A DNA stretch of 64,000 nucleotides, from NCBI RefSeq assembly GCF_014199445.1, contig NZ_JACIJS010000004.1, forward strand, positions 248,001 to 312,000, written 5' to 3'. Origin of the DNA: Rubricella aquisinus (GTDB taxonomy: Bacteria > Pseudomonadota > Alphaproteobacteria > Rhodobacterales > Rhodobacteraceae). The position numbers were made by a program, and so were the translations under genes. Below the pieces are notes generated by a model, which saw only the letters and a program-made list of their open reading frames with translations, was not told where the DNA came from and did not search any database. Below are positions 1 to 64,000 of this stretch, piece after piece; within the stretch, counting starts at the first letter, position 1; each line of letters begins with the position of its first letter.

Positions 1-1
1 C

Positions 2-388
2 GCGGCACGGCTCCGCGCGGGTGGTGTGGCGGTCATCATCGACTATGGCGATTGGGACGGCACTGGCGACACGATACAGGCGCTGCACCAGCACGAGATG
101 ATCCCGCCGCTTACCCGGATCGGGGCGGCGGACCTGACCTCCCATGTCAATTTCTCCCACCTTGCCGCGTGGGCCGCGCCGATGCGGGGCGGGTTCACGA
201 CGCAGGGCGCGTTCCTTGAACGGCTGGGGATCACGGCGCGCGCACAGGCGCTGGCGCGCGCGCCCGACGCTGCGGAACGCATCGCAACCCAGCACCGCCG
301 CTTGACGCATGGCGCGGAAATGGGGACGCTCTTTAAGGTTCTGGCGCTGTGCGATCCTGCACGGCCCGGCCTGCCGGGGTTTGACTGA
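2..388 (+). CDS. SAM-dependent methyltransferase, MidA/NDUFAF7 family (3' part only)
   Basis: The reading frame is open from the window edge, so the N-terminus lies outside. The visible 128 residues carry the C-terminal part of a MidA-type class I methyltransferase: a beta-strand ending IIDYGD, then a HVNFSHLA stretch and the FTTQGAFLERLGI segment usual in this family. In mitochondria NDUFAF7 methylates a complex I subunit; the bacterial role is less certain. The stop is one base before the pgeF ATG, a pairing common in alphaproteobacteria, so the two are probably cotranscribed. The apparent internal GTG at 26 is not the true start. Confidence 0.85.
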   Translation, partial: AARLRAGGVAVIIDYGDWDGTGDTIQALHQHEMIPPLTRIGAADLTSHVNFSHLAAWAAPMRGGFTTQGAFLERLGITARAQALARAPDAAERIATQHRRLTHGAEMGTLFKVLALCDPARPGLPGFD

Positions 389-389
389 T

Positions 390-1139
390 ATGACGCTTGA
401 AATCCTCCAGTCCGATAGTTTGCGCGGGGTGTCGCATGGCTTCTTCACCCGCAAGGGCGGCGCGTCCTCAGGTATTTTCGAGGGGCTGAATTGTGGTCCC
501 GGCTCCAGCGATCTGGAAGATTGCGTGCGGATCAACCGCACCCGCGTGGCAGAGGCGATGGGGCTGCGCCCCGATCAGCTTGTCTCCCTCAATCAGGTGC
601 ATTCGCCCGATGTCGTCACCCTGACGGAGCCGCCCGCGACCCGCCCGGCAGCGGATGCGATGGTCACGAACACGCCGGGCCTTGGCCTTGGCATCCTGAC
701 CGCGGATTGCGCGCCGGTGCTGTTTGCCGACAGGGAGGCGGGCGTTGTGGGGGCGGCGCATTCGGGCTGGAAAGGCGCGTTGACCGGAGTGCTCAGCGCC
801 ACGGTGGAGGCGATGCGCGCCCTTGGCGCACGCGACATCCGGGCCGCTGTTGGCCCGTGCATCGCGCAAGGCTCCTATGAGGTCACGCTCGATTTCCTTG
901 ACCGGTTTCTGGACGAAGACCCGGACTATGACCGCTTCTTCGCCGGGGGGCGCGACGCTGATCATGTGCAATTTGATCTGCCGGGGCTGGTCCTGCACCG
1001 ATTGCGCGACGCAGGGGCAGAGGCCGAATGGATCGGGCGGGACACCTATACCGACCCCGACCGCTTTTATTCCTATCGCCGCACCACCCATAAGGGAGAG
1101 GCCGATTACGGGCGGTTGATCTCTGTCATCAAGGTCTGA
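390..1139 (+). CDS. pgeF: Peptidoglycan editing factor / multicopper-type purine nucleoside oxidase (YfiH/YlmD family)
   Basis: A 249-residue protein of normal length for the family. The three metal-site residues are visible as His71 (NQVHS), Cys107 (LTADC) and His124 (AAHSGWKG), with the following GPCI segment. Members have been reported as polyphenol oxidases, as purine nucleoside phosphorylase/adenosine deaminase-like enzymes, and as a cytoplasmic factor preventing misincorporation of L-Ser into peptidoglycan; which applies here cannot be told. The ATG at 390 is chosen because it follows the upstream stop by one base and matches family length; an ORF extending to 309 overlaps the neighbour. 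The next gene starts two bases after the stop. Confidence 0.92.
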   Translation: MTLEILQSDSLRGVSHGFFTRKGGASSGIFEGLNCGPGSSDLEDCVRINRTRVAEAMGLRPDQLVSLNQVHSPDVVTLTEPPATRPAADAMVTNTPGLGLGILTADCAPVLFADREAGVVGAAHSGWKGALTGVLSATVEAMRALGARDIRAAVGPCIAQGSYEVTLDFLDRFLDEDPDYDRFFAGGRDADHVQFDLPGLVLHRLRDAGAEAEWIGRDTYTDPDRFYSYRRTTHKGEADYGRLISVIKV

Positions 1140-1141
1140 CC

Positions 1142-2275
1142 ATGCTGCATTTCGACGACGCTGAATTCGCCACCCGCCGGGCCAAGGTGACCGACGCCAT
1201 GGAAGAGCGCGGGCTGGATGCCCTGCTGATCTTTGCACCCGAAAGCCAGTATTGGCTGACGGGATATGACACGTTCGGCTACTGCTTTTTCCAGTGTCTG
1301 GTGTTTGCCGAAGGGCGCGCGCATCTGTTGACCCGCTCGGCGGATTTGCGGCAGGCGCAGTTGACGTCCAATATCAGCGACATTCGCGTCTGGCAGGATG
1401 GGACCGATCCGGCGGAGGCCCTTCTGGACATGCTGGCCGATCTGGGGCTCTTGTCCGGGCGGTTTGGGGTGGAGGTGGACACCCACGGGCTGACGGCAAA
1501 GAACTGGCTGCGGATCGCGGGCGCGCTGGGCGCGGATCGGCTCCATGATTGCTCAGAGATGATCCCTGCGTTTCGCCTGACGAAATCGGAGGCCGAATTG
1601 GCCTATGTCCGTGAGGCGGGGCGGCTGTGTGACGCGGCATTCACCGCCGGGGCCGCGCTGATCCAACCGGGCGCGGAGGAGGGCGATATCCTCACTGCGA
1701 TGCAAGGCGCCGTTTTTGCGGGCGGCGGGGATTATCCGGGCAATCCGTTCATCATCGGCTCCGGCGATCACGCGCTTTTGTGCCGCTATGCCACGGGGCG
1801 GCGGACCTTGGCGGCGCGCGATCAAATCACGCTCGAATGGGCAGGCGTCTATCGCCATTACCACGCGGCGGCGATGCGCACCCTGTGCGTGGGGGAGCCG
1901 ACAGCGGTGCATGAGCGGCTGTTCACCGTGGCCACGGATGCCTTGACCGCCTGTGAAGCCGCACTCAAACCCGGCGCGCTGATGCGGGATGTTTACGCGG
2001 AACACGCGCGGATTTTTGATGAGGCGGGGCTGGGCGCGCACCGGTTGGCCGCGTGCGGCTATGCGCTCGGCGCGCGCTACGCGCCAAGCTGGATGGAGCC
2101 GCAGATGTTTCACGCGGGCTCCGATCAGGTGATCGGGGCAGGGCAAGTCTATTTCCTGCATATGATCCTGATGGACAGTGAAACGGGTGCCGCGATGTGC
2201 CCCGGACGCTCCTCCATCGTGACGGAGGGCGGGATTGAGCCCTTGTCCCGTTTGCCGCTCGGCCTGACGGTGTGA
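1142..2275 (+). CDS. M24 'pita-bread' fold hydrolase, creatinase/DoeA-like, no metal ligands
   Basis: A 377-residue protein with a creatinase-type N-terminal domain (about residues 8-140) and a C-terminal M24 domain (about 150-370). Relative to methionine aminopeptidase and prolidase, the usual Asp-Asp-His-Glu-Glu ligands are replaced: the first Asp position reads Glu (ITLEW), the second Ala (YHAAAMRT), the His position Tyr (CGYALG), and the two Glu positions His and Gly (VYFLHM; CPGRSS). Loss of metal ligands is known in creatinase and ectoine hydrolase, which act on non-peptide C-N bonds, so a generic 'Xaa-Pro peptidase' label is likely wrong. It sits between pgeF and a lipoprotein gene with which it shares a TGATG junction. 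The substrate is unknown. Confidence 0.8.
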   Translation: MLHFDDAEFATRRAKVTDAMEERGLDALLIFAPESQYWLTGYDTFGYCFFQCLVFAEGRAHLLTRSADLRQAQLTSNISDIRVWQDGTDPAEALLDMLADLGLLSGRFGVEVDTHGLTAKNWLRIAGALGADRLHDCSEMIPAFRLTKSEAELAYVREAGRLCDAAFTAGAALIQPGAEEGDILTAMQGAVFAGGGDYPGNPFIIGSGDHALLCRYATGRRTLAARDQITLEWAGVYRHYHAAAMRTLCVGEPTAVHERLFTVATDALTACEAALKPGALMRDVYAEHARIFDEAGLGAHRLAACGYALGARYAPSWMEPQMFHAGSDQVIGAGQVYFLHMILMDSETGAAMCPGRSSIVTEGGIEPLSRLPLGLTV

Positions 2276-2727
2276 TGCGCGCAATCATTGTTCTTGCCCT
2301 TGTGCTGCTGGCCGCTTGCACGCCACCGCCCGCAGCATCGACCCGCGTCGTCGGGCTGGGGGACCGGGTCGTGGCGATTGTTGATGTCGATGATGGGTTC
2401 GCCCCGGCCCTATCACAGGTGATCGAAGATCAGGTCGTGCGGTTGCTGGGGCCGGACCTGACCGCCGAGGCTTTCGTCTCAGCCCGCGAAGCGTTTGTGA
2501 TGGTCGGCACGCTTGACCGGGCGGAGCGGGCGGATGGGGCGACGGTGCTGAGCATGGTCTGGACCGTGGACCGCCCGCGCGGCGGATTGCCGTTTTCCTT
2601 CACCGTGTCGGTTGTGCCGGAGGTGCGCGACGGCCGTGTGACGCGCGCGGAAATCCGCGGGCTGGCGTGGCTGTCCGCGTTTGATTTCATGGCGCATCCG
2701 CAGGTGCAGGCCGCACTCGCGCGCTAA
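2275..2727 (+). CDS. Small lipoprotein of unknown function
   Basis: About 150 residues. The N-terminus is a lipoprotein signal: Met-Arg, a hydrophobic run, then the lipobox LAAC with the lipidated Cys at residue 15. The mature part is a proline-rich linker followed by a beta-rich domain without a motif I recognise. The ATG shares its A with the upstream TGA, so it is translationally coupled to the M24 gene. It is probably anchored to the outer membrane facing the periplasm. The four-gene rightward run ends here, against a convergent Lrp gene three bases away. Confidence 0.75.
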   Translation: MRAIIVLALVLLAACTPPPAASTRVVGLGDRVVAIVDVDDGFAPALSQVIEDQVVRLLGPDLTAEAFVSAREAFVMVGTLDRAERADGATVLSMVWTVDRPRGGLPFSFTVSVVPEVRDGRVTRAEIRGLAWLSAFDFMAHPQVQAALAR

Positions 2728-2730
2728 GGA

Positions 2731-3231
2731 TCAGTCGTCGTCGCTGATCCGCGATTCTAGCACGTCGAAAGGCACGCCCGGCTCTTCCTTGCCGTTGCGG
2801 ATCACGAGGCTCGTCTTGACGCTCGCGACATTGGGCGCGGCGGTCAATTCGCCCGTCAGGAAGCTTTGGAAACTCGACAGGTCGGGGGCCACGCATTTGA
2901 GGATGAAATCAATCTCTCCGTTGAGCATGTGGCATTCGCGCACAAGCGGCCACGCGCGGACGCGATCCTCAAAGGCGCTGAGATCGGCTTCGGCCTGACT
3001 GCGCAGCGACACCATCGCAAACACCGTGACCTCAAAGCCCAATTCGCGGGCATTTACCCGCGCATGATAGGAATGGATAAAGCCCGTTTCCTCCAGCGCG
3101 CGCACCCGGCGCAGGCAGGGCGGTGCGGAAATACCCACCCGGCGGGAGAGTTCCACATTGGTCATTCGCCCATCGGCCTGCAATTCGGCGAGGATCTTGC
3201 GGTCGATAGGATCAAGTTTAATGCCGGGCAT
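2731..3231 (-). CDS. Lrp/AsnC family transcriptional regulator
   Basis: A 166-residue protein starting with an AsnC-type helix-turn-helix (LDPIDRKILAELQADGRM, then ELSRRVGISAPPCLRRVRALE), followed by the RAM ligand domain (about residues 70-150). Such proteins bind amino acids and act as octameric regulators. It is transcribed away from the 2OG oxygenase gene across a 183-bp intergenic region with a strong inverted repeat, so that oxygenase and its own gene are natural targets. The effector cannot be read from the sequence. Confidence 0.93.
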   Translation of the reverse strand: MPGIKLDPIDRKILAELQADGRMTNVELSRRVGISAPPCLRRVRALEETGFIHSYHARVNARELGFEVTVFAMVSLRSQAEADLSAFEDRVRAWPLVRECHMLNGEIDFILKCVAPDLSSFQSFLTGELTAAPNVASVKTSLVIRNGKEEPGVPFDVLESRISDDD

Positions 3232-3299
3232 GGGGATCAGATTAACCTCTGTCGATTTTCATTAGTTAGCCGCATCCATAGATTTCCCGCAAGAATATT

Positions 3300-3353
3300 T
3301 CAAGATAGCGACATATTTTTTCCCGTCGGCGGGAAAACGGCGATCTATCTTGA
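3300..3353. promoter_or_regulatory. Nested inverted repeat between the Lrp-type and oxygenase genes
   Basis: TCAAGATAG at 3300-3308 is the perfect reverse complement of CTATCTTGA at 3345-3353. Inside is a second perfect repeat, TTTTCCCG (3318-3325), loop TCGG, CGGGAAAA (3330-3337). The segment lies in the AT-richer middle of the divergent intergenic region, 62 bp before the oxygenase start. It could be an operator for the neighbouring Lrp protein or a leader hairpin; the sequence does not decide. Confidence 0.5.
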
Positions 3354-3414
3354 CCCGCCCGGTTTGTCACGCGACATAAGGTTTAAAATCAAAGGAAAGA
3401 GCGGAGAAAGCGAT

Positions 3415-4080
3415 ATGAGCCGAGTGGATGAGATCAAGCGCAGCGTGATTGCCTCTTTCAAGGCAGGCAAACAGGGCGAGGAGCCCTATCGCCATTGGAA
3501 CCTGACCGATGTGTTGCCGCAGGACGTGATGGAGGAGGTCCGCGATCTGCCCTTCCCGGCACCCGATCTGGAGGTCGAGGGCGGCACACGAGAGGCCAAC
3601 AACAAGACCCGCCGCTATTTTGACGCGGAGAGCACCGCACAATTCCCCGTCGCCGCAGAGGTGGCCGAGGCGCTGCAATCGCCCGAGATGATCGCAGCGG
3701 TCGAAGAGATCTATGACACCGATCTGACCGACACCTATCTGCGCATTGAATACGCGCAGGATACGCAAGGGTTCTGGCTTCAGCCGCACACGGATATTGG
3801 CGTGAAGAAATTTACCTTCCTTCTGTATCTGTCGGATGGGGAGGGGCATGAAAATCTTGGCACCGATATTTATGCCGATGCGGATACCCATGTGGGCCGG
3901 TCGCCATTCGCGCCGAATGCGGCGATGATCTTTGTCCCCTCGGACAAGACATGGCACGGGTTTGAGCCGCGAGAGATCAAGGGCATCCGCAAATCCCTGA
4001 TCGTGAACTATGTCACGAAAGACTGGCGCGCCGTCGAACAGCTCGCCTTCCCGGGGCAATTCGTCAAAACGGCCGCATAA
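3415..4080 (+). CDS. 2-oxoglutarate/Fe(II)-dependent oxygenase
   Basis: A 221-residue protein with a jelly-roll oxygenase core. The iron triad is His125, Asp127 (PHTDIG) and His181 (TWHGF); Arg192-Lys193 (GIRKSLIVNY) provides the 2-oxoglutarate carboxylate contact. Related proteins hydroxylate small molecules or sit in surface-sugar loci; the substrate is not evident. The ATG at 3415 is preceded by GGAGAAAG; the longer frame upstream overlaps the Lrp gene and is rejected. It is divergent from the Lrp gene and monocistronic, followed by a hairpin at 4143. Confidence 0.85.
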   Translation: MSRVDEIKRSVIASFKAGKQGEEPYRHWNLTDVLPQDVMEEVRDLPFPAPDLEVEGGTREANNKTRRYFDAESTAQFPVAAEVAEALQSPEMIAAVEEIYDTDLTDTYLRIEYAQDTQGFWLQPHTDIGVKKFTFLLYLSDGEGHENLGTDIYADADTHVGRSPFAPNAAMIFVPSDKTWHGFEPREIKGIRKSLIVNYVTKDWRAVEQLAFPGQFVKTAA

Positions 4081-4142
4081 CTGGTCAAGGGGCGCGCTCC
4101 CGCACGTCGGCTGCGCCTCCCTTTGGGGTGAGGGCGAAAGAC

Positions 4143-4163
4143 AAACGCTGCGGGGCAGCGTTT
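4143..4163 (+). terminator. Hairpin downstream of the oxygenase gene
   Basis: AAACGCTGC (4143-4151) and GCAGCGTTT (4155-4163) form a perfect 9-bp stem with a 3-nt loop, 62 bp after the oxygenase stop. No long T-tract follows beyond the stem's own TTT, so termination is plausible but not proven. Confidence 0.5.
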
Positions 4164-4203
4164 GCGCCCGAACGCGCGGAATGAAATGAAGCGCCGGGAA
4201 AGG

Positions 4204-4350
4204 CCGGCGCTGCGCGCCGGTTTAAGATTGCGCTGAGGTGTTTGAGGAACAGGTCTGTTCCTCAAATCACCGTCTCAATTGTGGGTGTCACGCTTCGCCC
4301 GCGCGTCAAGGCCGCTCGTTCCTCGGACCTTGACCCACGGCCGAATCGCG
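4204..4350. repeat. Structured dispersed repeat, copy A
   Basis: The core, 4224-4350 (127 bp), matches 45549-45675 in the same orientation with equal length and, by hand count, 8 mismatches. It contains GAGGAACA-GGTC-TGTTCCTC (4243-4262), a perfect 8-bp hairpin whose loop differs between copies while the stem does not, and a second element with GTGGGT (4281-4286) opposite ACCCAC (4333-4338) enclosing GTCAAGG/CCTTGAC. A GC-rich hairpin CCGGCGC-TGC-GCGCCGG (4204-4220) precedes the core; copy B has a hairpin with the same TGC loop but a different stem. It lies in a 273-bp gap, three bases beyond the stop of the leftward ELM1-like gene. Confidence 0.8.
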
Positions 4351-4353
4351 GGA

Positions 4354-5298
4354 CTAGGCTCCTTTGAAACGGCGCGCGATTTCGGTAGCGATTTCGCCAG
4401 AGGCATCGACACGCTCTGTCTGAAACGGGGTTGCCGGGCCATCGAGGGTGCGCAGCGCCCCGCGCGCCTCCATCCGGTCGAGAAACCGGGTGAGTTTCGC
4501 CTGCAACCGGTCCGGGCGAAACACATGGAGCGGCGCGCCGGACAGGCATGCCTCAGACACCATGTTATGGCTATCGCCCGTGACGATAAGCTGATCGGCG
4601 GTGGTCAGCACCTCAAGATACGGGTTCGCCCCACTGCCATTCCAATACCATGCATTGGGCAGTGCCGCGCGGATCGCCTTGGCCAAGGCATCGGGCGTGC
4701 GGCGCGACGGGACGACCATAGCCTGCTGCCCGCCCACGCCAGCCGCGATTGCGGCGGCACATTTCTGAGCATGGGCGCCATCATACGTCACCGATCCCGA
4801 ATCGCCGCCGAGGATCACGCCGATCCGAGGCGCCTGCAGCGCGGCGAAGCGCGCCTTGCCGCTGTCGGACGCTTTGTTCAGCACATCTTGAGTAAAGGGA
4901 TGCGGGCCGGTATCGGTGCAAAACACATTCGCCCCTGCGATATCGTCATGCACAGGCGCCCAGATCAGATCAATCGCCCGGTCCATGATCCGTGGATTTT
5001 TCAAGAACACGGTGAAGGTTGCCGGATGCGCCCGTTTGATCGCCCGCAGATACGGGACCGTCCGGCGGCCCGACGCGATCACAAGTGCCGGAAAAGGCGG
5101 GGCAATGGGGCTGCCCGCCCGGCTGGGGTGGTCCCGTGGCGGCACCGGGCCGCGCGGGCTGAACCAATCCCAAGGGGCGCTCGGTGCCACCACGCGCTCC
5201 TCCACATGGTGCGACAAGCGCCGCGCCACGCCGCGGCATTGCACCAGATCGCCGATCTTTCCATCGGTGATCACCCAAATGTGCGCATCCCCTAGCAT
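4354..5298 (-). CDS. ELM1/GtrOC1-family protein (mitochondrial-fission ELM1-like)
   Basis: About 314 residues with the ELM1 pattern: N-terminal VITDGKIGDLVQCRGVA, central VILGGDSGSVTYD, and a C-terminal glycosyltransferase-like half with the VTGDSHNMVSEA motif. Bacterial members are common in Rhodobacterales and resemble GT-B glycosyltransferases; their activity has not been established as far as I know. The ATG at 5298 is preferred because GGAGG lies four bases upstream; an ATG at 5310 is also in frame. It is divergent from trxB with a 55-bp gap, and its 3' end abuts repeat copy A. Confidence 0.85.
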   Translation of the reverse strand: MLGDAHIWVITDGKIGDLVQCRGVARRLSHHVEERVVAPSAPWDWFSPRGPVPPRDHPSRAGSPIAPPFPALVIASGRRTVPYLRAIKRAHPATFTVFLKNPRIMDRAIDLIWAPVHDDIAGANVFCTDTGPHPFTQDVLNKASDSGKARFAALQAPRIGVILGGDSGSVTYDGAHAQKCAAAIAAGVGGQQAMVVPSRRTPDALAKAIRAALPNAWYWNGSGANPYLEVLTTADQLIVTGDSHNMVSEACLSGAPLHVFRPDRLQAKLTRFLDRMEARGALRTLDGPATPFQTERVDASGEIATEIARRFKGA

Positions 5299-5323
5299 CC
5301 TGCCTCCCATGGGCCTTATATAG

Positions 5324-7059
<1,736 letters not shown>

Positions 7060-7085
7060 CGCGGCCAAGTGCCTCTTTTTTCCCA

Positions 7086-7144
7086 AAATACCTCCCGCCG
7101 GAGGCTTCCACAGCAGCCGTTGGAGCCTCCGGCGGGAGGTATTT
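7086..7144. terminator. Bidirectional terminator, 21-bp perfect stem
   Basis: The 21 bases at 7086-7106 (AAATACCTCCCGCC then GGAGGCT) are perfectly complementary to 7124-7144, with a 17-nt loop. T-rich DNA precedes the left arm and A-rich DNA follows the right arm, as expected for termination of both convergent glycosyltransferase genes. A related half-element is at 45717. Confidence 0.85.
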
Positions 7145-7158
7145 GACGAAAAAAGAAA

Positions 7159-7962
7159 TCAGTCGTAGCCGCGATATCCGACCCGATCATGGGAAAAGAT
7201 GCCGGGGCCCTGCGCGATCCTGAATGCCTGCGCGCGCCACCAGCGGCTGTTGAGTTCCATCTCAAGGTTTTTGTGCCCGTTGATCCGGCGACGGGTCGGG
7301 GTCTGATCGGCTTTTGCGATGATCACGTCGTTGAAGAAATCGCGGCGCAAAAGGCAGGGATTGTTGCTCCATGTTTGCCACCGGGATGTCGTCATATTCC
7401 AGCCCGGTGCGATTTCTTGAAGGGCGAAGGGCGCGCGTTGGGCCGCATCCTCGAACAAGCGGATGCCGCGGGCGGCCATGCGGCGCGCCTTGAACGGGCG
7501 CAGGATACGGCGAAGCCGGGCCGTCATGGTGTCGGCACCTTCCGGGAAAAAGGCATGGTATTTTGCCTGAAAAAACGGCTCACCCGGCTCTTTCCGGCTG
7601 CGCAGCATCACGATATCGGCCTGTCCGGTGTCGATCAGGGATCGCGCGTGGGCAAGTTCGCTTGCCGTGGTCTCAGGCGATGTAATGATCTGGAAGTCGT
7701 TTTCATTGGGCAGGATCAAGTCTGTGCGCATCGCGCGCCCCAGCGCCTGAAACCCGCCGAAAATGCCCAGATTTTCGCGGCTGGTCGCCACCTCATAGCC
7801 CGCATTGCGCGCAACCGCGACGCTGTCGGCATCGCCCTCCTGTACGAAGACGAGGCGCTGATCCACCAGCGGCCACAGCCCGCCCGCTTCATGGCTCTGC
7901 AAGGTCCGATCCAGATTGGCCGGGGAGCGCCATGTCAGAACACCGATGCCAAGGCTGCTCAT
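7159..7962 (-). CDS. Glycosyltransferase, family 2-like
   Basis: 267 residues with an N-terminal nucleotide-sugar fold (IGVLTWRSPANLDRTLQSH) and the ENLGIFGGFQALGRAM segment typical of GT2 proteins, followed by an acidic LPNENDFQI in the DxD position and a C-terminal part rich in Arg and Trp. Target unknown. It is convergent with the upstream glycosyltransferase and divergent from sat-cysC (110-bp gap). Confidence 0.75.
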   Translation of the reverse strand: MSSLGIGVLTWRSPANLDRTLQSHEAGGLWPLVDQRLVFVQEGDADSVAVARNAGYEVATSRENLGIFGGFQALGRAMRTDLILPNENDFQIITSPETTASELAHARSLIDTGQADIVMLRSRKEPGEPFFQAKYHAFFPEGADTMTARLRRILRPFKARRMAARGIRLFEDAAQRAPFALQEIAPGWNMTTSRWQTWSNNPCLLRRDFFNDVIIAKADQTPTRRRINGHKNLEMELNSRWWRAQAFRIAQGPGIFSHDRVGYRGYD

Positions 7963-8072
7963 GGACAGAAACCTTCATTTAAGCTGCACTGCAACATTGC
8001 TTTTTCACAAGAGATCGGCCATGAGGCCCGCATCACCAATTCCACTCTGTAGAAAAACCCAGGCCCGCTGTC

Positions 8073-9776
8073 ATGAACCTCGCCCACGCCCCTCTCCCAG
8101 AACTCTACGTCTCCCCCGATAGCGCATCCAAGCTCAAGCTGGAAGCGGCTGATCTGCCGTCATGGGATTTGACCGCACGGCAGGTCTGCGATCTGGAGCT
8201 GTTGATGAATGGCGGGTTCAACCCGTTGCGCGGCTTTTTGAGTGAGGCGGATTACGACAGCGTGGTCGAAACGATGCGCCTGACGGATGGGTCGCTGTGG
8301 CCGATGCCGATCACGCTCGATGTGACGGAGAAATTCGCCGAAGGTGTTGCGCCCGGTCAGGATATCGCCCTGCGTGACCCGGAAGGGGTGATCCTCGCGA
8401 TCCTCTCGGTCTCCGACAAATGGGTGCCGAACAAGGCGCGCGAGGCGGAGAAGGTGTTTGGCGCTGACGATCTGGCGCATCCGGCGGTGAACTATCTGCA
8501 TAACGTTGCGGGCAAGGTGTATCTTGGCGGGCCGATCACCGGCATTCAGCCGCCCGTGCATTACGACTACCGCGCCCGGCGCGACACGCCGAACGAGCTG
8601 CGCGCCTTTTTCCGCAAGATGGGCTGGCATCGGGTTGTGGCCTTCCAGACCCGCAATCCGTTGCACCGCGCGCATCAGGAACTGACCTTCCGCGCCGCGC
8701 GGGAGGCACAGGCAAACCTGTTGATCCATCCCGTCGTCGGCATGACCAAGCCTGGCGATATCGACCATTTCACCCGCGTGCGCTGCTATGAGGCGGTGCT
8801 GGACAAATATCCGGCCTCGACCACCTCCCTCAGCCTGTTGAACCTTGCCATGCGCATGGCAGGCCCGCGGGAGGCCGTGTGGCACGGGATCATCCGCAAG
8901 AACCACGGCTGCACCCATTTCATCGTGGGCCGCGATCACGCCGGACCGGGCAAAAACAGTCAGGGCGAGGATTTCTACGGCCCCTATGACGCGCAGGACA
9001 TGTTCAAGGCGCATCAGGACGAGATCGGCATCGAAATGGTCGATTTCAAACACATGGTCTGGGTGTCGGAGCGGGCGGAATATCAGCCCATCGACGAGGT
9101 GCAGGAGGGGCACACGGTGCTCAACATCTCCGGCACGGAACTGCGCCGCCGCCTGCAAGAAGGGCTGGAAATCCCTGAATGGTTCTCCTTCCCCGAAGTG
9201 GTCGCGGAATTGCGCCGCACCAAGCCCGCACGCTCAAAGCAGGGCTTCACGCTGTTTTTCACGGGCCTCTCCGGCTCCGGTAAATCCACGATTGCGAATG
9301 CGGTCATGGTCAAGCTGATGGAGATGGGCGGCCGCCCGGTGACGCTGCTCGACGGTGACATCGTGCGCAAAAACCTGTCTTCCGAACTGGGCTTCTCCAA
9401 GGAGCACCGCGATCTGAACATCCGCCGGATCGGTTATGTCGCGTCCGAGATCACAAAGAATGGCGGGATTGCGATCTGCGCACCCATTGCGCCCTACACC
9501 GCCACCCGCCGCGCCGTGCGTGAGGAGATCGAAGCGTTTGGCGCGTTCGTCGAAATCCATGTCGCGACCTCCCTTGAGGAATGCGAAAAGCGGGATCGCA
9601 AAGGGCTCTATAAGCTCGCGCGCGAAGGCAAGATCAAGGAATTCACCGGTATCTCTGACCCTTACGAGGCGCCCGAAAATCCCGAACTGCGCCTTGATAC
9701 CGCCGGGCTTGAGGTGGATTACTGCGCGCAACAGGTGATCCTGAAGCTCGAAAGCCTTGGCCTGATCGCGGCGTAA
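8073..9776 (+). CDS. Bifunctional sulfate adenylyltransferase / adenylylsulfate kinase (Sat-CysC)
   Basis: A 567-residue fusion catalysing the first two steps of sulfate activation: ATP + sulfate to APS, then APS + ATP to PAPS. The ATP sulfurylase part has QTRNPLHRAH (192-201) and GRDHAGPG (about 287-294). The C-terminal APS kinase has the P-loop GLSGSGKST (about 398-406), LLDGDIVRKNL and the FTGISDPYEAP segment. It is the homomeric ATP sulfurylase type, not CysDN. It faces a SulP transporter that could supply sulfate. The start follows a short untranslated stretch without an obvious strong ribosome site. Confidence 0.95.
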   Translation: MNLAHAPLPELYVSPDSASKLKLEAADLPSWDLTARQVCDLELLMNGGFNPLRGFLSEADYDSVVETMRLTDGSLWPMPITLDVTEKFAEGVAPGQDIALRDPEGVILAILSVSDKWVPNKAREAEKVFGADDLAHPAVNYLHNVAGKVYLGGPITGIQPPVHYDYRARRDTPNELRAFFRKMGWHRVVAFQTRNPLHRAHQELTFRAAREAQANLLIHPVVGMTKPGDIDHFTRVRCYEAVLDKYPASTTSLSLLNLAMRMAGPREAVWHGIIRKNHGCTHFIVGRDHAGPGKNSQGEDFYGPYDAQDMFKAHQDEIGIEMVDFKHMVWVSERAEYQPIDEVQEGHTVLNISGTELRRRLQEGLEIPEWFSFPEVVAELRRTKPARSKQGFTLFFTGLSGSGKSTIANAVMVKLMEMGGRPVTLLDGDIVRKNLSSELGFSKEHRDLNIRRIGYVASEITKNGGIAICAPIAPYTATRRAVREEIEAFGAFVEIHVATSLEECEKRDRKGLYKLAREGKIKEFTGISDPYEAPENPELRLDTAGLEVDYCAQQVILKLESLGLIAA

Positions 9777-9833
9777 GCGAAGCGACAGAACTGGTTTGGC
9801 CAAGACGCGCTTGAGTAGTGCCTTGGGACAACA

Positions 9834-9926
9834 CGGGCGGCATTTATCTGCCGCCCGAAGTGTTTGGTCTTGATGGTGGGGTGTCCATCGGCGGGCGGGA
9901 CACAGGGTGCATGACGCCCCAAACAC
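9834..9926. terminator. Hairpins between sat-cysC and the SulP gene
   Basis: The 198-bp convergent gap holds CGGGCGGCA/TGCCGCCCG (9834-9842 and 9849-9857; 6-nt loop), GTGTTTGG/CCAAACAC (9860-9867 and 9919-9926) and, inside the latter, GTGTCC/GGACAC. No clear T-tract follows any stem. A two-way termination region is the simplest reading. Confidence 0.5.
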
Positions 9927-9974
9927 CATAGCTTTCCCATCAGGCAATCGGCACCGTTACGCGCGGGGATCAGA

Positions 9975-11690
9975 TCACGATTGGCCCTTCAACGCGTGCC
10001 ATGCGTCGAATTGGGAAAGAAAAACCTCCCCATTCAGTTGCTCAATCACATGCGATCGGTTCAGCCTGTCCATGACGGGGCCTTTCACCTCGGACAAATG
10101 CAGACCCACTCCCATATCGCCGAGGCGGGCGTTGATGGCTTCCAAACTTTCGAGCGCCGAATAGTCGACCTCATTGACGGCTGAGAAAAGCAGAACGACG
10201 TTTTTTACCGCTGAGCCCGTGGCAACGCGGCTTTGGATCAAATCCTCCAGAAAGCGCGCATTCACAAAATAGAGGCTTTCATCGACCCGGAGGGTCACAA
10301 GGCTCGGGTCGATTTCCACCTCATGACGGTGGATGTTGCGGAAATGCTGCGTGCCGGGAACAAGGCCCACTTCCGCAACATGGGGGCGCGATGTTTTATA
10401 AAGATGGAGCAGCACGGAAATCGCAACACCTGCGCCCACGCCAATCTCCACACCCAGCCCGAGCGTGAGGAGGATCGTCGCGGCGACGGCGGTAAAATCG
10501 GCCCGTGAATAGCCCCACGTCTTTTTCAGGATCGACAGGTCCACAAGGCTCAGCACCGCCACGATGATCGTCGCGGCCAATGTGGCGTTGGGCAGGTAGT
10601 AGATGAGTGGCGTAAGACTGACAGCAGCAACCGCCAACCCCATCGCCGTGTAAATGCCCGCAGCCGGTGTCGCAGCACCAGCGTCGAAATTCACCACCGA
10701 TCGTGAAAAGCCGCCCGTGACCGGAAATCCCCCCGTGAACGCCGCGCCGAGATTGGCAGCACCCAGCCCGATCAACTCCTGATCAGGGTCGATGCGCTGG
10801 CGTTTCTTTGCGGCAAGTGTCTGGGCCACGGAAACACTTTCGACAAACCCGATCACCGAGATGAGGAGAGCAGGCACCAGCAACGCCCCCACGAGATCAG
10901 GCGCAAAGCTGGGTAGGGTCAGCGGCGGCAGGCTTTGCGGGACGGCGCCGACGATCTGAACCCCAAGGCCCTCCAGATCAAAGCTCCAGACAGCCAAGGT
11001 TGATGCAACCACGGCCACCACCGGCCCGCCTTTGGCCAGAAAATCGGCCAGTGTTGGGCCAATTCCGATTCGCCTGAGGAGCGGCTTGAGGTTGCCCCGG
11101 ACCCAGACCAAAAACCCGATAGCGGAAAAGCCGACGGCCATGGTGATCCAATTTATCTGATCAAGATGGGCGATCATGGACCAGAGCATTTCCGGCAAAG
11201 TATGCCCATACGCGCTGATGCCAAGGATGTGCTTAAACTGGCTCAGGGCAATCAGGATGCCGCTTGCCGTGATAAAGCCCGCGATCACAGGGTGGCTCAG
11301 GAAGTTAGCCAAAAACCCAAGTCGCAACACGCCCAGCAGCAACAAGATGCCACCTGACAGGAATGCCAGCGTCAGGGCGGCCACAGCATAGCCCGCCGTA
11401 CCTTGCTCCGCGACGTGTCCAATGGCTGAGGCCGTCAGCAATGACACGACCGCGACTGGCCCGACGGCGAGCGCGCGCGAGGTGCCAAAAACCGCGTAGA
11501 GCACAATCGGCGCAATCGAGGCATAGATCCCCGCCTCCGGTGGCAAGCCCGCGAGCATAGCATAGGCAAGGCTTTGGGGGATCAGCATGATCGTCACGAT
11601 CACCGCCGCGATCATGTCATTGGAGAAGGAAGACCGGTCATAGGACCGTCCCCAGTCAAGGATCGGCAAAAAGCGGCGAGGGTTTGTCAT
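9975..11690 (-). CDS. SulP family inorganic anion transporter with STAS domain
   Basis: About 571 residues: a SulP membrane core of some 10-14 hydrophobic segments (N-terminal FLPILDWGRSYDR, then PQSLAYAMLAGLPPEAGIYA, and the GLGAANLGAAFTGGFPVTGGFSRS motif) and a C-terminal cytoplasmic STAS domain from about residue 440 (HRHEVEIDPSLVTLRVDESL, with VLLFSAVNEVDYSAL). Family members move sulfate, bicarbonate or related anions. As last gene of a leftward group with sulfide/thiosulfate-type genes, export or uptake of sulfate is a fair guess. The ATG at 11690 (MTNPRR) fits the family; an upstream ATG at 11726 is also in frame. Confidence 0.88.
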   Translation of the reverse strand: MTNPRRFLPILDWGRSYDRSSFSNDMIAAVIVTIMLIPQSLAYAMLAGLPPEAGIYASIAPIVLYAVFGTSRALAVGPVAVVSLLTASAIGHVAEQGTAGYAVAALTLAFLSGGILLLLGVLRLGFLANFLSHPVIAGFITASGILIALSQFKHILGISAYGHTLPEMLWSMIAHLDQINWITMAVGFSAIGFLVWVRGNLKPLLRRIGIGPTLADFLAKGGPVVAVVASTLAVWSFDLEGLGVQIVGAVPQSLPPLTLPSFAPDLVGALLVPALLISVIGFVESVSVAQTLAAKKRQRIDPDQELIGLGAANLGAAFTGGFPVTGGFSRSVVNFDAGAATPAAGIYTAMGLAVAAVSLTPLIYYLPNATLAATIIVAVLSLVDLSILKKTWGYSRADFTAVAATILLTLGLGVEIGVGAGVAISVLLHLYKTSRPHVAEVGLVPGTQHFRNIHRHEVEIDPSLVTLRVDESLYFVNARFLEDLIQSRVATGSAVKNVVLLFSAVNEVDYSALESLEAINARLGDMGVGLHLSEVKGPVMDRLNRSHVIEQLNGEVFLSQFDAWHALKGQS

Positions 11691-11782
11691 GGGAACTGCT
11701 TTAGACAGGGGTGGATGGCGCGCCATGGGGCGCGCCTTTGGATGGTCCGCTTGTGAGGGTCTGCACGTTTAGGATTCCGATG

Positions 11783-12664
11783 TCAGAGCGCGTTCACGGG
11801 CACTTTGAGCATCGGGTTCCCGTCCTTGTCCGTTGGCACTTCCCCCGCCCGCATATTCACTTGAAGCGATGGTATGATGAGCTTCGGCATGGCAAGCTGC
11901 GCGTCCCGCTCGGTCCGGTACCTGACGAATTCCTCTTTCGTCTTGTTGCCGCCGACATGGATGTTGTGCAGTTTCTCGTCTTTGACGGTTGTTTCCCACT
12001 GAATGTCCCGCCCATTGGGGCCGTAATCGTGGCACATGAACAATCGCATCTCATCAGGCAGGCTCAGCACCTTCTGGATACTGTCATAAAGCACTTCAGC
12101 CGACCCGCCCGGGAAATCGGCGCGCGCGGAGCCGCCATCGGGCATGAACAGCGTGTCCCCCACAAAGGCGGCATTGCCCATCACATGGACCATACAGGCG
12201 GGCGTGTGGCCGGGCGTATAGATTGCAAACGCCTGCATGTTGCCGATCATGTAGGTGTCGCCGTCCTCGAACAGCGCGTCGAATTGGCTTCCGTCCCGTT
12301 GGAACTCTGTCCCTTCGTTAAAGACCTTGCCGAAGGTTTCCTGCACCACGGTGATTTTGGCCCCGACGCCGATTTTGCCGCCCAGTCTGTCTTGGATATA
12401 CGGTGCGGCGCTCAGGTGATCCGCATGGACATGGGTCTCTATGATCCATTCAAGCGTCAGACCTTGGCTCTCAATCTGTCGGATCAGCGCGTCGGCATGG
12501 CCGAAGGTGATACGGCCCGCCGCGTAATCAATGTCCATCACGCTGTCGATGATGGCAGCCGAATTGCTGGTCGGATCTTGCACGATATAGCTGATCGTGT
12601 TGGTGGCATCATCAAAGAAGGCCTGCACCTTGGGGGTGATGGTCATGTTGACAGGATAAGTCAT
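11783..12664 (-). CDS. MBL-fold persulfide dioxygenase-like protein (Blh/ETHE1 group)
   Basis: 293 residues with the metallo-beta-lactamase motif His78-Val-His80-Ala-Asp82-His83 (ETHVHADHLSA), YTPGHTPACMVH, FVGDTLFMPDGGSARADFPGG and FMCHDYGPNGRDI, typical of ETHE1 and the Blh protein of bigR operons. ETHE1 enzymes oxidise glutathione persulfide to sulfite with a mononuclear iron. Next to two YeeE/YedE proteins and a SulP transporter, a sulfide/persulfide detoxification role is likely. It could alternatively be a rhodanese-independent glyoxalase II relative, but the GDTLFMPDGG segment favours the ETHE1 side. Confidence 0.85.
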   Translation of the reverse strand: MTYPVNMTITPKVQAFFDDATNTISYIVQDPTSNSAAIIDSVMDIDYAAGRITFGHADALIRQIESQGLTLEWIIETHVHADHLSAAPYIQDRLGGKIGVGAKITVVQETFGKVFNEGTEFQRDGSQFDALFEDGDTYMIGNMQAFAIYTPGHTPACMVHVMGNAAFVGDTLFMPDGGSARADFPGGSAEVLYDSIQKVLSLPDEMRLFMCHDYGPNGRDIQWETTVKDEKLHNIHVGGNKTKEEFVRYRTERDAQLAMPKLIIPSLQVNMRAGEVPTDKDGNPMLKVPVNAL

Positions 12665-12733
12665 CTTTCTCCGCTCCTTTCGCGGTGGCCAATGGGATTG
12701 CTTCAGACAGCAGCCCGGTGATCGCCTTATGGG

Positions 12734-13165
12734 TCAAAGGATCACTTGCCGTTTCGCCAACGCGCCAAGGCCCCGCCGAAGACCGGAGCCGACGCCAACA
12801 GCAACAAGGAAAAGCACCACCTCCCAGCGACCCGTACCAAGCGCCGGGATCGCCGCACCGGGACAAAAGCCCGCAGTACCCCAGCCGATGCCAAAAAGCG
12901 CCGCGCCCCCAATGAGATTGCGGTCAATAACGCTCGCGTTGGGTGCCTGAAATTCAGTTGCGAACAGCGGGGCATTCCGGCGCCAAACAAGGCGGTAGCC
13001 GATGAAGGTCACGACCAAAGCGCCCCCCATCACGAAAGCCAAGCTCGGATCCCAACTGCCAGCAACATCAAAGAAATTCAGGACCTTAGCCGGATCCATC
13101 ATGCCAGACACCGCAATGCCTGTTCCAAACACCAGACCGGTGAGCAAAGCATAGATATGTTTCAT
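12734..13165 (-). CDS. YeeE/YedE family membrane protein (PmpB-like half)
   Basis: 143 residues, four predicted membrane segments. It starts GLVFGTGIAVSGMMDPAKVLNF and has GIGWGTAGFCPGAAIPALG with the conserved Cys of the thiosulfate/sulfur-compound permease family. Split two-gene versions often accompany persulfide dioxygenase and rhodanese genes. It follows the partner gene by only three bases, so the two probably form one complex. Confidence 0.85.
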   Translation of the reverse strand: MKHIYALLTGLVFGTGIAVSGMMDPAKVLNFFDVAGSWDPSLAFVMGGALVVTFIGYRLVWRRNAPLFATEFQAPNASVIDRNLIGGAALFGIGWGTAGFCPGAAIPALGTGRWEVVLFLVAVGVGSGLRRGLGALAKRQVIL

Positions 13166-13168
13166 GTC

Positions 13169-13600
13169 TCAGGCTCCTATGACGTGGCGGATGATAAAGA
13201 CGGTCAGTGCAGCGGTGGTCATAAAGACCGGCACGGCAACGAGGGATCGGGCGGACAGTCGCGAAAGGCCGCAAACGCCATGACCCGAGGTGCAGCCGGA
13301 CCCGAGGCTGGCACCAAACCCGACAATAACGCCCCCAATGGCGATCATGGCCGGGCTGACCGGGACGTTGACCTCCGGCAGGGTTCCCGTCACCAAAAAG
13401 ACGAGGCCCGGGGCCAAAACCATGCCCGTGACCAGCGCGGCACGCCAGCCGAACTCCTCCCGATCTTCCACGAAAAGCAGGCCAGACAGGATGCCGGTCG
13501 CGCCGAGGATGCGACCAAGGCCAAGCATCAGGAGGACGGCCCCCAATCCAATCGCCAGCCCGCCACCAAAAGACGCAAAGGGGGTAAATTCAGTCACCAT
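13169..13600 (-). CDS. YeeE/YedE family membrane protein (PmpA-like half)
   Basis: About 143 residues with four or five hydrophobic segments and the signature FGASLGSGCTSGHGVCGLSR, including the Cys residues thought to handle sulfur compounds in YeeE. The ATG at 13600 (MVTEF) is preferred; an alternative at 13615 would overlap the preceding stop. Together with the downstream half it should reconstitute one YeeE-type permease that imports a sulfur compound such as thiosulfate. Confidence 0.87.
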   Translation of the reverse strand: MVTEFTPFASFGGGLAIGLGAVLLMLGLGRILGATGILSGLLFVEDREEFGWRAALVTGMVLAPGLVFLVTGTLPEVNVPVSPAMIAIGGVIVGFGASLGSGCTSGHGVCGLSRLSARSLVAVPVFMTTAALTVFIIRHVIGA

Positions 13601-13602
13601 CG

Positions 13603-13815
13603 TTACACCCGGCACGTATTGAAGCCAAAAAGCGCATAGATTGGGCAGATGCGTACTGCCGCGACAATCAGCATGACCCCACCCAGGATCGCTGCGCCGT
13701 ATTTGAAGAGACCGCCATCAAACAAAGGCAGCCCGCTCAAGAAAGCGAGGTAGAACAATCCAAGGCCGAGTGCGGCGCGCAGGATACGGTCAATCGTTCC
13801 AACATTCATCGTCAT
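13603..13815 (-). CDS. DUF2892 (YgaP-like) small membrane protein
   Basis: About 70 residues: NVGTIDRILRAALGLGLFY followed by a second hydrophobic segment and a C-terminal RICPIYALFGFNTC. DUF2892 domains are often fused to rhodanese (YgaP) or sit beside YeeE and sulfide-oxidation genes. GGAG lies six bases before the ATG at 13815; another ATG at 13809 is possible. First gene of the leftward sulfur group, two bases before the PmpA-like start. Confidence 0.85.
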   Translation of the reverse strand: MTMNVGTIDRILRAALGLGLFYLAFLSGLPLFDGGLFKYGAAILGGVMLIVAAVRICPIYALFGFNTCRV

Positions 13816-13872
13816 TAGTGTCTCCATTCAATATGATCTGGAGAACAGGTATGACGCCACCGGCGCGCCTTC

Positions 13873-13887
13873 AGTGACATTGTCACT
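13873..13887. promoter_or_regulatory. Perfect palindrome, probable Crp/Fnr-type operator
   Basis: AGTGACA-T-TGTCACT is a perfect 15-base palindrome lying 58 bp upstream of the DUF2892 start and 20 bp beyond the stop of the Crp/Fnr gene. The half-site contains GTGA/TGAC, as in Crp/Fnr-family sites. It probably controls the DUF2892-PmpA-PmpB-MBL-SulP unit. I did not notice a second copy in the window. Confidence 0.6.
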
Positions 13888-13906
13888 TAAGTCGAAGATT
13901 CTTCGC

Positions 13907-14569
13907 TCAGCGGCTTTCTGCGAGGGCGCGGAGGGTCGGTTTGTCGATGAGCGCGATACGTCCGCGCGATTGGGCGATCATATCGCGCTTTTGGAAATCA
14001 GACAGCACGCGGCTTACGACCTCCCGGGCCGTTCCCAATTCGCTTGCGAGTTGTTGATGGGTCGCGGTGACCTCTTTCATGTCACCCGCCAAATCAAGCA
14101 ACCGTTCGGCGAGACGCACATCCATATGCCCAAAAGCCACATCATCCACGACGCGGAGCAAATCAATAAGGCGTCGCGAGTAGGCCGCGAAAATAAACTT
14201 GCGAAAGGCCTCTTCTTCGGAGGCTAATTGGTCAAAGGCGGGCTTGGGGAGCACGATTGCGGTGATGTCTGTTTCCGCGATCCCTTCGGCGTTATAGGCC
14301 TCCTCAGCCAACATGCAGGCGGTCGTCAGCACACAGCTTTCCCCCGCATCGACCCGGTAGAGCACGATCTCTCGCCCCGAGTCCGAGCTTTGAGAGACGC
14401 GAATGCGACCTTCGTAAAGAAAAAGGAGACTGTCTGGCACGTTCACGGGGCCGAATACCTGCGCGCCTTTGGTCATTTTTATGACGCGCGCGACCCGGAC
14501 CAACCGATCTCTGACCGATCGTGGCAAGGCGGCGGTGCCTTGGAACCGTTCTGTCCAATCTGGAATCAT
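13907..14569 (-). CDS. Crp/Fnr family transcriptional regulator
   Basis: 220 residues: a cyclic-nucleotide-binding-like beta barrel (about 20-140), a long dimer helix, and a winged HTH (about 145-215; HQQLASELGTAREVVSRVLSDF). The recognition helix has Glu and Ser-Arg as in Fnr-type proteins. The four N-terminal Cys of oxygen-sensing Fnr are absent, so it is not a classical iron-sulfur Fnr. It lies just upstream of, and in the same direction as, the sulfur gene group, taking the place that BigR/SqrR-type sensors occupy in other bacteria. The signal is unknown. Confidence 0.9.
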   Translation of the reverse strand: MIPDWTERFQGTAALPRSVRDRLVRVARVIKMTKGAQVFGPVNVPDSLLFLYEGRIRVSQSSDSGREIVLYRVDAGESCVLTTACMLAEEAYNAEGIAETDITAIVLPKPAFDQLASEEEAFRKFIFAAYSRRLIDLLRVVDDVAFGHMDVRLAERLLDLAGDMKEVTATHQQLASELGTAREVVSRVLSDFQKRDMIAQSRGRIALIDKPTLRALAESR

Positions 14570-14702
14570 CGGGCGGTCCTTAGTGAAGCGACAGTTCCTG
14601 CATCACGTCATGCCGCCCTTTGGTCACGGGTGTCGGGGTGCCGAGGCCACGGATGCCAGCCCATGCAATCGCGGCGCGCATGACGTTTGAACCCTCAAAT
14701 GG

Positions 14703-14728
14703 AAAAAACCGACCCTCGGGCCGGCTTT
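14703..14728 (-). terminator. Rho-independent terminator of dps
   Basis: On the minus strand, a 6-bp GC-rich stem (CCGGCC/GGTCGG, one G-U pair) with loop CGAG is followed by a run of six T, 18 bp after the dps stop. Confidence 0.75.
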
Positions 14729-14745
14729 TCCTTCGTTTTGGACCG

Positions 14746-15216
14746 TTACCCCAGATGGGCGGAGAGGAGCCACGCGAATTTTTCGTGCACCTGACCACGA
14801 CCAATGGCGAGGTCTTGGGTCAGCAGATCGCCATGCTCTTCGGCAACAGCGGCGGTCCCGGCAAGGGTTTCTGCCACGGTGCGCTGTGCGGCAGCGAGGG
14901 CTGCGATCATTTCCTTGTCAGTGCCATGGCCAGTGAATTCGTCCACCTTGGATGCCGCGACCATATCCGCGAGCACCCCATTGGCATGGCCGCCAATCGC
15001 CTTAACCCGCTCGGCAAGGTCATCCTGCGCTGTAAAGTGATCCTCATAGATTTCCTGAAACAGGGCATGCAGGGGGCCAAACGCCATGCCGGTGACGTTC
15101 CAGTGAAAGTTTTGCGCCATCATCGTGGTCACAACGGTTTCTGCGACGGCTTGGTTGAGCGCCTCGCAAATGGCTTCCTGTGCAGAGGCCGACAGGCTTT
15201 GTGCCGTTTGGGTCAT
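14746..15216 (-). CDS. dps: DNA starvation/stationary-phase protection protein (Dps)
   Basis: 156 residues, usual Dps length. The ferroxidase-site signature is seen in NFHWNVTGMAFGPLHALFQEIY and HFTAQDDLAERVKAIGGH. Dps forms a 12-subunit shell that oxidises and stores iron and shields DNA. The ATG at 15216 is chosen because AAGGA lies seven bases upstream and the preceding 32 residues of the longer frame do not resemble Dps. Nineteen bases separate it from the preceding gene, so the two may be cotranscribed. Confidence 0.95.
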   Translation of the reverse strand: MTQTAQSLSASAQEAICEALNQAVAETVVTTMMAQNFHWNVTGMAFGPLHALFQEIYEDHFTAQDDLAERVKAIGGHANGVLADMVAASKVDEFTGHGTDKEMIAALAAAQRTVAETLAGTAAVAEEHGDLLTQDLAIGRGQVHEKFAWLLSAHLG

Positions 15217-15235
15217 GTCATATTCCTTAGTAAAT

Positions 15236-15685
15236 TCATATAGTTTGTACGTGCTGGCGATGGCTTGCATGTCCTTCAACATGTAGCACATCCGCTCGCT
15301 CCGCCAAACCATTAAGGAGGAACATGACCTGTCTGCGGCTGAATTTGGGAACGCGTCGCGAAATCAGGAACATCACGCTCGCGCCATCGCCCGCCCTGAT
15401 CCGCTCAAGGCAGCGCAAAATCCAGTCCTCATCAAAGGACCGCTCAGCAGTACCAGGGTGGAACAGGACCAAAGGCTGGCCAACCTCGCGCCCCAGCGTG
15501 CGCAACAGCGCCTGCGCATAAGCGTCAAACGCGACCGACCGATCCGACGACAACAACGTGCAGGCGGTGAACAAATCCAGCCGCCGTTGCGCGCGGGAGC
15601 GGCGCATCACACGCCGAAGCCGCTCCAGAACCGGATCCGATTCGGGGCGGTGGGGCAGTGTGGTGACCTTCTGAAAGGCAAGCAT
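15236..15685 (-). CDS. Unknown protein, upstream of dps
   Basis: About 149 residues from the ATG at 15685 (GGGA eight bases upstream); a TTG at 15712 would lengthen it. The sequence is Arg-rich and soluble, with alternating amphipathic helices (QRRLDLFTACTLLSSDRS, then AFDAYAQALLRTLGRE) and a strand VMFLISRRV. I recognise no family. Codon use resembles the neighbours, and the orientation and 19-bp gap to dps suggest a common transcript. It may be a stress-related or regulatory protein, which is only a guess from position. Confidence 0.5.
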   Translation of the reverse strand: MLAFQKVTTLPHRPESDPVLERLRRVMRRSRAQRRLDLFTACTLLSSDRSVAFDAYAQALLRTLGREVGQPLVLFHPGTAERSFDEDWILRCLERIRAGDGASVMFLISRRVPKFSRRQVMFLLNGLAERADVLHVEGHASHRQHVQTI

Positions 15686-15806
15686 GTGACGATTCCCGTG
15701 TGTACCTGACAAAAAGTATCAGCTAATTGCCCGCGTGCAAGCGGGGCGGTTTGTCACAGTTTCAAAAAGCGACGATTGGGCCGCGCACGGCCCCGCGCCG
15801 CCCTCC

Positions 15807-16622
15807 TCAAACAGCGCGCGGCCTGTCACCTGTTTTGATCCGGCTTTCAAAGGTCAAGGTTGCCCCGTCATCGGGCGCGCAGATCCGGTTGCCCAATCCG
15901 GCCCTCTCGGCGGCGGACGCAACCTCGTCGCGCGTCACAAGGCAATGATTGATCGCGCCAAGGTGGTTGGCCACAACAACACCCGGCGTCAGCCGCGCCA
16001 GCGCAATCATGTCCGCAACCCCCATGATCACTGGTCCCCCAATGTCGAAGCGGGCATCGCCTGCCGGGGCGACGATGACATCGGGCGTCTGCGTGCGAAC
16101 GATCTCTTTGATGGGCTCGGTCAGGAGGGTGTCTCCGGTCAGATACAGGGACGGCTCGCCGGGCTGTTTGATGAGGTAACCCGCGCCATGCTCCATGAAC
16201 GGACCGATGATCCCGCGCCCATGGCGACAGGGCGTCGTCTGGATCGTTCCTGTAAGAAAGCCTTGCGCGCGCGCGTCGTCCCGTTTCAGCGGCACGACAT
16301 TCAGGCCCTTTTGCTTGAGGAAGGGCATGTCGCGCGGCGTGCAGAACACCGGTATCTGTCGTTTGCGCAGCCACCGTTTGGCGGCGGTGTCGAAATGATC
16401 GAAATGCCCGCGCCGGCAATGGGTGATCAGGCAATGGGTGGCGGTTTCCATCAGCGCCATCGCGCCCTCGGGCAGATCAACCGTCGGATTGCGCCCCTTT
16501 GCCTTGAGAAACGTCATCGTCGGGAACGCGCCCTTCCGGGCCAACATAGGATCGACCAAAAGCCGCACGTCATCATATTCGACAAGGATGGTTGCGTTGC
16601 GAATCTGGTGAATTTTCATCAT
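15807..16622 (-). CDS. MBL-fold metal-dependent hydrolase, UlaG-like
   Basis: 271 residues. The beginning KIHQIRNATILVEYDDVRLLVDPML and the THCRRGHFDHFD motif place it among the lactonase-like MBL-fold proteins (UlaG/YtnP group); LTGDTLLTEPIKEI and VVVANHLGAINHC provide further metal ligands. The first His of the usual HxHxDH is Cys in the linear reading (HCRRGHFDH), an insertion relative to the standard spacing. It is divergent from a GlxA-type regulator across 87 bp and is a likely target of it. Substrate unknown. Confidence 0.8.
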   Translation of the reverse strand: MMKIHQIRNATILVEYDDVRLLVDPMLARKGAFPTMTFLKAKGRNPTVDLPEGAMALMETATHCLITHCRRGHFDHFDTAAKRWLRKRQIPVFCTPRDMPFLKQKGLNVVPLKRDDARAQGFLTGTIQTTPCRHGRGIIGPFMEHGAGYLIKQPGEPSLYLTGDTLLTEPIKEIVRTQTPDVIVAPAGDARFDIGGPVIMGVADMIALARLTPGVVVANHLGAINHCLVTRDEVASAAERAGLGNRICAPDDGATLTFESRIKTGDRPRAV

Positions 16623-16709
16623 CTGGCCCTCTTGCTGCGGTCCCTGTTGTAGCGCGGCGGGGATTGCGGCAATATGGCAGGAAATGACAATTAGAGTTCA
16701 ATTTACGCC

Positions 16710-17678
16710 ATGTCCGATCCGCATCACGTTGGGCTGATCGCCTTTGACGGCAGTATGCTGGCCGGATTGCTGGCCTTCGCCGATATCCTCCATGCTGCCA
16801 ACAGGCTCGCGGATGCGCCCCGGTTCCGCGTGTCGCTTATCTCTGCCCATGAGGACAACCCATCGCTCCACCATCCCCTCGCGGCCAAGGAGGGGGCGGG
16901 TGATCCACCTTATGACACGCTGGTCGTGCCCGGCTTCTGGGCGGAATCCCTGCGCGATATCTCACAGGGGATCGAGCGCTCCCACAGCGTTTTGCGGCGC
17001 TTTGGCCCGATCTCACCAGATCAGATCATTTGCGGGTATTGCGCGGGGGTGTGCCTGCTGGCGGAGGCGGGCCTGTTGGCGGAGCGCGGCGCGACCGTGA
17101 CATGGTGGGTGCAGGGCTATATGCGCCAGAAATACCCAAACGTGGATTGGCAGACCGATCTGGATTTCGTGCAAGACCGCAACATCGTCACGGCGTCCGG
17201 CGCGATGGGTTATGTCCCCCTGTCACTGTGGCTGGTGAAGCGGTTTGCGGGGGAGGACGTGATGCGGGACGTGTCTCGGTTCATGGTGCTGCCCCGCCCG
17301 CCGGTTGCGCATGACGCGTTCCGCCATGCCGCGCTGATTGACCAACCGACGGCCCTGACTCGCCGCCTGCACACGCTTGTCCGGGGTCTACCCGCGACCG
17401 ATCTGTCTGCGGCGGCTTTGGCCGATGCGATGGGCATGTCCGAACGCACCTTGGCGCGCCGGGTTCAGCAGGACACCGGGCAGGCGTTGGGCCAATGGGC
17501 GCGCGGGATCAAACTGTCTCAGGTTGCGCAACGGCTGGCGGAAAGCACGCAAAGCCCCGGCGCGATCTGCGCGGAGTTGGGCTTTTCAAGCGAGCCAAAC
17601 CTGCGGCGCATGTTCAAGGCGACGACCGGCATGACCTTGAGCGAATACCGCCGCAGCTTTGGCCGATTTGCGCGGTAA
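16710..17678 (+). CDS. GlxA-family transcriptional regulator (DJ-1/PfpI + AraC HTH)
   Basis: 322 residues. The N-terminal DJ-1/PfpI-like domain (about 1-170) contains GYCAGVCLLAEAGLL with the Cys at the nucleophile-elbow position; the C-terminal AraC-type double HTH spans about 220-315 (LADAMGMSERTLARRVQQDTG; then ICAELGFSSEPNLRRMFKATTG). Known relatives control carnitine, arginine or glycine-betaine catabolism. It is divergent from the MBL hydrolase gene. The ligand is not predictable. Confidence 0.92.
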   Translation: MSDPHHVGLIAFDGSMLAGLLAFADILHAANRLADAPRFRVSLISAHEDNPSLHHPLAAKEGAGDPPYDTLVVPGFWAESLRDISQGIERSHSVLRRFGPISPDQIICGYCAGVCLLAEAGLLAERGATVTWWVQGYMRQKYPNVDWQTDLDFVQDRNIVTASGAMGYVPLSLWLVKRFAGEDVMRDVSRFMVLPRPPVAHDAFRHAALIDQPTALTRRLHTLVRGLPATDLSAAALADAMGMSERTLARRVQQDTGQALGQWARGIKLSQVAQRLAESTQSPGAICAELGFSSEPNLRRMFKATTGMTLSEYRRSFGRFAR

Positions 17679-17735
17679 ATGGCGCAGCGCGCGCCGGCTT
17701 GTGCCGCGGTGGGCGCAACGAAAGGGATGCTCTAC

Positions 17736-17762
17736 CGGTCGCGCAGCCGATCCGCGCGACCG
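17736..17762. terminator. Hairpin between convergent glxA-type and dabA genes
   Basis: CGGTCGCGC (17736-17744) and GCGCGACCG (17754-17762) form a perfect 9-bp stem with a 9-nt loop in the 107-bp gap. No T-tract; bidirectional termination is inferred from its position. Confidence 0.5.
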
Positions 17763-17785
17763 AAGAAATTGCTCAAACAGGGGCG

Positions 17786-20164
17786 TCACGCCGCCAGCGG
17801 CAGTGCCGTGCTGTCCCATGCAAGGCCGGGCCGGTAGCGGGCATCGACCTGTCCATCTTTCAGCGTGAACAGATGCAGCCAGCCATTGTCGAACAGATCG
17901 CGCACGCCGGGGTGCCGCTCCAGCACATCTGTGATCGCCTCACGCGGGGCCTCGATCATGACGGACAGGCGCAATGGATCATGCATCAGCCGCTCCCCGT
18001 CATGGACTGCCTGCCATGGCAGGCCTGGGCGCAGACGACCCGAATTGCCCTCGATTACGCCAATGCCGCCCACGACATTGTGGATCAGCTTGTTGCCCGC
18101 GCCGAACACGCCCGGCATCACGGAGGAGCCGTAATATTGCAGGCTGATCCAGCTTGCCACGACCACAGGTGCGGTGATGATCAGCTCCAACGTGCCGAAA
18201 CCGTCATCCGCCTGCCAGTCATAGCTGTGCAGGAATGCCCGCCCGCCAAGGTCTTTGCCCGCTGTGGCGGTGCGTGGGGCAGCGATGAAGGCGGCGCAGC
18301 CCGCCAGCCCCCACTCGGGGCGCACTTCGGCCCAGTTCAGCGCGCGTTCCGCCACGGTCAGCGGCGTGGCACCGGGCAGGGTGGTCGCGCGTTCTGCCCG
18401 TGCGATGGTTCCGGCCTGTTTCAGCCAGCCCTTGATCCGGCGCAGATCGTCGCCGCGCGATGACGGCAGGCCATCCTCATAGATCGTGATCTCATCGGTG
18501 GTCGTGTCATGCAGCCCGGCGACGAACAGCGTGTCATCGGGCACGGTGATCTTGCGTTCGGCAAGGCCCGCGCGGGTTTCAGGATCGTTCAGCAGGGCGG
18601 CAAGCAGCCGCGCGGAAACCTCGCCAGTATAGCCTCCACATGCGCCACAGTGATAGGCGCTCTCATGCGGGTTGTTCGTGACATGCCCGCCATGGCCAAG
18701 CAGCAGGATGACCTCCCCATGGCCTTTGGTCAGGCTCATGGCCCCCAGAACGGCGGCGGCCGTGTCGGCCTTGGCCGTCGCGTCCATGCCGCCCACGACC
18801 TGCGGCGCGGGTGCGGCAGGGGCGGGTTTGTCGCCCATGCCCAGCGCGTCCTTCAAGAGCTTTCCGGCATAAACCGGCCCGGCTGCTTCGACAAAGGCGA
18901 AGGAGGACACCGCCGCCTGCCGGAACCGCCCCCATGCCCGCGCGGTGCGCGCCGCGATGCGGGTTTCCTCCTCATCCGCCGGTTTGGCGTGGCTCGTGGT
19001 CTCGACACCGGGGTTCAGCAGCACCGGAAGATGCGCCTCGACCACATCGGAGCCATGGGATTTATGCGCCAACGGCAGGCCGAAAAAGCCCGCAAAGCCG
19101 ATGGTCTCCACCCCCGGATCGACGCTTTCAAGCGCCCGGCGGAACACTTCGGACCGCACGTCGATGCAGAACGCCGCCTGTAGCGCGGGCCGCTCCCCCG
19201 GCTGGGTTGGTCCGCTCAGTGCGGATGTGAGCGTGCGCTGATGCGCCCGTTCGGCGGCCTCTTGCGCGATGGAAAGGGCGATGTCCTGCGGCGTTGGCGT
19301 GATCGGTTCCGCATGAGAGGCGACCATTGCGGCCCATGCCTCCGCCACCTCCGGCGCGTGGGCCAAAAGGGCTTCCTCCCAGATCAGGCGGATCGCCAGA
19401 AGGTCAGCCAGCGTACGGTCGCTCGTGCCCGCAAGCTCGGCCTGCCACAACAGCCAGCGCGCGTGCTGCGACCAGCCGCCAAGGTCCATGTAGAGCCGGT
19501 GAAACACTGTCTCCGCTGACGCTTCGCTGAGGCCAAGCGCCTCGGACGCGCGCAGGATGGCACGCTCCGGCGTGTCGGGGGCGGCGGCCACATGGGCGCA
19601 AAAGCCCGAAAGCCCCGCCACTTCTGGCGTCAGGTCATGGGTGGCCCAGGATTGCCATGCGGCGAACGCGTCCTGCCCCGGTGCGGGCGACCACAGTGCC
19701 TGACCGCGATCAAACTGACCTGCGGCCCACAGGCCCACGGTTTTCTCGATGATGGAGGGCCAGTCGATGCCGGTCGCCGCAGCGGCAAGGTCGGCCACGG
19801 TGGCGCGGGCGCGGGTGGTGGTGCCTGCGTCCTCGTCCAGCAGGGCGCGCAGGGCTGCAACGCTCGCGGGTTTATCCACGGCAGGTGACGCGGCAAGGGC
19901 TGCGGTCAGGTCCTCCTCCGTCATTTGCCCATCGGCGAGCATCTGGCGATAGACCGCGCCGGATTGCGTGGCGCGCACGCCCGCGACCCGCTGCAACCGC
20001 GCGGAAGCGGTCGCAAGGTCCTCGCCCGTCTGGCCCAGAAACGGGTTCACGGCCACGGTGGCCTCCAGCGGGAAGGCAGGCGGGATGCGGCGGCCAGCGG
20101 CCTCTGCGGCGGTCAGGATCATTGAGGTGTCAGCAGGGGCGATCTGTGCGTCAGTGTCGAGCAT
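17786..20164 (-). CDS. dabA: DabA-type inorganic carbon transport subunit (DUF2309)
   Basis: About 792 residues, consistent with DabA. The beta-carbonic-anhydrase-like zinc site is visible as CIDVRSE (Cys and Asp) and GHGGHVTNNPHESAYHCGACGG (His and Cys). DabA works with the membrane subunit DabB to energise CO2/bicarbonate accumulation. The ATG at 20164 is preferred since GGAG lies six bases upstream; an ATG at 20176 is in frame. The dabB stop is 16 bp upstream, so both are in one operon behind a LysR gene. Confidence 0.92.
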   Translation of the reverse strand: MLDTDAQIAPADTSMILTAAEAAGRRIPPAFPLEATVAVNPFLGQTGEDLATASARLQRVAGVRATQSGAVYRQMLADGQMTEEDLTAALAASPAVDKPASVAALRALLDEDAGTTTRARATVADLAAAATGIDWPSIIEKTVGLWAAGQFDRGQALWSPAPGQDAFAAWQSWATHDLTPEVAGLSGFCAHVAAAPDTPERAILRASEALGLSEASAETVFHRLYMDLGGWSQHARWLLWQAELAGTSDRTLADLLAIRLIWEEALLAHAPEVAEAWAAMVASHAEPITPTPQDIALSIAQEAAERAHQRTLTSALSGPTQPGERPALQAAFCIDVRSEVFRRALESVDPGVETIGFAGFFGLPLAHKSHGSDVVEAHLPVLLNPGVETTSHAKPADEEETRIAARTARAWGRFRQAAVSSFAFVEAAGPVYAGKLLKDALGMGDKPAPAAPAPQVVGGMDATAKADTAAAVLGAMSLTKGHGEVILLLGHGGHVTNNPHESAYHCGACGGYTGEVSARLLAALLNDPETRAGLAERKITVPDDTLFVAGLHDTTTDEITIYEDGLPSSRGDDLRRIKGWLKQAGTIARAERATTLPGATPLTVAERALNWAEVRPEWGLAGCAAFIAAPRTATAGKDLGGRAFLHSYDWQADDGFGTLELIITAPVVVASWISLQYYGSSVMPGVFGAGNKLIHNVVGGIGVIEGNSGRLRPGLPWQAVHDGERLMHDPLRLSVMIEAPREAITDVLERHPGVRDLFDNGWLHLFTLKDGQVDARYRPGLAWDSTALPLAA

Positions 20165-20180
20165 CGGTGTCTCCATGATC

Positions 20181-21737
20181 TCAGTTGGACGATGTGCGGC
20201 GAAAGCCACCAATCGCGCGATCCAAAAGGGCGTTGAGGTAGAACCCGTTTGCGAGATGCACCCGCAATCCGGCCGTGGCAGGGTGATGCGCCCAGAGCGG
20301 GAACAGCGCTTGTGCGAAGGCCACAAGCCCAAAGGACGCGACAGCCAGCACGATCAGCGCCCATTCCAGCGGGCCGGGGACCGGCGCCATCGGCAGGGCC
20401 GGACCCCAAATGGCCTGCGCCACTGCCTGAAACCCGAAATAGGCCACCGCCGCGGCAAGCGCCGTGAGCGCCGTGCGCTTGGTCAATTCGCGCGGCGCAA
20501 GATCGGCAAGGCCCTGCGCCACCAGATAGGCGACGCCAAAGATCAGGATGCCACCAAGCGCCAGCGCCTGCGCTGTTTTTGGCCCCGTCACAGCGGTGAA
20601 CACCGTCGCGATCAGCGCATAAAGCGCCACGGCAAGCGCGAAGGATTTGAGCACCGCACCCACATTCGGCACCGCGATCGGACCGGGCCGGCGCAGCCCC
20701 GCCACCGCCTGCACCGCGCCACCGGAGGACAGGAAAGCATGCGCCTTATAAAGCGAATGCGCCAGAATATGCAGCAGCGCCAGCGCCCAAAGTCCCAGCC
20801 CGCATTGCAACAGCAAAAATCCCATCTGCGACACGGTGGACCACGCAAGGGAGGTTTTCACGGCACTCTGGGTCAGCATCACCGCCGCGCCGAACAGGGC
20901 GGTAAAGCCACCGATCATCACAAGGGCCGCCATCGCGCCGGGGCTATATTGCACCAATGGGGACAGGGCGATCAGCAGCACGCCACCCGAATTGATGATC
21001 CCGGCATGAAGGAGGGCCGACACGGGCGTCGGCGCTTCCATCACTTCGGTCAGCCAGCCATGCAGGGGGAAGGCTGCGGTCTTGAGCGCGGCGGCAAGCA
21101 CGATCAGGAAAACCGCGATGGACGCGCCGGTGGTCAGGCCCTGTGCGCCCGCAGCCTCGGCAATCCCGCTCAACACCCCCGTGCCATAGCTGGAGATCAG
21201 CAAGAGGGCGGCAAGGAACAGCACAAGGTCCGCGCCATGCCAGACAAGCGTGAATTTCGCCGCCGCGCGCTGCGCCTCTGGCCGGTCGGCATAGAACAGC
21301 AGCAATTGCCGCAGCCCCAGCCCAACCACCAGCGTGGACAGGATCAGCACCATCAGGCTACCCGATTGCACGAAAATGAGCACGGCCGCGAGCGTCGCCA
21401 GCATCAGCGCATGAAACCGCCCCTCATCCGCCTCACCATCCAGATAGGTGCGGCTATACCGGATCACGACCCAGCCGATAAAGGCGACAAGCAGCGTCAG
21501 CGTGATATTGACCAGATTGGCCTGAAGCGTCAGCGCGCCGCCACCTTCGCTTGTGGACAGCACCGCTGGCCCGGCGACGGCAAGCTGGACCAAGCCCAAC
21601 ACCGCAAGTGCGAGTGCGCCAAGGGCTGCGTATTCAGACAGGCGCGGCACGGCCTCTGGCCTGCGACCGGGCATGCGCCACGCATATGCGGACATAGCCA
21701 CAAGAACCAGCGGTGAAAGAAACGACATCGAGACCAT
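20181..21737 (-). CDS. dabB: DabB-type membrane subunit (NuoL/MrpA-like)
   Basis: 518 residues with about 13-15 membrane segments and the proton-channel core of the NuoL/MrpA family (for example PLHGWLTEVMEAPTPVSALLHAGIINSGG and AHSLYKAHAFLSSGG with the conserved Lys/His). In DAB systems this subunit couples cation flow to DabA. GGAGGG lies four to five bases before the ATG at 21737. The next gene is dabA; the preceding gene in the same direction is a LysR regulator. Confidence 0.9.
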   Translation of the reverse strand: MVSMSFLSPLVLVAMSAYAWRMPGRRPEAVPRLSEYAALGALALAVLGLVQLAVAGPAVLSTSEGGGALTLQANLVNITLTLLVAFIGWVVIRYSRTYLDGEADEGRFHALMLATLAAVLIFVQSGSLMVLILSTLVVGLGLRQLLLFYADRPEAQRAAAKFTLVWHGADLVLFLAALLLISSYGTGVLSGIAEAAGAQGLTTGASIAVFLIVLAAALKTAAFPLHGWLTEVMEAPTPVSALLHAGIINSGGVLLIALSPLVQYSPGAMAALVMIGGFTALFGAAVMLTQSAVKTSLAWSTVSQMGFLLLQCGLGLWALALLHILAHSLYKAHAFLSSGGAVQAVAGLRRPGPIAVPNVGAVLKSFALAVALYALIATVFTAVTGPKTAQALALGGILIFGVAYLVAQGLADLAPRELTKRTALTALAAAVAYFGFQAVAQAIWGPALPMAPVPGPLEWALIVLAVASFGLVAFAQALFPLWAHHPATAGLRVHLANGFYLNALLDRAIGGFRRTSSN

Positions 21738-21801
21738 GAAACCCTCCGTATCCGGCTTGAGGCCGCACCATAGGGGAGGGGTTTTCTAAAATAAAATATG
21801 C

Positions 21802-21837
21802 ATTATAGGATCAATCGTTCTGTTTGAGAGAACGATT
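21802..21837 (-). promoter_or_regulatory. Inverted repeat and -10 box upstream of dabB
   Basis: AATCGTTCT (21813-21821) and AGAACGATT (21829-21837) form a perfect 9-bp inverted repeat with a 7-nt centre. Just downstream on the minus strand is TATAAT (21802-21807), 64 bp before the dabB start, in an AT-rich stretch. The repeat may be the LysR operator or the terminator of the LysR gene, which ends at 21879; the adjacency to a -10 box favours regulation. No convincing -35 was found. Confidence 0.45.
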
Positions 21838-21878
21838 TTGATGTGAAACCTAGACAATTTTTGCGCCCCTGTCGGTGA

Positions 21879-22751
21879 TCACGCGGCAAGGCGGCTCCAG
21901 ATGCTCGACATGACCTGACCCATCGGCTGGTCCCGGCGGCGGATCGCGAAAATCTCTGTCCGGCGGGGCGGATAGCCTTCGACCGCGAGCGGCACAAGCT
22001 GCCCGGTGGCCAGCTCGTCCCCCATCATATGCTCGGGGATGCCGCCCCAGCCCAGCCCGGCGAGCAGGATGGATTTCTTCGCCTGAAAATCCGATACGGT
22101 CCAGCGTTGTCCGCCTGATAAAAGATCGCGGCTCTGTTCGTAATCGCGCCCGCCGGTGCCGGACACGACGACTTGCGTGTAGGATTGCATCGCGCGGCGC
22201 GAGCGTATGCCGGGCAACTGCGCGGGCGGAAAGGTGGGGCTGGCAACGGGCTGGATCGTTATGCTGCCAACGGGGAGTGTTTCCACCAGATCAATCGGCA
22301 CGCCATCCAGCCCCGCCACGATCATGTCCGCCTCGCCCCCCATGAGACGCGCGAGCGGACCGCCCATCATCTCGGTCGCGACGCGGATATGCGTGCCGGG
22401 GAATTGGCGGCCCACCTCCCCCAGAACCGTCAGGATCGGGTCAAGCGACATGGTGGCTGACATCGCGATGGAGATCATCGGCTCTTGCTTGCTCGCCAGC
22501 CCAGCGGCCACCGCTTTCAACCCATGGACCTGCTCCAGAACGCGGGTTGTCTCGCGATAGAAAATCTCCCCCTCGGGCGTCAAACGGGGGCGGTAGCTTT
22601 CGCGGGAAAAGAGGTCGAACCCCAGTTCGTCCTCCAGCTTGCGGATCTGGTGGCTGACCGCCGATTGCGCCTTGTTCAGCCGATCCGCTGCCGCGCGGAA
22701 CGTGCCTGCTGCGACAATGGCATCGAGCGCGATGAGTTGGTCCAGCGTCAT
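21879..22751 (-). CDS. LysR-type regulator, upstream of dabBA
   Basis: 290 residues: N-terminal winged HTH (LDQLIALDAIVAAGTFRAAADRLNKAQSAVSHQIRKLEDEL) and a periplasmic-binding-like effector domain from about residue 90. It reads in the same direction as dabB-dabA with a 141-bp gap holding an inverted repeat, and is divergent from the SnoaL-like gene. Control of carbon uptake is likely; CbbR-like regulation is possible but the effector is unknown. Confidence 0.9.
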   Translation of the reverse strand: MTLDQLIALDAIVAAGTFRAAADRLNKAQSAVSHQIRKLEDELGFDLFSRESYRPRLTPEGEIFYRETTRVLEQVHGLKAVAAGLASKQEPMISIAMSATMSLDPILTVLGEVGRQFPGTHIRVATEMMGGPLARLMGGEADMIVAGLDGVPIDLVETLPVGSITIQPVASPTFPPAQLPGIRSRRAMQSYTQVVVSGTGGRDYEQSRDLLSGGQRWTVSDFQAKKSILLAGLGWGGIPEHMMGDELATGQLVPLAVEGYPPRRTEIFAIRRRDQPMGQVMSSIWSRLAA

Positions 22752-22951
22752 TCACCCTCACATGATCGAGAAAACAGATCGAAATCTTGAAAACACGATA
22801 TTATCAATTGTTCCTCTGCGGCGCTAGACAGGATGGGCAAACACCGTTCGGAGCCGTTTTGACCCATGCCCGCACCGCCTCTCATCTGCCTGCGGCCCAT
22901 GGGTCAGGCCCGTATCCGGCTTTATTCAGGCGTGACAAAAGGATCCGCACT

Positions 22952-23332
22952 ATGAGCACACAACATGACGCTGAAATCGACGCCCTCCTTGGGCGCTATT
23001 TCGACGGTCTCTATCATTCCGACAGCAGCGTTTTGCGCACCGTCTTCCATACCGACCTGTCCTATGTGAACGGGACGGACGGCACCTATGAGACCATGGG
23101 CCTTGAGGATTACATGGCGCGGATCGACGCCCGCACCCCGCCCGCATCGCGCAATGACCCCCGCGAGGAAGTCGTTGAACGCATCGCGCTCAAAGGGGAC
23201 CGGATCGGCATCGTCGAGGCGCGCATGACCATGCTGGGCCGCAACTATCAGGATCTTCTGACCCTCATCAACACGGATGAAGGATGGCGCGTCCTGACCA
23301 AGGTTTTCTCATTTGTCGAACGAAAGGACTGA
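22952..23332 (+). CDS. SnoaL-like/NTF2-fold protein
   Basis: 126 residues with the putative lumazine-binding/SnoaL-like NTF2 fold: EIDALLGRYFDGLYHSDSSVLRTVFHTDLSYVNG, and the ending LTLINTDEGWRVLTKVFSF. Such proteins are small enzymes or binding proteins. AAGGAT lies upstream of the ATG at 22952; the extended frame from 22787 is rejected. Four bases later starts a tautomerase gene, so they are probably cotranscribed and may act on one metabolite. It is divergent from the LysR gene. Confidence 0.8.
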   Translation: MSTQHDAEIDALLGRYFDGLYHSDSSVLRTVFHTDLSYVNGTDGTYETMGLEDYMARIDARTPPASRNDPREEVVERIALKGDRIGIVEARMTMLGRNYQDLLTLINTDEGWRVLTKVFSFVERKD

Positions 23333-23336
23333 CACA

Positions 23337-23558
23337 ATGCCCTATGTAAACATCAAAGTGACCCAAGAGGGCGGCCCCAACGGCACCGGCCCCTCATCCG
23401 AGGAAAAGGCGCAGCTTATTGCGGGGGTGACGCAGCTCTTGCAGGATGTGCTGGGAAAGAACCCGGCGACCACATTCGTTGTGATCGACGAGGTGCCGCT
23501 CGATAACTGGGGGATGCAGGGCCAACAGGTCACGCAGATCCGCGCGAAACAGTCCTGA
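23337..23558 (+). CDS. 4-oxalocrotonate tautomerase family protein
   Basis: 73 residues. After removal of Met, the catalytic Pro1 is exposed (MPYVNIKVTQEGG), followed by the helix SSEEKAQLIAGVTQLLQDVLG and PATTFVVIDEVPLDNWG, all typical of the family. It should isomerise an enol/keto acid; the substrate is not known. Start at 23337 is fixed by Pro1. Confidence 0.9.
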   Translation: MPYVNIKVTQEGGPNGTGPSSEEKAQLIAGVTQLLQDVLGKNPATTFVVIDEVPLDNWGMQGQQVTQIRAKQS

Positions 23559-23636
23559 GCCAGCGCGGCACAGGACGCACAGGGTCCATGACCCCCGGCG
23601 CGCCGATCGCGCGCCGGATTTGAGGGGAGACGCCGC

Positions 23637-23828
23637 ATGTTTCGTCCCATTCGGATCGAACCGCGCCCGAAACCGTCAGCCGCCCTCGGGCAGGCCCGGC
23701 CGGGCGGGACGGCGGTCACGATGCCGCAGCACCCGCATTGGTTCGCGCAGCCAAGCGGGTCTGGCCATGTCCTGTTGCCCAGCCTTCCCCGCGTGCAGGA
23801 CGGTCCGCCCTTGCGGAGGGTCGGATGA
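23637..23828 (+). CDS. Possible small protein coupled to an EamA gene
   Basis: 63 residues, proline- and arginine-rich, without a recognisable domain or membrane segment. Two signs favour translation: GGGGAG eight bases before the ATG, and a 4-base ATGA overlap with the next gene at 23825. It could be a leader peptide that couples translation of the exporter, or a chance ORF in GC-rich DNA. Confidence 0.35.
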   Translation: MFRPIRIEPRPKPSAALGQARPGGTAVTMPQHPHWFAQPSGSGHVLLPSLPRVQDGPPLRRVG

Positions 23829-24769
23829 CGCCCGGCCCCGATGATAGGGACGTGCTGGCGGGCTATGCGTGGATGGCGCTGGCCGTGCTCATTTGGGCGG
23901 GGTGGCTGGTGCTGACCTCCTCCGGGCGCACGACCGCCTTGTCTGTTGTTGATCTGGCGGGGTTGCGCGCGCTGATCCCTGCGGTGCTTCTTGCGCCGCT
24001 CTTGTGGCACCAGCGGGCGAAAGTCAGGCAATTGGGCCTGTTGCGCTGCCTGACATTGACCGCCTATGGCGCGCCATTCACGATTTGCGTGGGCTATGGG
24101 CTGAAATTCGCGCCCGTCGCCCATGCGGGGGCGCTGGTGCCGGGGTTGATGCCCGTGATGGCGGCGCTCCTTGGCCTTGTGTTTCTTGGGCAGCGGCTGG
24201 TCCGGCGGCAGATGCTGTCGATCGCGCTGATCCTCACGGGGGCGATGGCGATCCTTGCCCATACCCGGATCGCGCCGGGCACGGATCAGCTATTGACCGG
24301 GCATGTGCTGTTTCTGGCAGGGGCGGTCTGTTGGGCGTCCTTTACGGTGACGATGCGCAACTCTGACATCTCCCCCTATCTCGCGATTGGGGTTGTGGGC
24401 ACGTTGTCCTCTGTGGTGCTGGTCCCGGTTTGGGTGCTTGGTGATCTGTCGAATATCCGCGCGGCGGGCCTGCCCGATATCGCGTTTCAGGCGATGTTTC
24501 AGGGGGTTCTGTCGGGTCTCGTGTCGCTTTTTGCCTTTGGTCGCGCGCTGCACCTTCTGGGCGCACGCGCGGCGGCATTGTCCGCACTGGTGCCCGGCAC
24601 AGCGGCGCTAATGGCGATCCCGGTCTTGGGGCAGTGGCCGGGTCTGGTGGAGGTGCTGGCGCTGATCGTCGTGATTGCCGGTCTTGTCATCGGGGCCACC
24701 GGATCGGCACAGGCCCGCGCGGTGGGGCAGGCGGCGCGCATGTCGCGGGAGCAGCGCCATGAGCCGTGA
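23825..24769 (+). CDS. EamA/DMT family transporter
   Basis: 314 residues with about ten hydrophobic segments in two EamA repeats (WMALAVLIWAGWLVLTSSG near residue 15 and HVLFLAGAVCWASFTVTMRN near 160). Inner-membrane exporter of metabolites, often amino acids. The ATG at 23825 overlaps the preceding stop. The last 11 bp overlap the cysE start, so these are cotranscribed; export of a cysteine-pathway metabolite is conceivable from that context only. Confidence 0.85.
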   Translation: MTPGPDDRDVLAGYAWMALAVLIWAGWLVLTSSGRTTALSVVDLAGLRALIPAVLLAPLLWHQRAKVRQLGLLRCLTLTAYGAPFTICVGYGLKFAPVAHAGALVPGLMPVMAALLGLVFLGQRLVRRQMLSIALILTGAMAILAHTRIAPGTDQLLTGHVLFLAGAVCWASFTVTMRNSDISPYLAIGVVGTLSSVVLVPVWVLGDLSNIRAAGLPDIAFQAMFQGVLSGLVSLFAFGRALHLLGARAAALSALVPGTAALMAIPVLGQWPGLVEVLALIVVIAGLVIGATGSAQARAVGQAARMSREQRHEP

Positions 24770-25643
24770 GCAAACCACCAAAATTCGCCCGTCCCGCATG
24801 TGGCAAACACTCCGGCGGGAGGCGCGTGCCATGGGTGCGGCAGAGCCGTTTCTCGCGCCGATGCTCAACCGCACGATCCTGATCCCCCGAACATTTGAGG
24901 AGGCGCTCGCCGCGCGGCTTGCGTTTGACCTGACGGCCAGCAAGACGAGTGAGGGGATGTATCAGATCCTCCTTCTTGACGTGATGCGCGACGCGCCGGA
25001 TATCATCACGGACACGGCACTTGATCTGAGTGCGGTCCACGCCAATGACCCGGCCTGCCGCACGCACCTTCATGCGTTTCTGAATTATAAGGGATTTCAT
25101 GGGGTGCAGGTGCACCGGATCGCGCATCGGCTGTGGATGACGGGGCGGCGGGAGCTTGCCGCATGGCTATCAAACCGCGCATCGCTGGTGTTTGGGCCGG
25201 ATATTCACCCCGCCGCACAGCTTGGCGCGGGGATCATGCTTGATCACGGGTCGGGCATCGTGATCGGGGAGACAGCGGTGGTCGAGGATGACGTGACGAT
25301 TCTGCAAAACGTGACCCTTGGCGGGACGGGTAAGGTGCTTGGCGACCGGCATCCAAAGGTGCGGCAGGGCGTGATGATCGGGGCAGGCTCGAACATCATC
25401 GGCAATATCGAGATCGGCGCATGTGCCAAGGTGGGCGCGGGCAGTGTGGTGCTGGAGGACGTGCCGCCCGGATGCACCGTCGCGGGTATCCCCGCGCAGG
25501 TCGTGCGCCGCACCCCGGTGACCGCACCGAAACCCCGGCCCAAGCCGCGACGCAAACGGGTCAAGGCACCCACCGCGCCCGCAGACCCGCATGCCACGCA
25601 AGAGCGGCTGATCGCGGCATTTCAAGCGCATGGTGGCGACTAG
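24759..25643 (+). CDS. cysE: Serine O-acetyltransferase
   Basis: 294 residues. The N-terminal helical domain (about 1-150; SKTSEGMYQILLLDVMRD, YKGFHGVQVHRIAHRLW) is followed by hexapeptide repeats (about 155-255; FGPDIHPAAQLGAGIMLDHGSGIVIGE, GDRHPKVRQGVMIG) and an unusual basic, proline-rich C-terminal extension (PKPRPKPRRKRVKAP) of about 35 residues. It acetylates L-serine from acetyl-CoA, the first committed step of cysteine synthesis, and so uses sulfide from assimilation. The ATG at 24759 overlaps the exporter by 11 bp. Confidence 0.95.
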   Translation: MSREQTTKIRPSRMWQTLRREARAMGAAEPFLAPMLNRTILIPRTFEEALAARLAFDLTASKTSEGMYQILLLDVMRDAPDIITDTALDLSAVHANDPACRTHLHAFLNYKGFHGVQVHRIAHRLWMTGRRELAAWLSNRASLVFGPDIHPAAQLGAGIMLDHGSGIVIGETAVVEDDVTILQNVTLGGTGKVLGDRHPKVRQGVMIGAGSNIIGNIEIGACAKVGAGSVVLEDVPPGCTVAGIPAQVVRRTPVTAPKPRPKPRRKRVKAPTAPADPHATQERLIAAFQAHGGD

Positions 25644-25653
25644 GCGCGCCCGT

Positions 25654-26151
25654 CTATTCCGGCGCGCGGTCCTCTTCGGCTGCCATCAGTTTGCGCAATC
25701 CCGCATCAAGGGCCGCGATTTCCGTATCTGAAAGGGGTGCCAGCAGCGCGGCTTGCGTTTGGGCATGGTCAGCGACGGCCTTGTCGATCAGCGCGAAGCC
25801 TTTATCCGTCAGTTGAACCACCGCGCGCCGGGCGTCGTCGGGATCGGGCGCGCGGCTCACAAGCCCCTGCTTGACCAGTTGATCAATACGGTTCGTCATC
25901 GTGCCGGATGTGATCATCATCGCAGCCATCAACGCCCCGGGTGACAGCGCATGGGGCGGGCCGGACCGGCGCAAAGTGGCCAGCACGTCAAACCCTGCGC
26001 CATTCAACCCATGCCGGGCGAACGTCTCCCCCATCCGGCGCGCGTGATGATGATAGACGCGCGACAGCCGCCCGATGGGCCCCATTGCCGTCACATCAAG
26101 GTCGGGGCGTTCGGCGCGCCATTGCGCGAAAATTCGGTCTACTGCGTCCAT
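25654..26151 (-). CDS. MarR family transcriptional regulator
   Basis: 165 residues with a MarR winged HTH (about 40-120; GFDVLATLRRSGPPHALSP, MITSGTMTNRIDQLVKQGLVSR with DPDDARRAVVQLTDKG in the wing). It is divergent from an EamA exporter; two palindromic sites lie between them, so it most likely represses both genes until an effector, perhaps the exported compound, binds. Confidence 0.93.
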   Translation of the reverse strand: MDAVDRIFAQWRAERPDLDVTAMGPIGRLSRVYHHHARRMGETFARHGLNGAGFDVLATLRRSGPPHALSPGALMAAMMITSGTMTNRIDQLVKQGLVSRAPDPDDARRAVVQLTDKGFALIDKAVADHAQTQAALLAPLSDTEIAALDAGLRKLMAAEEDRAPE

Positions 26152-26171
26152 GGGGGGAGGCTATCAGACAG

Positions 26172-26191
26172 TTATCTTGACATCAAGAGAA
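26172..26191. promoter_or_regulatory. MarR operator, imperfect copy
   Basis: TTATCTTGACATCAAGAGAA is a 20-bp near-palindrome differing at only a few bases from the perfect site centred 26 bp away. It lies 21 bp upstream of the MarR start on the other strand. Confidence 0.8.
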
Positions 26192-26197
26192 GTGCCA

Positions 26198-26217
26198 TTA
26201 TCTTGACGTCAAGATAA
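26198..26217. promoter_or_regulatory. MarR operator, perfect 20-bp palindrome
   Basis: TTATCTTGAC and its exact reverse complement GTCAAGATAA are joined without a spacer. It ends 11 bp before the EamA start and overlaps the region expected for ribosome or polymerase binding. Centre-to-centre distance to the upstream site is 26 bp, two and a half helical turns. Confidence 0.85.
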
Positions 26218-26228
26218 AAGGAAATCCC

Positions 26229-27116
26229 ATGACACGCCCGTTTGACCTTGCCCTCACCGCCCTCGCCCCCGCGATCTGGGGCAGCAGCTATATCGTGACA
26301 ACCGAACTCCTGCCGGATGGCTCCCCGCTTACCATTGCGATGCTGCGCGCCTCGCCCGCCGGGCTTTTGCTCCTGCTCTGGACACGAAATCTGCCGCGTG
26401 GCGTGTGGATCCTGCGCTCTTTGGTGCTGGGTGTGCTGAACTTTTCGCTGTTTTGGGGGCTGATGTTCGTGGCGGCCTATGCACTGCCCGGCGGGCTTGC
26501 CGCGACCCTTGGCGCGATCCAGCCGTTGATCGTGTTGTTTCTGGCAAAGCTCTTGCTGGATCAATCGGTGCGCCCGGCCGCTGTGCTCGCGGGCCTTGGC
26601 GGGATGCTTGGCGTTGCGCTTTTGGTGGTCAAGCCGGGGGCCGGGTTTGACATGGTGGGGATATTGGCAGCGCTTGGCGGTGCGGTCTCCATGGCCTGTG
26701 GCACGGTGTTGACGCGCAAATGGCAGCCGCCCGTGCCTGCGCTCACCTTCACCGCATGGCAGTTGACGGCGGGTGGGCTGATCTTGGTGCCAGTGGCGCT
26801 TTGGCTGGAGCCGCCCTTGCCGCCGCTGGATGCGGGCGCGGTGGTTGGGCTGGTTTGGCTCGGTCTGATCGGGGGGGCTGCGACCTATTTCATCTGGTTC
26901 CGGGGCATCGCCCGGTTGGGACCATCGACCGTGGCACCCCTTGGGCTTCTCAGCCCGGTGGTGGCGACGCTGCTTGGCCTTGCCCTCTTGGGGGAGGGGA
27001 TGACCCTGCCGCAGAGCCTTGGCATGGCCCTTGTTCTGGGCAGCGTGTGGGTTGGCCAAATGGGACCGACCGCTGCGCCGCGATTGCCGCGAAAGGGCGT
27101 CGCGCCCCAGCTTTGA
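26229..27116 (+). CDS. EamA/DMT family exporter under MarR control
   Basis: 295 residues with ten hydrophobic segments in two EamA repeats (ALAPAIWGSSYIVTTELLP near residue 10; GGAVSMACGTVLTRKWQPP near 155). AAGGA lies seven bases before the ATG. It is the only gene in its transcript and is divergent from the MarR gene with shared operators, so it is likely induced by the compound it exports. Confidence 0.9.
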   Translation: MTRPFDLALTALAPAIWGSSYIVTTELLPDGSPLTIAMLRASPAGLLLLLWTRNLPRGVWILRSLVLGVLNFSLFWGLMFVAAYALPGGLAATLGAIQPLIVLFLAKLLLDQSVRPAAVLAGLGGMLGVALLVVKPGAGFDMVGILAALGGAVSMACGTVLTRKWQPPVPALTFTAWQLTAGGLILVPVALWLEPPLPPLDAGAVVGLVWLGLIGGAATYFIWFRGIARLGPSTVAPLGLLSPVVATLLGLALLGEGMTLPQSLGMALVLGSVWVGQMGPTAAPRLPRKGVAPQL

Positions 27117-27136
27117 CCGGGCACTGCCCAAACCGC

Positions 27137-28024
27137 TCAGGATTGGCGCAGAAAGTCGATCATCACCCGGACCTTCTGCGGCAGATAGGACCGCGACGGA
27201 TAAAGCGCCCAAGCCGCCGTATCGAATTGCGCGGCGGAGCAGTCATACTGCGGAAACACATCCACAAGCCGCCCCGCTGCGATATCTGGGCCAACCAACC
27301 AGTCCGCGAGCAGGCTCGGTCCCAGCCCGTCGCGCGCGGCCCGGCGCAGGGCCAGCGCATTCGCAATCACCAGATCCCCCGTGATATCCACCGCGAAGGG
27401 CGCTTTCCCCGCCCGGCGGAACCGCCAGCGCGTCCGGTAATCCGGCAAGGCAAAGCGCAGGCAGCGATGGTGCCGCAAATCCCCCGGCTCCGTCAGGGGG
27501 GACGCGCCCGCGATATACGCGGGCGAGGCGCAAACGACATAGCGGGTGTCCATCAGCCGGGTGCTGATCAGATCACCGCGCGGGGCAGGGGTCAGCCGGA
27601 TGGCAAGGTCGATGCCCTTCGCCGTCAGATCAAGCATGTCATCCGTCGGGATCAATTCGATCGCAATGGCCGGATAGCGCGCCATGAATTGCCCCAGACG
27701 CGGCACGATACATTCCTGCGCAAAGGCGACGGAGGCCGTCATCTTCAGCGTGCCCGACGGCGCGTGCGCGGCGCTGCGCGCGGTGTCGAGCGCGCGGTCC
27801 ATCTCCTCCAAGAGCGGCGTGATCTCAGCGATGTAGCGCGCTCCCAATTCGGTGACGGAAAGCCTGCGGGTGGAGCGCTGGAACAGCCGCACCCCCAACT
27901 CAGCCTCCACCCCCGCGACCATGCGCGACACGGAGGACGGGTCCACATCCAGCGCCCGCGCCGCCGCGGCAAAGCTGCCATGTCGGGCCACCAGCACCAC
28001 GGTTTTGAGGGTTGCGATATCCAT
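27137..28024 (-). CDS. LysR-type regulator
   Basis: 295 residues: winged HTH (DIATLKTVVLVARHGSFAAAARALDVDPSSVSRMVAGVEAEL) and a LysR effector domain with the GDLISTRLMDTRYVVCASPAYI segment. Divergent from the SDR-GST genes, separated by a 321-bp stretch that includes a small ORF at 28126. It resembles regulators of oxidoreductase genes of the DsdC/AaeR-like subgroup. Convergent with the EamA exporter (20-bp gap). Confidence 0.9.
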   Translation of the reverse strand: MDIATLKTVVLVARHGSFAAAARALDVDPSSVSRMVAGVEAELGVRLFQRSTRRLSVTELGARYIAEITPLLEEMDRALDTARSAAHAPSGTLKMTASVAFAQECIVPRLGQFMARYPAIAIELIPTDDMLDLTAKGIDLAIRLTPAPRGDLISTRLMDTRYVVCASPAYIAGASPLTEPGDLRHHRCLRFALPDYRTRWRFRRAGKAPFAVDITGDLVIANALALRRAARDGLGPSLLADWLVGPDIAAGRLVDVFPQYDCSAAQFDTAAWALYPSRSYLPQKVRVMIDFLRQS

Positions 28025-28125
28025 TCATGTAGAATGCGCACGACACTTATGTCATTCAATCTGTTTTTCCCAAAGAGTTACATCAATAGGGTCTGACCAT
28101 CGCACCACCATTCGGAGACGAGGGA

Positions 28126-28314
28126 ATGAAGATTGACCACGCCCAGGCGCTTGAAGCAGCCGCATTTCGTGGCGCAGACGCGGGCGATCCCGCCCTTCTG
28201 ATCCCTTGCGGGTCCGTTCCCGGCGCGCCCGTTAGCCGCCTGTGGGAGCGGACCGGCCCCACGCCTTCCCGGTGGGACGCGATCCCGATAAGCTGGCGGC
28301 GCTGGCGAACATGA
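28126..28314 (+). pseudogene. Small ORF, possible frameshifted gene remnant
   Basis: A 62-residue frame ending in a low-complexity WRRWRT tail. In the frame two bases over, the last third reads HAFPVGRDPDKLAALANMK and stops at 28317, which looks more protein-like and recalls an NAD(P)-binding or dehydrogenase segment. A truncated and frameshifted enzyme gene is one reading; chance coding is the other. The two frames were translated by hand and no family was identified with confidence. Confidence 0.3.
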
Positions 28315-28345
28315 AATGACTGACAACCCCAATAAGGATCGAAGC

Positions 28346-29113
28346 ATGACCGAACTCAATGGAAAAACCGTCGTCATCACGGGCGCAAGTCAGGGCATCG
28401 GCGCGGCGGCGGCGCGTGGCTTCGCGGCACGTGGGGCGCATGTCATTCTGGCCGCCCGCAATGAGGGCCGCATCGCCGCCATCGCTGATGAGATCCGCAC
28501 CGCGGGGGGCAAGGCCGACGCGCTGCGCTGCGATGTGAGCCGCGCGGCGGATGTGAAGGCGCTGATCGACTTGGCTGTGCGCACCACCGGGACGCTCGAC
28601 GTGCTGATCAACAATGCCGGTCTCATCGACCCGATTGCCCGGCTTGCGGACAGCGATGTGGATGCATGGGGCAGCGTCGTCGATGTGAACCTCAAGGGCG
28701 TTTATCACGGTCTGCGCTATGCGATCCCGGTGATGGTCGCAAACGGGTCCGGCACGATCATCAACATCAGTTCCGGTGCCGCCACGGCCGCGCTGGAAGG
28801 GTGGAGCCATTATTGTGCGACGAAAGCCGCCGTTTTGTCGCTGACCCGAGTGGCCCATAAGGAATACGCGGATCAGGGCGTGCGGGTGGTCGGGCTCAGC
28901 CCCGGCACGGTCGCCACGCCGATGCAGACGCAGATCCGGGCCTCCGGGATCAATCCAGTAAGCCAGCTTGATCCCGGGGTGCATATTCCGCCCGAATGGG
29001 TAGCAGATGCGCTTGCGTGGCTGTGTACGGCGGCGGCTGATCCGCATCTGGGCGGCGATTTTTCGATCAAAACGCCGGAGGGCCGCGCTGCGGTCGGGCT
29101 TCCGCCGCTGTGA
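28346..29113 (+). CDS. Short-chain dehydrogenase/reductase
   Basis: 255 residues, classical SDR: cofactor motif TGASQGIGAAAARGF (TGxxxGxG), NNAG, catalytic Ser (INISSGAA), YxxxK as YCATKAAVLSL, and a C-terminal GGDFSIKTPEGR. Substrate unknown. The ATG at 28346 has AAGGAT upstream; an ATG at 28316 lacks one. It is followed by a GST gene and preceded by a divergent LysR, its likely regulator. Confidence 0.92.
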   Translation: MTELNGKTVVITGASQGIGAAAARGFAARGAHVILAARNEGRIAAIADEIRTAGGKADALRCDVSRAADVKALIDLAVRTTGTLDVLINNAGLIDPIARLADSDVDAWGSVVDVNLKGVYHGLRYAIPVMVANGSGTIINISSGAATAALEGWSHYCATKAAVLSLTRVAHKEYADQGVRVVGLSPGTVATPMQTQIRASGINPVSQLDPGVHIPPEWVADALAWLCTAAADPHLGGDFSIKTPEGRAAVGLPPL

Positions 29114-29130
29114 TGCCCGGGGATGAGCTT

Positions 29131-29772
29131 ATGACGTCCCATCCGGTCCTTTGGTCGTTTCGACGCTGCCCCTATGCCATGCGCGCCCGGCTCGCCATTG
29201 CGCGCGCGGGTCAGCGTGTGGAATTGCGCGAAATCCTCTTGCGCGACAAGCCGCAGGCTTTTCTTGAGACATCCCCCAGCGGCACGGTGCCCTGCCTGCG
29301 CCTGCCGGACCGGGTGTTGGATGAGAGCCTCGATATCATGATCTGGGCGCTTGAGCGGAATGACCCCGATGGCCTGCGCGACATGCCCGATGCGGGTTGG
29401 GCATGGATCGCGGAATGCGATGGCCCGTTCAAGGCGGCGCTGGATCGCACCAAATACGCCAGCCGTTACCCCGCGCATGACCCGGACGAGGAGCGGGAGA
29501 AGGCGGCCGTTTTCCTGCGCAAACTGGATGCGCAGCTTGGCCATCATGGCGCGCTTTTTGGTGCGCGGCTGACGCTGGCGGACCTCGCCATTCTGCCGTT
29601 TGTCCGCCAATTCGCGCATATCGACCGGGCGTGGTTCCGGGCACAGGATTGGCCGCATCTGATCGTGTGGCTGGACCGGTTTCTGGAAAGCGCAGATTTC
29701 GCCCGGATCATGTCGAAATACCCGCTATGGTCTGACACGGCCCCACCCATCTGGTTTGACGGGCAGGCGTGA
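29131..29772 (+). CDS. Glutathione S-transferase-like protein
   Basis: 213 residues with a thioredoxin-like N-terminal domain (LWSFRRCPYAMRARLAIARAGQRVE, containing CPYAMR in place of a full CxxC) and an all-alpha C-terminal domain (LTLADLAILPFVRQFAH). GRXs and GSTs of this subgroup use the Cys as catalytic residue. The ATG at 29131 is preferred (GGGGA upstream); in-frame starts at 29110 and 29113 exist. Probably cotranscribed with the SDR gene. Confidence 0.85.
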   Translation: MTSHPVLWSFRRCPYAMRARLAIARAGQRVELREILLRDKPQAFLETSPSGTVPCLRLPDRVLDESLDIMIWALERNDPDGLRDMPDAGWAWIAECDGPFKAALDRTKYASRYPAHDPDEEREKAAVFLRKLDAQLGHHGALFGARLTLADLAILPFVRQFAHIDRAWFRAQDWPHLIVWLDRFLESADFARIMSKYPLWSDTAPPIWFDGQA

Positions 29773-29779
29773 GCGCGGC

Positions 29780-30655
29780 CTAGTCCGGCAATAAGCCTTC
29801 AAGATAGGCCGCGTAAGGGCTGCCCGCGAGCTTCGCGATTGCGGCCCGCAGCCCTGCCGCGTCGATCAATCCCTTGCGATAGGCGATCTCCTCCGGGCAG
29901 GCGATCTTGACCCCTTGCCGGCGTTCCAATGTGCCGATGAAGGTGGCCGCTTCCAACAGGCTGTCGGGCGTTCCGGTGTCGAGCCACGCATAGCCGCGCC
30001 CCATCTGCTCCACATGCAGTGCGCCATCGGCAAGGTAGCTGCGGTTAAGATCGGTAATCTCCAACTCCCCGCGCGGGGAGGGGGTGAGCGTGGCGGCGCG
30101 TGCTGCCGCCGTGCCGTCATAGAAATAGAGCCCTGTCACCGCCATATTTGAGCGGGGGCTTGTGGGCTTTTCCTCCAGCGTCGTGGCCCGGCCTGAGGCG
30201 TCGAGCGTGACGATGCCGTAGCGATCGGGGTCCGCGACGCTATAGCCGAACACGGTCGCGCCGCCCTCTGTCTCGACCCGCGCGCGCGCACGGGCGAGCA
30301 TCTCCGACAGGCCTTGCCCGACGAACAGGTTATCGCCAAGGATCAGGCAGGACGGCTCCTCCCCCACAAACGCGGCCCCGATCGTATAGGCTTGCGCCAG
30401 GCCGCCCGGGTCGGGCTGCTCGGCATAGGTCAGGCGCAGCCCCCATCCCGCACCGTCCCCCAAGAGCGCTTCAAACGCGGGCCGGTCATGCGGTGTGGTG
30501 ATGATCAGCACCTCCCGAATATCCGCGAGCATCAGAACGCTCAGCGGGTAATAGATCATCGGCTTGTCATAGACCGGCATGATCTGTTTCGAGATGGCCT
30601 GCGTCATCGGCCAAAGCCGCGATCCGGTGCCGCCTGCCAGAATGATGCCCTTCAT
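29780..30655 (-). CDS. rfbA: Glucose-1-phosphate thymidylyltransferase
   Basis: 291 residues. The nucleotidyltransferase signature is GIILAGGTGSRLWPMTQAISKQ followed by PVYDKPMIYYPLSVLML, and LEEKPTSPRSNMAVTGLYFYD is typical. It makes dTDP-glucose from dTTP and glucose 1-phosphate. It follows rfbB with a 93-bp gap; no rfbC or rfbD is present, fitting a 3-amino-6-deoxysugar route with the FdtA/B/C-like genes at 32794-34809 rather than dTDP-rhamnose. Confidence 0.95.
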   Translation of the reverse strand: MKGIILAGGTGSRLWPMTQAISKQIMPVYDKPMIYYPLSVLMLADIREVLIITTPHDRPAFEALLGDGAGWGLRLTYAEQPDPGGLAQAYTIGAAFVGEEPSCLILGDNLFVGQGLSEMLARARARVETEGGATVFGYSVADPDRYGIVTLDASGRATTLEEKPTSPRSNMAVTGLYFYDGTAAARAATLTPSPRGELEITDLNRSYLADGALHVEQMGRGYAWLDTGTPDSLLEAATFIGTLERRQGVKIACPEEIAYRKGLIDAAGLRAAIAKLAGSPYAAYLEGLLPD

Positions 30656-30748
30656 CGCCGTTCTCCTGCCGCCCCTTGGGACATTGACTGTGCTGTCGCG
30701 CGGGCAGGCTTGTCCATAGGCAATGGCGCGGCCCCCTGCGCTGCCGCC

Positions 30749-31795
30749 CTAACGCGTGACGCCCAATCGCGCGCCCGCATAGCGCGCCTGCAAGGGCTGC
30801 CACCAGTCCACGTTCTCCAGATACCAACGGATCGTCGCACGGATGCCGTCAGCAAAGCCATGGTGCGCATGCCAGCCCAAATCCTGCTCCAGCCGGGTTG
30901 GATCAATGGCATAGCGCGCGTCATGGCCGGGTCGGTCCTCGACAAAGGTGATCAGCCGATCATGCGGCGCGGCCTCTGGCCGGAGCGCGTCCATTTCCGC
31001 GCAGATGGTTCTGACGACATCAATATTGCGCCGCTCATTGCGGCTGCCCACGGTGTAGGTCGCGCCGATCTGGCCTTGTGCTGCAATGAGGTCAAGCGCG
31101 CTTGCGTGATCCTCCACATGCAGCCAGTCGCGGATATGCTCCCCCGTGCCATACACCGGCAGCGCGCGCCCCGCCGCGGTGTTCAGGATGGTGAGCGGGA
31201 TCAGCTTTTCGGGGAATTGATAGGGGCCGTAATTGTTCGAGCAGTTTGAGATCATCGCCGGAAAGCCATAGGTCCGCGTCCATGCTTTCACGAGGTGGTC
31301 CGACGCGGCCTTGGACGCTGAATAGGGGGAGGATGGGTCATAGGCGCTGTGCTCGCTGAATGCGCCCTCCGCCCCGAGAGAGCCATAAACCTCATCGGTA
31401 GACACATGCAAAAACCGAAACCGCGCCTGCGCAGCACCCGGCAGCTTGTCCCAATAGGCGCGGGCGGCCTCCAGCAGCACATAGGTGCCGGTCACATTGG
31501 TGGAGATAAACGCCCCCGGCCCGTCGATGGAGCGGTCAACATGGCTTTCAGCGGCCAGATGAAAAACGCGGTCCGGCTGGAAGGAGGCAAACACGTCCGC
31601 AACCGTGCCGGCATCGCGAATGTCACCTTCGACAAAGCGGTGGCGCGGGTGCGGATCAACCCCGCGCAGGGACGTGCGCGTGCCCGCATAGGTCAGCGCA
31701 TCCAGCGTGCAGACCTCATGCCCTGCGCCCACCAGCCTGCGCACCAGCGCTGATCCGATAAAACCGGCACCTCCTGTTACGAGCATTCGGGTCAC
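30749..31795 (-). CDS. rfbB: dTDP-glucose 4,6-dehydratase
   Basis: 348 residues. Rossmann motif GGAGFIGSALVRRLVGAG (6-23), the STDEVYG active-site segment with Asp-Glu, and YSASKAASDHLV (YxxxK). It converts dTDP-glucose to dTDP-4-keto-6-deoxyglucose, the substrate of FdtA/QdtA-type ketoisomerases. It lies on the same strand as the operon from 41432 but is separated from it by an opposing glycosyltransferase gene. Confidence 0.95.
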   Translation of the reverse strand: MTRMLVTGGAGFIGSALVRRLVGAGHEVCTLDALTYAGTRTSLRGVDPHPRHRFVEGDIRDAGTVADVFASFQPDRVFHLAAESHVDRSIDGPGAFISTNVTGTYVLLEAARAYWDKLPGAAQARFRFLHVSTDEVYGSLGAEGAFSEHSAYDPSSPYSASKAASDHLVKAWTRTYGFPAMISNCSNNYGPYQFPEKLIPLTILNTAAGRALPVYGTGEHIRDWLHVEDHASALDLIAAQGQIGATYTVGSRNERRNIDVVRTICAEMDALRPEAAPHDRLITFVEDRPGHDARYAIDPTRLEQDLGWHAHHGFADGIRATIRWYLENVDWWQPLQARYAGARLGVTR

Positions 31796-31910
31796 GGATC
31801 ACCTCCGGCGTGACGGGTTGCGTGCTGTCGCCCTTTGGTCGCAAGGGTAATGGCTTTCACCAGTTTTACAAAAGCCTTACAACCCTCTGAGGAAAATTGC
31901 GGAGCAACTG

Positions 31911-32807
31911 ATGGCGCAGGCAGAGCGGGTCACTTTCATAGTCATGGCCTATAATCAGGCCCCCGTAGTGGCGGAGGCCGTGCAATCGGCGCTCGATCAG
32001 GATTATGAGAACCTGCAAATCATCCTGTCTGACGATTGCTCCACCGATGAGACATTCGATGTGATCCGATCGGTCGTGGCGGGGTATGATGGCCCGCATG
32101 ATGTGGAGGTGAACCGCACGCCCCGTAACCTTGGCATCGCGCCGCATGTCAATCTGATGTTCGAGAGGGCCGAAGGCGCGCTTGTGGTGTTGCAGGCGGG
32201 CGACGATATCTCCACTCCCGACCGCGCGCGCAAACTTCATGCGGCCTATGTGGAGGGCGATGCAGAGGGCACGGCGCGCCCGATGATCGTGTTCTCCGAC
32301 ATGGTCGGCATGACCTATGACGGTCATGTGGGCGACTATATCGTCACCAATGTCGAGATGCGGCGCATGGGCCTGTTTCGCATGGCCATGTCCCATTATG
32401 GCATCGTCGGGGCGGTCGCGGCCTATAACCCGGAGATATACCACCGCTTTGGCCCGCTCAGCGTGCCGGGCATCGCGGAGGATCGGGTGTTTACCTTTCG
32501 GGCGTTTCTGGCGGGCACGATCAAGCATGTGCCCGAACCGCTGGTGTTTCACCGCGATGGCGGGATCAGTGACCTCAATCCGCACCAGATCAAGGGCGCG
32601 CATCAGGGGATGCGCGCGCTCAACCGGCTGAGCCTCTTGCGCGACAAACGGCAAAGCCTGATCGACAGCAATACCTATTCCCCCCGGCCCCGAAAAACCC
32701 GCAAATGGCTGGAGGACAAAATCCGACAGCTTGAGGCACAGGTGGCCGATGACATCGCGGCCGGTCTCACGCCGCCTGAGGCGCTGGACGACCTTAGGGG
32801 CGCGTGA
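31911..32807 (+). CDS. Glycosyltransferase family 2
   Basis: 298 residues. GT-A core [40 protein letters not shown] with the first Asp pair, then [10 protein letters not shown] as the DxD-like motif. No membrane segment. It is the only rightward gene in the surface-polysaccharide locus, divergent from rfbB and overlapping the 3' end of the FdtC-like gene by 14 bp. It likely transfers a sugar in assembly of the glycan made by this locus. Confidence 0.88.
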
Positions 32808-33267
32808 CCGCCCGCGCGGGATTGCCGACCACGGTTTGCCCCGGCGCGACATCCCGCGTCACCACCGCGCCCGCACCGATCATAGCACCCGCACCGATCG
32901 TGATCCCCGGCAGCAGGACCGCGCCGCCACCGATGGAGGCACCCTTGCCGATATGGGTTTGGGGGAAAGCCTGCGCCGCGCGCGCTGATCCACGCGCGCT
33001 TTTGGGATAGGGATCATTGGTCAGCGTCACATTCGGCCCGATGAACACATCATCCCCGATGCGCATCCCGTCATATAGCGACACGCCGTTCTTGATCGTC
33101 ACGCGGTCCCCGATCACAACATCGTTTTCGATAAAGCAATGGGAGCAGATGTTGCAATCCCGCCCGATTGTGGCGCCCTTCAGGACGACGCAGAATTGCC
33201 AGATCGTCGTGCCCTCCCCGATGGCATCGGCCTGAACATCGCTCAACGGGTGAAATGTCGTGCCCAT
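32794..33267 (-). CDS. FdtC/QdtC-like sugar N-acetyltransferase
   Basis: 157 residues of left-handed beta-helix ([34 protein letters not shown]) with [10 protein letters not shown], resembling dTDP-3-amino-3,6-dideoxyhexose N-acetyltransferases. It would acetylate the amine made by the neighbouring aminotransferase using acetyl-CoA. Gene product start at 33267 (ATG). Last gene of the operon; its 3' end overlaps the opposing glycosyltransferase gene. The exact sugar (Qui3N or Fuc3N) cannot be told here. Confidence 0.85.
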
Positions 33268-33286
33268 CACTGGCTCCCTTTATCTG

Positions 33287-34384
33287 TCATGTGGCGAAAA
33301 AGCGGTGCAGGCTCGCGATCACCCTGTCGGTCTGCGCATCGGTCTGATGTGGCCCGATGGGCAGGCTCAGCACCTCCTGCGCCAACGCGTCGGCCCGGGG
33401 GAGCGCGGGCCATTGATCGCCTGCATAGGCGGCTTGGGCGTGGCAGGGGATCGGGTAATGCTGGATCGTCTCGATCCCGTCCTGTGCCAGATGGCGCGCC
33501 AGCGCGTCCCGCTCGGCAGCGCGCACCACATAAAGATGCCAAGAGGATTGCGCCCAATTCGGCATGTGCGGAAGCCGCAGCAAATCGCCGGGCAATTCGG
33601 CGTCATAGCGTGCAGCGATCCGCGCGCGCCGTGCGTTCCACGCCTCCAGATGGTCGAGCTTTACCCGCAGCAGCGCCGCCTGAAGCGGGTCGAGTCGCGC
33701 ATTCAGGCCCTGCTCAAGATGCTTGTATTTCTCCTCCGCCCCATAGTTGCCGATCCGCCGCATCCGCGCGGCAAGGGCGGGATCATTGGTGGTCACGGCC
33801 CCCGCATCGCCAAAAGCGCCAAGGTTCTTGCCGGGATAAAAGCTCCACGCGGCGGCATGCCCATGCCCCCCGATACGCTGCCCGCGATAGAGCGCACCAT
33901 GGGCCTGCGCCGCGTCCTCCAGCACCCAAAGCCGGTGCTCCTGAGCCAGCGCCATGATGGGATCCATGTCACAGGGCATCCCGTAAATATGCACCGGGAT
34001 CACCGCACGGGTGCGCGGGGTGAGGGCCGCCGCGATCCCGTCGGCGTCAATCGTGAACTGTCCTTCCGCCGGATCGACCGGCACGATGGTGGCTCCGGTC
34101 TGACTGACGGCAAGCCATGTGGCGACGAAAGTATGCGCGGGCACGATCACCTCATCCCCCGGCCTGACCTCCATCGCCATCAGCGCCAGCCGCAGCGCAT
34201 CCAGCCCGTTGCTGACACCCACGCATTGCGCCGTTCCGCAAAACCCGGCGAAGGCCTGTTCAAACCCGGTGACCTCCGCCCCGCCGATATACCGGCCCGA
34301 GGACATGACCCGCGCCATCGCCGCATCAAGTGCGTCGCGCAACTCAGCCGTTCCAGCGGTAAGGTCAAGGAAAGGGACGATCAT
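33287..34384 (-). CDS. DegT/DnrJ-family sugar aminotransferase (FdtB/QdtB-like)
   Basis: 365 residues, type I PLP fold. The PLP lysine is in SFYPGKNLGAFGDAGAV; also the motifs NGLDALRLALMAMEVRPGDEV and VHIYGMPCDMD. It would install the 3-amino group on dTDP-3-keto-6-deoxyhexose, using glutamate. ATG overlaps the FdtA-like stop by four bases (34381-34384), so it is translationally coupled. Confidence 0.9.
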   Translation of the reverse strand: MIVPFLDLTAGTAELRDALDAAMARVMSSGRYIGGAEVTGFEQAFAGFCGTAQCVGVSNGLDALRLALMAMEVRPGDEVIVPAHTFVATWLAVSQTGATIVPVDPAEGQFTIDADGIAAALTPRTRAVIPVHIYGMPCDMDPIMALAQEHRLWVLEDAAQAHGALYRGQRIGGHGHAAAWSFYPGKNLGAFGDAGAVTTNDPALAARMRRIGNYGAEEKYKHLEQGLNARLDPLQAALLRVKLDHLEAWNARRARIAARYDAELPGDLLRLPHMPNWAQSSWHLYVVRAAERDALARHLAQDGIETIQHYPIPCHAQAAYAGDQWPALPRADALAQEVLSLPIGPHQTDAQTDRVIASLHRFFAT

Positions 34385-34809
34385 GACGCGGACACGGCCT
34401 CCAGATACGCCGCATGATCGCGGAAATAATCGGCCTCGTCATAGGGCAGGGAGGCCAGAACGAGGCACACCGCGCCTTCGGAAAATCCGCCCAGATCGCG
34501 CCAGATCATTGGCCCTACATAAAGCCCCTGATCCGGGCGGGACAGCTCAAACCGCCGCGATTGTTGCCCATCGGAGAGGGTGATCTCAAACCGTCCGGCC
34601 ACCGCGATGATAAGCTGTTCCAGCGCCTTATGACCATGCGCGCCACGGGTCACCGCTGGCCCAAGGTCATAAAGGTAATAGACCCGCGCGATGTCGAACG
34701 GGACATGCCGTTGCCCTTCGACAAAGCTCAGCGCACCGCGCGCGTCGCTCACCCGTGGCAGGTCGATCAGATGGCACGCATCCAGCGCGGGACGGGCGGG
34801 GGCAGTCAT
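34381..34809 (-). CDS. FdtA/QdtA-like dTDP-4-oxo-6-deoxyhexose 3,4-ketoisomerase
   Basis: 142-residue cupin. The family signature DARGALSFVEGQRHVPFDIARVYYLYD and RGAHGHKALEQLIIAVAG (His pair in the active site) are clear. It isomerises the 4-keto product of RfbB to a 3-keto sugar. FdtA and QdtA differ in stereochemistry at C4, so Fuc3NAc or Qui3NAc could result. Its ATG overlaps the cytidylyltransferase stop by four bases, joining the amino-sugar module to the phosphoramidate module in one transcript. Confidence 0.88.
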   Translation of the reverse strand: MTAPARPALDACHLIDLPRVSDARGALSFVEGQRHVPFDIARVYYLYDLGPAVTRGAHGHKALEQLIIAVAGRFEITLSDGQQSRRFELSRPDQGLYVGPMIWRDLGGFSEGAVCLVLASLPYDEADYFRDHAAYLEAVSAS

Positions 34810-35531
34810 GGGCGTCCCCCCTCATAGGCCGCGAGATCGGAGATGGAATCGACCTCCCCCCACGGATGATGGTTCGGCACTGCCCCGATGGCCACGCGCC
34901 CGCCCTCCAGCACCATCTGAAGCGCGCTGGTCATATCAAGCCGGTCGCGCGCCGCAGCATTCATGCCCGCGCGCAGGCGATGCACTTCGGCCCAGCCTTC
35001 AGGACGAAAATGCAACAGACCCATATATTGCCCCTCGATCTCATCCGTGTGGTGGGCCTGTTTGCCGATCTCGGCCAATTGCCCATCTGGGGTCAGCTTG
35101 AAACTCTCCGCGTCCTCCAGCGGGTCGTCAAATCGCGCGGCCCAAATCTCAAGCCAGTTCGGATCATATGTGATGGCAATCGGCTCTGGCGCGTGTGACA
35201 GGGCGCTGACGGCCTCCGGCGCATAGAAGATATCGGAATAACTGATCAGGCATGGCCCCTCCGCCAACCATGCCTCCGCTTGCGCTAGCGAGGCGACCAT
35301 GTTCGTCTCTGCCCAGCGGGGATTGTGGAACACGCGGTCGGCATGGCCTTCGATCAGCGCCGCGCGGTAGCCCGTGACAATGCCAAGCTCCGTCACGCCT
35401 GCCGCGCGCAGCGCTTCGATCTGATGAAACAGCAAGGGCTTGCCGTCCAATGGCACCATGCATTTCGGCTTTTCATCCGTCATCTGCTGCATACGGCTGC
35501 CGCGCCCGGCGGCAAGGATGATCGCTCTCAT
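34806..35531 (-). CDS. LicC-like cytidylyltransferase; candidate CTP:phosphoglutamine cytidylyltransferase
   Basis: 241 residues: MRAIILAAGRGSRMQQMTDE, then KPKCMVPLDGKPLLFHQIEAL, a nucleotidyltransferase core of the LicC type. LicC itself makes CDP-choline; no choline kinase is nearby. In the C. jejuni capsule locus the equivalent protein (Cj1416) uses CTP and L-glutamine phosphate to make CDP-L-glutamine. Next to a PEP-synthase-like kinase and an amidotransferase-like hydrolase, that role is the best inference here. The ATG at 35531 overlaps the hydrolase stop by four bases; the extended frame upstream is rejected. Confidence 0.75.
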   Translation of the reverse strand: MRAIILAAGRGSRMQQMTDEKPKCMVPLDGKPLLFHQIEALRAAGVTELGIVTGYRAALIEGHADRVFHNPRWAETNMVASLAQAEAWLAEGPCLISYSDIFYAPEAVSALSHAPEPIAITYDPNWLEIWAARFDDPLEDAESFKLTPDGQLAEIGKQAHHTDEIEGQYMGLLHFRPEGWAEVHRLRAGMNAAARDRLDMTSALQMVLEGGRVAIGAVPNHHPWGEVDSISDLAAYEGGRP

Positions 35532-36130
35532 GAAAAGACCTTTCTGAACAGGGCGATGTCCTGCGGATCGGGGCGTGCCTCTCGCTCCGGGTGCCACATG
35601 ATGCCGCTCATGGCTCGGCCTTCTGCCGCGATGGCCTCGACCGTGCCGTCCTCCGCGACTGCGGCGGGGCGAAAGCCGGGGATCGGGCCCGTGATGCTGC
35701 TGGCGTGATAGGAATTGACCGTGCCGTCCCGCCCGGTCACCGCATGGCGGGTCGCGACATGGCCCGCGACCCCGGTCAGGCTGGCACCCGCCCAGATCGC
35801 CATCATCTGCATCCCCCGACAAATGCCGAGCACCGGATGCCCCTCGACGCCCGCCCAGTCAAGGAGTGCCCGCTCGGTCTCATCGCGCAGGGGGGTCGCA
35901 CCCGGATCGTCCCCGCCGGTCAGCAAAAGGCCATTGATCCCCCAGTTTGTGCAATAGGCGGTGATCCGCTCCGCACCCAAATTGGGCAGGGGCATCCACG
36001 GAGTGCCAGGCAGGGCTGCGGCCATGAACCCGGCCCAATCCTGCGCCAGCGCATCGCGCGGCTCCTCATAGCCGGGGGCGGAGACCTGACGCATGGTCAG
36101 CCCGATACGATATGGCGCCCTATCTGCCAT
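35528..36130 (-). CDS. Class I amidotransferase-like hydrolase; candidate gamma-glutamyl-CDP-amidate hydrolase
   Basis: 200 residues. Catalytic triad is visible: Cys104 in GICRGMQ, His180 and Glu182 in MWHPERE. The fold is that of gamma-glutamyl hydrolases (PuuD-like) and lacks a synthetase partner domain. In C. jejuni, Cj1417 hydrolyses CDP-L-glutamine to cytidine diphosphoramidate and glutamate, and it belongs to this same family. Positioned between the kinase and the cytidylyltransferase as in that locus. The ATG overlaps the upstream gene by 11 bp. Confidence 0.75.
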   Translation of the reverse strand: MADRAPYRIGLTMRQVSAPGYEEPRDALAQDWAGFMAAALPGTPWMPLPNLGAERITAYCTNWGINGLLLTGGDDPGATPLRDETERALLDWAGVEGHPVLGICRGMQMMAIWAGASLTGVAGHVATRHAVTGRDGTVNSYHASSITGPIPGFRPAAVAEDGTVEAIAAEGRAMSGIMWHPEREARPDPQDIALFRKVFS

Positions 36131-38504
36131 GGACGGGCCGAATGATCTTTTCCGCGCAGTTCAGTTCAACCTGCGCTGCGGCGGCGATCCGCTCAAACAC
36201 CTGATCGCCACAGCCGATGGCGGCAGGCACGCCCAGTTCGGCACAGCGCACCGCCATATGTGAGTTCATACCGCCGAACCGGGTGACAAGGGCCGCCGGT
36301 CCTTTCGCGAAAATCCAGTCAAATCCGGGATCGGCATTGCTGATGCACACGATGCGCCCACGAATATCCGCGCCCGGCGGGCTGTCGGCTGAGATATGGC
36401 TCACTGTGCCAACCACCCGACCCGAACCAACGAAATTCGGCACAGACCGGTTGAGCGTGGCCACATAAATATCGCCCGGCGCGGTGATCAGATGCGGCAG
36501 GCGGATGGTCGCGGCATCCACCATGTCTTGCCGTCGCGCATTGGCGATGGGCAGGAAATGCCGGTCGAGGTCTTCTAGCACGGGGGTATGGGTCAGATCG
36601 GCAATCTCAGGCCAGCGCAGGAAGGATACATCATCGGCGGACAAGCCGTTGCTCAGCCCCCAGTGCCGCAGATGCAACAGCGCGTCCGACAGGGCGCGGG
36701 TGAAGATGAATTTCACGTCCTCTCGCGCGGCAATCGCCCGCGCCGCATAGTCAAAAAACGCCTCAGCCGTCAGCACATCAAGCCCCGCCTCGCTCAAGAG
36801 GGAGGACAGCGCCGCGTGCTCCGCGTCCGTGGCGGTGAACGTCGCGACATGCGCTGCCATCGCGGCGGGCTTGTCGGCAAACAGATCCTCCCGCTCGTCA
36901 TAGCGCAGCGAGGTGACGTCATAGGTGCCGGGCCGCAGGTGACCATAACGGGCAAAGAAATCGGGCTGCGTCATCTGCCCGTCATGCACAGCCTCGAAAT
37001 CCGCCATCATGGTGCTGGAATAGGTCTGGATCGCGCGCCGGAACTGGGCCAGTCGGTCGGCGCTGAGCGCCCCGCGCGCCACGGCTGACCGCAGCAGGCT
37101 TTCCGCGATAAAGGCATGGCGCGCGGCCTTGGCAAAGGGGCGGGTGCCATGGCTGCGACAGGCATTGATGAGCCGCACGGCATGACCCAGATGCGCGGCC
37201 CCGTCTCCGTCGCCGCCACGCGGCGCGGTGTGATGAAGCAGCGTTTGCGCCTCTGCAATCGCGCGCTCAAGACCCGCCCGCGCCGGGTCCAGATTATCGC
37301 GGGTCAGCGCAATCAGCGCAGCGCGGTAGTCGTCAAATTCTTGCGGGGCAAGCAGGCCGGGATAGCGCGCCTGAAACTGCGCGTCGAAATCGAAGCTCAT
37401 GCAGGTCGGCACGATCTCGAACTCGACCTTGTCATGAAATTCCGGCTGCGCCTTGAGCCGCGCGATCCACGCATCCACCAGCACCGCACCCGTCGTATCC
37501 GCCAGCCCGGCTGGCAGGAACGAATTAAAGCTCGCCCGCACGTCGATAAAGGGATGGGTATGCAGCACCGTCATCAGTGGCGTGCGCGGCAGCGCGCGAT
37601 AGCCCATCTCCGCGCGGGCCTCATGCCAGACATGCCCGGTGATCAGATCGTGATAGAGCGAGGTCGCAAGCGGGCGCGGCGTGGTCCCGATGATCTCCGC
37701 CGGGTTCCAGTCGGGCATCACGCCATAGGCCGTCCCTTGCCCCAGCAGCCCCGGTTGCGGCGCGAATGCGCGCGTCAGATGCGCCTCCAGATGTGCCAAT
37801 TCGCGCCGCACGCGCCGCTCGATCACCGGGTGCCAATGCCGCGCCAGAACGATGCGCCGCACTTGCAACAGCACCAGATCGCCACCCCGGGTCATGCAAA
37901 ATTCGATGTCGAGTGCTGCGGAGCCTGTGATGGCCTCCAACTCCCGCGCCAATGCGATGAACCGCGCCACGCGCTCCGATTTCAGGGCCGCAGGGGCGGT
38001 GTCGCGATGCACATAAAGGCTCTTGTGCACGCCCGTGCCGCTTGTCACCACATCCGGGCGTCCGGTTTCATCATCGAAATCGAGCCGGTAATAGGGCGCG
38101 CCACTGGCCATGTCGAAGGTCATGATGACCCCGCTCACGGCGATATCCCCGATCATGGGCTGCACAAGGATCTGATCCCCGTCCCGCGCGGTCATGGAGG
38201 CGCTGACCTGATCCATCGCTTGCGCCAGCTGTGCAGGATCATCGGTAGGCACATCAAGAAGGCTGAGAAAGGCACCCGCCATGGAGCTTTCGGCGGCGTC
38301 CTCGCTCAACGCGCTTGACCGGACGGCCAGCCGCTGCCCGGCAAAGCGCGCGGCAATCGCGGCCAGCACGCCGTCCCGGTCCTTCACCCATGCGTCGCGG
38401 CGGGTGACATGGACCGGCGGCACCATCGCCGTCGTCACAAGTGGCGCCAGCAGAGCGAGCGTTTCGGCTTTGGTCCCGAAGGTGAAGCGAGGCGTGTCAG
38501 TCAT
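36120..38504 (-). CDS. PEP-synthase-like phosphotransferase; candidate L-glutamine kinase
   Basis: 794 residues. The N-terminus is an ATP-grasp-like PPDK_N domain (about 55-230; AVRSSALSEDAAESSMAGAF; VLLQVRRIVL) and the C-terminus a swivelling phosphohistidine domain with GGMNSHMAVRCAELGVPAAIG, the catalytic His being residue 749. There is no C-terminal PEP/pyruvate barrel, so it is not a PEP synthase. The middle (about 240-640) has no motif I know. This layout equals that of C. jejuni Cj1418, which phosphorylates the amide nitrogen of L-glutamine, and of rifampin phosphotransferase. The neighbours favour the glutamine kinase reading. Confidence 0.78.
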   Translation of the reverse strand: MTDTPRFTFGTKAETLALLAPLVTTAMVPPVHVTRRDAWVKDRDGVLAAIAARFAGQRLAVRSSALSEDAAESSMAGAFLSLLDVPTDDPAQLAQAMDQVSASMTARDGDQILVQPMIGDIAVSGVIMTFDMASGAPYYRLDFDDETGRPDVVTSGTGVHKSLYVHRDTAPAALKSERVARFIALARELEAITGSAALDIEFCMTRGGDLVLLQVRRIVLARHWHPVIERRVRRELAHLEAHLTRAFAPQPGLLGQGTAYGVMPDWNPAEIIGTTPRPLATSLYHDLITGHVWHEARAEMGYRALPRTPLMTVLHTHPFIDVRASFNSFLPAGLADTTGAVLVDAWIARLKAQPEFHDKVEFEIVPTCMSFDFDAQFQARYPGLLAPQEFDDYRAALIALTRDNLDPARAGLERAIAEAQTLLHHTAPRGGDGDGAAHLGHAVRLINACRSHGTRPFAKAARHAFIAESLLRSAVARGALSADRLAQFRRAIQTYSSTMMADFEAVHDGQMTQPDFFARYGHLRPGTYDVTSLRYDEREDLFADKPAAMAAHVATFTATDAEHAALSSLLSEAGLDVLTAEAFFDYAARAIAAREDVKFIFTRALSDALLHLRHWGLSNGLSADDVSFLRWPEIADLTHTPVLEDLDRHFLPIANARRQDMVDAATIRLPHLITAPGDIYVATLNRSVPNFVGSGRVVGTVSHISADSPPGADIRGRIVCISNADPGFDWIFAKGPAALVTRFGGMNSHMAVRCAELGVPAAIGCGDQVFERIAAAAQVELNCAEKIIRPVHGR

Positions 38505-38569
38505 CGCGGCGGCAGTCCTTGGCTCATTCTGGCCCTTTGTGCGACAAATGCTGTGCGGCGTCCATTGTT

Positions 38570-39829
38570 CTAAGGCGCTGAGATTTGCGCTCTCGTGCCA
38601 CTGAGCGCCATCAATGCGATATGTTTCAGGATCGGATGGATCACATAATAAACGCCCTCTGGCCCCTCCGTGGGCTGTGGTGTCAGGTGATCCGCGCCAT
38701 GCCGCGCGATCTCACCCACGATCCGCCCCATCAGATCGGCCCGGATGCTCGCGTCATAAAGCCGGTCCACATCCATGCCTGACGCGGGAATGGGATAGCT
38801 TTGCCGCGCCAGCACCGGCCCCGTGTCAATCTGGGGGTCAAGCCAGATCGCGCTGACAGCGGGCGCCTGTCCGTTCAGCAACGCGTAGTAAAGCGTGGTG
38901 GAGCCGCGATACTCCGGCAGCGACCCCGAATGCAGGTGCAAGAAGCGCACACCGCATTCCAGCGTCTCTTTCGACACGATTTGCCCGCCCAACCCGGCAT
39001 AGAGGGTCACGCCACCCCCCTGTCGGCGCAGCACGTCCCGCACCGCCGGGTCGTTCACATCGGGCGCGGCGATCCGAGTGACGGGAATGCCCGCGCGGGC
39101 ACAGGTGGCGGTGGCAGGCTCGGACAGGTCGGGCAGGAACACCCCGTCCCAGTTTTGCGGGCCGCTGGGTAGCGCGGCGGGCCCGTCCTCCCCCAGAAAA
39201 AGGACATACTCGGGGATCAGGCCCAGCATGACGAGCCGCTGGATATAGGCCCGCGCCCGCGCGCTGGCACAGAGGATCGCGGACAAGCCGGGGATCACCC
39301 GTGCGGGCGCTGGCGCGGCCTGCCACGGAACGGGCGCAAAGGGTCGGAGAGGCGGCAGCGCCACCCTTTCCGCAAGTGCCCGGATCAATCGCTGCTCCGC
39401 CACGCGCCCGTCCTTGGGCAGATGACCAAGTGCTGTCAGCGTGTCATTCACCTTAAGGAGCGTATTGAGATACCAAAGCTGGCCCGTCCGCTCATAGGCG
39501 CCAGCCAGCCGGTCGGCAAATAACCGGTAGCTTTTCATATCCTCAAACCGCGTTGTATCGACCGCTCGCCATGACGGCAGATAGTCATCATGGAGCCGCT
39601 TGGTCACCTCAAAGCGCTGCACCAGTTTGTCGAGCGTCGCGGTGTCCAGTGGGCCGGAAAGGCGCTGCCGCGTCGGCGTCGCGTCATGCGGTGGTGGGGG
39701 GGCATCTTGCGCCCCGGCGCGCGCCGATAGCCACGCGTCGAATGTCGCCTGCCCATGAAAGGCGCTGTAGAAATAGGTGTTGCGCTCATGCAGCAAGCGG
39801 CCGCTGGCATAGGGGTAGATCGTGCTCAC
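38570..39829 (-). CDS. Formyltransferase-like protein with an uncharacterised N-terminal domain
   Basis: 419 residues from a GTG overlapping the kinase stop (GTGA). Residues 1-175 form a domain I do not recognise (VTKRLHDDYLPSWRAVDTT, MKSYRLFADRLAGAYERTG). From about 177 a formyltransferase fold follows: LHLHSGSLPEYRGSTTLYYA with His300, and IDTGPVLA with Asp335. The usual Asn of the Asn-His-Asp triad is His298 here, so the chemistry may differ. In C. jejuni two methyltransferases (Cj1419, Cj1420) sit in the corresponding place. It may formylate or otherwise modify the phosphoramidate or the amino sugar; this is inference. Confidence 0.75.
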   Translation of the reverse strand: MSTIYPYASGRLLHERNTYFYSAFHGQATFDAWLSARAGAQDAPPPPHDATPTRQRLSGPLDTATLDKLVQRFEVTKRLHDDYLPSWRAVDTTRFEDMKSYRLFADRLAGAYERTGQLWYLNTLLKVNDTLTALGHLPKDGRVAEQRLIRALAERVALPPLRPFAPVPWQAAPAPARVIPGLSAILCASARARAYIQRLVMLGLIPEYVLFLGEDGPAALPSGPQNWDGVFLPDLSEPATATCARAGIPVTRIAAPDVNDPAVRDVLRRQGGGVTLYAGLGGQIVSKETLECGVRFLHLHSGSLPEYRGSTTLYYALLNGQAPAVSAIWLDPQIDTGPVLARQSYPIPASGMDVDRLYDASIRADLMGRIVGEIARHGADHLTPQPTEGPEGVYYVIHPILKHIALMALSGTRAQISAP

Positions 39830-40341
39830 AGTGCCGCCCGCGCGATGATCTGCTCTGCGAGCTTGGCGAGATCGGGCGTGTCCCCGCTGGATGCGATGAC
39901 CATATCCGGGTGTTCGGGCCGCGGAAACGGGATGTCGATCCCCACGACCTCCCCGGCCTCTCCCCGTGCCGCGCGCGCATAGAGACCTTTGACATCGCGC
40001 GCCTGTAACACCTCTATCGGGGCATCCATGAACACTTCGAAATAGCGGCTGAACCGGGTGCGGTTGGCGGCTTGCATATCGGGGAAGAGCGACAGGATGC
40101 AGCACACCACATGAATGCCCTGCCGATCCAGCATCTCGCACAATGCCGTGATCCGCTCCGCATTCCGCCGCCGCCCTGCGACCGTGTAGGCGTCCTTGTC
40201 GCGATCAGCGGCGAAAACCGCGCGCAACTCGTCCCCATCAAGGAATACGGTGTTGGCGTGGCGGGTTTTCAGGCGATCATACACTTCCCGCCCCAAGGTC
40301 GTCTTGCCTGAGCCGGATAATCCGATGAACCAGAGGATCAT
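39826..40341 (-). CDS. CysC-like kinase; candidate cytidine diphosphoramidate kinase
   Basis: 171 residues: P-loop GLSGSGKTT (7-15), FLDGDELRAVF, GRRRNAERI, and a C-terminal ADPI-like GIDIPFPRPEHPDMVI. It looks like APS kinase, but sulfate activation is already covered by the Sat-CysC fusion at 8073. C. jejuni Cj1415, annotated as an APS kinase, actually phosphorylates the 3'-hydroxyl of cytidine diphosphoramidate. Fixed position in this operon supports that role. The ATG at 40341 has AAAGGGA upstream; both ends overlap neighbours by four bases. Confidence 0.78.
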   Translation of the reverse strand: MILWFIGLSGSGKTTLGREVYDRLKTRHANTVFLDGDELRAVFAADRDKDAYTVAGRRRNAERITALCEMLDRQGIHVVCCILSLFPDMQAANRTRFSRYFEVFMDAPIEVLQARDVKGLYARAARGEAGEVVGIDIPFPRPEHPDMVIASSGDTPDLAKLAEQIIARAAL

Positions 40342-41432
40342 GGCGCGGTCCCTTTCGTCAGCCAGCTTCTGTCTATCAGCGCGCGGGCCGCGTGCTGGGC
40401 GGCTGTGCCCTGATGCGGCGCGAAATACCGCGCGCTTTGGTCCGCGCACGCCGCGCCATGCGCAGCCCATGTCGCGTCATCCTCCAACACCCCACGAATG
40501 CCCCGATCCGATGCGCCGACATGGCGAAAGACCTGCCGCAATCCGATATCGCTGGAGTCCGGGCCCGTGAGCGTATCCGCCGCCGCTTGTGGGACATCAA
40601 GCAGGATAAACCGTTTGCCCGCATAGATCGCACCAAAAGCCGGGCCACCATAGTCAAACAGCATAAAGTCGGCCAGTTGGTAGAGGGGGATGTTGTCCTC
40701 TGCCGTCTCAATCAGTCGCGTAAGGGGGAGCGCTCGCAATGAGGCTATCCTGTCCGGCTCGCTTTGTGGCATCAGGGGATGCACTTTCACCACCACATTG
40801 TAATCGGCGCACAGTGCTGCAATCTCATCGTTGAACAGCCCGACGGAGGACAATTCCAGCCATGTCGGCAGCCACACGATGGTCCGCTTCGCCGGATCGC
40901 AGCCAAACCGATCATAGAGCGCGGGCATATCGGGGGTTTCTGTGAAATAGCGGTCAAAGCGCGGGAAGCCCATTTCATAGGTCGGCAGGCCGTAGCGGGC
41001 TTTGAACGCCCCCGCATGATAGGGGCCAAAGCACAAAATCCCGTCATAGATCGTGTTCCACGGCGCGAGGTTATGCGCACTTTTCCCGGCGGCATACATA
41101 AAGCGGATATTCTCCACCGCGAGGCTGTGGAGCAATCGGCCATTGCGCTGGGCGATGAAGTGATTGGTCACAAGGCAGCGGTATTTCTGACCCAGATTGC
41201 GGATCCGGCGCTGTTTGATCACGCCGCAGCCCCATGCGGCGCGTTGCTCAGGCGTGATGGTGATCGGCTCGCGATGGGTCAGGATATCAAACGCGGCCCC
41301 CGCTCGCGCCAGCGCGTCAAACACCGGGGCGTAATGGTTGATCAGTTCTTGCGTGTGCACAAGAAAGGCCAACCGCTCAAGGATGGTGACGGGGGACTGT
41401 TCGGCTTCCATCTCGATTTGGGTTTTCCTCAT
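40338..41432 (-). CDS. TagF/CDP-glycerol glycerophosphotransferase-like transferase
   Basis: About 364 residues, first gene of the operon. A GT-B-like architecture with VWLPTWLELSSVGLF, the VVVKVHPLMPQSEPD segment (His for the phosphotransferase active site) and a C-terminal FMLFDYGGPAFGAIYAGKRFILLD resembling TagF's acceptor/donor site. Such enzymes use CDP-activated donors; here a CDP-phosphoramidate derivative is an attractive donor. No membrane segment. The start may be ATG 41432 or 41411; no strong ribosome site is seen for either. Confidence 0.72.
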   Translation of the reverse strand: MRKTQIEMEAEQSPVTILERLAFLVHTQELINHYAPVFDALARAGAAFDILTHREPITITPEQRAAWGCGVIKQRRIRNLGQKYRCLVTNHFIAQRNGRLLHSLAVENIRFMYAAGKSAHNLAPWNTIYDGILCFGPYHAGAFKARYGLPTYEMGFPRFDRYFTETPDMPALYDRFGCDPAKRTIVWLPTWLELSSVGLFNDEIAALCADYNVVVKVHPLMPQSEPDRIASLRALPLTRLIETAEDNIPLYQLADFMLFDYGGPAFGAIYAGKRFILLDVPQAAADTLTGPDSSDIGLRQVFRHVGASDRGIRGVLEDDATWAAHGAACADQSARYFAPHQGTAAQHAARALIDRSWLTKGTAP

Positions 41433-41609
41433 GGATCGTGACGCCGACCCCGGCACCTGTGCTCCCCTGCAATAAAGGCTGTGTTCCCGCCCGACTTCAA
41501 GGTTGATAAGCAGGGCGAGTGTCTGCGGGGGCAGCTTGGGGTTGGTGCCTTGCATCCATGGCAGTCGGGACCACTTATCACGGGGCACCGTCACTGGTCA
41601 TATGGGATG

Positions 41610-41696
41610 TGGTGCCCGGGGGGGGACTCGAACCCCCACGATCGTTAGATCGGCGGATTTTGAATCCGCTGCGTCTACCAATTCCGCCACCCGGGC
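41610..41696 (-). tRNA. tRNA-Leu (anticodon CAA)
   Basis: On the minus strand the 87-nt sequence begins GCCCGGGTGGCGGAATTGG, has the anticodon arm GCGGA-TTCAAAA-TCCGC (anticodon CAA), a long variable arm of the leucine type, GGTTCGAGTCC in the T arm and encoded CCA. The acceptor stem GCCCGGG/CCCGGGC is perfect. It lies upstream of the surface-polysaccharide operon, on the same strand; no direct repeat suggesting an attachment site was noticed. Confidence 0.95.
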
Positions 41697-41832
41697 ATGG
41701 GCATCAGGCTTACAATCCAATTTCACCGGGTGCAACGGGATTTGAACGTGATCCGCGCCCAATCGTCCGAGAAATCGCGGGCCGCGCGAATGGTGAGTGG
41801 ACAGACCCCGCGCCCGGCGATAACAGACCGCC

Positions 41833-42411
41833 ATGATCCGTGCGATGTACGATATGACCCTCCGCCTTGCGGCCACGCGCTATGCGCTGGGTGTGCTGGC
41901 TGTTGTGAGCTTCATGGAAAGCTCGGTCTTTCCGATTCCCCCCGATGTGCTGTTGATCCCGATGGTTCTGGCCGCGCCGCACCGTGCGTGGTTGATCGCG
42001 GGCGTGTGTACGGTTGCCTCCGTTCTGGGGGGCGGGCTGGGATATTGGATCGGTGCGGCGCTTCTGGAAACGGTCGGCCGCCCGGTGCTGGAGATGTATG
42101 GCAAATGGGATTATTTTGCCGAGTTTGCCGCCCGCTATAATGATTTTGGGGCTTGGGCAGTGCTGTTTGCCGGGGTGACACCTTTTCCTTACAAGGTCAT
42201 TACCATCGCGTCCGGGGCCACGGGCCTTGATCTGATGACCTTCATGGTCTCCTCCGTCGTGGCGCGGGGGCTGCGGTTTTTCCTTGTGGCTGCCCTTTTG
42301 TGGAAGTTCGGCCCACCCATTCGTGATTTCATCGAAAAGCGGCTTGGCCTTATGTTCACCATCGCGATGGTGTTGTTGATCGGGGGCTTTGTGATGGTGA
42401 GCTATGTCTAG
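41833..42411 (+). CDS. YqaA/DedA-family membrane protein
   Basis: 192 residues with about five hydrophobic segments. Features of the YqaA group include SFMESSVFPIPPDVLLIPMVLA and GVTPFPYKVITIASGATGLD. DedA-type proteins are linked to undecaprenyl-phosphate or phospholipid recycling. The stop overlaps the dsbB start by eight bases. Confidence 0.88.
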   Translation: MIRAMYDMTLRLAATRYALGVLAVVSFMESSVFPIPPDVLLIPMVLAAPHRAWLIAGVCTVASVLGGGLGYWIGAALLETVGRPVLEMYGKWDYFAEFAARYNDFGAWAVLFAGVTPFPYKVITIASGATGLDLMTFMVSSVVARGLRFFLVAALLWKFGPPIRDFIEKRLGLMFTIAMVLLIGGFVMVSYV

Positions 42412-42883
42412 CACGGTGGGCGCACGCCTTGGGCTGATCGGAGTGGCAGCAGGTGGGTCTGCCGCGCTGCTCCTCGCGGCATTCGGGTTTGAATATATCG
42501 GCGGGCTCGCGCCCTGTCAGATGTGCATCTGGCAACGCTGGCCCCATGCGGCGGCGATTGCGTTTGGAGTGCTCGCCTTTCTTTTGCCCGGTGCGGCGCG
42601 CTGGATCGCGGTGCTGGGGCTCCTGGCGGCGCTGACAACCGCTGGGATCGGCGTGTTTCACGCGGGTGTCGAATGGGGCTTTTGGGAGGGCATCACGGCC
42701 TGCGCGGGCGGGGGCGACGTTGGGTCGCTGTCCTCCACCGATCTGATGGCGCAGATCATGGATGCGCCGCTGGTGCGGTGCGATCAGGTGCCATGGAGCC
42801 TCTTTGGCATTTCCATGGCTGGCTGGAACGCGCTTGTCTCTTTCTTCCTCGCAGGGCTTTGGCTGCAGGCGGTGCGCGCTTAA
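42404..42883 (+). CDS. dsbB: Disulfide bond formation protein B
   Basis: 159 residues, four membrane segments. First periplasmic redox pair CQMC (GGLAPCQMCIWQRW) and a second Cys pair (ITACAGGG; LVRCDQ), then WSLFGISMAGWNALVS. DsbB reoxidises DsbA using quinone. It overlaps the DedA-type gene by eight bases and ends four bases into the convergent HNH gene. Confidence 0.92.
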   Translation: MSSTVGARLGLIGVAAGGSAALLLAAFGFEYIGGLAPCQMCIWQRWPHAAAIAFGVLAFLLPGAARWIAVLGLLAALTTAGIGVFHAGVEWGFWEGITACAGGGDVGSLSSTDLMAQIMDAPLVRCDQVPWSLFGISMAGWNALVSFFLAGLWLQAVRA

Positions 42884-43464
42884 GCGTCCAGTTCCGCATC
42901 CCAATAGAGGAAATCCATCCAGCTTTCATGCAGGTGGTTGGGCGGGAATTTCCGGCCCACATTGCGCAGATGTTCCGGGTGGGGCGCACGCGGCGGGCGG
43001 CGCAGCGACATATTCGCCCCTTTCACTGTCTTGGACCCTTTGCGCAGGTTGCAGGGGGAGCAGGCGGCGACCACGTTTTCCCATGTGGTGCGCCCGCCGC
43101 GTGCGCGCGGGATCACATGGTCAAACGTCATCTCCCCCTGCGCGCCGCAATACTGGCAGGTAAACTCATCGCGCAAGAACAGGTTGAACCGGGTGAACGC
43201 GGTGGATTTGGCGGGCCGCACATAATCCTTCAGCACCACAACCGAAGGCAGACGAAACGCCGTCGAGGGGCTGTGCACCACATGGTCATATTCTGCAAGG
43301 ATCGTGACCCGATCCAGAAACGCGGCCTTGACCGCTTCCTGCCATGGCCACAGCGACAACGGGAAATAAGAGAGCGGGCGAAAATCCGCATTCAACACCA
43401 GCGCGGGATGCTCCCGCAGGCTGGAGGGGCTTCGCACAAAATTCGCAGCGAATTGGGTATCCAT
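42880..43464 (-). CDS. HNH endonuclease domain protein
   Basis: 194 residues with a C-terminal HNH domain: CQYCGAQGEMTFDHVIPRARGG, TTWENVVAACSPCNLRKGSKT; two CxxC knuckles flank the DHV core. The N-terminal part (VLNADFRPLSYFPLSLWPWQEAVKAAF) is typical of a chromosomally conserved alphaproteobacterial HNH family, whose role is not known to me. It does not look like a mobile element gene. Ends overlapping dsbB by four bases. Confidence 0.88.
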   Translation of the reverse strand: MDTQFAANFVRSPSSLREHPALVLNADFRPLSYFPLSLWPWQEAVKAAFLDRVTILAEYDHVVHSPSTAFRLPSVVVLKDYVRPAKSTAFTRFNLFLRDEFTCQYCGAQGEMTFDHVIPRARGGRTTWENVVAACSPCNLRKGSKTVKGANMSLRRPPRAPHPEHLRNVGRKFPPNHLHESWMDFLYWDAELDA

Positions 43465-43525
43465 GGTGACGTGTCATCCTCTCACGACTATCGCGCGCGG
43501 GGACGGGACAACGTCCCACGGTGAA

Positions 43526-43586
43526 ACTATATATGGGTGTCAATTTCTGACAAGCCCCAAGGTCGTGGGGTGCCATCCCATATAGT
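43526..43586. promoter_or_regulatory. Imperfect inverted repeat between HNH and MOSC genes
   Basis: ACTATATATGGG (43526-43537) is repeated inverted as CCCATATAGT (43577-43586), with two extra bases in the left arm. It lies in a 161-bp gap that also contains the HNH promoter region (TATATA on the minus strand). A downstream GGGAC-AAC-GTCCC palindrome is at 43505-43517. Role unknown. Confidence 0.35.
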
Positions 43587-43625
43587 GGGAGGATAGCGCG
43601 GGGATGTGACGGTTTCGTTGCGCGC

Positions 43626-44156
43626 TCAGACCCGCGCCAAGGGGTGATGCGGGGCAGGCGGGATACGCAGGATCGCCTCCGCCCCGGGCCGGACCACGCC
43701 GCCCTCGACCACCATGGCCATCACGCCGATGCGCCACATGACGCCACTTGCATCCCGCTCGGCGCAGGCGGCCAGCAGGCCCGGCTTTATCCCATCGAGT
43801 TGCGCGCAAGGATTGCGCCGCCCGGTCAGCACCACCAGCGCACCCGAGCCGAACCGGATCAGGCTGCCCGTGGGCAAATGCGGCAGGTCGATGCCTTCGG
43901 TCAGGATATTCTCGCCGATCTGCCCGGGTTTCAGCGCGAACCCCTTGAGCGACAGCGCGTCTAGCATCTCCTGTGACATCAGGTGGACCTGACGCAGGTT
44001 GGGCCCGTCGGGATTATGGCTTTCGTGGCGCAGGGTTGCGCCGTAATGCACGTCTCCCTCCACGCCCATCCCGGCCACGAGGGTGATCTCATCCGTCACG
44101 TCCTTGCCGCTGCCATGCGCGGGGTGGCGGGCAACCGAAAGGACGCGTCCTCTCAC
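43626..44156 (-). CDS. MOSC domain-containing protein
   Basis: 176 residues with the MOSC (molybdenum cofactor sulfurase C-terminal) domain: SLKGFALKPGQIGENILTEGIDL, LIRFGSGALVVLTGRRNPCAQLDGI with the conserved Cys. These proteins bind sulfur or molybdenum-cofactor-like ligands; biological role unclear. Stop of the upstream esterase overlaps its start by four bases. Confidence 0.88.
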   Translation of the reverse strand: MRGRVLSVARHPAHGSGKDVTDEITLVAGMGVEGDVHYGATLRHESHNPDGPNLRQVHLMSQEMLDALSLKGFALKPGQIGENILTEGIDLPHLPTGSLIRFGSGALVVLTGRRNPCAQLDGIKPGLLAACAERDASGVMWRIGVMAMVVEGGVVRPGAEAILRIPPAPHHPLARV

Positions 44157-44806
44157 GCCAGATGCTCGTGCAGAAAGAGCAGGGCTTTGGACAGGCCATC
44201 TGGCGCGATCCCATGGGGCGTGCCGTGGCTTGTATGGGTGTCCACGTCGAAGCCTGCGCCGCGCAGCGCGGTTGCGGCCTCCGCCATATGCGCGAAGGGG
44301 ACAACCGGGTCCACATCGCCATGGATCAGCAGAACCGGCGGCTTACTGATGACGGAGCCGATATCCTCGGGTGCCAAGAGCCGCCCGGAAAAGCCGACTA
44401 TCCCCGCCAGCGGATCGGCCCGCCGTGGTCCGACATGCAGGCTCATCATCGTGCCTTGCGAAAAGCCGACCAGCACCGTGCGCTCTGGCCCGATCCCGGT
44501 GCGGCTGGCGATGTCGTCAAGATAGGCGTCGAGTGCGGCGACGGATGCGGTGAAACTTGCCGTCATCTGCGCCTCGGTCGATCCATCCATCCACGGGATC
44601 GGAAACCACTGATAACCCATGGGATTGTTCACGCAGCGCTCCGGCGCGTTTGGGGCGTGAAATTCCGTGTTGGGCATATGCGGGGCCAGCACCTCCCCCA
44701 GCCCCAACAGATCGGCCCCATCCGCGCCATATCCATGCAAAAAGATGACAAGACTGTCCGCCGTGCCGGATTTCGCGGTGAGCGGGGTGGAGGTGAGTGT
44801 CGCCAT
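44153..44806 (-). CDS. Alpha/beta hydrolase (carboxylesterase/phospholipase type)
   Basis: 217 residues. Ser nucleophile in GFSQGTMMSLH, Asp in HGDVDPVVPF and His in SHGTPHGIAPDG, with the family's LHGYGADGADLLGLG. YpfH-like. The ATG at 44806 (MATLTS) is chosen over a longer frame to 44881. It forms an AlkA-esterase-MOSC run with overlaps or 2-bp gaps. Confidence 0.9.
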   Translation of the reverse strand: MATLTSTPLTAKSGTADSLVIFLHGYGADGADLLGLGEVLAPHMPNTEFHAPNAPERCVNNPMGYQWFPIPWMDGSTEAQMTASFTASVAALDAYLDDIASRTGIGPERTVLVGFSQGTMMSLHVGPRRADPLAGIVGFSGRLLAPEDIGSVISKPPVLLIHGDVDPVVPFAHMAEAATALRGAGFDVDTHTSHGTPHGIAPDGLSKALLFLHEHLA

Positions 44807-44808
44807 GA

Positions 44809-45438
44809 TCAGCCGATCCCTTCGCGTGTTGTCATGTCTTGGTAATAGGCCCAGAGCGCGCGCGCCGCAACCGACCGCCATGGCGACCAGTCTTGCGCGA
44901 TGGCGCGCATCTCATGGGTATCGGGGCGGGCGGATAGACCGAAAAGCTGCCGCGTGGCCTCCTGAATGGCCAGATCGCCCGCCGCGATCACATCGGCCCG
45001 GCCCAGGCAGAACATGGCGTAGATCTCCGCCGTCCATGGGCCGATGCCCTTGAGGCGCGTGAGGCGGTGGATCACCTCTGCGCTGGGCAGGTGCCTGAGC
45101 GCTGTGTAGTCGAATTCGGCATGGGCGAGAAGGTTGATATAATGCGCCTTTTGCCGTGTGAGGCCAAGCGCGCGCAAACCCGGCTCATCATAGCGCTGAA
45201 CCCCGGCTTCGGTCGTGGCACCTGCGGCGTCCAACCGCCGCCAGACACTTGCCGCTGACGCGACAGAGATCTGCTGCCCGAGGATGATATTCAGAAGGGC
45301 CGGAAACCCATCCTCCCGCAACCGGAGCGGCACTGGCTCGGCAAGCTGCCGGACAAATGCAAAACGCGGTTCAATGGCGATCAATGCGACCAATGCCTGG
45401 TCGAGATCGGCGCGGTGTCTGATAAGCGGCTCATCCAT
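44809..45438 (-). CDS. DNA-3-methyladenine glycosylase II (AlkA family)
   Basis: 209 residues, HhH-GPD fold: LTRLKGIGPWTAEIYAMFCLGRADVIAAGDLAIQEA with the helix-hairpin-helix and the catalytic Asp (GDLAI). Removes alkylated purines from DNA in base excision repair. Shorter than E. coli AlkA because the N-terminal beta domain is missing, as in many alphaproteobacterial members. First gene of a three-gene run. Confidence 0.92.
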   Translation of the reverse strand: MDEPLIRHRADLDQALVALIAIEPRFAFVRQLAEPVPLRLREDGFPALLNIILGQQISVASAASVWRRLDAAGATTEAGVQRYDEPGLRALGLTRQKAHYINLLAHAEFDYTALRHLPSAEVIHRLTRLKGIGPWTAEIYAMFCLGRADVIAAGDLAIQEATRQLFGLSARPDTHEMRAIAQDWSPWRSVAARALWAYYQDMTTREGIG

Positions 45439-45526
45439 CCGGTCAAAATGGTGGACCCAAACCCGAATGAAAAGCCCTCCCGCCCGTCGTTCCGTCGCTT
45501 GCGCTCCGTCCTCCCGTTTGGCGTGG

Positions 45527-45675
45527 CGCGGCTGCGCCGCGAGAAGGGAAGATTGCGCTGAGGTGTCTGAGGAACAGTCGTGTTCCTCAAATCACCCTTT
45601 CAATTGTGGGTGTCACGATTCGCCTGCGCGTCAAGGCCGCTCGTTCCTCGGACCTTGACCCACGGCCGAATCGCG
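45527..45675. repeat. Structured dispersed repeat, copy B
   Basis: Core 45549-45675 (127 bp) is the second copy of the repeat at 4224-4350. Its hairpin GAGGAACA-GTCG-TGTTCCTC (45568-45587) keeps the copy A stem with a changed loop, and the preceding hairpin CGCGGC-TGC-GCCGCG (45527-45541) has the same loop as copy A but a different stem. It lies in the 306-bp gap between the AlkA-type gene and the SDR gene, 69 bp beyond the SDR stop. The rest of that gap shows only the half-element at 45717. Confidence 0.8.
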
Positions 45676-45716
45676 TGGGTTGCTCTGTTAACGCAAACCC
45701 CAATTCACTTTCCTCA

Positions 45717-45736
45717 AATATACCCCGCCGGAGGCA
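45717..45736. repeat. Half of the CCGCCGGAGG terminator-like element
   Basis: AAATATACCCCGCCGGAGGC resembles one arm of the 21-bp stem at 7086-7106 with small changes. The complementary arm is missing here. It sits 9 bp beyond the SDR stop. Confidence 0.45.
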
Positions 45737-45744
45737 TAAAAGCT

Positions 45745-46515
45745 CTATCTCGGCGCCATCCTGATCGCCCCGTCAAGGCGGATCACCTCCCCGTTCAGCA
45801 TCGGATTGGTCGCGATATGGGCAACGAGCGCGGCATATTCCGCCGGATCGCCCAGCCGGGACGGGAAGGGCACTTGCGCGCCGAGGCTGGCCTGAGCCTC
45901 CTCAGGCAGGGATTTCAGCATCGGGGTCAGGAACAGGCCCGGCGCAATCGCCATCACCCGCACGCCGGAGCGGGACAGGTCGCGCGCCATGGGCAGGGTC
46001 ATGCCGACCACGCCACCTTTTGACGCGCCATAGGCGATCTGTCCGATCTGCCCGTCAAAGGCTGCCACCGACGCGGTGTTCACGATCACTCCACGCTCGC
46101 CATCCTGTGTCAGCGGGTCTGCCGCGACCATGCCCGCTGCCGATTGGCTGGCGACGTTGAACGTGCCCACAAGGTTGATCATCACCGTCTTGGCGAAGGC
46201 GTCCGGGTCGTGGGCGTTGCCGTCCCGATCCACCGTTTTGATTGCCCAGGCGACGCCTGCGCAATTCACTGTCAGCCGCTCCTGGCCATGGGCCGCGCGG
46301 GCGGCTTTGAGTGCTGCGGCCACGCTCGCCGGATCGGCCACATCGACGCTGCAAAAACATCCGCCAATCTCTGCCGCGATTGCCTCACCCCGCTCCGCGT
46401 CCCGGTCGAGGATCGCGACGCGCACGCCCTCCGCCGCGAGGCTCCGCGCCGTTGCCTCCCCAAGGCCCGATGCGCCACCCGTCACGACCGCGCTGATGTC
46501 TGTCCCTAGTTTCAT
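45745..46515 (-). CDS. Short-chain dehydrogenase, 3-hydroxyacyl-CoA dehydrogenase (HSD17B10)-like
   Basis: 256 residues. Cofactor motif GGASGLGEATARSL, NCAG, catalytic Ser (VNTASVAAF) and Tyr-Lys in YGASKGGVVG. Closest in feel to type II 3-hydroxyacyl-CoA dehydrogenases. GGAGGGATC precedes the ATG at 46515, 10 bp after the acyl-CoA dehydrogenase gene. With thiolase and acyl-CoA dehydrogenase in the same operon it suggests a short beta-oxidation-like pathway. Confidence 0.88.
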   Translation of the reverse strand: MKLGTDISAVVTGGASGLGEATARSLAAEGVRVAILDRDAERGEAIAAEIGGCFCSVDVADPASVAAALKAARAAHGQERLTVNCAGVAWAIKTVDRDGNAHDPDAFAKTVMINLVGTFNVASQSAAGMVAADPLTQDGERGVIVNTASVAAFDGQIGQIAYGASKGGVVGMTLPMARDLSRSGVRVMAIAPGLFLTPMLKSLPEEAQASLGAQVPFPSRLGDPAEYAALVAHIATNPMLNGEVIRLDGAIRMAPR

Positions 46516-46525
46516 GATCCCTCCC

Positions 46526-47653
46526 TCACGCCATCTGCCGGGCGATGATGATTTTCTGAATGTCGCTGGTGCCCTCATAGATCTGGCACACCCGCACATC
46601 GCGGTAGATCCGCTCGACCGGATAATCGCTGAGATAGCCATAGCCGCCCAGCGTCTGGATCGCGGCAGAACAGACCCGCTCCGCCATCTCGGACGCGAAA
46701 AGTTTGGCCATCGCGGCCTCCCTCAGGCAGGGCACCCCCGCATCTTTCATCCGCGCGGCGTTCAGCACCATCTGGCGCGCGGCCTCTACCTCCGTCTCCA
46801 TATCCGCGAGCCGGAACTGCACGGCCTGATGCTCGAAAATCGGTTTGCCGAAACTGTCCCGGTCGCGGGCATAGGCAAGGGCTGCGTCGAACGCGGCCTG
46901 CGCCATGCCCACCGATTGCGCGGCAATGCCAATCCGGCCCGTTTCCAGCGATGAGAGGGCGATGGCATAGCCTTGCCCCTCCTCCCCGATGCGATTCTCG
47001 ATGGGCACCTCCAGATCGTCAAAGGACAGCGCGCAGGTATCGGATGCCTTTTGCCCCAGCTTGTCCTCCACCTTCGCGACGTGAAAACCCGCGCGGTCAT
47101 TCTCCACATAAAAGGCGCTCAGCCCCTTTTTGCCCGCAGCCGGGTCCGTCACGGCAAACACGATGGTCGCCCCGCCGATCCGGGCAGAGGAGATGAATTG
47201 TTTGGAGCCGTTGACGATATAGCGGTCGTTGCGCTTTTCCGCACGGGTTCTGAGAGCGGAAGCGTCGGAGCCCGCATGGGCCTCCGTCAGCGCAAAACAG
47301 CCGATGAATTCCCCCCGTGCGGCGGGTTTGAGCCATGCCTCTTTCTGCGCGTCGCTGGCAAAGCGATCAAGGATGGCGAGGAACGGCGCGTTATGCACGC
47401 TGACCATGGTGGACACGGCCCCGTCGCCACGCGCCAATTCCTCAAGTGCCACGGCATATGAGACGTAATCCGCGCCCGCGCCGTCCCAGTCCGGGTCGAT
47501 GGTCATGCCCAGAAAGCCCAACTCGGCGAGTTGCGCGCGCACGGGTGCCTCGATCTCCCGCGCGGTTTCGCGGGCGGCGGCACCGGGGGCGAGCACGTCG
47601 TTGGAAAAGGCGCGCGCCATGTCCCGGATCAGCGTTTGGTCTTCGGTCAGCAT
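46526..47653 (-). CDS. Acyl-CoA dehydrogenase
   Basis: 375 residues. N-terminal helical domain, FAD-contacting FALTEAHAGSDASAL, and the C-terminal GGYGYLSDYPVERIYRD-VRVCQIYEGTSDIQKIIIAR with the catalytic Glu (YEGTSD). Short/branched-chain type. AAGGAG lies nine bases before the ATG at 47653; the longer frame to 47764 runs through the intergenic hairpin region and is rejected. Confidence 0.93.
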   Translation of the reverse strand: MLTEDQTLIRDMARAFSNDVLAPGAAARETAREIEAPVRAQLAELGFLGMTIDPDWDGAGADYVSYAVALEELARGDGAVSTMVSVHNAPFLAILDRFASDAQKEAWLKPAARGEFIGCFALTEAHAGSDASALRTRAEKRNDRYIVNGSKQFISSARIGGATIVFAVTDPAAGKKGLSAFYVENDRAGFHVAKVEDKLGQKASDTCALSFDDLEVPIENRIGEEGQGYAIALSSLETGRIGIAAQSVGMAQAAFDAALAYARDRDSFGKPIFEHQAVQFRLADMETEVEAARQMVLNAARMKDAGVPCLREAAMAKLFASEMAERVCSAAIQTLGGYGYLSDYPVERIYRDVRVCQIYEGTSDIQKIIIARQMA

Positions 47654-47676
47654 GGTGTGAACTCCTTGATACGAAA

Positions 47677-47745
47677 GGCCAGCGTCCGGCCCGGCGGGGA
47701 GGGGGCGAAGCGCCCGCCGCGTGGGGGGTGGGACGGGCGCTGGCC
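47677..47745 (-). terminator. GC-rich hairpin between rhodanese and acyl-CoA dehydrogenase genes
   Basis: GGCCAGCG (47677-47684) and CGCTGGCC (47738-47745) are perfect reverse complements around a G-rich centre in a 114-bp gap. It could lower expression of the two downstream genes relative to the upstream three. No T-tract. Confidence 0.4.
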
Positions 47746-47767
47746 GGGCCAAAGGCCCGACCAAAGA

Positions 47768-48148
47768 TCAGTCCGTCTCAACCGCGCCGCCTGCATCGCG
47801 CCAGCCTGCAAATCCGTCCTCGATATGGGTGACGCCCTCCAGCCCCATTTCCTGCGCCGTGCGGGCGGCGAGCGCAGATCGCCAGCCAGCGGCGCAGAAA
47901 AACACATAGGTGCCGCCCTTCTGGAACACGTCATTGGCATAGGGCGACGCGGGGTCGAGCCAGAATTCCAGCATCCCGCGCGGACAATGAAACGCCCCGG
48001 GCACACGGCCTTCGCGCTTCAATTCGCGGATGTCACGCAGATCGACAAAGGTGACATCCTCCCGCCCATGAAGCGCCAAGGCCTCGGCCCCCGGCAGGTG
48101 ATCCACGATGGCATTGGCCTCATCGACCATCTCTTTCACGGATTTCAT
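47768..48148 (-). CDS. Rhodanese-like protein
   Basis: 126 residues, single rhodanese domain. Active-site loop CAAGWRS with Cys85 and Arg90; VDLRDIRELKREGRVPGAFHCPRG is the usual CH2A segment. Handles sulfane sulfur. Its ATG overlaps the dddL stop by four bases. Confidence 0.92.
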   Translation of the reverse strand: MKSVKEMVDEANAIVDHLPGAEALALHGREDVTFVDLRDIRELKREGRVPGAFHCPRGMLEFWLDPASPYANDVFQKGGTYVFFCAAGWRSALAARTAQEMGLEGVTHIEDGFAGWRDAGGAVETD

Positions 48149-48810
48149 GGCTGCTCCTTCTTGCGGCGGGTGAACACCATCTTTTGCGCCACCAGCTTGT
48201 CATGCGCCCCATGCCAGGCATAGGCCAACAGGGTCGGCTCATTGTCGCCCGTGGTCAGGCGGTGCATCCGGCCCGGCGGATTAAAGATCATCGAGCCGGG
48301 TGCAAACACCCCGTCATCGTTTTCCGACACGGCACCCGAGAGGGTAAAATAGCTCTCCGTCAGCCCGTCATGGGAATGGGCGGGATAGGTACATTTCGGC
48401 GCGAACAGCACAAGCCCGAGGATCACCCGGTCCGACACCACGGGCCCCTGCGGCCCGACGAATTCGGCATAGGCGAATTTCTGGCTCAGCCCGCGCGGCA
48501 CTTTCTCATAGCCATAGAGCCATGACAGATCGTCCTGCACGCTTTCGATCGCGCGGATCATGGATTGCGTCGTCTCCCGCCGGCCCTGATCCAGCGCGCG
48601 TTTGAGATGCGCTGTGACGGGTTTATCCTCACGCGGTTGCGGCTGCACGACCGGGTTATCGGCCATGACCTTCGACACGGCCTCCCGCACCACGCGCTGA
48701 TGCGCCCGGATTTTGGCCGAGCCGCCCGCGCGGCCCCGGCGGTACATCTCATAAAACTCGACCAGCAGATAACGCCAGTCGGGGCAGTCATTGAGGCGAC
48801 GCGCCTCCAT
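48145..48810 (-). CDS. dddL: DMSP lyase (cupin type)
   Basis: 221 residues, the usual DddL length. Cupin metal ligands are seen in PAHSHDGLTESYFTLSGAV (His145, His147, Glu152; Tyr154 as proposed base) and PPGRMHR (His183), with SENDDGVFAPGSMIFNPPG between them and the N-terminal DWRYLLVEFYEMY domain. DddL cleaves dimethylsulfoniopropionate to dimethyl sulfide and acrylate. It starts at the thiolase stop (TGATG) and is followed by a rhodanese gene. No acuR or acuI is adjacent. Confidence 0.92.
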   Translation of the reverse strand: MEARRLNDCPDWRYLLVEFYEMYRRGRAGGSAKIRAHQRVVREAVSKVMADNPVVQPQPREDKPVTAHLKRALDQGRRETTQSMIRAIESVQDDLSWLYGYEKVPRGLSQKFAYAEFVGPQGPVVSDRVILGLVLFAPKCTYPAHSHDGLTESYFTLSGAVSENDDGVFAPGSMIFNPPGRMHRLTTGDNEPTLLAYAWHGAHDKLVAQKMVFTRRKKEQP

Positions 48811-49967
48811 CAGGGGCGCTCGATCGCGATGGCCGTGCCTTCGCCGCCGCCAATGCAGATCGCGGCGATGCCGCGCTTGAGGTCGCGCTGTTCCATGGCG
48901 TGCAAAAGCGTGACGATGATCCGCGCGCCGGATGCCCCGATGGGATGACCAAGCGCGCAGGCCCCGCCATGGACATTCACCTTGTCGCGCGGCACCCCAA
49001 GCTCATGCATGAAGGCCATAGGCACCACCGCGAACGCCTCGTTCACCTCAAAAAGGTCGACGTCCTCCACCGACCATCCCAGCCGCTTGAGCAGCTTTTG
49101 CGTCGCGGGCACGGGTGCGGTGGAAAACCACGCGGGCGCTTGGGCGTGGCTCGCGTGGCCAAGGATGCGCGCGCGCACCGGCCCGGTCGCATCGCTTTCA
49201 CGGCAAAGGACAAGCGCCGCCGCCCCGTCAGAGATGCTCGATGCGTTGGCGGGCGTTACCGTGCCGTCCTTGCGGAAGGCGGGCTTGAGATGCGGGATCT
49301 TGTCGGGCCGTGCCGTGCGAGGCTGCTCATCCGTGGTGATCGTGACCTCACCCTTGCGGGTTTTGAGGGTCACCGGCGCGACCTCCGCGCTGAAATCGGC
49401 GGTCTGTGCCGCGGCGAGGGATGCGAGCGCGTATTCGTCCTGCGCCTCGCGGGTGAATTGGTATTTCCCCGCGCAATCCTCCGCGAAGGTGCCCATCAGG
49501 CGGCCCTTGTCATAGGCGTCCTCCAGCCCATCAAGGAACATGTGATCCTGCGCCGTGCCATGGCCCAGCCGCGCACCGCCCCGCATCGCGGGCAAAAGGT
49601 AGGGCGCGTTCGACATGCTCTCCATCCCACCTGCGACGACCGTGCCGCCATGCAGCGCCACTTGGTCATAGGCCATCATCGTGGTTTTCATGCCCGAGCC
49701 GCACATTTTGTTGAGCGTGGTGGCGGGGACGTGTTCCGGCAATCCGGCGTGAAACCCGGCCTGACGGGCAGGGGCCTGCCCTTGACCGGCGGGCAGAACG
49801 CAGCCCATCAGCAACTCGTCCACCTGATCGGGGGCGAGACCGGCCTTATCAAGGGCTGCGGCAATCGCCACGCCGCCCAGCTCTGACGCAGTGGCCCCCG
49901 ACAATTCCCCCTGAAAGCCGCCCATGGGCGTGCGCGCGGCTCCGGTGATGACGACAGCGTCGGTCAT
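48810..49967 (-). CDS. Thiolase (acetyl-CoA C-acyltransferase)
   Basis: 385 residues. Catalytic Cys89 (NKMCGSGM), His341 (GHPIGASG) and Cys371 (AAICIGGGEG). Condenses or cleaves beta-ketoacyl-CoA. First gene of a leftward five-gene unit (thiolase, dddL, rhodanese, acyl-CoA dehydrogenase, SDR). A perfect palindrome lies 16 bp upstream of its start. Confidence 0.95.
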   Translation of the reverse strand: MTDAVVITGAARTPMGGFQGELSGATASELGGVAIAAALDKAGLAPDQVDELLMGCVLPAGQGQAPARQAGFHAGLPEHVPATTLNKMCGSGMKTTMMAYDQVALHGGTVVAGGMESMSNAPYLLPAMRGGARLGHGTAQDHMFLDGLEDAYDKGRLMGTFAEDCAGKYQFTREAQDEYALASLAAAQTADFSAEVAPVTLKTRKGEVTITTDEQPRTARPDKIPHLKPAFRKDGTVTPANASSISDGAAALVLCRESDATGPVRARILGHASHAQAPAWFSTAPVPATQKLLKRLGWSVEDVDLFEVNEAFAVVPMAFMHELGVPRDKVNVHGGACALGHPIGASGARIIVTLLHAMEQRDLKRGIAAICIGGGEGTAIAIERP

Positions 49968-49983
49968 GGCATCCTCCCTGATG

Positions 49984-49997
49984 TGAACGTACGTTCA
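49984..49997. promoter_or_regulatory. Palindromic operator, TetR-like
   Basis: TGAACGTACGTTCA is a perfect 14-bp palindrome, 16 bp upstream of the thiolase start. Sequence and position fit a TetR-family repressor site, as for FadR/PsrA/AcuR-type regulators. No such regulator gene is in the window. Confidence 0.65.
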
Positions 49998-50299
49998 TTT
50001 AGCGGAAAGATGACATGACCCGGCCCGCCGATCAAGCCTGCTGGTCTCGCGCCGGATTTCGGAATTTGGACCATTTGGACAAATTCACACGCAGAATTCG
50101 TAAATATATGAAAGGGTTGCGAAAATTTGGGAGCGTCTATTTCCTGTGCAGGTGGCGTTTTCCGCGCCACCACGGTGCAAAACTGCAACCAAAAACAGCA
50201 TCACCCCCCTTGACCTTCTGCCAAATGGTCGCCCTCATTAGGCCCATCGCTGGGCACAAGACCCATCGAACCCAACAGATTCTGACAGGAGAGGCCTTT
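49998..50299. other. Long intergenic region upstream of the ABC transporter
   Basis: About 300 bases between the operator and the transporter start, including AT-rich stretches (for example around 50095-50110) probably holding its promoter. A small hairpin GGTGGCG/CGCCACC at 50151-50171 was seen. An ORF running through this segment (from 50015) is not an extension of the binding protein, since the signal peptide begins at 50300. Otherwise nothing found. Confidence 0.5.
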
Positions 50300-51877
50300 A
50301 TGAGACATCTCAAGACAGCGGCATTAGCCGTATCCGTAAGCGTGATGGCGATGACCGCCGCGCAGGCTGCGGGCCATGGTGGCAAGACGATCAAATGGAC
50401 GAGCCAGGGCGACGCGCTGACCCTCGATCCGCATTCCCAGAACGAAGGACCGACCACCGCGATGAACGGTCTGGTGTACGAATCCCTCGTCACCCGTGAC
50501 CCGGAACTCAACCTTGTTCCCGAATTGGCGACCTCGTGGGAGCCGACGGAAGATGGCTGGATGTTCAAGCTGCGCGAAGGCGTGACCTTCCATGGCGGTG
50601 AAGCGCTGACGGCGGGCGATGTTGCGTTCTCCATCAACCGTGCAAAGCAGGAAACCTCTGACTTCCGCACCCTAATCACCTCCGTGACAGGTGTGCGCGT
50701 CATTGATGACTATACCGTTGAGCTTGTGACGGATGGGCCGAACCCGATCCTGCCGAACCAGCTGACCAACATTTTCATCATGGACAGCGGCTGGGCGACC
50801 GAAAACAACGTGGTCCGTCCGCAGGATTACGCGGCGAGCGAAGAAACCTTCTCGATCCGCAACGCAAACGGCACCGGCCCCTATATCATCACCGAGCGTC
50901 TGCCCGAGGAAATGACCGTCCTCGAAGCAAACGCCGATTGGTGGGGCGCTGGCCAGTTCCCCGGCAACGTGACCCGGATCGAATACCGCCCGATCACCAA
51001 CGCGGCTACCCGTGTTGCGGCGCTTCTGTCTGGCGAGGTTGATTTCGTGCTCGATCCGCCGCTTCAGGATCTTGAGCGTATCGGCAACACCGATGGCTTG
51101 CGTTATGAAACCGTGGCGCAAATCCGCTCTATCTTCTTTGGCTACGATCAGGGCGCGGAAGAGCTGCGCACCTCCAACATCGAAGGCGCAAACCCGTTTG
51201 CGGATGTACGTGTGCGTAAGGCCGTGAGCCTCGCCATTGATCGCAACGCGATCCAGCGGGTCGTGATGGATGGGCTGTCCGTGCCGGGCGGCATGGTCGC
51301 TTCTCCCGGTGTTTTGGGTTGGAATGCCGAGCATGACACCCCGCCCGCCGTGGACATCGCCGCCGCGCAGGCGCTGATGGCTGAGGCTGGGTATGGTGAC
51401 GGCTTCTCCGTCCGTCTGGACTGCCCGAACAACCGCTACAACAACGATGAGGCCATCTGTCAGGCGGCCGTGTCGATGCTGGCGCGGATCGGGATTGACG
51501 TGACGCTTGACGCGTTGCCGCGCTCCCAGCACTTCCCGAAGATCCAGAACCGCGAGACGGATTTCTACCTCCTCGGGTGGGGCGTGCCGACCCTCGACAG
51601 CCACTACATCTTCTCCTTCCTGATGCAGACCGGTGGGTCGTGGAACGCGACCGGCTATTCCGATCCGGAACTTGATGCGCTGGTTGAAGCCATGCTGACC
51701 GAGACGGACATCCCGGCCCGGACCGCGATGATCGAACAGGCATGGGATATCGTGCAGGCGGCTGAGCCCTACACCACCATCCACCACCAGGTTCTGGCCT
51801 GGGGCCTGCGGGACGGCGTGACCGTGCCGATGGCAGCGGATGATACCCCGCGCTTCCGCTACGCGGTCGTCGAGTAA
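50300..51877 (+). CDS. ABC transporter substrate-binding protein (peptide/nickel/opine family 5)
   Basis: 525 residues. A Sec signal peptide (MRHLKTAALAVSVSVMAMTA, cleaved after about residue 24) and a family-5 solute-binding core (AIRYEPRxTN-like: DLTLDPHSQNEGPTTAMNGL; FSIRNANGTGPYIITERLP). Takes oligopeptides or related compounds in the periplasm. AGGAGAGG lies about six bases before the ATG at 50300. Followed by two permeases and a fused ATPase. Confidence 0.92.
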   Translation: MRHLKTAALAVSVSVMAMTAAQAAGHGGKTIKWTSQGDALTLDPHSQNEGPTTAMNGLVYESLVTRDPELNLVPELATSWEPTEDGWMFKLREGVTFHGGEALTAGDVAFSINRAKQETSDFRTLITSVTGVRVIDDYTVELVTDGPNPILPNQLTNIFIMDSGWATENNVVRPQDYAASEETFSIRNANGTGPYIITERLPEEMTVLEANADWWGAGQFPGNVTRIEYRPITNAATRVAALLSGEVDFVLDPPLQDLERIGNTDGLRYETVAQIRSIFFGYDQGAEELRTSNIEGANPFADVRVRKAVSLAIDRNAIQRVVMDGLSVPGGMVASPGVLGWNAEHDTPPAVDIAAAQALMAEAGYGDGFSVRLDCPNNRYNNDEAICQAAVSMLARIGIDVTLDALPRSQHFPKIQNRETDFYLLGWGVPTLDSHYIFSFLMQTGGSWNATGYSDPELDALVEAMLTETDIPARTAMIEQAWDIVQAAEPYTTIHHQVLAWGLRDGVTVPMAADDTPRFRYAVVE

Positions 51878-51969
51878 CCACAATATGAGCGGCGCGGGGG
51901 CATCCTCGCGCCGCTCAGCTTTTGCTCAACACCCCCTTCCCATGATCTGACGCTGGAGCCACGCGCGCC

Positions 51970-52941
51970 ATGTTTTCATTTATTCTCAGAAGGTTATTGC
52001 AATCGGTGCTGGTGATGGCCGCCGTGTCGGCGCTGTCCTTCTCGCTGTTCAACTTTGTGGGCGACCCGGTCAACAACATGGTCGGACAAGAGGCGAGCCC
52101 AGAGGATCGCCAGAACATCCGCGATGCGCTTGGCCTCGATGATCCGATCCTTGTGCAATATGTCCGGTTCCTCGGGAATGCGGTGCAGGGCGATTTCGGC
52201 CTTTCCTACCGCTCCAAACAGGATGTGTCGGACATGATCCTTGAGCGGCTGCCCGCCACGCTGGAACTGGTGGCCGTGTCCGCCGTGATCGCCCTCGTGA
52301 TCGGTGTGGTCGCGGGCGTCTATACGGGGATCCGGCGGGACAGTTGGCTGTCGCGGTCGATCCTGTCGGTGTCGCTCGTCGGGGTGTCCTTGCCGACCTT
52401 TATCATCGGGATCGGCCTGATCTACCTCTTTGCGGTCTATCTGCGATTGTTGCCATCAAGTGGCCGGGCCGGCGTGACCGATCTGGGCTTCTGGCGCACG
52501 TCTTTCCTGACGGTGGATGGCTGGCGCGCCATCATCCTGCCCGCGCTGACGCTGAGCCTGTTTCAGACCACCATGATCCTGCGGCTCGTCCGCTCAGAGA
52601 TGCTGGAAGTGATGCGCACCGATTACATCAAATTTGCGCGCGCGCGCGGCCTGTCTGATCGTGCGATCAATTTCACCCATGCGCTGCGCAACACGCTGGT
52701 GCCAGTGGTGACGATCATCGGCCTGAATATCGGTGGCCTCATCGCCTTCTCCATCATCACGGAGACGGTGTTCCAATGGCCCGGCACCGGACTTTTGTTC
52801 ATTCAAGCGGTGGAGTTCGCGGATGTGCCCGTGATGGCCGCGTATCTGATGTTCGTGGCACTCATGTTCGTGATCGTAAACCTGATCGTGGACATCCTCT
52901 ATGTGTCGATTGATCCTCGTATTCGTATAGGTTCGTCATGA
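51970..52941 (+). CDS. ABC transporter permease (DppB-type)
   Basis: 323 residues, six membrane segments. The binding-protein-dependent EAA-loop motif is in LVRSEMLEVMRTDYIKFARARGL. N-terminal FILRRLLQSVLVMAAVSALSFSLF typical of DppB-like proteins. Its end overlaps the next permease by four bases. Confidence 0.93.
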   Translation: MFSFILRRLLQSVLVMAAVSALSFSLFNFVGDPVNNMVGQEASPEDRQNIRDALGLDDPILVQYVRFLGNAVQGDFGLSYRSKQDVSDMILERLPATLELVAVSAVIALVIGVVAGVYTGIRRDSWLSRSILSVSLVGVSLPTFIIGIGLIYLFAVYLRLLPSSGRAGVTDLGFWRTSFLTVDGWRAIILPALTLSLFQTTMILRLVRSEMLEVMRTDYIKFARARGLSDRAINFTHALRNTLVPVVTIIGLNIGGLIAFSIITETVFQWPGTGLLFIQAVEFADVPVMAAYLMFVALMFVIVNLIVDILYVSIDPRIRIGSS

Positions 52942-53885
52942 CCACCGATCCAACCCCGCACCAAGTCGCCAGCCGCCCCCGGATGTGGACCCGCATCCGC
53001 GAAAGCGACATTGGCTATTCCTTCTTCCGCTCGCCCTTCGCGATGGTGGCCGCAGCCGTGACGGTGGCGTTTTTGCTTGCCGCAGCACTTGCCCCATGGA
53101 TCGCGCCCTATAACCCGTTCGATCCCGCGCAAGTCAGCCTTTGGGACGGAAAGCTGCCGCCGTCCTTTGCGGGCGGGGATGAACGCTATTTCCTTGGCAC
53201 CGACAATCAGGGCCGCGATCTGTGGTCCACGATCCTCTATGGCGGGCGATTGTCGATCATCATTGGCCTTGCTGCCGTGTTCTTTGGCATGACGCTGGGC
53301 GTGGTGCTGGGGGTGGTTGCGGGCTATCTCGGGGGTTGGGTCGATACGCTGATCATGCGGGTGGCCGATGTGCAGCTGACCATTCCGGGCATCCTCGTTG
53401 CGATCCTGATCAACGGTGTGGGGCAGATCATGCTGCCGCAGGAATTGCGCGCCGAATTTTCCGTCTATGTCGTGATCTTTGCCATTGGCCTGTCGGATTG
53501 GCCGCAGTTCGCGCGTGTGACACGCGGTGCCGCACTGGTGGAGAAAGAGCGCGAATATGTGCAGGCCGCCCGTGTGATCGGATTGCCCGGCTGGCTCATC
53601 ATGTGGCGCCATGTGCTGCCCAATGTGCTGCGTCCGGTGCTGGTGCTGGCCACGATCGGCCTTGCGCTTGCGATCATCGCGGAGGCAACGCTGAGCTTTC
53701 TTGGTCAGGGCGTACCGCCCACCACGCCGAGCCTTGGCACGCTGATCCGCGTCGGGCAGGAGTTCATGTTCTCCGGCCTGTGGTGGATCGCGTTCTTTCC
53801 TGCGCTGACCCTCGTTATCCTCGTGTTTGCGGTCAACCTGTTGGGTGACTGGATGCGCGACGCGCTGAACCCGAAATTGCGGTGA
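52938..53885 (+). CDS. ABC transporter permease (DppC-type)
   Basis: 315 residues with six membrane segments, GRDLWSTILYGGRLSIIIGL in the N-terminal third and AREYVQAARVIGLPGWLIMWRHVLP as coupling loop in the reading VEKEREYVQAARVIG. Partner of the preceding permease. Stop overlaps a GTG that may start the ATPase gene. Confidence 0.93.
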   Translation: MTTDPTPHQVASRPRMWTRIRESDIGYSFFRSPFAMVAAAVTVAFLLAAALAPWIAPYNPFDPAQVSLWDGKLPPSFAGGDERYFLGTDNQGRDLWSTILYGGRLSIIIGLAAVFFGMTLGVVLGVVAGYLGGWVDTLIMRVADVQLTIPGILVAILINGVGQIMLPQELRAEFSVYVVIFAIGLSDWPQFARVTRGAALVEKEREYVQAARVIGLPGWLIMWRHVLPNVLRPVLVLATIGLALAIIAEATLSFLGQGVPPTTPSLGTLIRVGQEFMFSGLWWIAFFPALTLVILVFAVNLLGDWMRDALNPKLR

Positions 53886-53890
53886 GAGCC

Positions 53891-55597
53891 ATGGACCTTC
53901 TTGATATCAAGAACCTCGATGTTGTGTTCCCGACCCGGCGCGGCACTGTGCACGCTGCACAGGGCGTTTCCCTGACCGTGGCACCGGGCGAAGTGCTGGG
54001 GTTGGTGGGCGAGTCCGGGGCGGGTAAATCCACCATCGGCAACGCGATCATGGACCTGTTGGAGCCTCCGGGTTATGTCGGCGCGGGGGAGATCGTGTTT
54101 CAGGGCACCGACCTGCGCACGCTCGACGCGGATCAGATGCGCCGGGTGCGGGGCCGCAAGATCGGCATGATCTTTCAGGATCCGCAGACCAGCCTGAACC
54201 CATTGCTCACCATCGGGGAGCAGTTGATCGAGTCGATCCGCAACAGCCTCGACATGACGGAGGCCGACGCGAAACAACGCGCCATTCAGATGCTGGGCGA
54301 CGTGGGGATCACGGAAGCCGAAGCCCGGCTCAAATCCTATCCGCACCAATTCTCAGGCGGGATGCGGCAGCGGGTTGTGATCGCACTGGCCCTGTCCGGT
54401 GATCCTGATCTTATCATCGCGGATGAGCCGACCACGGCACTTGATGTGTCGATCCAGAAGCAAATCCTTGACCTCATCAAACGCCTTTGCCGCGAACGCC
54501 AGCTTGGCGTGATCCTCGTGACCCATGATATCGGCGTGATCGCGGAAATCGCGGATCGGGTTTGCGTGATGTATCGCGGGCGCGTGGTGGAGACAGGCCA
54601 AACCGCGCAAGTCCTCGGCGCGCCGAACCATGAATACACCAAATCCCTGATCGCCGCCGTGCCGCGCGCCGATATGCGGCTGGAGCGTTTCGCGAGTGTG
54701 GACTACATCGAAGGGGGAGAGGCCGCAGGGCGCAAGATCGACATCCGCACCCATTGGCTCGGCGCCGCGCGGGCTGACGCGACAGAGCCGGAGGAGACGC
54801 TCACGGTCGAAAACCTCAACCTGTCCTTCGTGCTGGAAAAGTCTTTCTTCAAATCCAAACGCCGGATGCTGAAGGCCGTGGATAACGTGAGCTTTTCCAT
54901 CCGGCAGGGGGAGACATTTGGGCTTGTGGGCGAGTCCGGCTCCGGCAAATCCACCGTCGCGCGGATCGTGGCGGGGCTCTACAAACAGGACAGTGGCACC
55001 GTGCGCCTTTTGGGGCGGGACGTGAAAGGCAGCTGGTCCGACCCGGCGGAGCGGGACGTGCGCCGCCGCCTTCAGATGATTTTCCAGGATCCGTTCTCCA
55101 GCCTCAATGCGCGGCTGACGGTGATGGACATCGTGGCCGAACCGATCCGGTTTCATAAACTTACCAGCAGCGAGGCAGAGACAAAGCAGATCGTGCAAGA
55201 CCTGCTGGATCATGTTGGCCTTGGGGCGCAAGCCGCGATCCGCTATCCGCATGAATTCTCCGGCGGGCAAAGGCAGCGGATTTCGATTGCGCGCGCGCTT
55301 GCCAGCCGCCCGCGTGTGCTGATCTGCGATGAGCCGACCAGTGCGCTGGACGTGTCCATTCAGGCGCAAATCCTCAACCTTTTGAAGGATTTGCAGGCAG
55401 AGCTGAACCTCACCATGCTGTTCATCAGCCACGATTTGCCGGTGATCCGTCAGATGTGTGACCGAGTGGCAGTGATGAAGCAGGGCCAGATCGTCGAGCT
55501 GACGGAGACGGAGGCGCTGTTTGACGCGCCGACCCATGCCTATAGCCAAAGCCTGATCGCGCAAATGCCCCGGATGGACCTGCTGGAGCCGGTCTGA
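53891..55597 (+). CDS. ABC transporter ATP-binding protein, two fused ATPase domains
   Basis: About 569 residues. Two Dpp/Opp-type ATPases are fused: Walker A GESGAGKST near residue 40 and GESGSGKST near 350; signatures SGGMRQRV and SGGQRQRI; Walker B LIIADEP and LICDEP. So one polypeptide serves both nucleotide-binding sites. Start at ATG 53891; the GTG at 53882 overlaps the upstream stop. Confidence 0.93.
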   Translation: MDLLDIKNLDVVFPTRRGTVHAAQGVSLTVAPGEVLGLVGESGAGKSTIGNAIMDLLEPPGYVGAGEIVFQGTDLRTLDADQMRRVRGRKIGMIFQDPQTSLNPLLTIGEQLIESIRNSLDMTEADAKQRAIQMLGDVGITEAEARLKSYPHQFSGGMRQRVVIALALSGDPDLIIADEPTTALDVSIQKQILDLIKRLCRERQLGVILVTHDIGVIAEIADRVCVMYRGRVVETGQTAQVLGAPNHEYTKSLIAAVPRADMRLERFASVDYIEGGEAAGRKIDIRTHWLGAARADATEPEETLTVENLNLSFVLEKSFFKSKRRMLKAVDNVSFSIRQGETFGLVGESGSGKSTVARIVAGLYKQDSGTVRLLGRDVKGSWSDPAERDVRRRLQMIFQDPFSSLNARLTVMDIVAEPIRFHKLTSSEAETKQIVQDLLDHVGLGAQAAIRYPHEFSGGQRQRISIARALASRPRVLICDEPTSALDVSIQAQILNLLKDLQAELNLTMLFISHDLPVIRQMCDRVAVMKQGQIVELTETEALFDAPTHAYSQSLIAQMPRMDLLEPV

Positions 55598-55650
55598 CCT
55601 GCGACATGGCAGATGTTTCGCGCGCGAAACATTGGGCGTAAAACGGCATC

Positions 55651-56010
55651 ATGAGGCATTTGCGACTCTTCTGGCTGCGCGCCTTTCTGGCCCTGACCGT
55701 TCTGGTCGGGACCATGGGCGCGTCGCTGGCGCATCAGCCACCCACGCTCGACGCGAAACTGTATTACCGGGGGCCGGATGGGTTGCCGGGGGTGTTTTGC
55801 CTGACGGGTGACGCGCCTGCGGGCATTGCCGTGGGGCAGCCCTGCGATGCGTGCCTGTTGATCGGGGCGGTCGATTTGCCGACCCTGCCGCGTGTCGTGA
55901 TGCGCAACACGGGCGTGCTGGCCGCACCCTTTGGACTTACCGCGCAAAACGGGACGGGTGCGGCACCCCGCTCACCTGCCCTGCCGCGCGGGCCACCTGT
56001 TCTGGCTTAA
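55651..56010 (+). CDS. Small secreted protein with Cys pair, upstream of a copper chaperone
   Basis: 119 residues with an N-terminal signal peptide (LRLFWLRAFLALTVLVGTMGASLAH). The mature part has FCLTGDAPAGIAVGQPCDACLLIG with CDAC, which could bind a metal or form a disulfide, and a proline-rich tail. I recognise no family with certainty; DUF2946-like copper-related proteins have similar Cys spacing. Its location 58 bp before a PCu(A)C gene supports a copper link. Confidence 0.55.
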   Translation: MRHLRLFWLRAFLALTVLVGTMGASLAHQPPTLDAKLYYRGPDGLPGVFCLTGDAPAGIAVGQPCDACLLIGAVDLPTLPRVVMRNTGVLAAPFGLTAQNGTGAAPRSPALPRGPPVLA

Positions 56011-56068
56011 CCCTTTGTTAAGACCAATCCGGCGGCCCCTGGCCGCCCGCATGAACAGGACAAAACAC

Positions 56069-56539
56069 ATGAAAACGACCCTTATTGCACTGGCTCTTGG
56101 CCTTGCATCTGCCATGCCTGCGCTGGCCCATGACTACCGCATTGGTGATCTGACGATTGACCATCCATGGGCGCGGGAAACCACGCCGATGGCGCGCGCC
56201 TCTGGCGGGTTCATGACCATCACCAATACCGGCGACCGGGATGAGCGGTTGCTGTCGGCCAGCGCCGATTTCGCGCGGGCGGAGTTGCATATCACCGTCA
56301 CGGAGGACGGCGTGAACCGGATGATGGAGCAGGAGGACGGCATCGTGATCCCGGCAGGCGGCACGCTGGAATTCAAACCCGGCTCCTATCACGTCATGTT
56401 CATGGGCCTCACCGGCCCCTTCATCGAGGGGGAGGAGAAGGAGGTCACGCTGATCTTTGAACGCGCGGGGCAGATTGACGTGCTGTTCACTGTGGAGCCG
56501 TTTCAGGGGGGTGGCCATACGGGCCACATGAACCACTAG
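56069..56539 (+). CDS. Periplasmic copper chaperone PCu(A)C
   Basis: 156 residues. Signal peptide ends at ALA-HDYRIG. The Cu(I) site Met/His pattern is seen in ARASGGFMTITN, HITVTEDGVNRMMEQEDG and SYHVMFMGL. Delivers copper to cytochrome oxidase CuA. A Gly-His-rich tail (GGGHTGHMNH) may bind more metal. ATG 56069 preferred over 56051. Confidence 0.9.
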   Translation: MKTTLIALALGLASAMPALAHDYRIGDLTIDHPWARETTPMARASGGFMTITNTGDRDERLLSASADFARAELHITVTEDGVNRMMEQEDGIVIPAGGTLEFKPGSYHVMFMGLTGPFIEGEEKEVTLIFERAGQIDVLFTVEPFQGGGHTGHMNH

Positions 56540-56545
56540 CAATGC

Positions 56546-57391
56546 TCACCAGATCGGCCCGGTCGCCTCAATCGGTTGGGGATCGGGCGCGAGGCTCAGG
56601 ACCGCGCGGCGCAATTCCATCGTCAGGGCCGCGCGGGGCAGGGCGAGGTCCGGCTGAAACGGCGTACCCAGTGTCAGGTGCAGGGTTTTGCCGATATGGC
56701 TGCGGAAGGCATAAAGTTGCAGCCCGTGGCGCAGGTTCGGGTGCACGAACGGGGCGATCTGGAACAGGCGTGGATTGGCCCCGTCAATCCAGATGGGCAG
56801 CACCTGCGCGCCACTGTCCTGCGCCAGCCGCGCGATGAATGGGGTCCAGCGGGCCTCCCGCACCGGGCCGAAGGGCGTCGCGGCAGAGGCGGTGGCGCCT
56901 GAGGGAAACACCATCACCACGCCGCCTGCCCGCAGCCTGTCCAGTGCTGCCGCGCGGGTTTCCAGATTGCGGCGCTGCCCGCCCTTCGCCCCGGTGACGT
57001 TGAACGGCAAAAGGTAGGGGCGCAACGCCTCGACCTGCCACAACACGTCATTCGCGATCAGGCGAAAATCGCGCCCGTGATGGGACATCAGATGCATCAA
57101 CGCCATGCCATCGGCCATGCCGAAAGGATGGTTCGCGATGATCAGCAGGGGGCCTTGGGTCTTGAGCACCTCAAGCGGCGCACCCTGCGTCGCCAGCCGC
57201 ATATCGAAGCGGCGAAAGAGGCAATCCCAGATATTGGCCCCGTCGGCCTGCAAATCCTGTTCCAGCCCGCGCAGGCGCATCAGCGCGCCGATCCGGCCGG
57301 TCAGGTTTTCGACCGTGCGGATCACCATTTGCCCGCCCCGCGATTTCGCGGCGCTGTAATAGCTCATCTCTTTCGGATTGGGTTTTTGCAC
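56546..57391 (-). CDS. Lysophospholipid acyltransferase family protein
   Basis: About 281 residues. Acyltransferase motif HPFGMADG (HX4D variant with His-Pro) and VFPSGATAS; RRNLETRAAALDRLRAGGVV in between. Adds an acyl group to a lysophospholipid or a lipid A/ornithine-lipid acceptor. Start at GTG 57391; an ATG at 57367 (MSYYSAAK) is possible. Convergent with the copper chaperone gene. Confidence 0.85.
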   Translation of the reverse strand: MQKPNPKEMSYYSAAKSRGGQMVIRTVENLTGRIGALMRLRGLEQDLQADGANIWDCLFRRFDMRLATQGAPLEVLKTQGPLLIIANHPFGMADGMALMHLMSHHGRDFRLIANDVLWQVEALRPYLLPFNVTGAKGGQRRNLETRAAALDRLRAGGVVMVFPSGATASAATPFGPVREARWTPFIARLAQDSGAQVLPIWIDGANPRLFQIAPFVHPNLRHGLQLYAFRSHIGKTLHLTLGTPFQPDLALPRAALTMELRRAVLSLAPDPQPIEATGPIW

Positions 57392-57452
57392 GCGGGCTCT
57401 CGGATCGTGGGACCGCTACAAAAATCCATCCCCGCGCAGGTTTCAAGACGAC

Positions 57453-57487
57453 AATGGCGGCGCAGAGGGGATTTCTGCGCCGCCATT
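57453..57487 (-). terminator. Long hairpin downstream of gcvP
   Basis: AATGGCGGCGCAGA (57453-57466) and TCTGCGCCGCCATT (57474-57487) form a perfect 14-bp stem with a 7-nt loop, 23 bp beyond the gcvP stop. No T-tract, but a strong stem in terminator position. Confidence 0.65.
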
Positions 57488-57510
57488 GCGGTGTGTCGGG
57501 GGCGTGCCGG

Positions 57511-60357
<2,847 letters not shown>

Positions 60358-60398
60358 TTGGTTCTCCGCAAAGGCGATGAGACTGTGATCAAATGGGG

Positions 60399-60462
60399 GA
60401 TGTTTCGGCCTGCGCCGAAACATCGTGGTCAGGGGGTGGGTTGCTCCGGCGCGGGCCGGAGC
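60399..60462 (-). other. Two hairpins between gcvH and gcvP
   Basis: GATGTTTCGGC (60399-60409)/GCCGAAACATC (60414-60424) is a perfect 11-bp stem with loop CTGC; GCTCCGGC (60443-60450)/GCCGGAGC (60455-60462) a perfect 8-bp stem. Both in the 113-bp gap. They may adjust gcvP expression or mRNA stability, which is inferred from position only. Confidence 0.45.
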
Positions 60463-60470
60463 GGTTCCCA

Positions 60471-60836
60471 TCAGTCGGCGACGTAGGCCTTGTAGGCGGC
60501 TTCATCCATCAGGGTGTCCATTTCGGACGGATCGGCCAGCTTGAGCTTGAAGAACCATCCGGCTTCCATCGGGTCTTCGTTCACCAGGGCGGGGTTTTCC
60601 ACGATGGCCTCGTTCACCTCGGTGATGGTGCCGTCGAGGGGGGCGAGAATGTCGGACGCGGCCTTGACCGACTCGATCACGACGATCTCATCATCTTTGG
60701 CGACTTCGGTATCCGCCTCGGGCAGTTCGACAAAGACGATATCGCCAAGCTGTTCTGCCGCGTGGGCAGTGATGCCGACGATCACTTCGTCGCCATCGGT
60801 ACGGAGCCATTCATGCTCTTCGGTGAATTTAATCAT
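60471..60836 (-). CDS. gcvH: Glycine cleavage system H protein
   Basis: 121 residues. The lipoylated lysine is Lys58 in [12 protein letters not shown]; standard H-protein ending [13 protein letters not shown]. Shuttles the aminomethyl group between P, T and L proteins. Eleven bases after the gcvT stop. Confidence 0.97.
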
Positions 60837-60847
60837 GGTGTCGGTCC

Positions 60848-61954
60848 TTAACGCTTGAAACCGGGTTTGGTGAAGGGAAGTGAAGCCACTTTGACGGGCA
60901 GAAATTTGCCGCGCAAGGCCGCATAAAGCGCGGTGCCTTCGGCAGCATGGGAGGTCGGCACATAGCCCATCGACACGGGCGCGCCGACCGTCGGGCCAAA
61001 GCCGCCAGAGGTAATCGTGCCGATCTGTGGGCCATCGGGAGCGGCGTGCAGCGCAGTGCCCGCCCGCATCGGCGCGCGCCCTTCGGGGGCAAGGCCCACG
61101 CGGCGGCGATCCGCGCCATGCGCGATCTGGTTCAGGATTGTTGCGGCACCGGGAAAGCCCCCTTCGCGCGCGCCACCCGCGCGCCGCGCCTTGCCCATCG
61201 CCCAGGTCAACCCGGCCTCGACCGGTGTCGTTCCAGTGTCGATATCATTGCCGTAAAGGCACAGCCCCGCCTCAAGCCGCAGGCTGTCCCGTGCGCCAAG
61301 ACCAATGGGCGCGACGGCCTCCTGCGCGAGCAGCGCCTCTGCCAACGCCTCCGCCTGATCGGGGGCCACGGAAATCTCGAACCCGTCCTCGCCCGTATAG
61401 CCCGAGCGGCTGATCGTCAGCCCGCCGAACGCGTCGAAATCCGCGATATCCATGAAGCGCATCGCGGCCACGTCGATACCTGCGTCGATCATCGCGGCCT
61501 CTGCCGTGGGGCCTTGCAGGGCGAGGAGGGCGCGGTCCAGCTCGGTCACGTCACAATCGGGCAGGTTGGCGCGCAGATGGGCGATATCGGCCTCCTTGCA
61601 CGCCGCGTTCACCACGACGAACCAGTGATCGCCGCGATTGGCGAACATCAGATCATCCATGATCCCGCCCGCGTCATTGGTCAAAAGCCCGTAGCGTTGC
61701 CGACCCTCCGGCAGGCCCGCGACATCGACGGGCATCAGCGCCTCAAGCCTTGCTGCCACATTCGAACCAGTGATGCGCACCTGACCCATATGGCTCACGT
61801 CAAAAAGCCCCGCCTTAGTGCGGCAATGGTTATGCTCGCCCATCACGCCCATCGGGTATTGCACCGGCATGTCATAGCCCGCGAAAGGCACCATCTTGGC
61901 CCCAAGGCGCAGATGCAGCGCATGAAGCGGTGTTGTTTTCAGATCGGTGGCCAT
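60848..61954 (-). CDS. gcvT: Aminomethyltransferase (glycine cleavage T protein)
   Basis: 368 residues. [28 protein letters not shown] at the start, [12 protein letters not shown], and the folate-binding GEDGFEI with the catalytic Asp/Glu region. Transfers the methylene to tetrahydrofolate with release of ammonia. First gene after the riboswitch. Confidence 0.96.
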
Positions 61955-62007
61955 GAAAAACCCCTTTGGACCGTCGCATCACAATTAGGCGCATAGACGC
62001 CTGCGAT

Positions 62008-62164
62008 GCCCCTGCTGTCCTTTCGCCTGAGATCGTTATCCCTTCGGCGGGCGCGGTATCGGGCGCCACTCTCCAGCATCGTTAACGGTCCTGCCGGTCC
62101 TTTGGCCTGAGAGTTTCCGGGGCGGTTGCTCCTTCGGCACTGGGTAAACCAGTTCTCCCAGCAG
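62008..62164 (-). promoter_or_regulatory. Tandem glycine riboswitch
   Basis: On the minus strand the leader contains two glycine aptamers in series, each with GAGA...CCGAAGG...CTCAGGC...AAAGGAC: first CTGGGAGAAC, GCCGAAGGAGCAA, ACTCTCAGGCCAAAGGAC; then GGAGAGTG, GCCGAAGGGATAA, ATCTCAGGCGAAAGGACAG. It lies about 54-210 bp before gcvT, in a 322-bp gap with no gene. In this context glycine normally turns expression on. Confidence 0.93.
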
Positions 62165-62276
62165 GTGGAAGCCTCATAGCGCGGCGGATGAGTCGCGGCA
62201 AGCGAAGTTTGCGTCGTATCCGTGCCAAACACCCTGCCTATGGTCAAAGCCCGCAACCCGCGCTATCCCGCGCGGT

Positions 62277-63506
62277 ATGGAAGAATTCAAGATCACACGA
62301 TTGGGCCTGTCCGGCGACGGGATTGCGCAGACCGAGGGCGGCGACATTTACCTGCCGCTGACCCTGCCGGGCGAACGAGTTGCTGCCGACATCACCAATG
62401 GCAAGCCCGTGGGCCGGGTGCGCATTCTGGAGCCGGTGGCCGAGCGCGTCAGCGCGCCGTGCACCCATTTCGGGCGCTGTGGTGGCTGCGCGCTGCAACA
62501 TGCGAGCGACAGTTTGGTCGCGGATTGGAAAGAGGACGCGGTGCGCCGCGCGCTGGCCGCCCATGGGATCGAGGCTCCGTTCCGGCCACAGGCGATCTCC
62601 CCGCCCGGATCGCGGCGGCGGGCCACGTTTTCGGGACGGCGGACGAAGAAGGCCGCGCAGATCGGCTTTCACGCGCGCGGCGATGCGCTGATCGTGGAGG
62701 TGCCGGATTGCGCCGTCATCACGCCGGGCCTGCGCGCGGTGTTGCCCGCGCTGGAGGCGCTGGTGATGACTGGCGGGTCGCGCAAGGGCGAGGTGAAATT
62801 CACCGTGACCGACACCGACGAGGGGCCAGACGTCTCTGTCACGGAGGCAAAACCGGTGGAGGGGCAGATGCTCGCGGAATTGGTCGCGTTGGCGCACCGG
62901 TTCGGGCTGAGCCGGTTGACATGGAATGGCGATGTGTTGGCGACGCTGCGCCCGCCTGCCTTGCGGCTTGGAGCGGCATCGGTGGTGCCGCCGCCGGGCG
63001 CGTTCTTGCAGGCCACGGCAGAGGGGCAGGAAGCCCTGACCGCCGCCGCGTTGGAGGCCGTGGCGGATGCGGGGCGGGTGCTGGACCTGTTCAGCGGTGT
63101 GGGCACCTTCACGCTGCCCTTGGCCAAGCGGGCGGAGGTTCATGCGGTGGAAAGTGATGCGACGATGCTGACCGCGCTCGATACCGCATGGCGCGCGACC
63201 CCGGGGCTGAAACGTGTGACGACAGAGGCGCGCGATCTATTTCGGCGACCGCTCTTGGCAGGGGAGTTCAAGGGCTGGGACGCTGCCGTGATCGACCCGC
63301 CGCGCGCAGGAGCGCAGGCGCAGATGGGACCATTGGCAGAGGCCGGGCCCGCGCGGCTTGCGATGATTTCGTGCAATCCGGTGACGTTTGCGCGGGATAT
63401 GGCGATGCTGCGCGGGGCCGGGTATCGGCTGGACTGGGTGCAGGTGGTGGACCAGTTCCGCTGGTCCCCGCATGTGGAGATCGCGAGCGCGCTTGTGCGG
63501 GAGTAA
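62277..63506 (+). CDS. Class I SAM-dependent RNA methyltransferase (TrmA/RlmD family)
   Basis: 409 residues. An N-terminal TRAM-like region (about 1-55), iron-sulfur cysteines in CTHFGRCGGCALQH, SAM motif LDLFSGVGTFTLPLAK, DPPRAGA and catalytic Cys in MISCNPVTFARD. Makes 5-methyluridine in rRNA or tRNA; which cannot be told. Divergent from gcvT. Confidence 0.93.
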   Translation: MEEFKITRLGLSGDGIAQTEGGDIYLPLTLPGERVAADITNGKPVGRVRILEPVAERVSAPCTHFGRCGGCALQHASDSLVADWKEDAVRRALAAHGIEAPFRPQAISPPGSRRRATFSGRRTKKAAQIGFHARGDALIVEVPDCAVITPGLRAVLPALEALVMTGGSRKGEVKFTVTDTDEGPDVSVTEAKPVEGQMLAELVALAHRFGLSRLTWNGDVLATLRPPALRLGAASVVPPPGAFLQATAEGQEALTAAALEAVADAGRVLDLFSGVGTFTLPLAKRAEVHAVESDATMLTALDTAWRATPGLKRVTTEARDLFRRPLLAGEFKGWDAAVIDPPRAGAQAQMGPLAEAGPARLAMISCNPVTFARDMAMLRGAGYRLDWVQVVDQFRWSPHVEIASALVRE

Positions 63507-63508
63507 TT

Positions 63509-63674
63509 GGACCGGACTCAAGGCGAAGCCGCCGGTCCAGCGGTCGCCCGCCCCCAGGCGGCCGCTTTACGACGTGAGCCTTCCATAGAACCGTTTCGCG
63601 GTGGTGCACCATAAACCGCGCGGCACTGCCGTGTCGGCGACCCCCTCGGGCGACCGCTGGACCTGCTCCGGTCC
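63509..63674. repeat. Long inverted repeat between convergent genes
   Basis: GGTCCAGCGGTCGCCCG (63534-63550) and its exact reverse complement (63647-63663) enclose 96 bases; a further outer pair GGACCGGA (63509-63516)/TCCGGTCC (63667-63674) flanks it. It starts two bases after one stop and ends two bases before the other. No ORF with support inside. A terminator, a structured RNA or a MITE-like unit are all possible. Confidence 0.6.
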
Positions 63675-63676
63675 GG

Positions 63677-64000
63677 TCAGGTGCGGTCGGTCAAACGCTG
63701 CGCCAAATCCTTGAGGTCGTGTGCCACCACGTCCCAATCCTGCTCTGCCGTCAGGTCGGTTGACTGATCGGGGCCATGCTCTGTCGGGCGAGGGAAGAAA
63801 CCGGTGGAAAGGCCCGCATCGCGTGCGGCCGCCAGATCGTCATTATGCGCCGCGATCATCATCACCTCTGACGGGGCCAGTCCCAGCGCGCGGGCGGAGG
63901 CGTGATAGACCTCTGGCTTGGGCTTATAGTCGCGGGCGATGTCTGCCCCGACAATCGCATCCCACACCAAGCCGCCATGCCGCGCGAGCCGGGTCATCAT
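63677..64000 (-). CDS. HAD-family hydrolase, type II haloacid dehalogenase-like (5' end missing)
   Basis: The visible C-terminal 107 residues contain the Lys motif (DYKPKPEVYHASARALG) and the acidic motif (MIAAHNDDLAAARDAGLSTGFF), typical of type II haloacid dehalogenases. The catalytic N-terminal Asp lies outside the window. Activity is not certain: many members dephosphorylate other substrates. Confidence 0.85.
   Translation of the reverse strand: MMTRLARHGGLVWDAIVGADIARDYKPKPEVYHASARALGLAPSEVMMIAAHNDDLAAARDAGLSTGFFPRPTEHGPDQSTDLTAEQDWDVVAHDLKDLAQRLTDRT

Follow-up and report, generated by a model that had tools for sequence, protein, structure and literature searches.

The window analysed here, a 64,000-nucleotide stretch of the Rubricella aquisinus genome, carries on its minus strand an operon whose products probably make a phosphoramidate donor and attach the group to a small surface glycan, with a fusion protein (C15-F) modifying the group and a TagF-like protein (T) transferring it. 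The core of this proposal, a CDP-amidate route with the same chemistry as that of Campylobacter jejuni, had been put forward in an earlier note on this DNA and is, at the level of sequence, well supported by the membership of the kinase Q in NF004508, by the top family match of the hydrolase H and by the linkage of Q, H and the nucleotidyltransferase N. From the gene content, profile family membership, catalytic residues, folds (T and the F domain) and co-conservation observed here, we infer each reaction in this organism and the acceptor sugar, and most tentatively the chemistry of C15-F.

Phosphorus-nitrogen bonds are rare in biology. Following the order known for the single C. jejuni enzymes Cj1418, Cj1416, Cj1417 and Cj1415, Q would act first, N would couple its product to CMP, H would strip the glutamate to leave CDP-amidate (H2N-P), and the kinase K would phosphorylate the ribose 3' hydroxyl to yield 3'-phospho-CDP-amidate. 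C15-F would modify this compound, or the phosphoramidate once attached, taking the place that a SAM methyltransferase has in other loci, and T would transfer the group to a sugar made by the dTDP route (RmlA-like, RmlB-like, FdtA, DegT and hexapeptide acyltransferase proteins). The C. jejuni transferases Cj1421 and Cj1422 were assigned from mutants. The Cj1415-Cj1418 enzymes of the phosphoramidate pathway are described in several reports (PMC11800397, PMC6429109, PMC9561416).

The upstream edge of the cluster is a tRNA-Leu gene (caa; 41610..41696, minus strand; ARAGORN and Rfam RF00005), followed on the same strand by T (40338..41432), K (39826..40341), F (38570..39829, GTG start), Q (36120..38504), H (35528..36130) and N (34806..35531). 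Amino-sugar genes come next: an FdtA-type dTDP-sugar ketoisomerase (34381..34809; PF05523 FdtA, 160 bits), a DegT-family sugar aminotransferase, presumably in the FdtB role (33287..34384; PF01041, 365 bits), and a hexapeptide acyltransferase that may be an FdtC-like N-acetyltransferase (32794..33270; PF00132, 94 bits). RmlB-like dTDP-glucose 4,6-dehydratase (30749..31795) and RmlA-like glucose-1-phosphate thymidylyltransferase (29780..30655) genes, both named by eye from their translations and not by a profile, are also on the minus strand, and a family 2 glycosyltransferase (31911..32807; PF00535, 72 bits) is encoded on the plus strand, opposite to the operon. None of the NCBIfam models displayed for the aminotransferase exceeded its cut-off, and the top match of the acyltransferase, NeuD_NnaD, was under its own. 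All four genes that the earlier note had assigned to one operon (Q, H, N and K) are present on the minus strand in the range it gave. Of the overlaps, described there as mostly of 4 bases, those of T/K, K/F, H/N, N/FdtA and FdtA/DegT have this length; Q and H share 11 bases and a 65-base gap separates F from Q. The range given there ends at 41432, which is the start codon of T; neither T nor F (38570-39829) appears in that text. When the window was searched for island ends, the 3' end of the tRNA-Leu was not found repeated, even with up to 3 mismatches allowed, and between 28000 and 42500 tRNA was the only Rfam family above its gathering score.

Q (794 aa) consists of a PPDK_N domain and a mobile PEP-utilizers domain, with no match to the PEP barrel in the Pfam scan of the protein; His749 lies within a GGxNSHM motif and is invariant across 20 aligned relatives. 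This agrees with the earlier description of a PEP-synthase-like kinase devoid of the barrel. Along residues 3-791 the protein is a full-length member of NF004508 (853 bits, cut-off 501), a model (PRK05849) whose NCBIfam title is only "hypothetical protein". The identification of Q as a PEP synthase was ruled out (at most 50.5 bits against PEP-synthase models), as was a closer relationship to rifampin phosphotransferase, an objection foreseen in the earlier note (41 of 999 bits for the rifamycin phosphotransferase model). Q is the sole PPDK_N match in the window's own genome. L-glutamine kinases of the Cj1418 type convert ATP to AMP and Pi in a glutamine-dependent manner, giving N-phosphoglutamine, and Q is a candidate for such an enzyme.

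The top NCBIfam match of H (200 aa) is NF045546, gamma-glutamyl-CDP-amidate hydrolase; its 90.5 bits exceed the 35 of the family ranked second but miss the equivalog cut-off of 250. The same model ranked first for all three H proteins scanned, the other two being those of L062 (122.5 bits) and L057 (104.9 bits). Cys104, His180 and Glu182, checked by position, form the triad of a stand-alone class I glutaminase-like protein, as had been noticed before, and H can be regarded as a candidate hydrolase of the Cj1417 type. N, whose ATG is at 35531 in a frame open to 35822, belongs to the NTP_transf_3 family (PF12804, 66 bits), and LicC (1jyk) is third among its PDB sequence matches, in line with its earlier naming as a LicC-like cytidylyltransferase. 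A true LicC accompanied by choline genes, also raised in that note as an objection, was ruled out: the window's own genome gave no LicD match, and the Pfam scan of the operon proteins revealed no choline genes. N is proposed, from its family, as a CTP:phosphoglutamine cytidylyltransferase of the Cj1416 type.

According to a 2022 review, glutamine kinase is "C. jejuni-specific" (PMC9561416). Relatives of Q are encoded in at least 540 stretches of GTDB-species genomes, from which we kept 80 loci, none of them from Campylobacter; family models and the linkage of the genes are therefore the basis for homology to Cj1415-Cj1418. This linkage is not due to chance. Both H and N stand beside Q in 51 of the 54 loci whose flanks reach 5 kb or more both ways from Q (the full-flank set), and a clean N profile, leaving out kinases with a fused NTase-like domain, matches in 75 of 87 loci. 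Among 16 places of a less selected set, with 1.5-kb flanks, H and N were near Q in the same 13. The trio could also act on another N-phosphate or nucleotide conjugate, its product being something other than a glycan phosphoramidate, and we consider this very improbable. COG1213 cytidylyltransferases do vary in substrate, including phosphosugars and phosphocholine, with CpgD using phosphoglycerate (PMC12275187); H remains under its equivalog cut-off; and in Agrobacterium vitis (L060) genes for LysE and a CDP-alcohol phosphatidyltransferase come after the trio, in a stretch with no gene annotated for glycans. The joint travelling of Q, H and N, the constant top model of the H proteins and the 4-base overlaps that tie the window operon to sugar genes argue against it.

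K (171 aa) is a member of the APS_kinase family (NF004041, 159 bits, cut-off 127), which bears out its earlier description as CysC-like. Its identification as the sulfate-pathway APS kinase was ruled out, since it scores 114.1 bits against apsK (TIGR00455), under the equivalog cut-off of 138.7, and a separate Sat-CysC, reported earlier at 8073, is indeed encoded in the window, where the frame 8025-9773 contains an APS-kinase-like domain. Moreover, the stretch that follows DGD in K is unlike that of this Sat-CysC. K is a candidate CDP-amidate 3'-kinase. The claim that the window has exactly the families of C. jejuni holds for the four genes Q, H, N and K and not for the whole pathway: the profiles MT5 and MT8, of two methyltransferase families linked to K in other loci, have no match between 28001 and 44000, and T and F are extra.

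T is a 364-aa protein read from the ATG at 41432, in a frame that is open to 41594. It scores 26.8 bits against PF04464, CDP-glycerol glycerophosphotransferase (gathering cut-off 22.1), and the AlphaFold2 model of residues 5-364 (pLDDT 90.9) has TagF (3l7i) as its top PDB match (E 5.9e-12, TMq 0.65). TagF/TarL teichoic acid polymerases, which belong to PF04464, use CDP-activated donors. T shares their GT-B fold, differing in its short length, in an identity of about 13% over the fold alignment and in its linkage to genes of the CDP-amidate type. A clean T profile, built with long multi-domain frames left out, matches in 18 of the 87 loci, each of which also has C15 or F. Judging by its modelled fold, T is a candidate phosphoramidate transferase. 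A distant relative of T, T13, occurs in other loci, its L037 member reaching 18 of the 22.1 bits for PF04464.

Between K and Q, the F gene joins C15 (residues 1-160 approximately), a family with no name, to a formyltransferase-fold domain (about 175-419) that passes PF00551 with 30.4 bits (cut-off 26.1) and, in a model of moderate quality (pLDDT 75.2), matches FMT, ArnA and GART with Z of 13-14. For C15, modelled only as part of F, fold comparison gave no match, which is no evidence for a new fold. Each of the two parts occurs as a frame of its own in 29 relatives, and four proteins (those of the window, L062, L063 and L079) have them fused. N10-formyl-THF formyltransferases of PF00551 have an Asn-His-Asp catalytic triad. 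F retains their fold, the His and Asp of the triad (His300 and Asp335) and an LP...GSTT stretch resembling the folate loop, kept in the F consensus; the position preceding LP is W in most F proteins, and an L or Y pattern fits 8 of 33. Unlike FMT, ArnA, GART and QdtF/FdtF, it has His (His298) in place of the catalytic Asn, a change found in all 33 tight relatives, which equally share an added HPxLKH motif (IHPILKH at 397-403 in the window), and it is fused or coupled to C15. With His at this position, F may have lost the ability to transfer formyl groups.

We propose that the operon encodes a variant O-methyl phosphoramidate pathway, where C15-F would add a different cap, possibly formyl. A folate-derived formyl is our leading single guess for this group, and a tentative one; with the same caution, C15-F might be folate-dependent and act on 3'-phospho-CDP-amidate, formylating its phosphoramidate to P-NH-CHO or P-O-CHO. 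In that case the 3'-phosphate from K would be the handle for capping, which would explain why K is mostly missing where there is no capping gene. Of the K-positive full-flank loci, 38 of 42 contain C15-F, MT5 or MT8, as opposed to one of 12 K-negative loci (Fisher 1.6e-7). A kinase tree with 86 rows yielded 14 independent pairs, of which on average 10.8 followed the K-modifier link and 0.1 ran against it (median p about 0.001). The less selected set (K 4, MT5 3, both 1, C15 0) does not support the link, its 1.5-kb flanks being too short to judge it. F and MT5 are present in 22 and 12 K-positive full-flank loci, respectively, and never together, a pattern that is not significant when the tree is considered (median p 0.25). 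The idea that F replaces methylation is weakened by six loci that have both C15-F and MT8.

Keeping the Q, N, H and K core, C15-F could instead N-formylate an amino sugar within the acceptor glycan, leaving the phosphoramidate uncapped, which seems to us doubtful. Its formyltransferase fold has the dTDP-amino-sugar formylases FdtF and QdtF among its matches (Z 11.3 and 11.1, with the model at pLDDT 75.2), the operon includes the amino-sugar genes FdtA and DegT, and phosphoramidate lacking O-methyl is described in the LPS of Xanthomonas campestris and Shewanella (PMC3907429). However, the hexapeptide acyltransferase of the window is already there for the amino group, tight F is found in 33 loci and FdtA in 15, L098 and L109 have C15 fused to K, and the catalytic Asn is invariably His. 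Moreover, in 7 loci F stands beside a second formyltransferase family, in which the Asn is kept in 6 and the position is uncovered in the seventh (a Pfam scan covered one of the seven, L063). F as the only sugar formylase was thus ruled out, and F is unlikely to be the sugar formylase of these loci.

It is improbable, in our view, that C15-F is not a one-carbon enzyme at all and acts as an accessory or transferase unit for the transfer of 3'-phospho-CDP-amidate, with T being an ordinary glycosyl- or glycerophosphotransferase. In four loci (L095, L107, L110 and L124) that have MT8 and lack C15-F, the place next to K is occupied by an SGNH-like protein, X; as X fills the same place, C15-F could do another step. 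Six K-negative loci with T13 are likewise without tight F, three of them (L136, L138 and L139) having a weaker relative (134-148 bits), and the change from Asn to His points to altered chemistry. The retained folate-loop-like stretch, an F fold that does not suggest phosphotransfer and the TagF fold of T itself speak against this role. X was ruled out as a diverged C15-F (profile comparison probability 0.1%).

The C. jejuni MeOPN pathway and the window operon have four enzyme families in common, in one operon with glycan genes. They differ in the TagF-like T and the C15-formyltransferase fusion that accompany the core in the window, in the methyltransferase families MT5 and MT8, linked to K elsewhere and unmatched between 28001 and 44000, and in the sugar genes, which suggest a dTDP-amino-6-deoxyhexose and not heptose or GalfNAc. 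Outside Campylobacter, a MeOPN-type cluster has been proposed by structural analysis for Borg elements (PMC12660748); these are archaeal and extrachromosomal, and C15-F does not figure in the two passages on that cluster. Among the literature matches listed, no title or abstract opening dealt with this operon or with a formyltransferase in phosphoramidate synthesis. If C15-F does formylate the phosphoramidate, bacteria as distant as Pseudomonas and Cohnella would carry on their surface a phosphoramidate whose one-carbon cap is not methyl. These loci are direct candidates for testing the role of the CDP-amidate 3'-phosphate, the existence of a non-methyl cap and the transfer to sugars by TagF-like or sulfotransferase-like proteins. 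Within the window's phylum, 2 of 398 genomes have C15, and these two belong to the 15 of 398 that have Q (apparently the same genome draw); in the order of genome G404, Q is present in 8 of 48 genomes and C15 in one, which is Q-positive.

It is very likely that Q, N, H and K form a phosphoramidate pathway, as the earlier note had proposed by analogy with Cj1415-Cj1418, which make CDP-phosphoramidate for the capsular O-methyl phosphoramidate (MeOPN) of Campylobacter jejuni. Q (36120-38504, minus strand), the PEP-synthase-like candidate L-glutamine kinase, matches NF004508 end to end with 853 bits (cut-off 501), scores at most 50.5 bits against other PEP-utilising families and is the sole PPDK_N match in its genome. 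In a 20-sequence alignment its His749, within a GGxNSHM motif, is invariant, as is RSS..ED near residue 62. The amidotransferase-like hydrolase H (35528-36130, minus strand) has as best NCBIfam match NF045546, the gamma-glutamyl-CDP-amidate hydrolase model, at 90.5 bits, below the equivalog cut-off of 250, and the Cys104/His180/Glu182 triad assigned to it earlier was confirmed at those positions. N (34806-35531, minus strand) is an NTP_transf_3 protein with LicC third among its PDB matches. The CysC-like kinase K (39826-40341, minus strand) scores above the NF004041 cut-off and below that of apsK, and its stretch after DGD is unlike that of the window's own Sat-CysC. No MeOPN enzyme is named among the PDB molecules matched by Q, H, N or K.

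The remaining genes of the operon are also on the minus strand. A tRNA-Leu gene (41610-41696) marks the upstream edge of the cluster and is followed by T, a TagF-like transferase (40338-41432), by K, and by F (38570-39829), a fusion of the unnamed domain C15 to a formyltransferase fold; beyond Q, H and N come FdtA (34381-34809), a DegT aminotransferase (33287-34384), a hexapeptide acyltransferase (32794-33270) and, past the latter, two genes judged by eye to be RmlB-like and RmlA-like, near which a family 2 glycosyltransferase gene lies on the plus strand. Overlaps of 4 bases join T/K, K/F, H/N, N/FdtA and FdtA/DegT; Q and H overlap by 11 bases, and F and Q are separated by 65. The genes scanned past tRNA-Leu (HNH, MOSC, esterase, DMSP lyase and others) seem unrelated to the operon. 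The DMSP lyase family gene (PF16867; 48145-48810) would fit a marine origin of the genome.

The NF004508 cut-off was passed in 2 of 295 same-family genomes (one per genus) and 15 of 398 phylum genomes, the window's genome included, and 15 plasmid records match, six of which were inspected. A scan of GTDB species gave at least 588 pattern matches, at least 540 of them confirmed as Q relatives. The 87 loci analysed (the window, L037, L056-L061 and L062-L141, minus L101, a duplicate of L056) draw on the best 80 of these, chosen by likeness to the query, so that the set is not random; judged by record titles, they include loci from Methylotenera, Zoogloea, Pseudomonas, Aeromonas, Alteromonas, Desulfovibrio, Verrucomicrobia, Cohnella, Bacteroidetes, one bin of Planctomycetota and bins of Nanoarchaeota and Pacearchaeota. 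Clear profile matches to H and N were present in 73 and 75 of the 87 loci, and L082, L093, L094, L117, L119 and L131, which are among those lacking a match, end within Q or at most 1 kb from it. When only the 54 loci with at least 5 kb on each side of Q were considered (full-flank set, window included, partners counted within 6 kb), H and N were both present in 51, K in 42, C15 or F in 23, and the methyltransferase families MT5 and MT8 in 12 and 9. In a less selected set of 16 family and phylum places besides the window, the 13 with H close to Q are also the 13 with N close to it; K was seen in 4, MT5 in 3, K with MT5 in 1 and C15 in none, with 1.5-kb flanks that are too short to judge K or the modifiers.

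According to excerpts of the respective papers, phosphoramidate without methyl occurs in the LPS of Xanthomonas campestris and Shewanella (PMC3907429), the group can occur with and without methyl and the kinase is termed C. jejuni-specific (PMC9561416), and a MeOPN cluster has been proposed for Borgs (PMC12660748). Given these cases, occurrence beyond Campylobacter is not wholly new. Among the papers listed by our literature searches we saw no description of the breadth of loci, the C15-F partner or the link between K and modifiers. Excerpts of PMC11800397 also state that the Cj1421 and Cj1422 deletions abolish MeOPN on GalNAc and heptose, and leave Cj1419 and Cj1420 unassigned.

In the full-flank loci a modifier (C15-F, MT5 or MT8) accompanies K in 38 of 42 cases, versus 1 of 12 loci without K (Fisher, 1.6e-7); in L059, scored negative for both, K and the modifier lie just past the 6-kb limit. 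On a kinase tree (FastTree, 86 rows, without the short L111), changes in K coincide with changes in the modifiers: the 14 independent starred pairs (median p 0.001) averaged 10.8 changing the same way, 0.1 opposite and 3.0 with no difference. Among the four K loci devoid of these modifiers, L089 has another methyltransferase, L128 has the SGNH-like X adjoining K, X is split in two ahead of K in L130, and L140 shows a weak match to X at another position. Family X (about 415 aa, GDSY and GGH motifs recognised by eye) comes immediately after K where C15-F is absent (L107, 14237-15550; L110, 14488-15732; L124, 12881-14122; L128, 12743-13963; L095, 14323-15636). C15-F and MT5 never share a K locus (32 and 18 of 61 loci; 22 and 12 of the 42 full-flank ones), and this exclusion may be a product of descent, since on the kinase tree only 2.6 of 7 pairs were informative (p 0.25). 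MT8 and C15-F occur together in six loci.

C15, which gave no Pfam match, precedes in F a formyltransferase domain supported by PF00551 (30.4 bits) and by structural matches to FMT, ArnA and GART at Z 13-14. It is a separate frame adjoining F in 29 relatives, is fused to F in the window, L062, L063 and L079, and in L098 and L109 forms a fusion with K; tight F and C15 each occur in 33 loci, the same ones except for L064 and L108. Among the 398 phylum genomes C15 was found in two, both Q-positive, one of which is also its only bearer among 48 genomes of one order. We consider it probable that C15-F acts in the phosphoramidate branch; that the cap added is a formyl group, the weaker part of our best explanation, is doubtful. 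The Asn position of the formyltransferase catalytic triad is occupied by His in 33 of 33 tight F proteins, which keep the His and Asp and add HPxLKH. In 17 other formyltransferase-like proteins of these loci it is Asn in 10, His in 3, Gly in 2, Val in 1 and a gap in 1. A second formyltransferase cluster, whose scanned member (L063, 4267-5460) bears ankyrin repeats, accompanies F in seven loci and keeps the Asn in six, the seventh having no coverage there.

A PDB sequence search at E 0.1 gave no match for T, and its model (pLDDT 90.9) best matches TagF, with TarL lower. By clean profile T occurs in 18 loci, split over two frames in L111; C15 or F is present in every one of them, and T precedes K in the locus maps. 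A distant TagF-like family is present in six K-negative loci. Other K loci encode sulfotransferase-like proteins (L089, 13774-15081, PF13469; L084, 13840-15090, PF00685). That of L089 has relatives in L068, L083, L092, L103, L109, L135 and L137, and K is present in seven of these eight loci, the exception, L083, being a 7.4-kb contig. As 3'-phospho-CDP-amidate resembles PAPS, such proteins could be candidate transferases that read the 3'-phosphate of CDP-amidate as that of PAPS.

The kinases of L037, L057, L058, L129, L132, L136, L138 and L139 carry, in about their first 250 residues, an N-related domain (50-113 bits against the clean N profile), which makes each a natural fusion of Q with an NTase-like domain; K was found in none of these eight loci. 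On an Agrobacterium vitis plasmid (L060, 9926-15012) a Q-H-N trio is accompanied by LysE and a CDP-alcohol phosphatidyltransferase. K was not found with it, none of the genes annotated in this stretch is a glycan gene, and a small-molecule or lipid phosphoramidate is possible there. A Cupriavidus taiwanensis plasmid (L061) has a Q relative (9893-12256) with nifK and nifD in the same stretch, where H, N and K were not found. A flagellin gene is near the operon in L062 of Methylotenera oryzisoli (18964-19779, scanned) and, by similarity, in L067, L073 and L079, where the glycan may be on flagella; the flagellin gene of the window's genome is on a different contig from the operon. Finally, K-MT5-Q-N-H sets are present in L135 and L137, contigs whose titles name Nanoarchaeota and Pacearchaeota.
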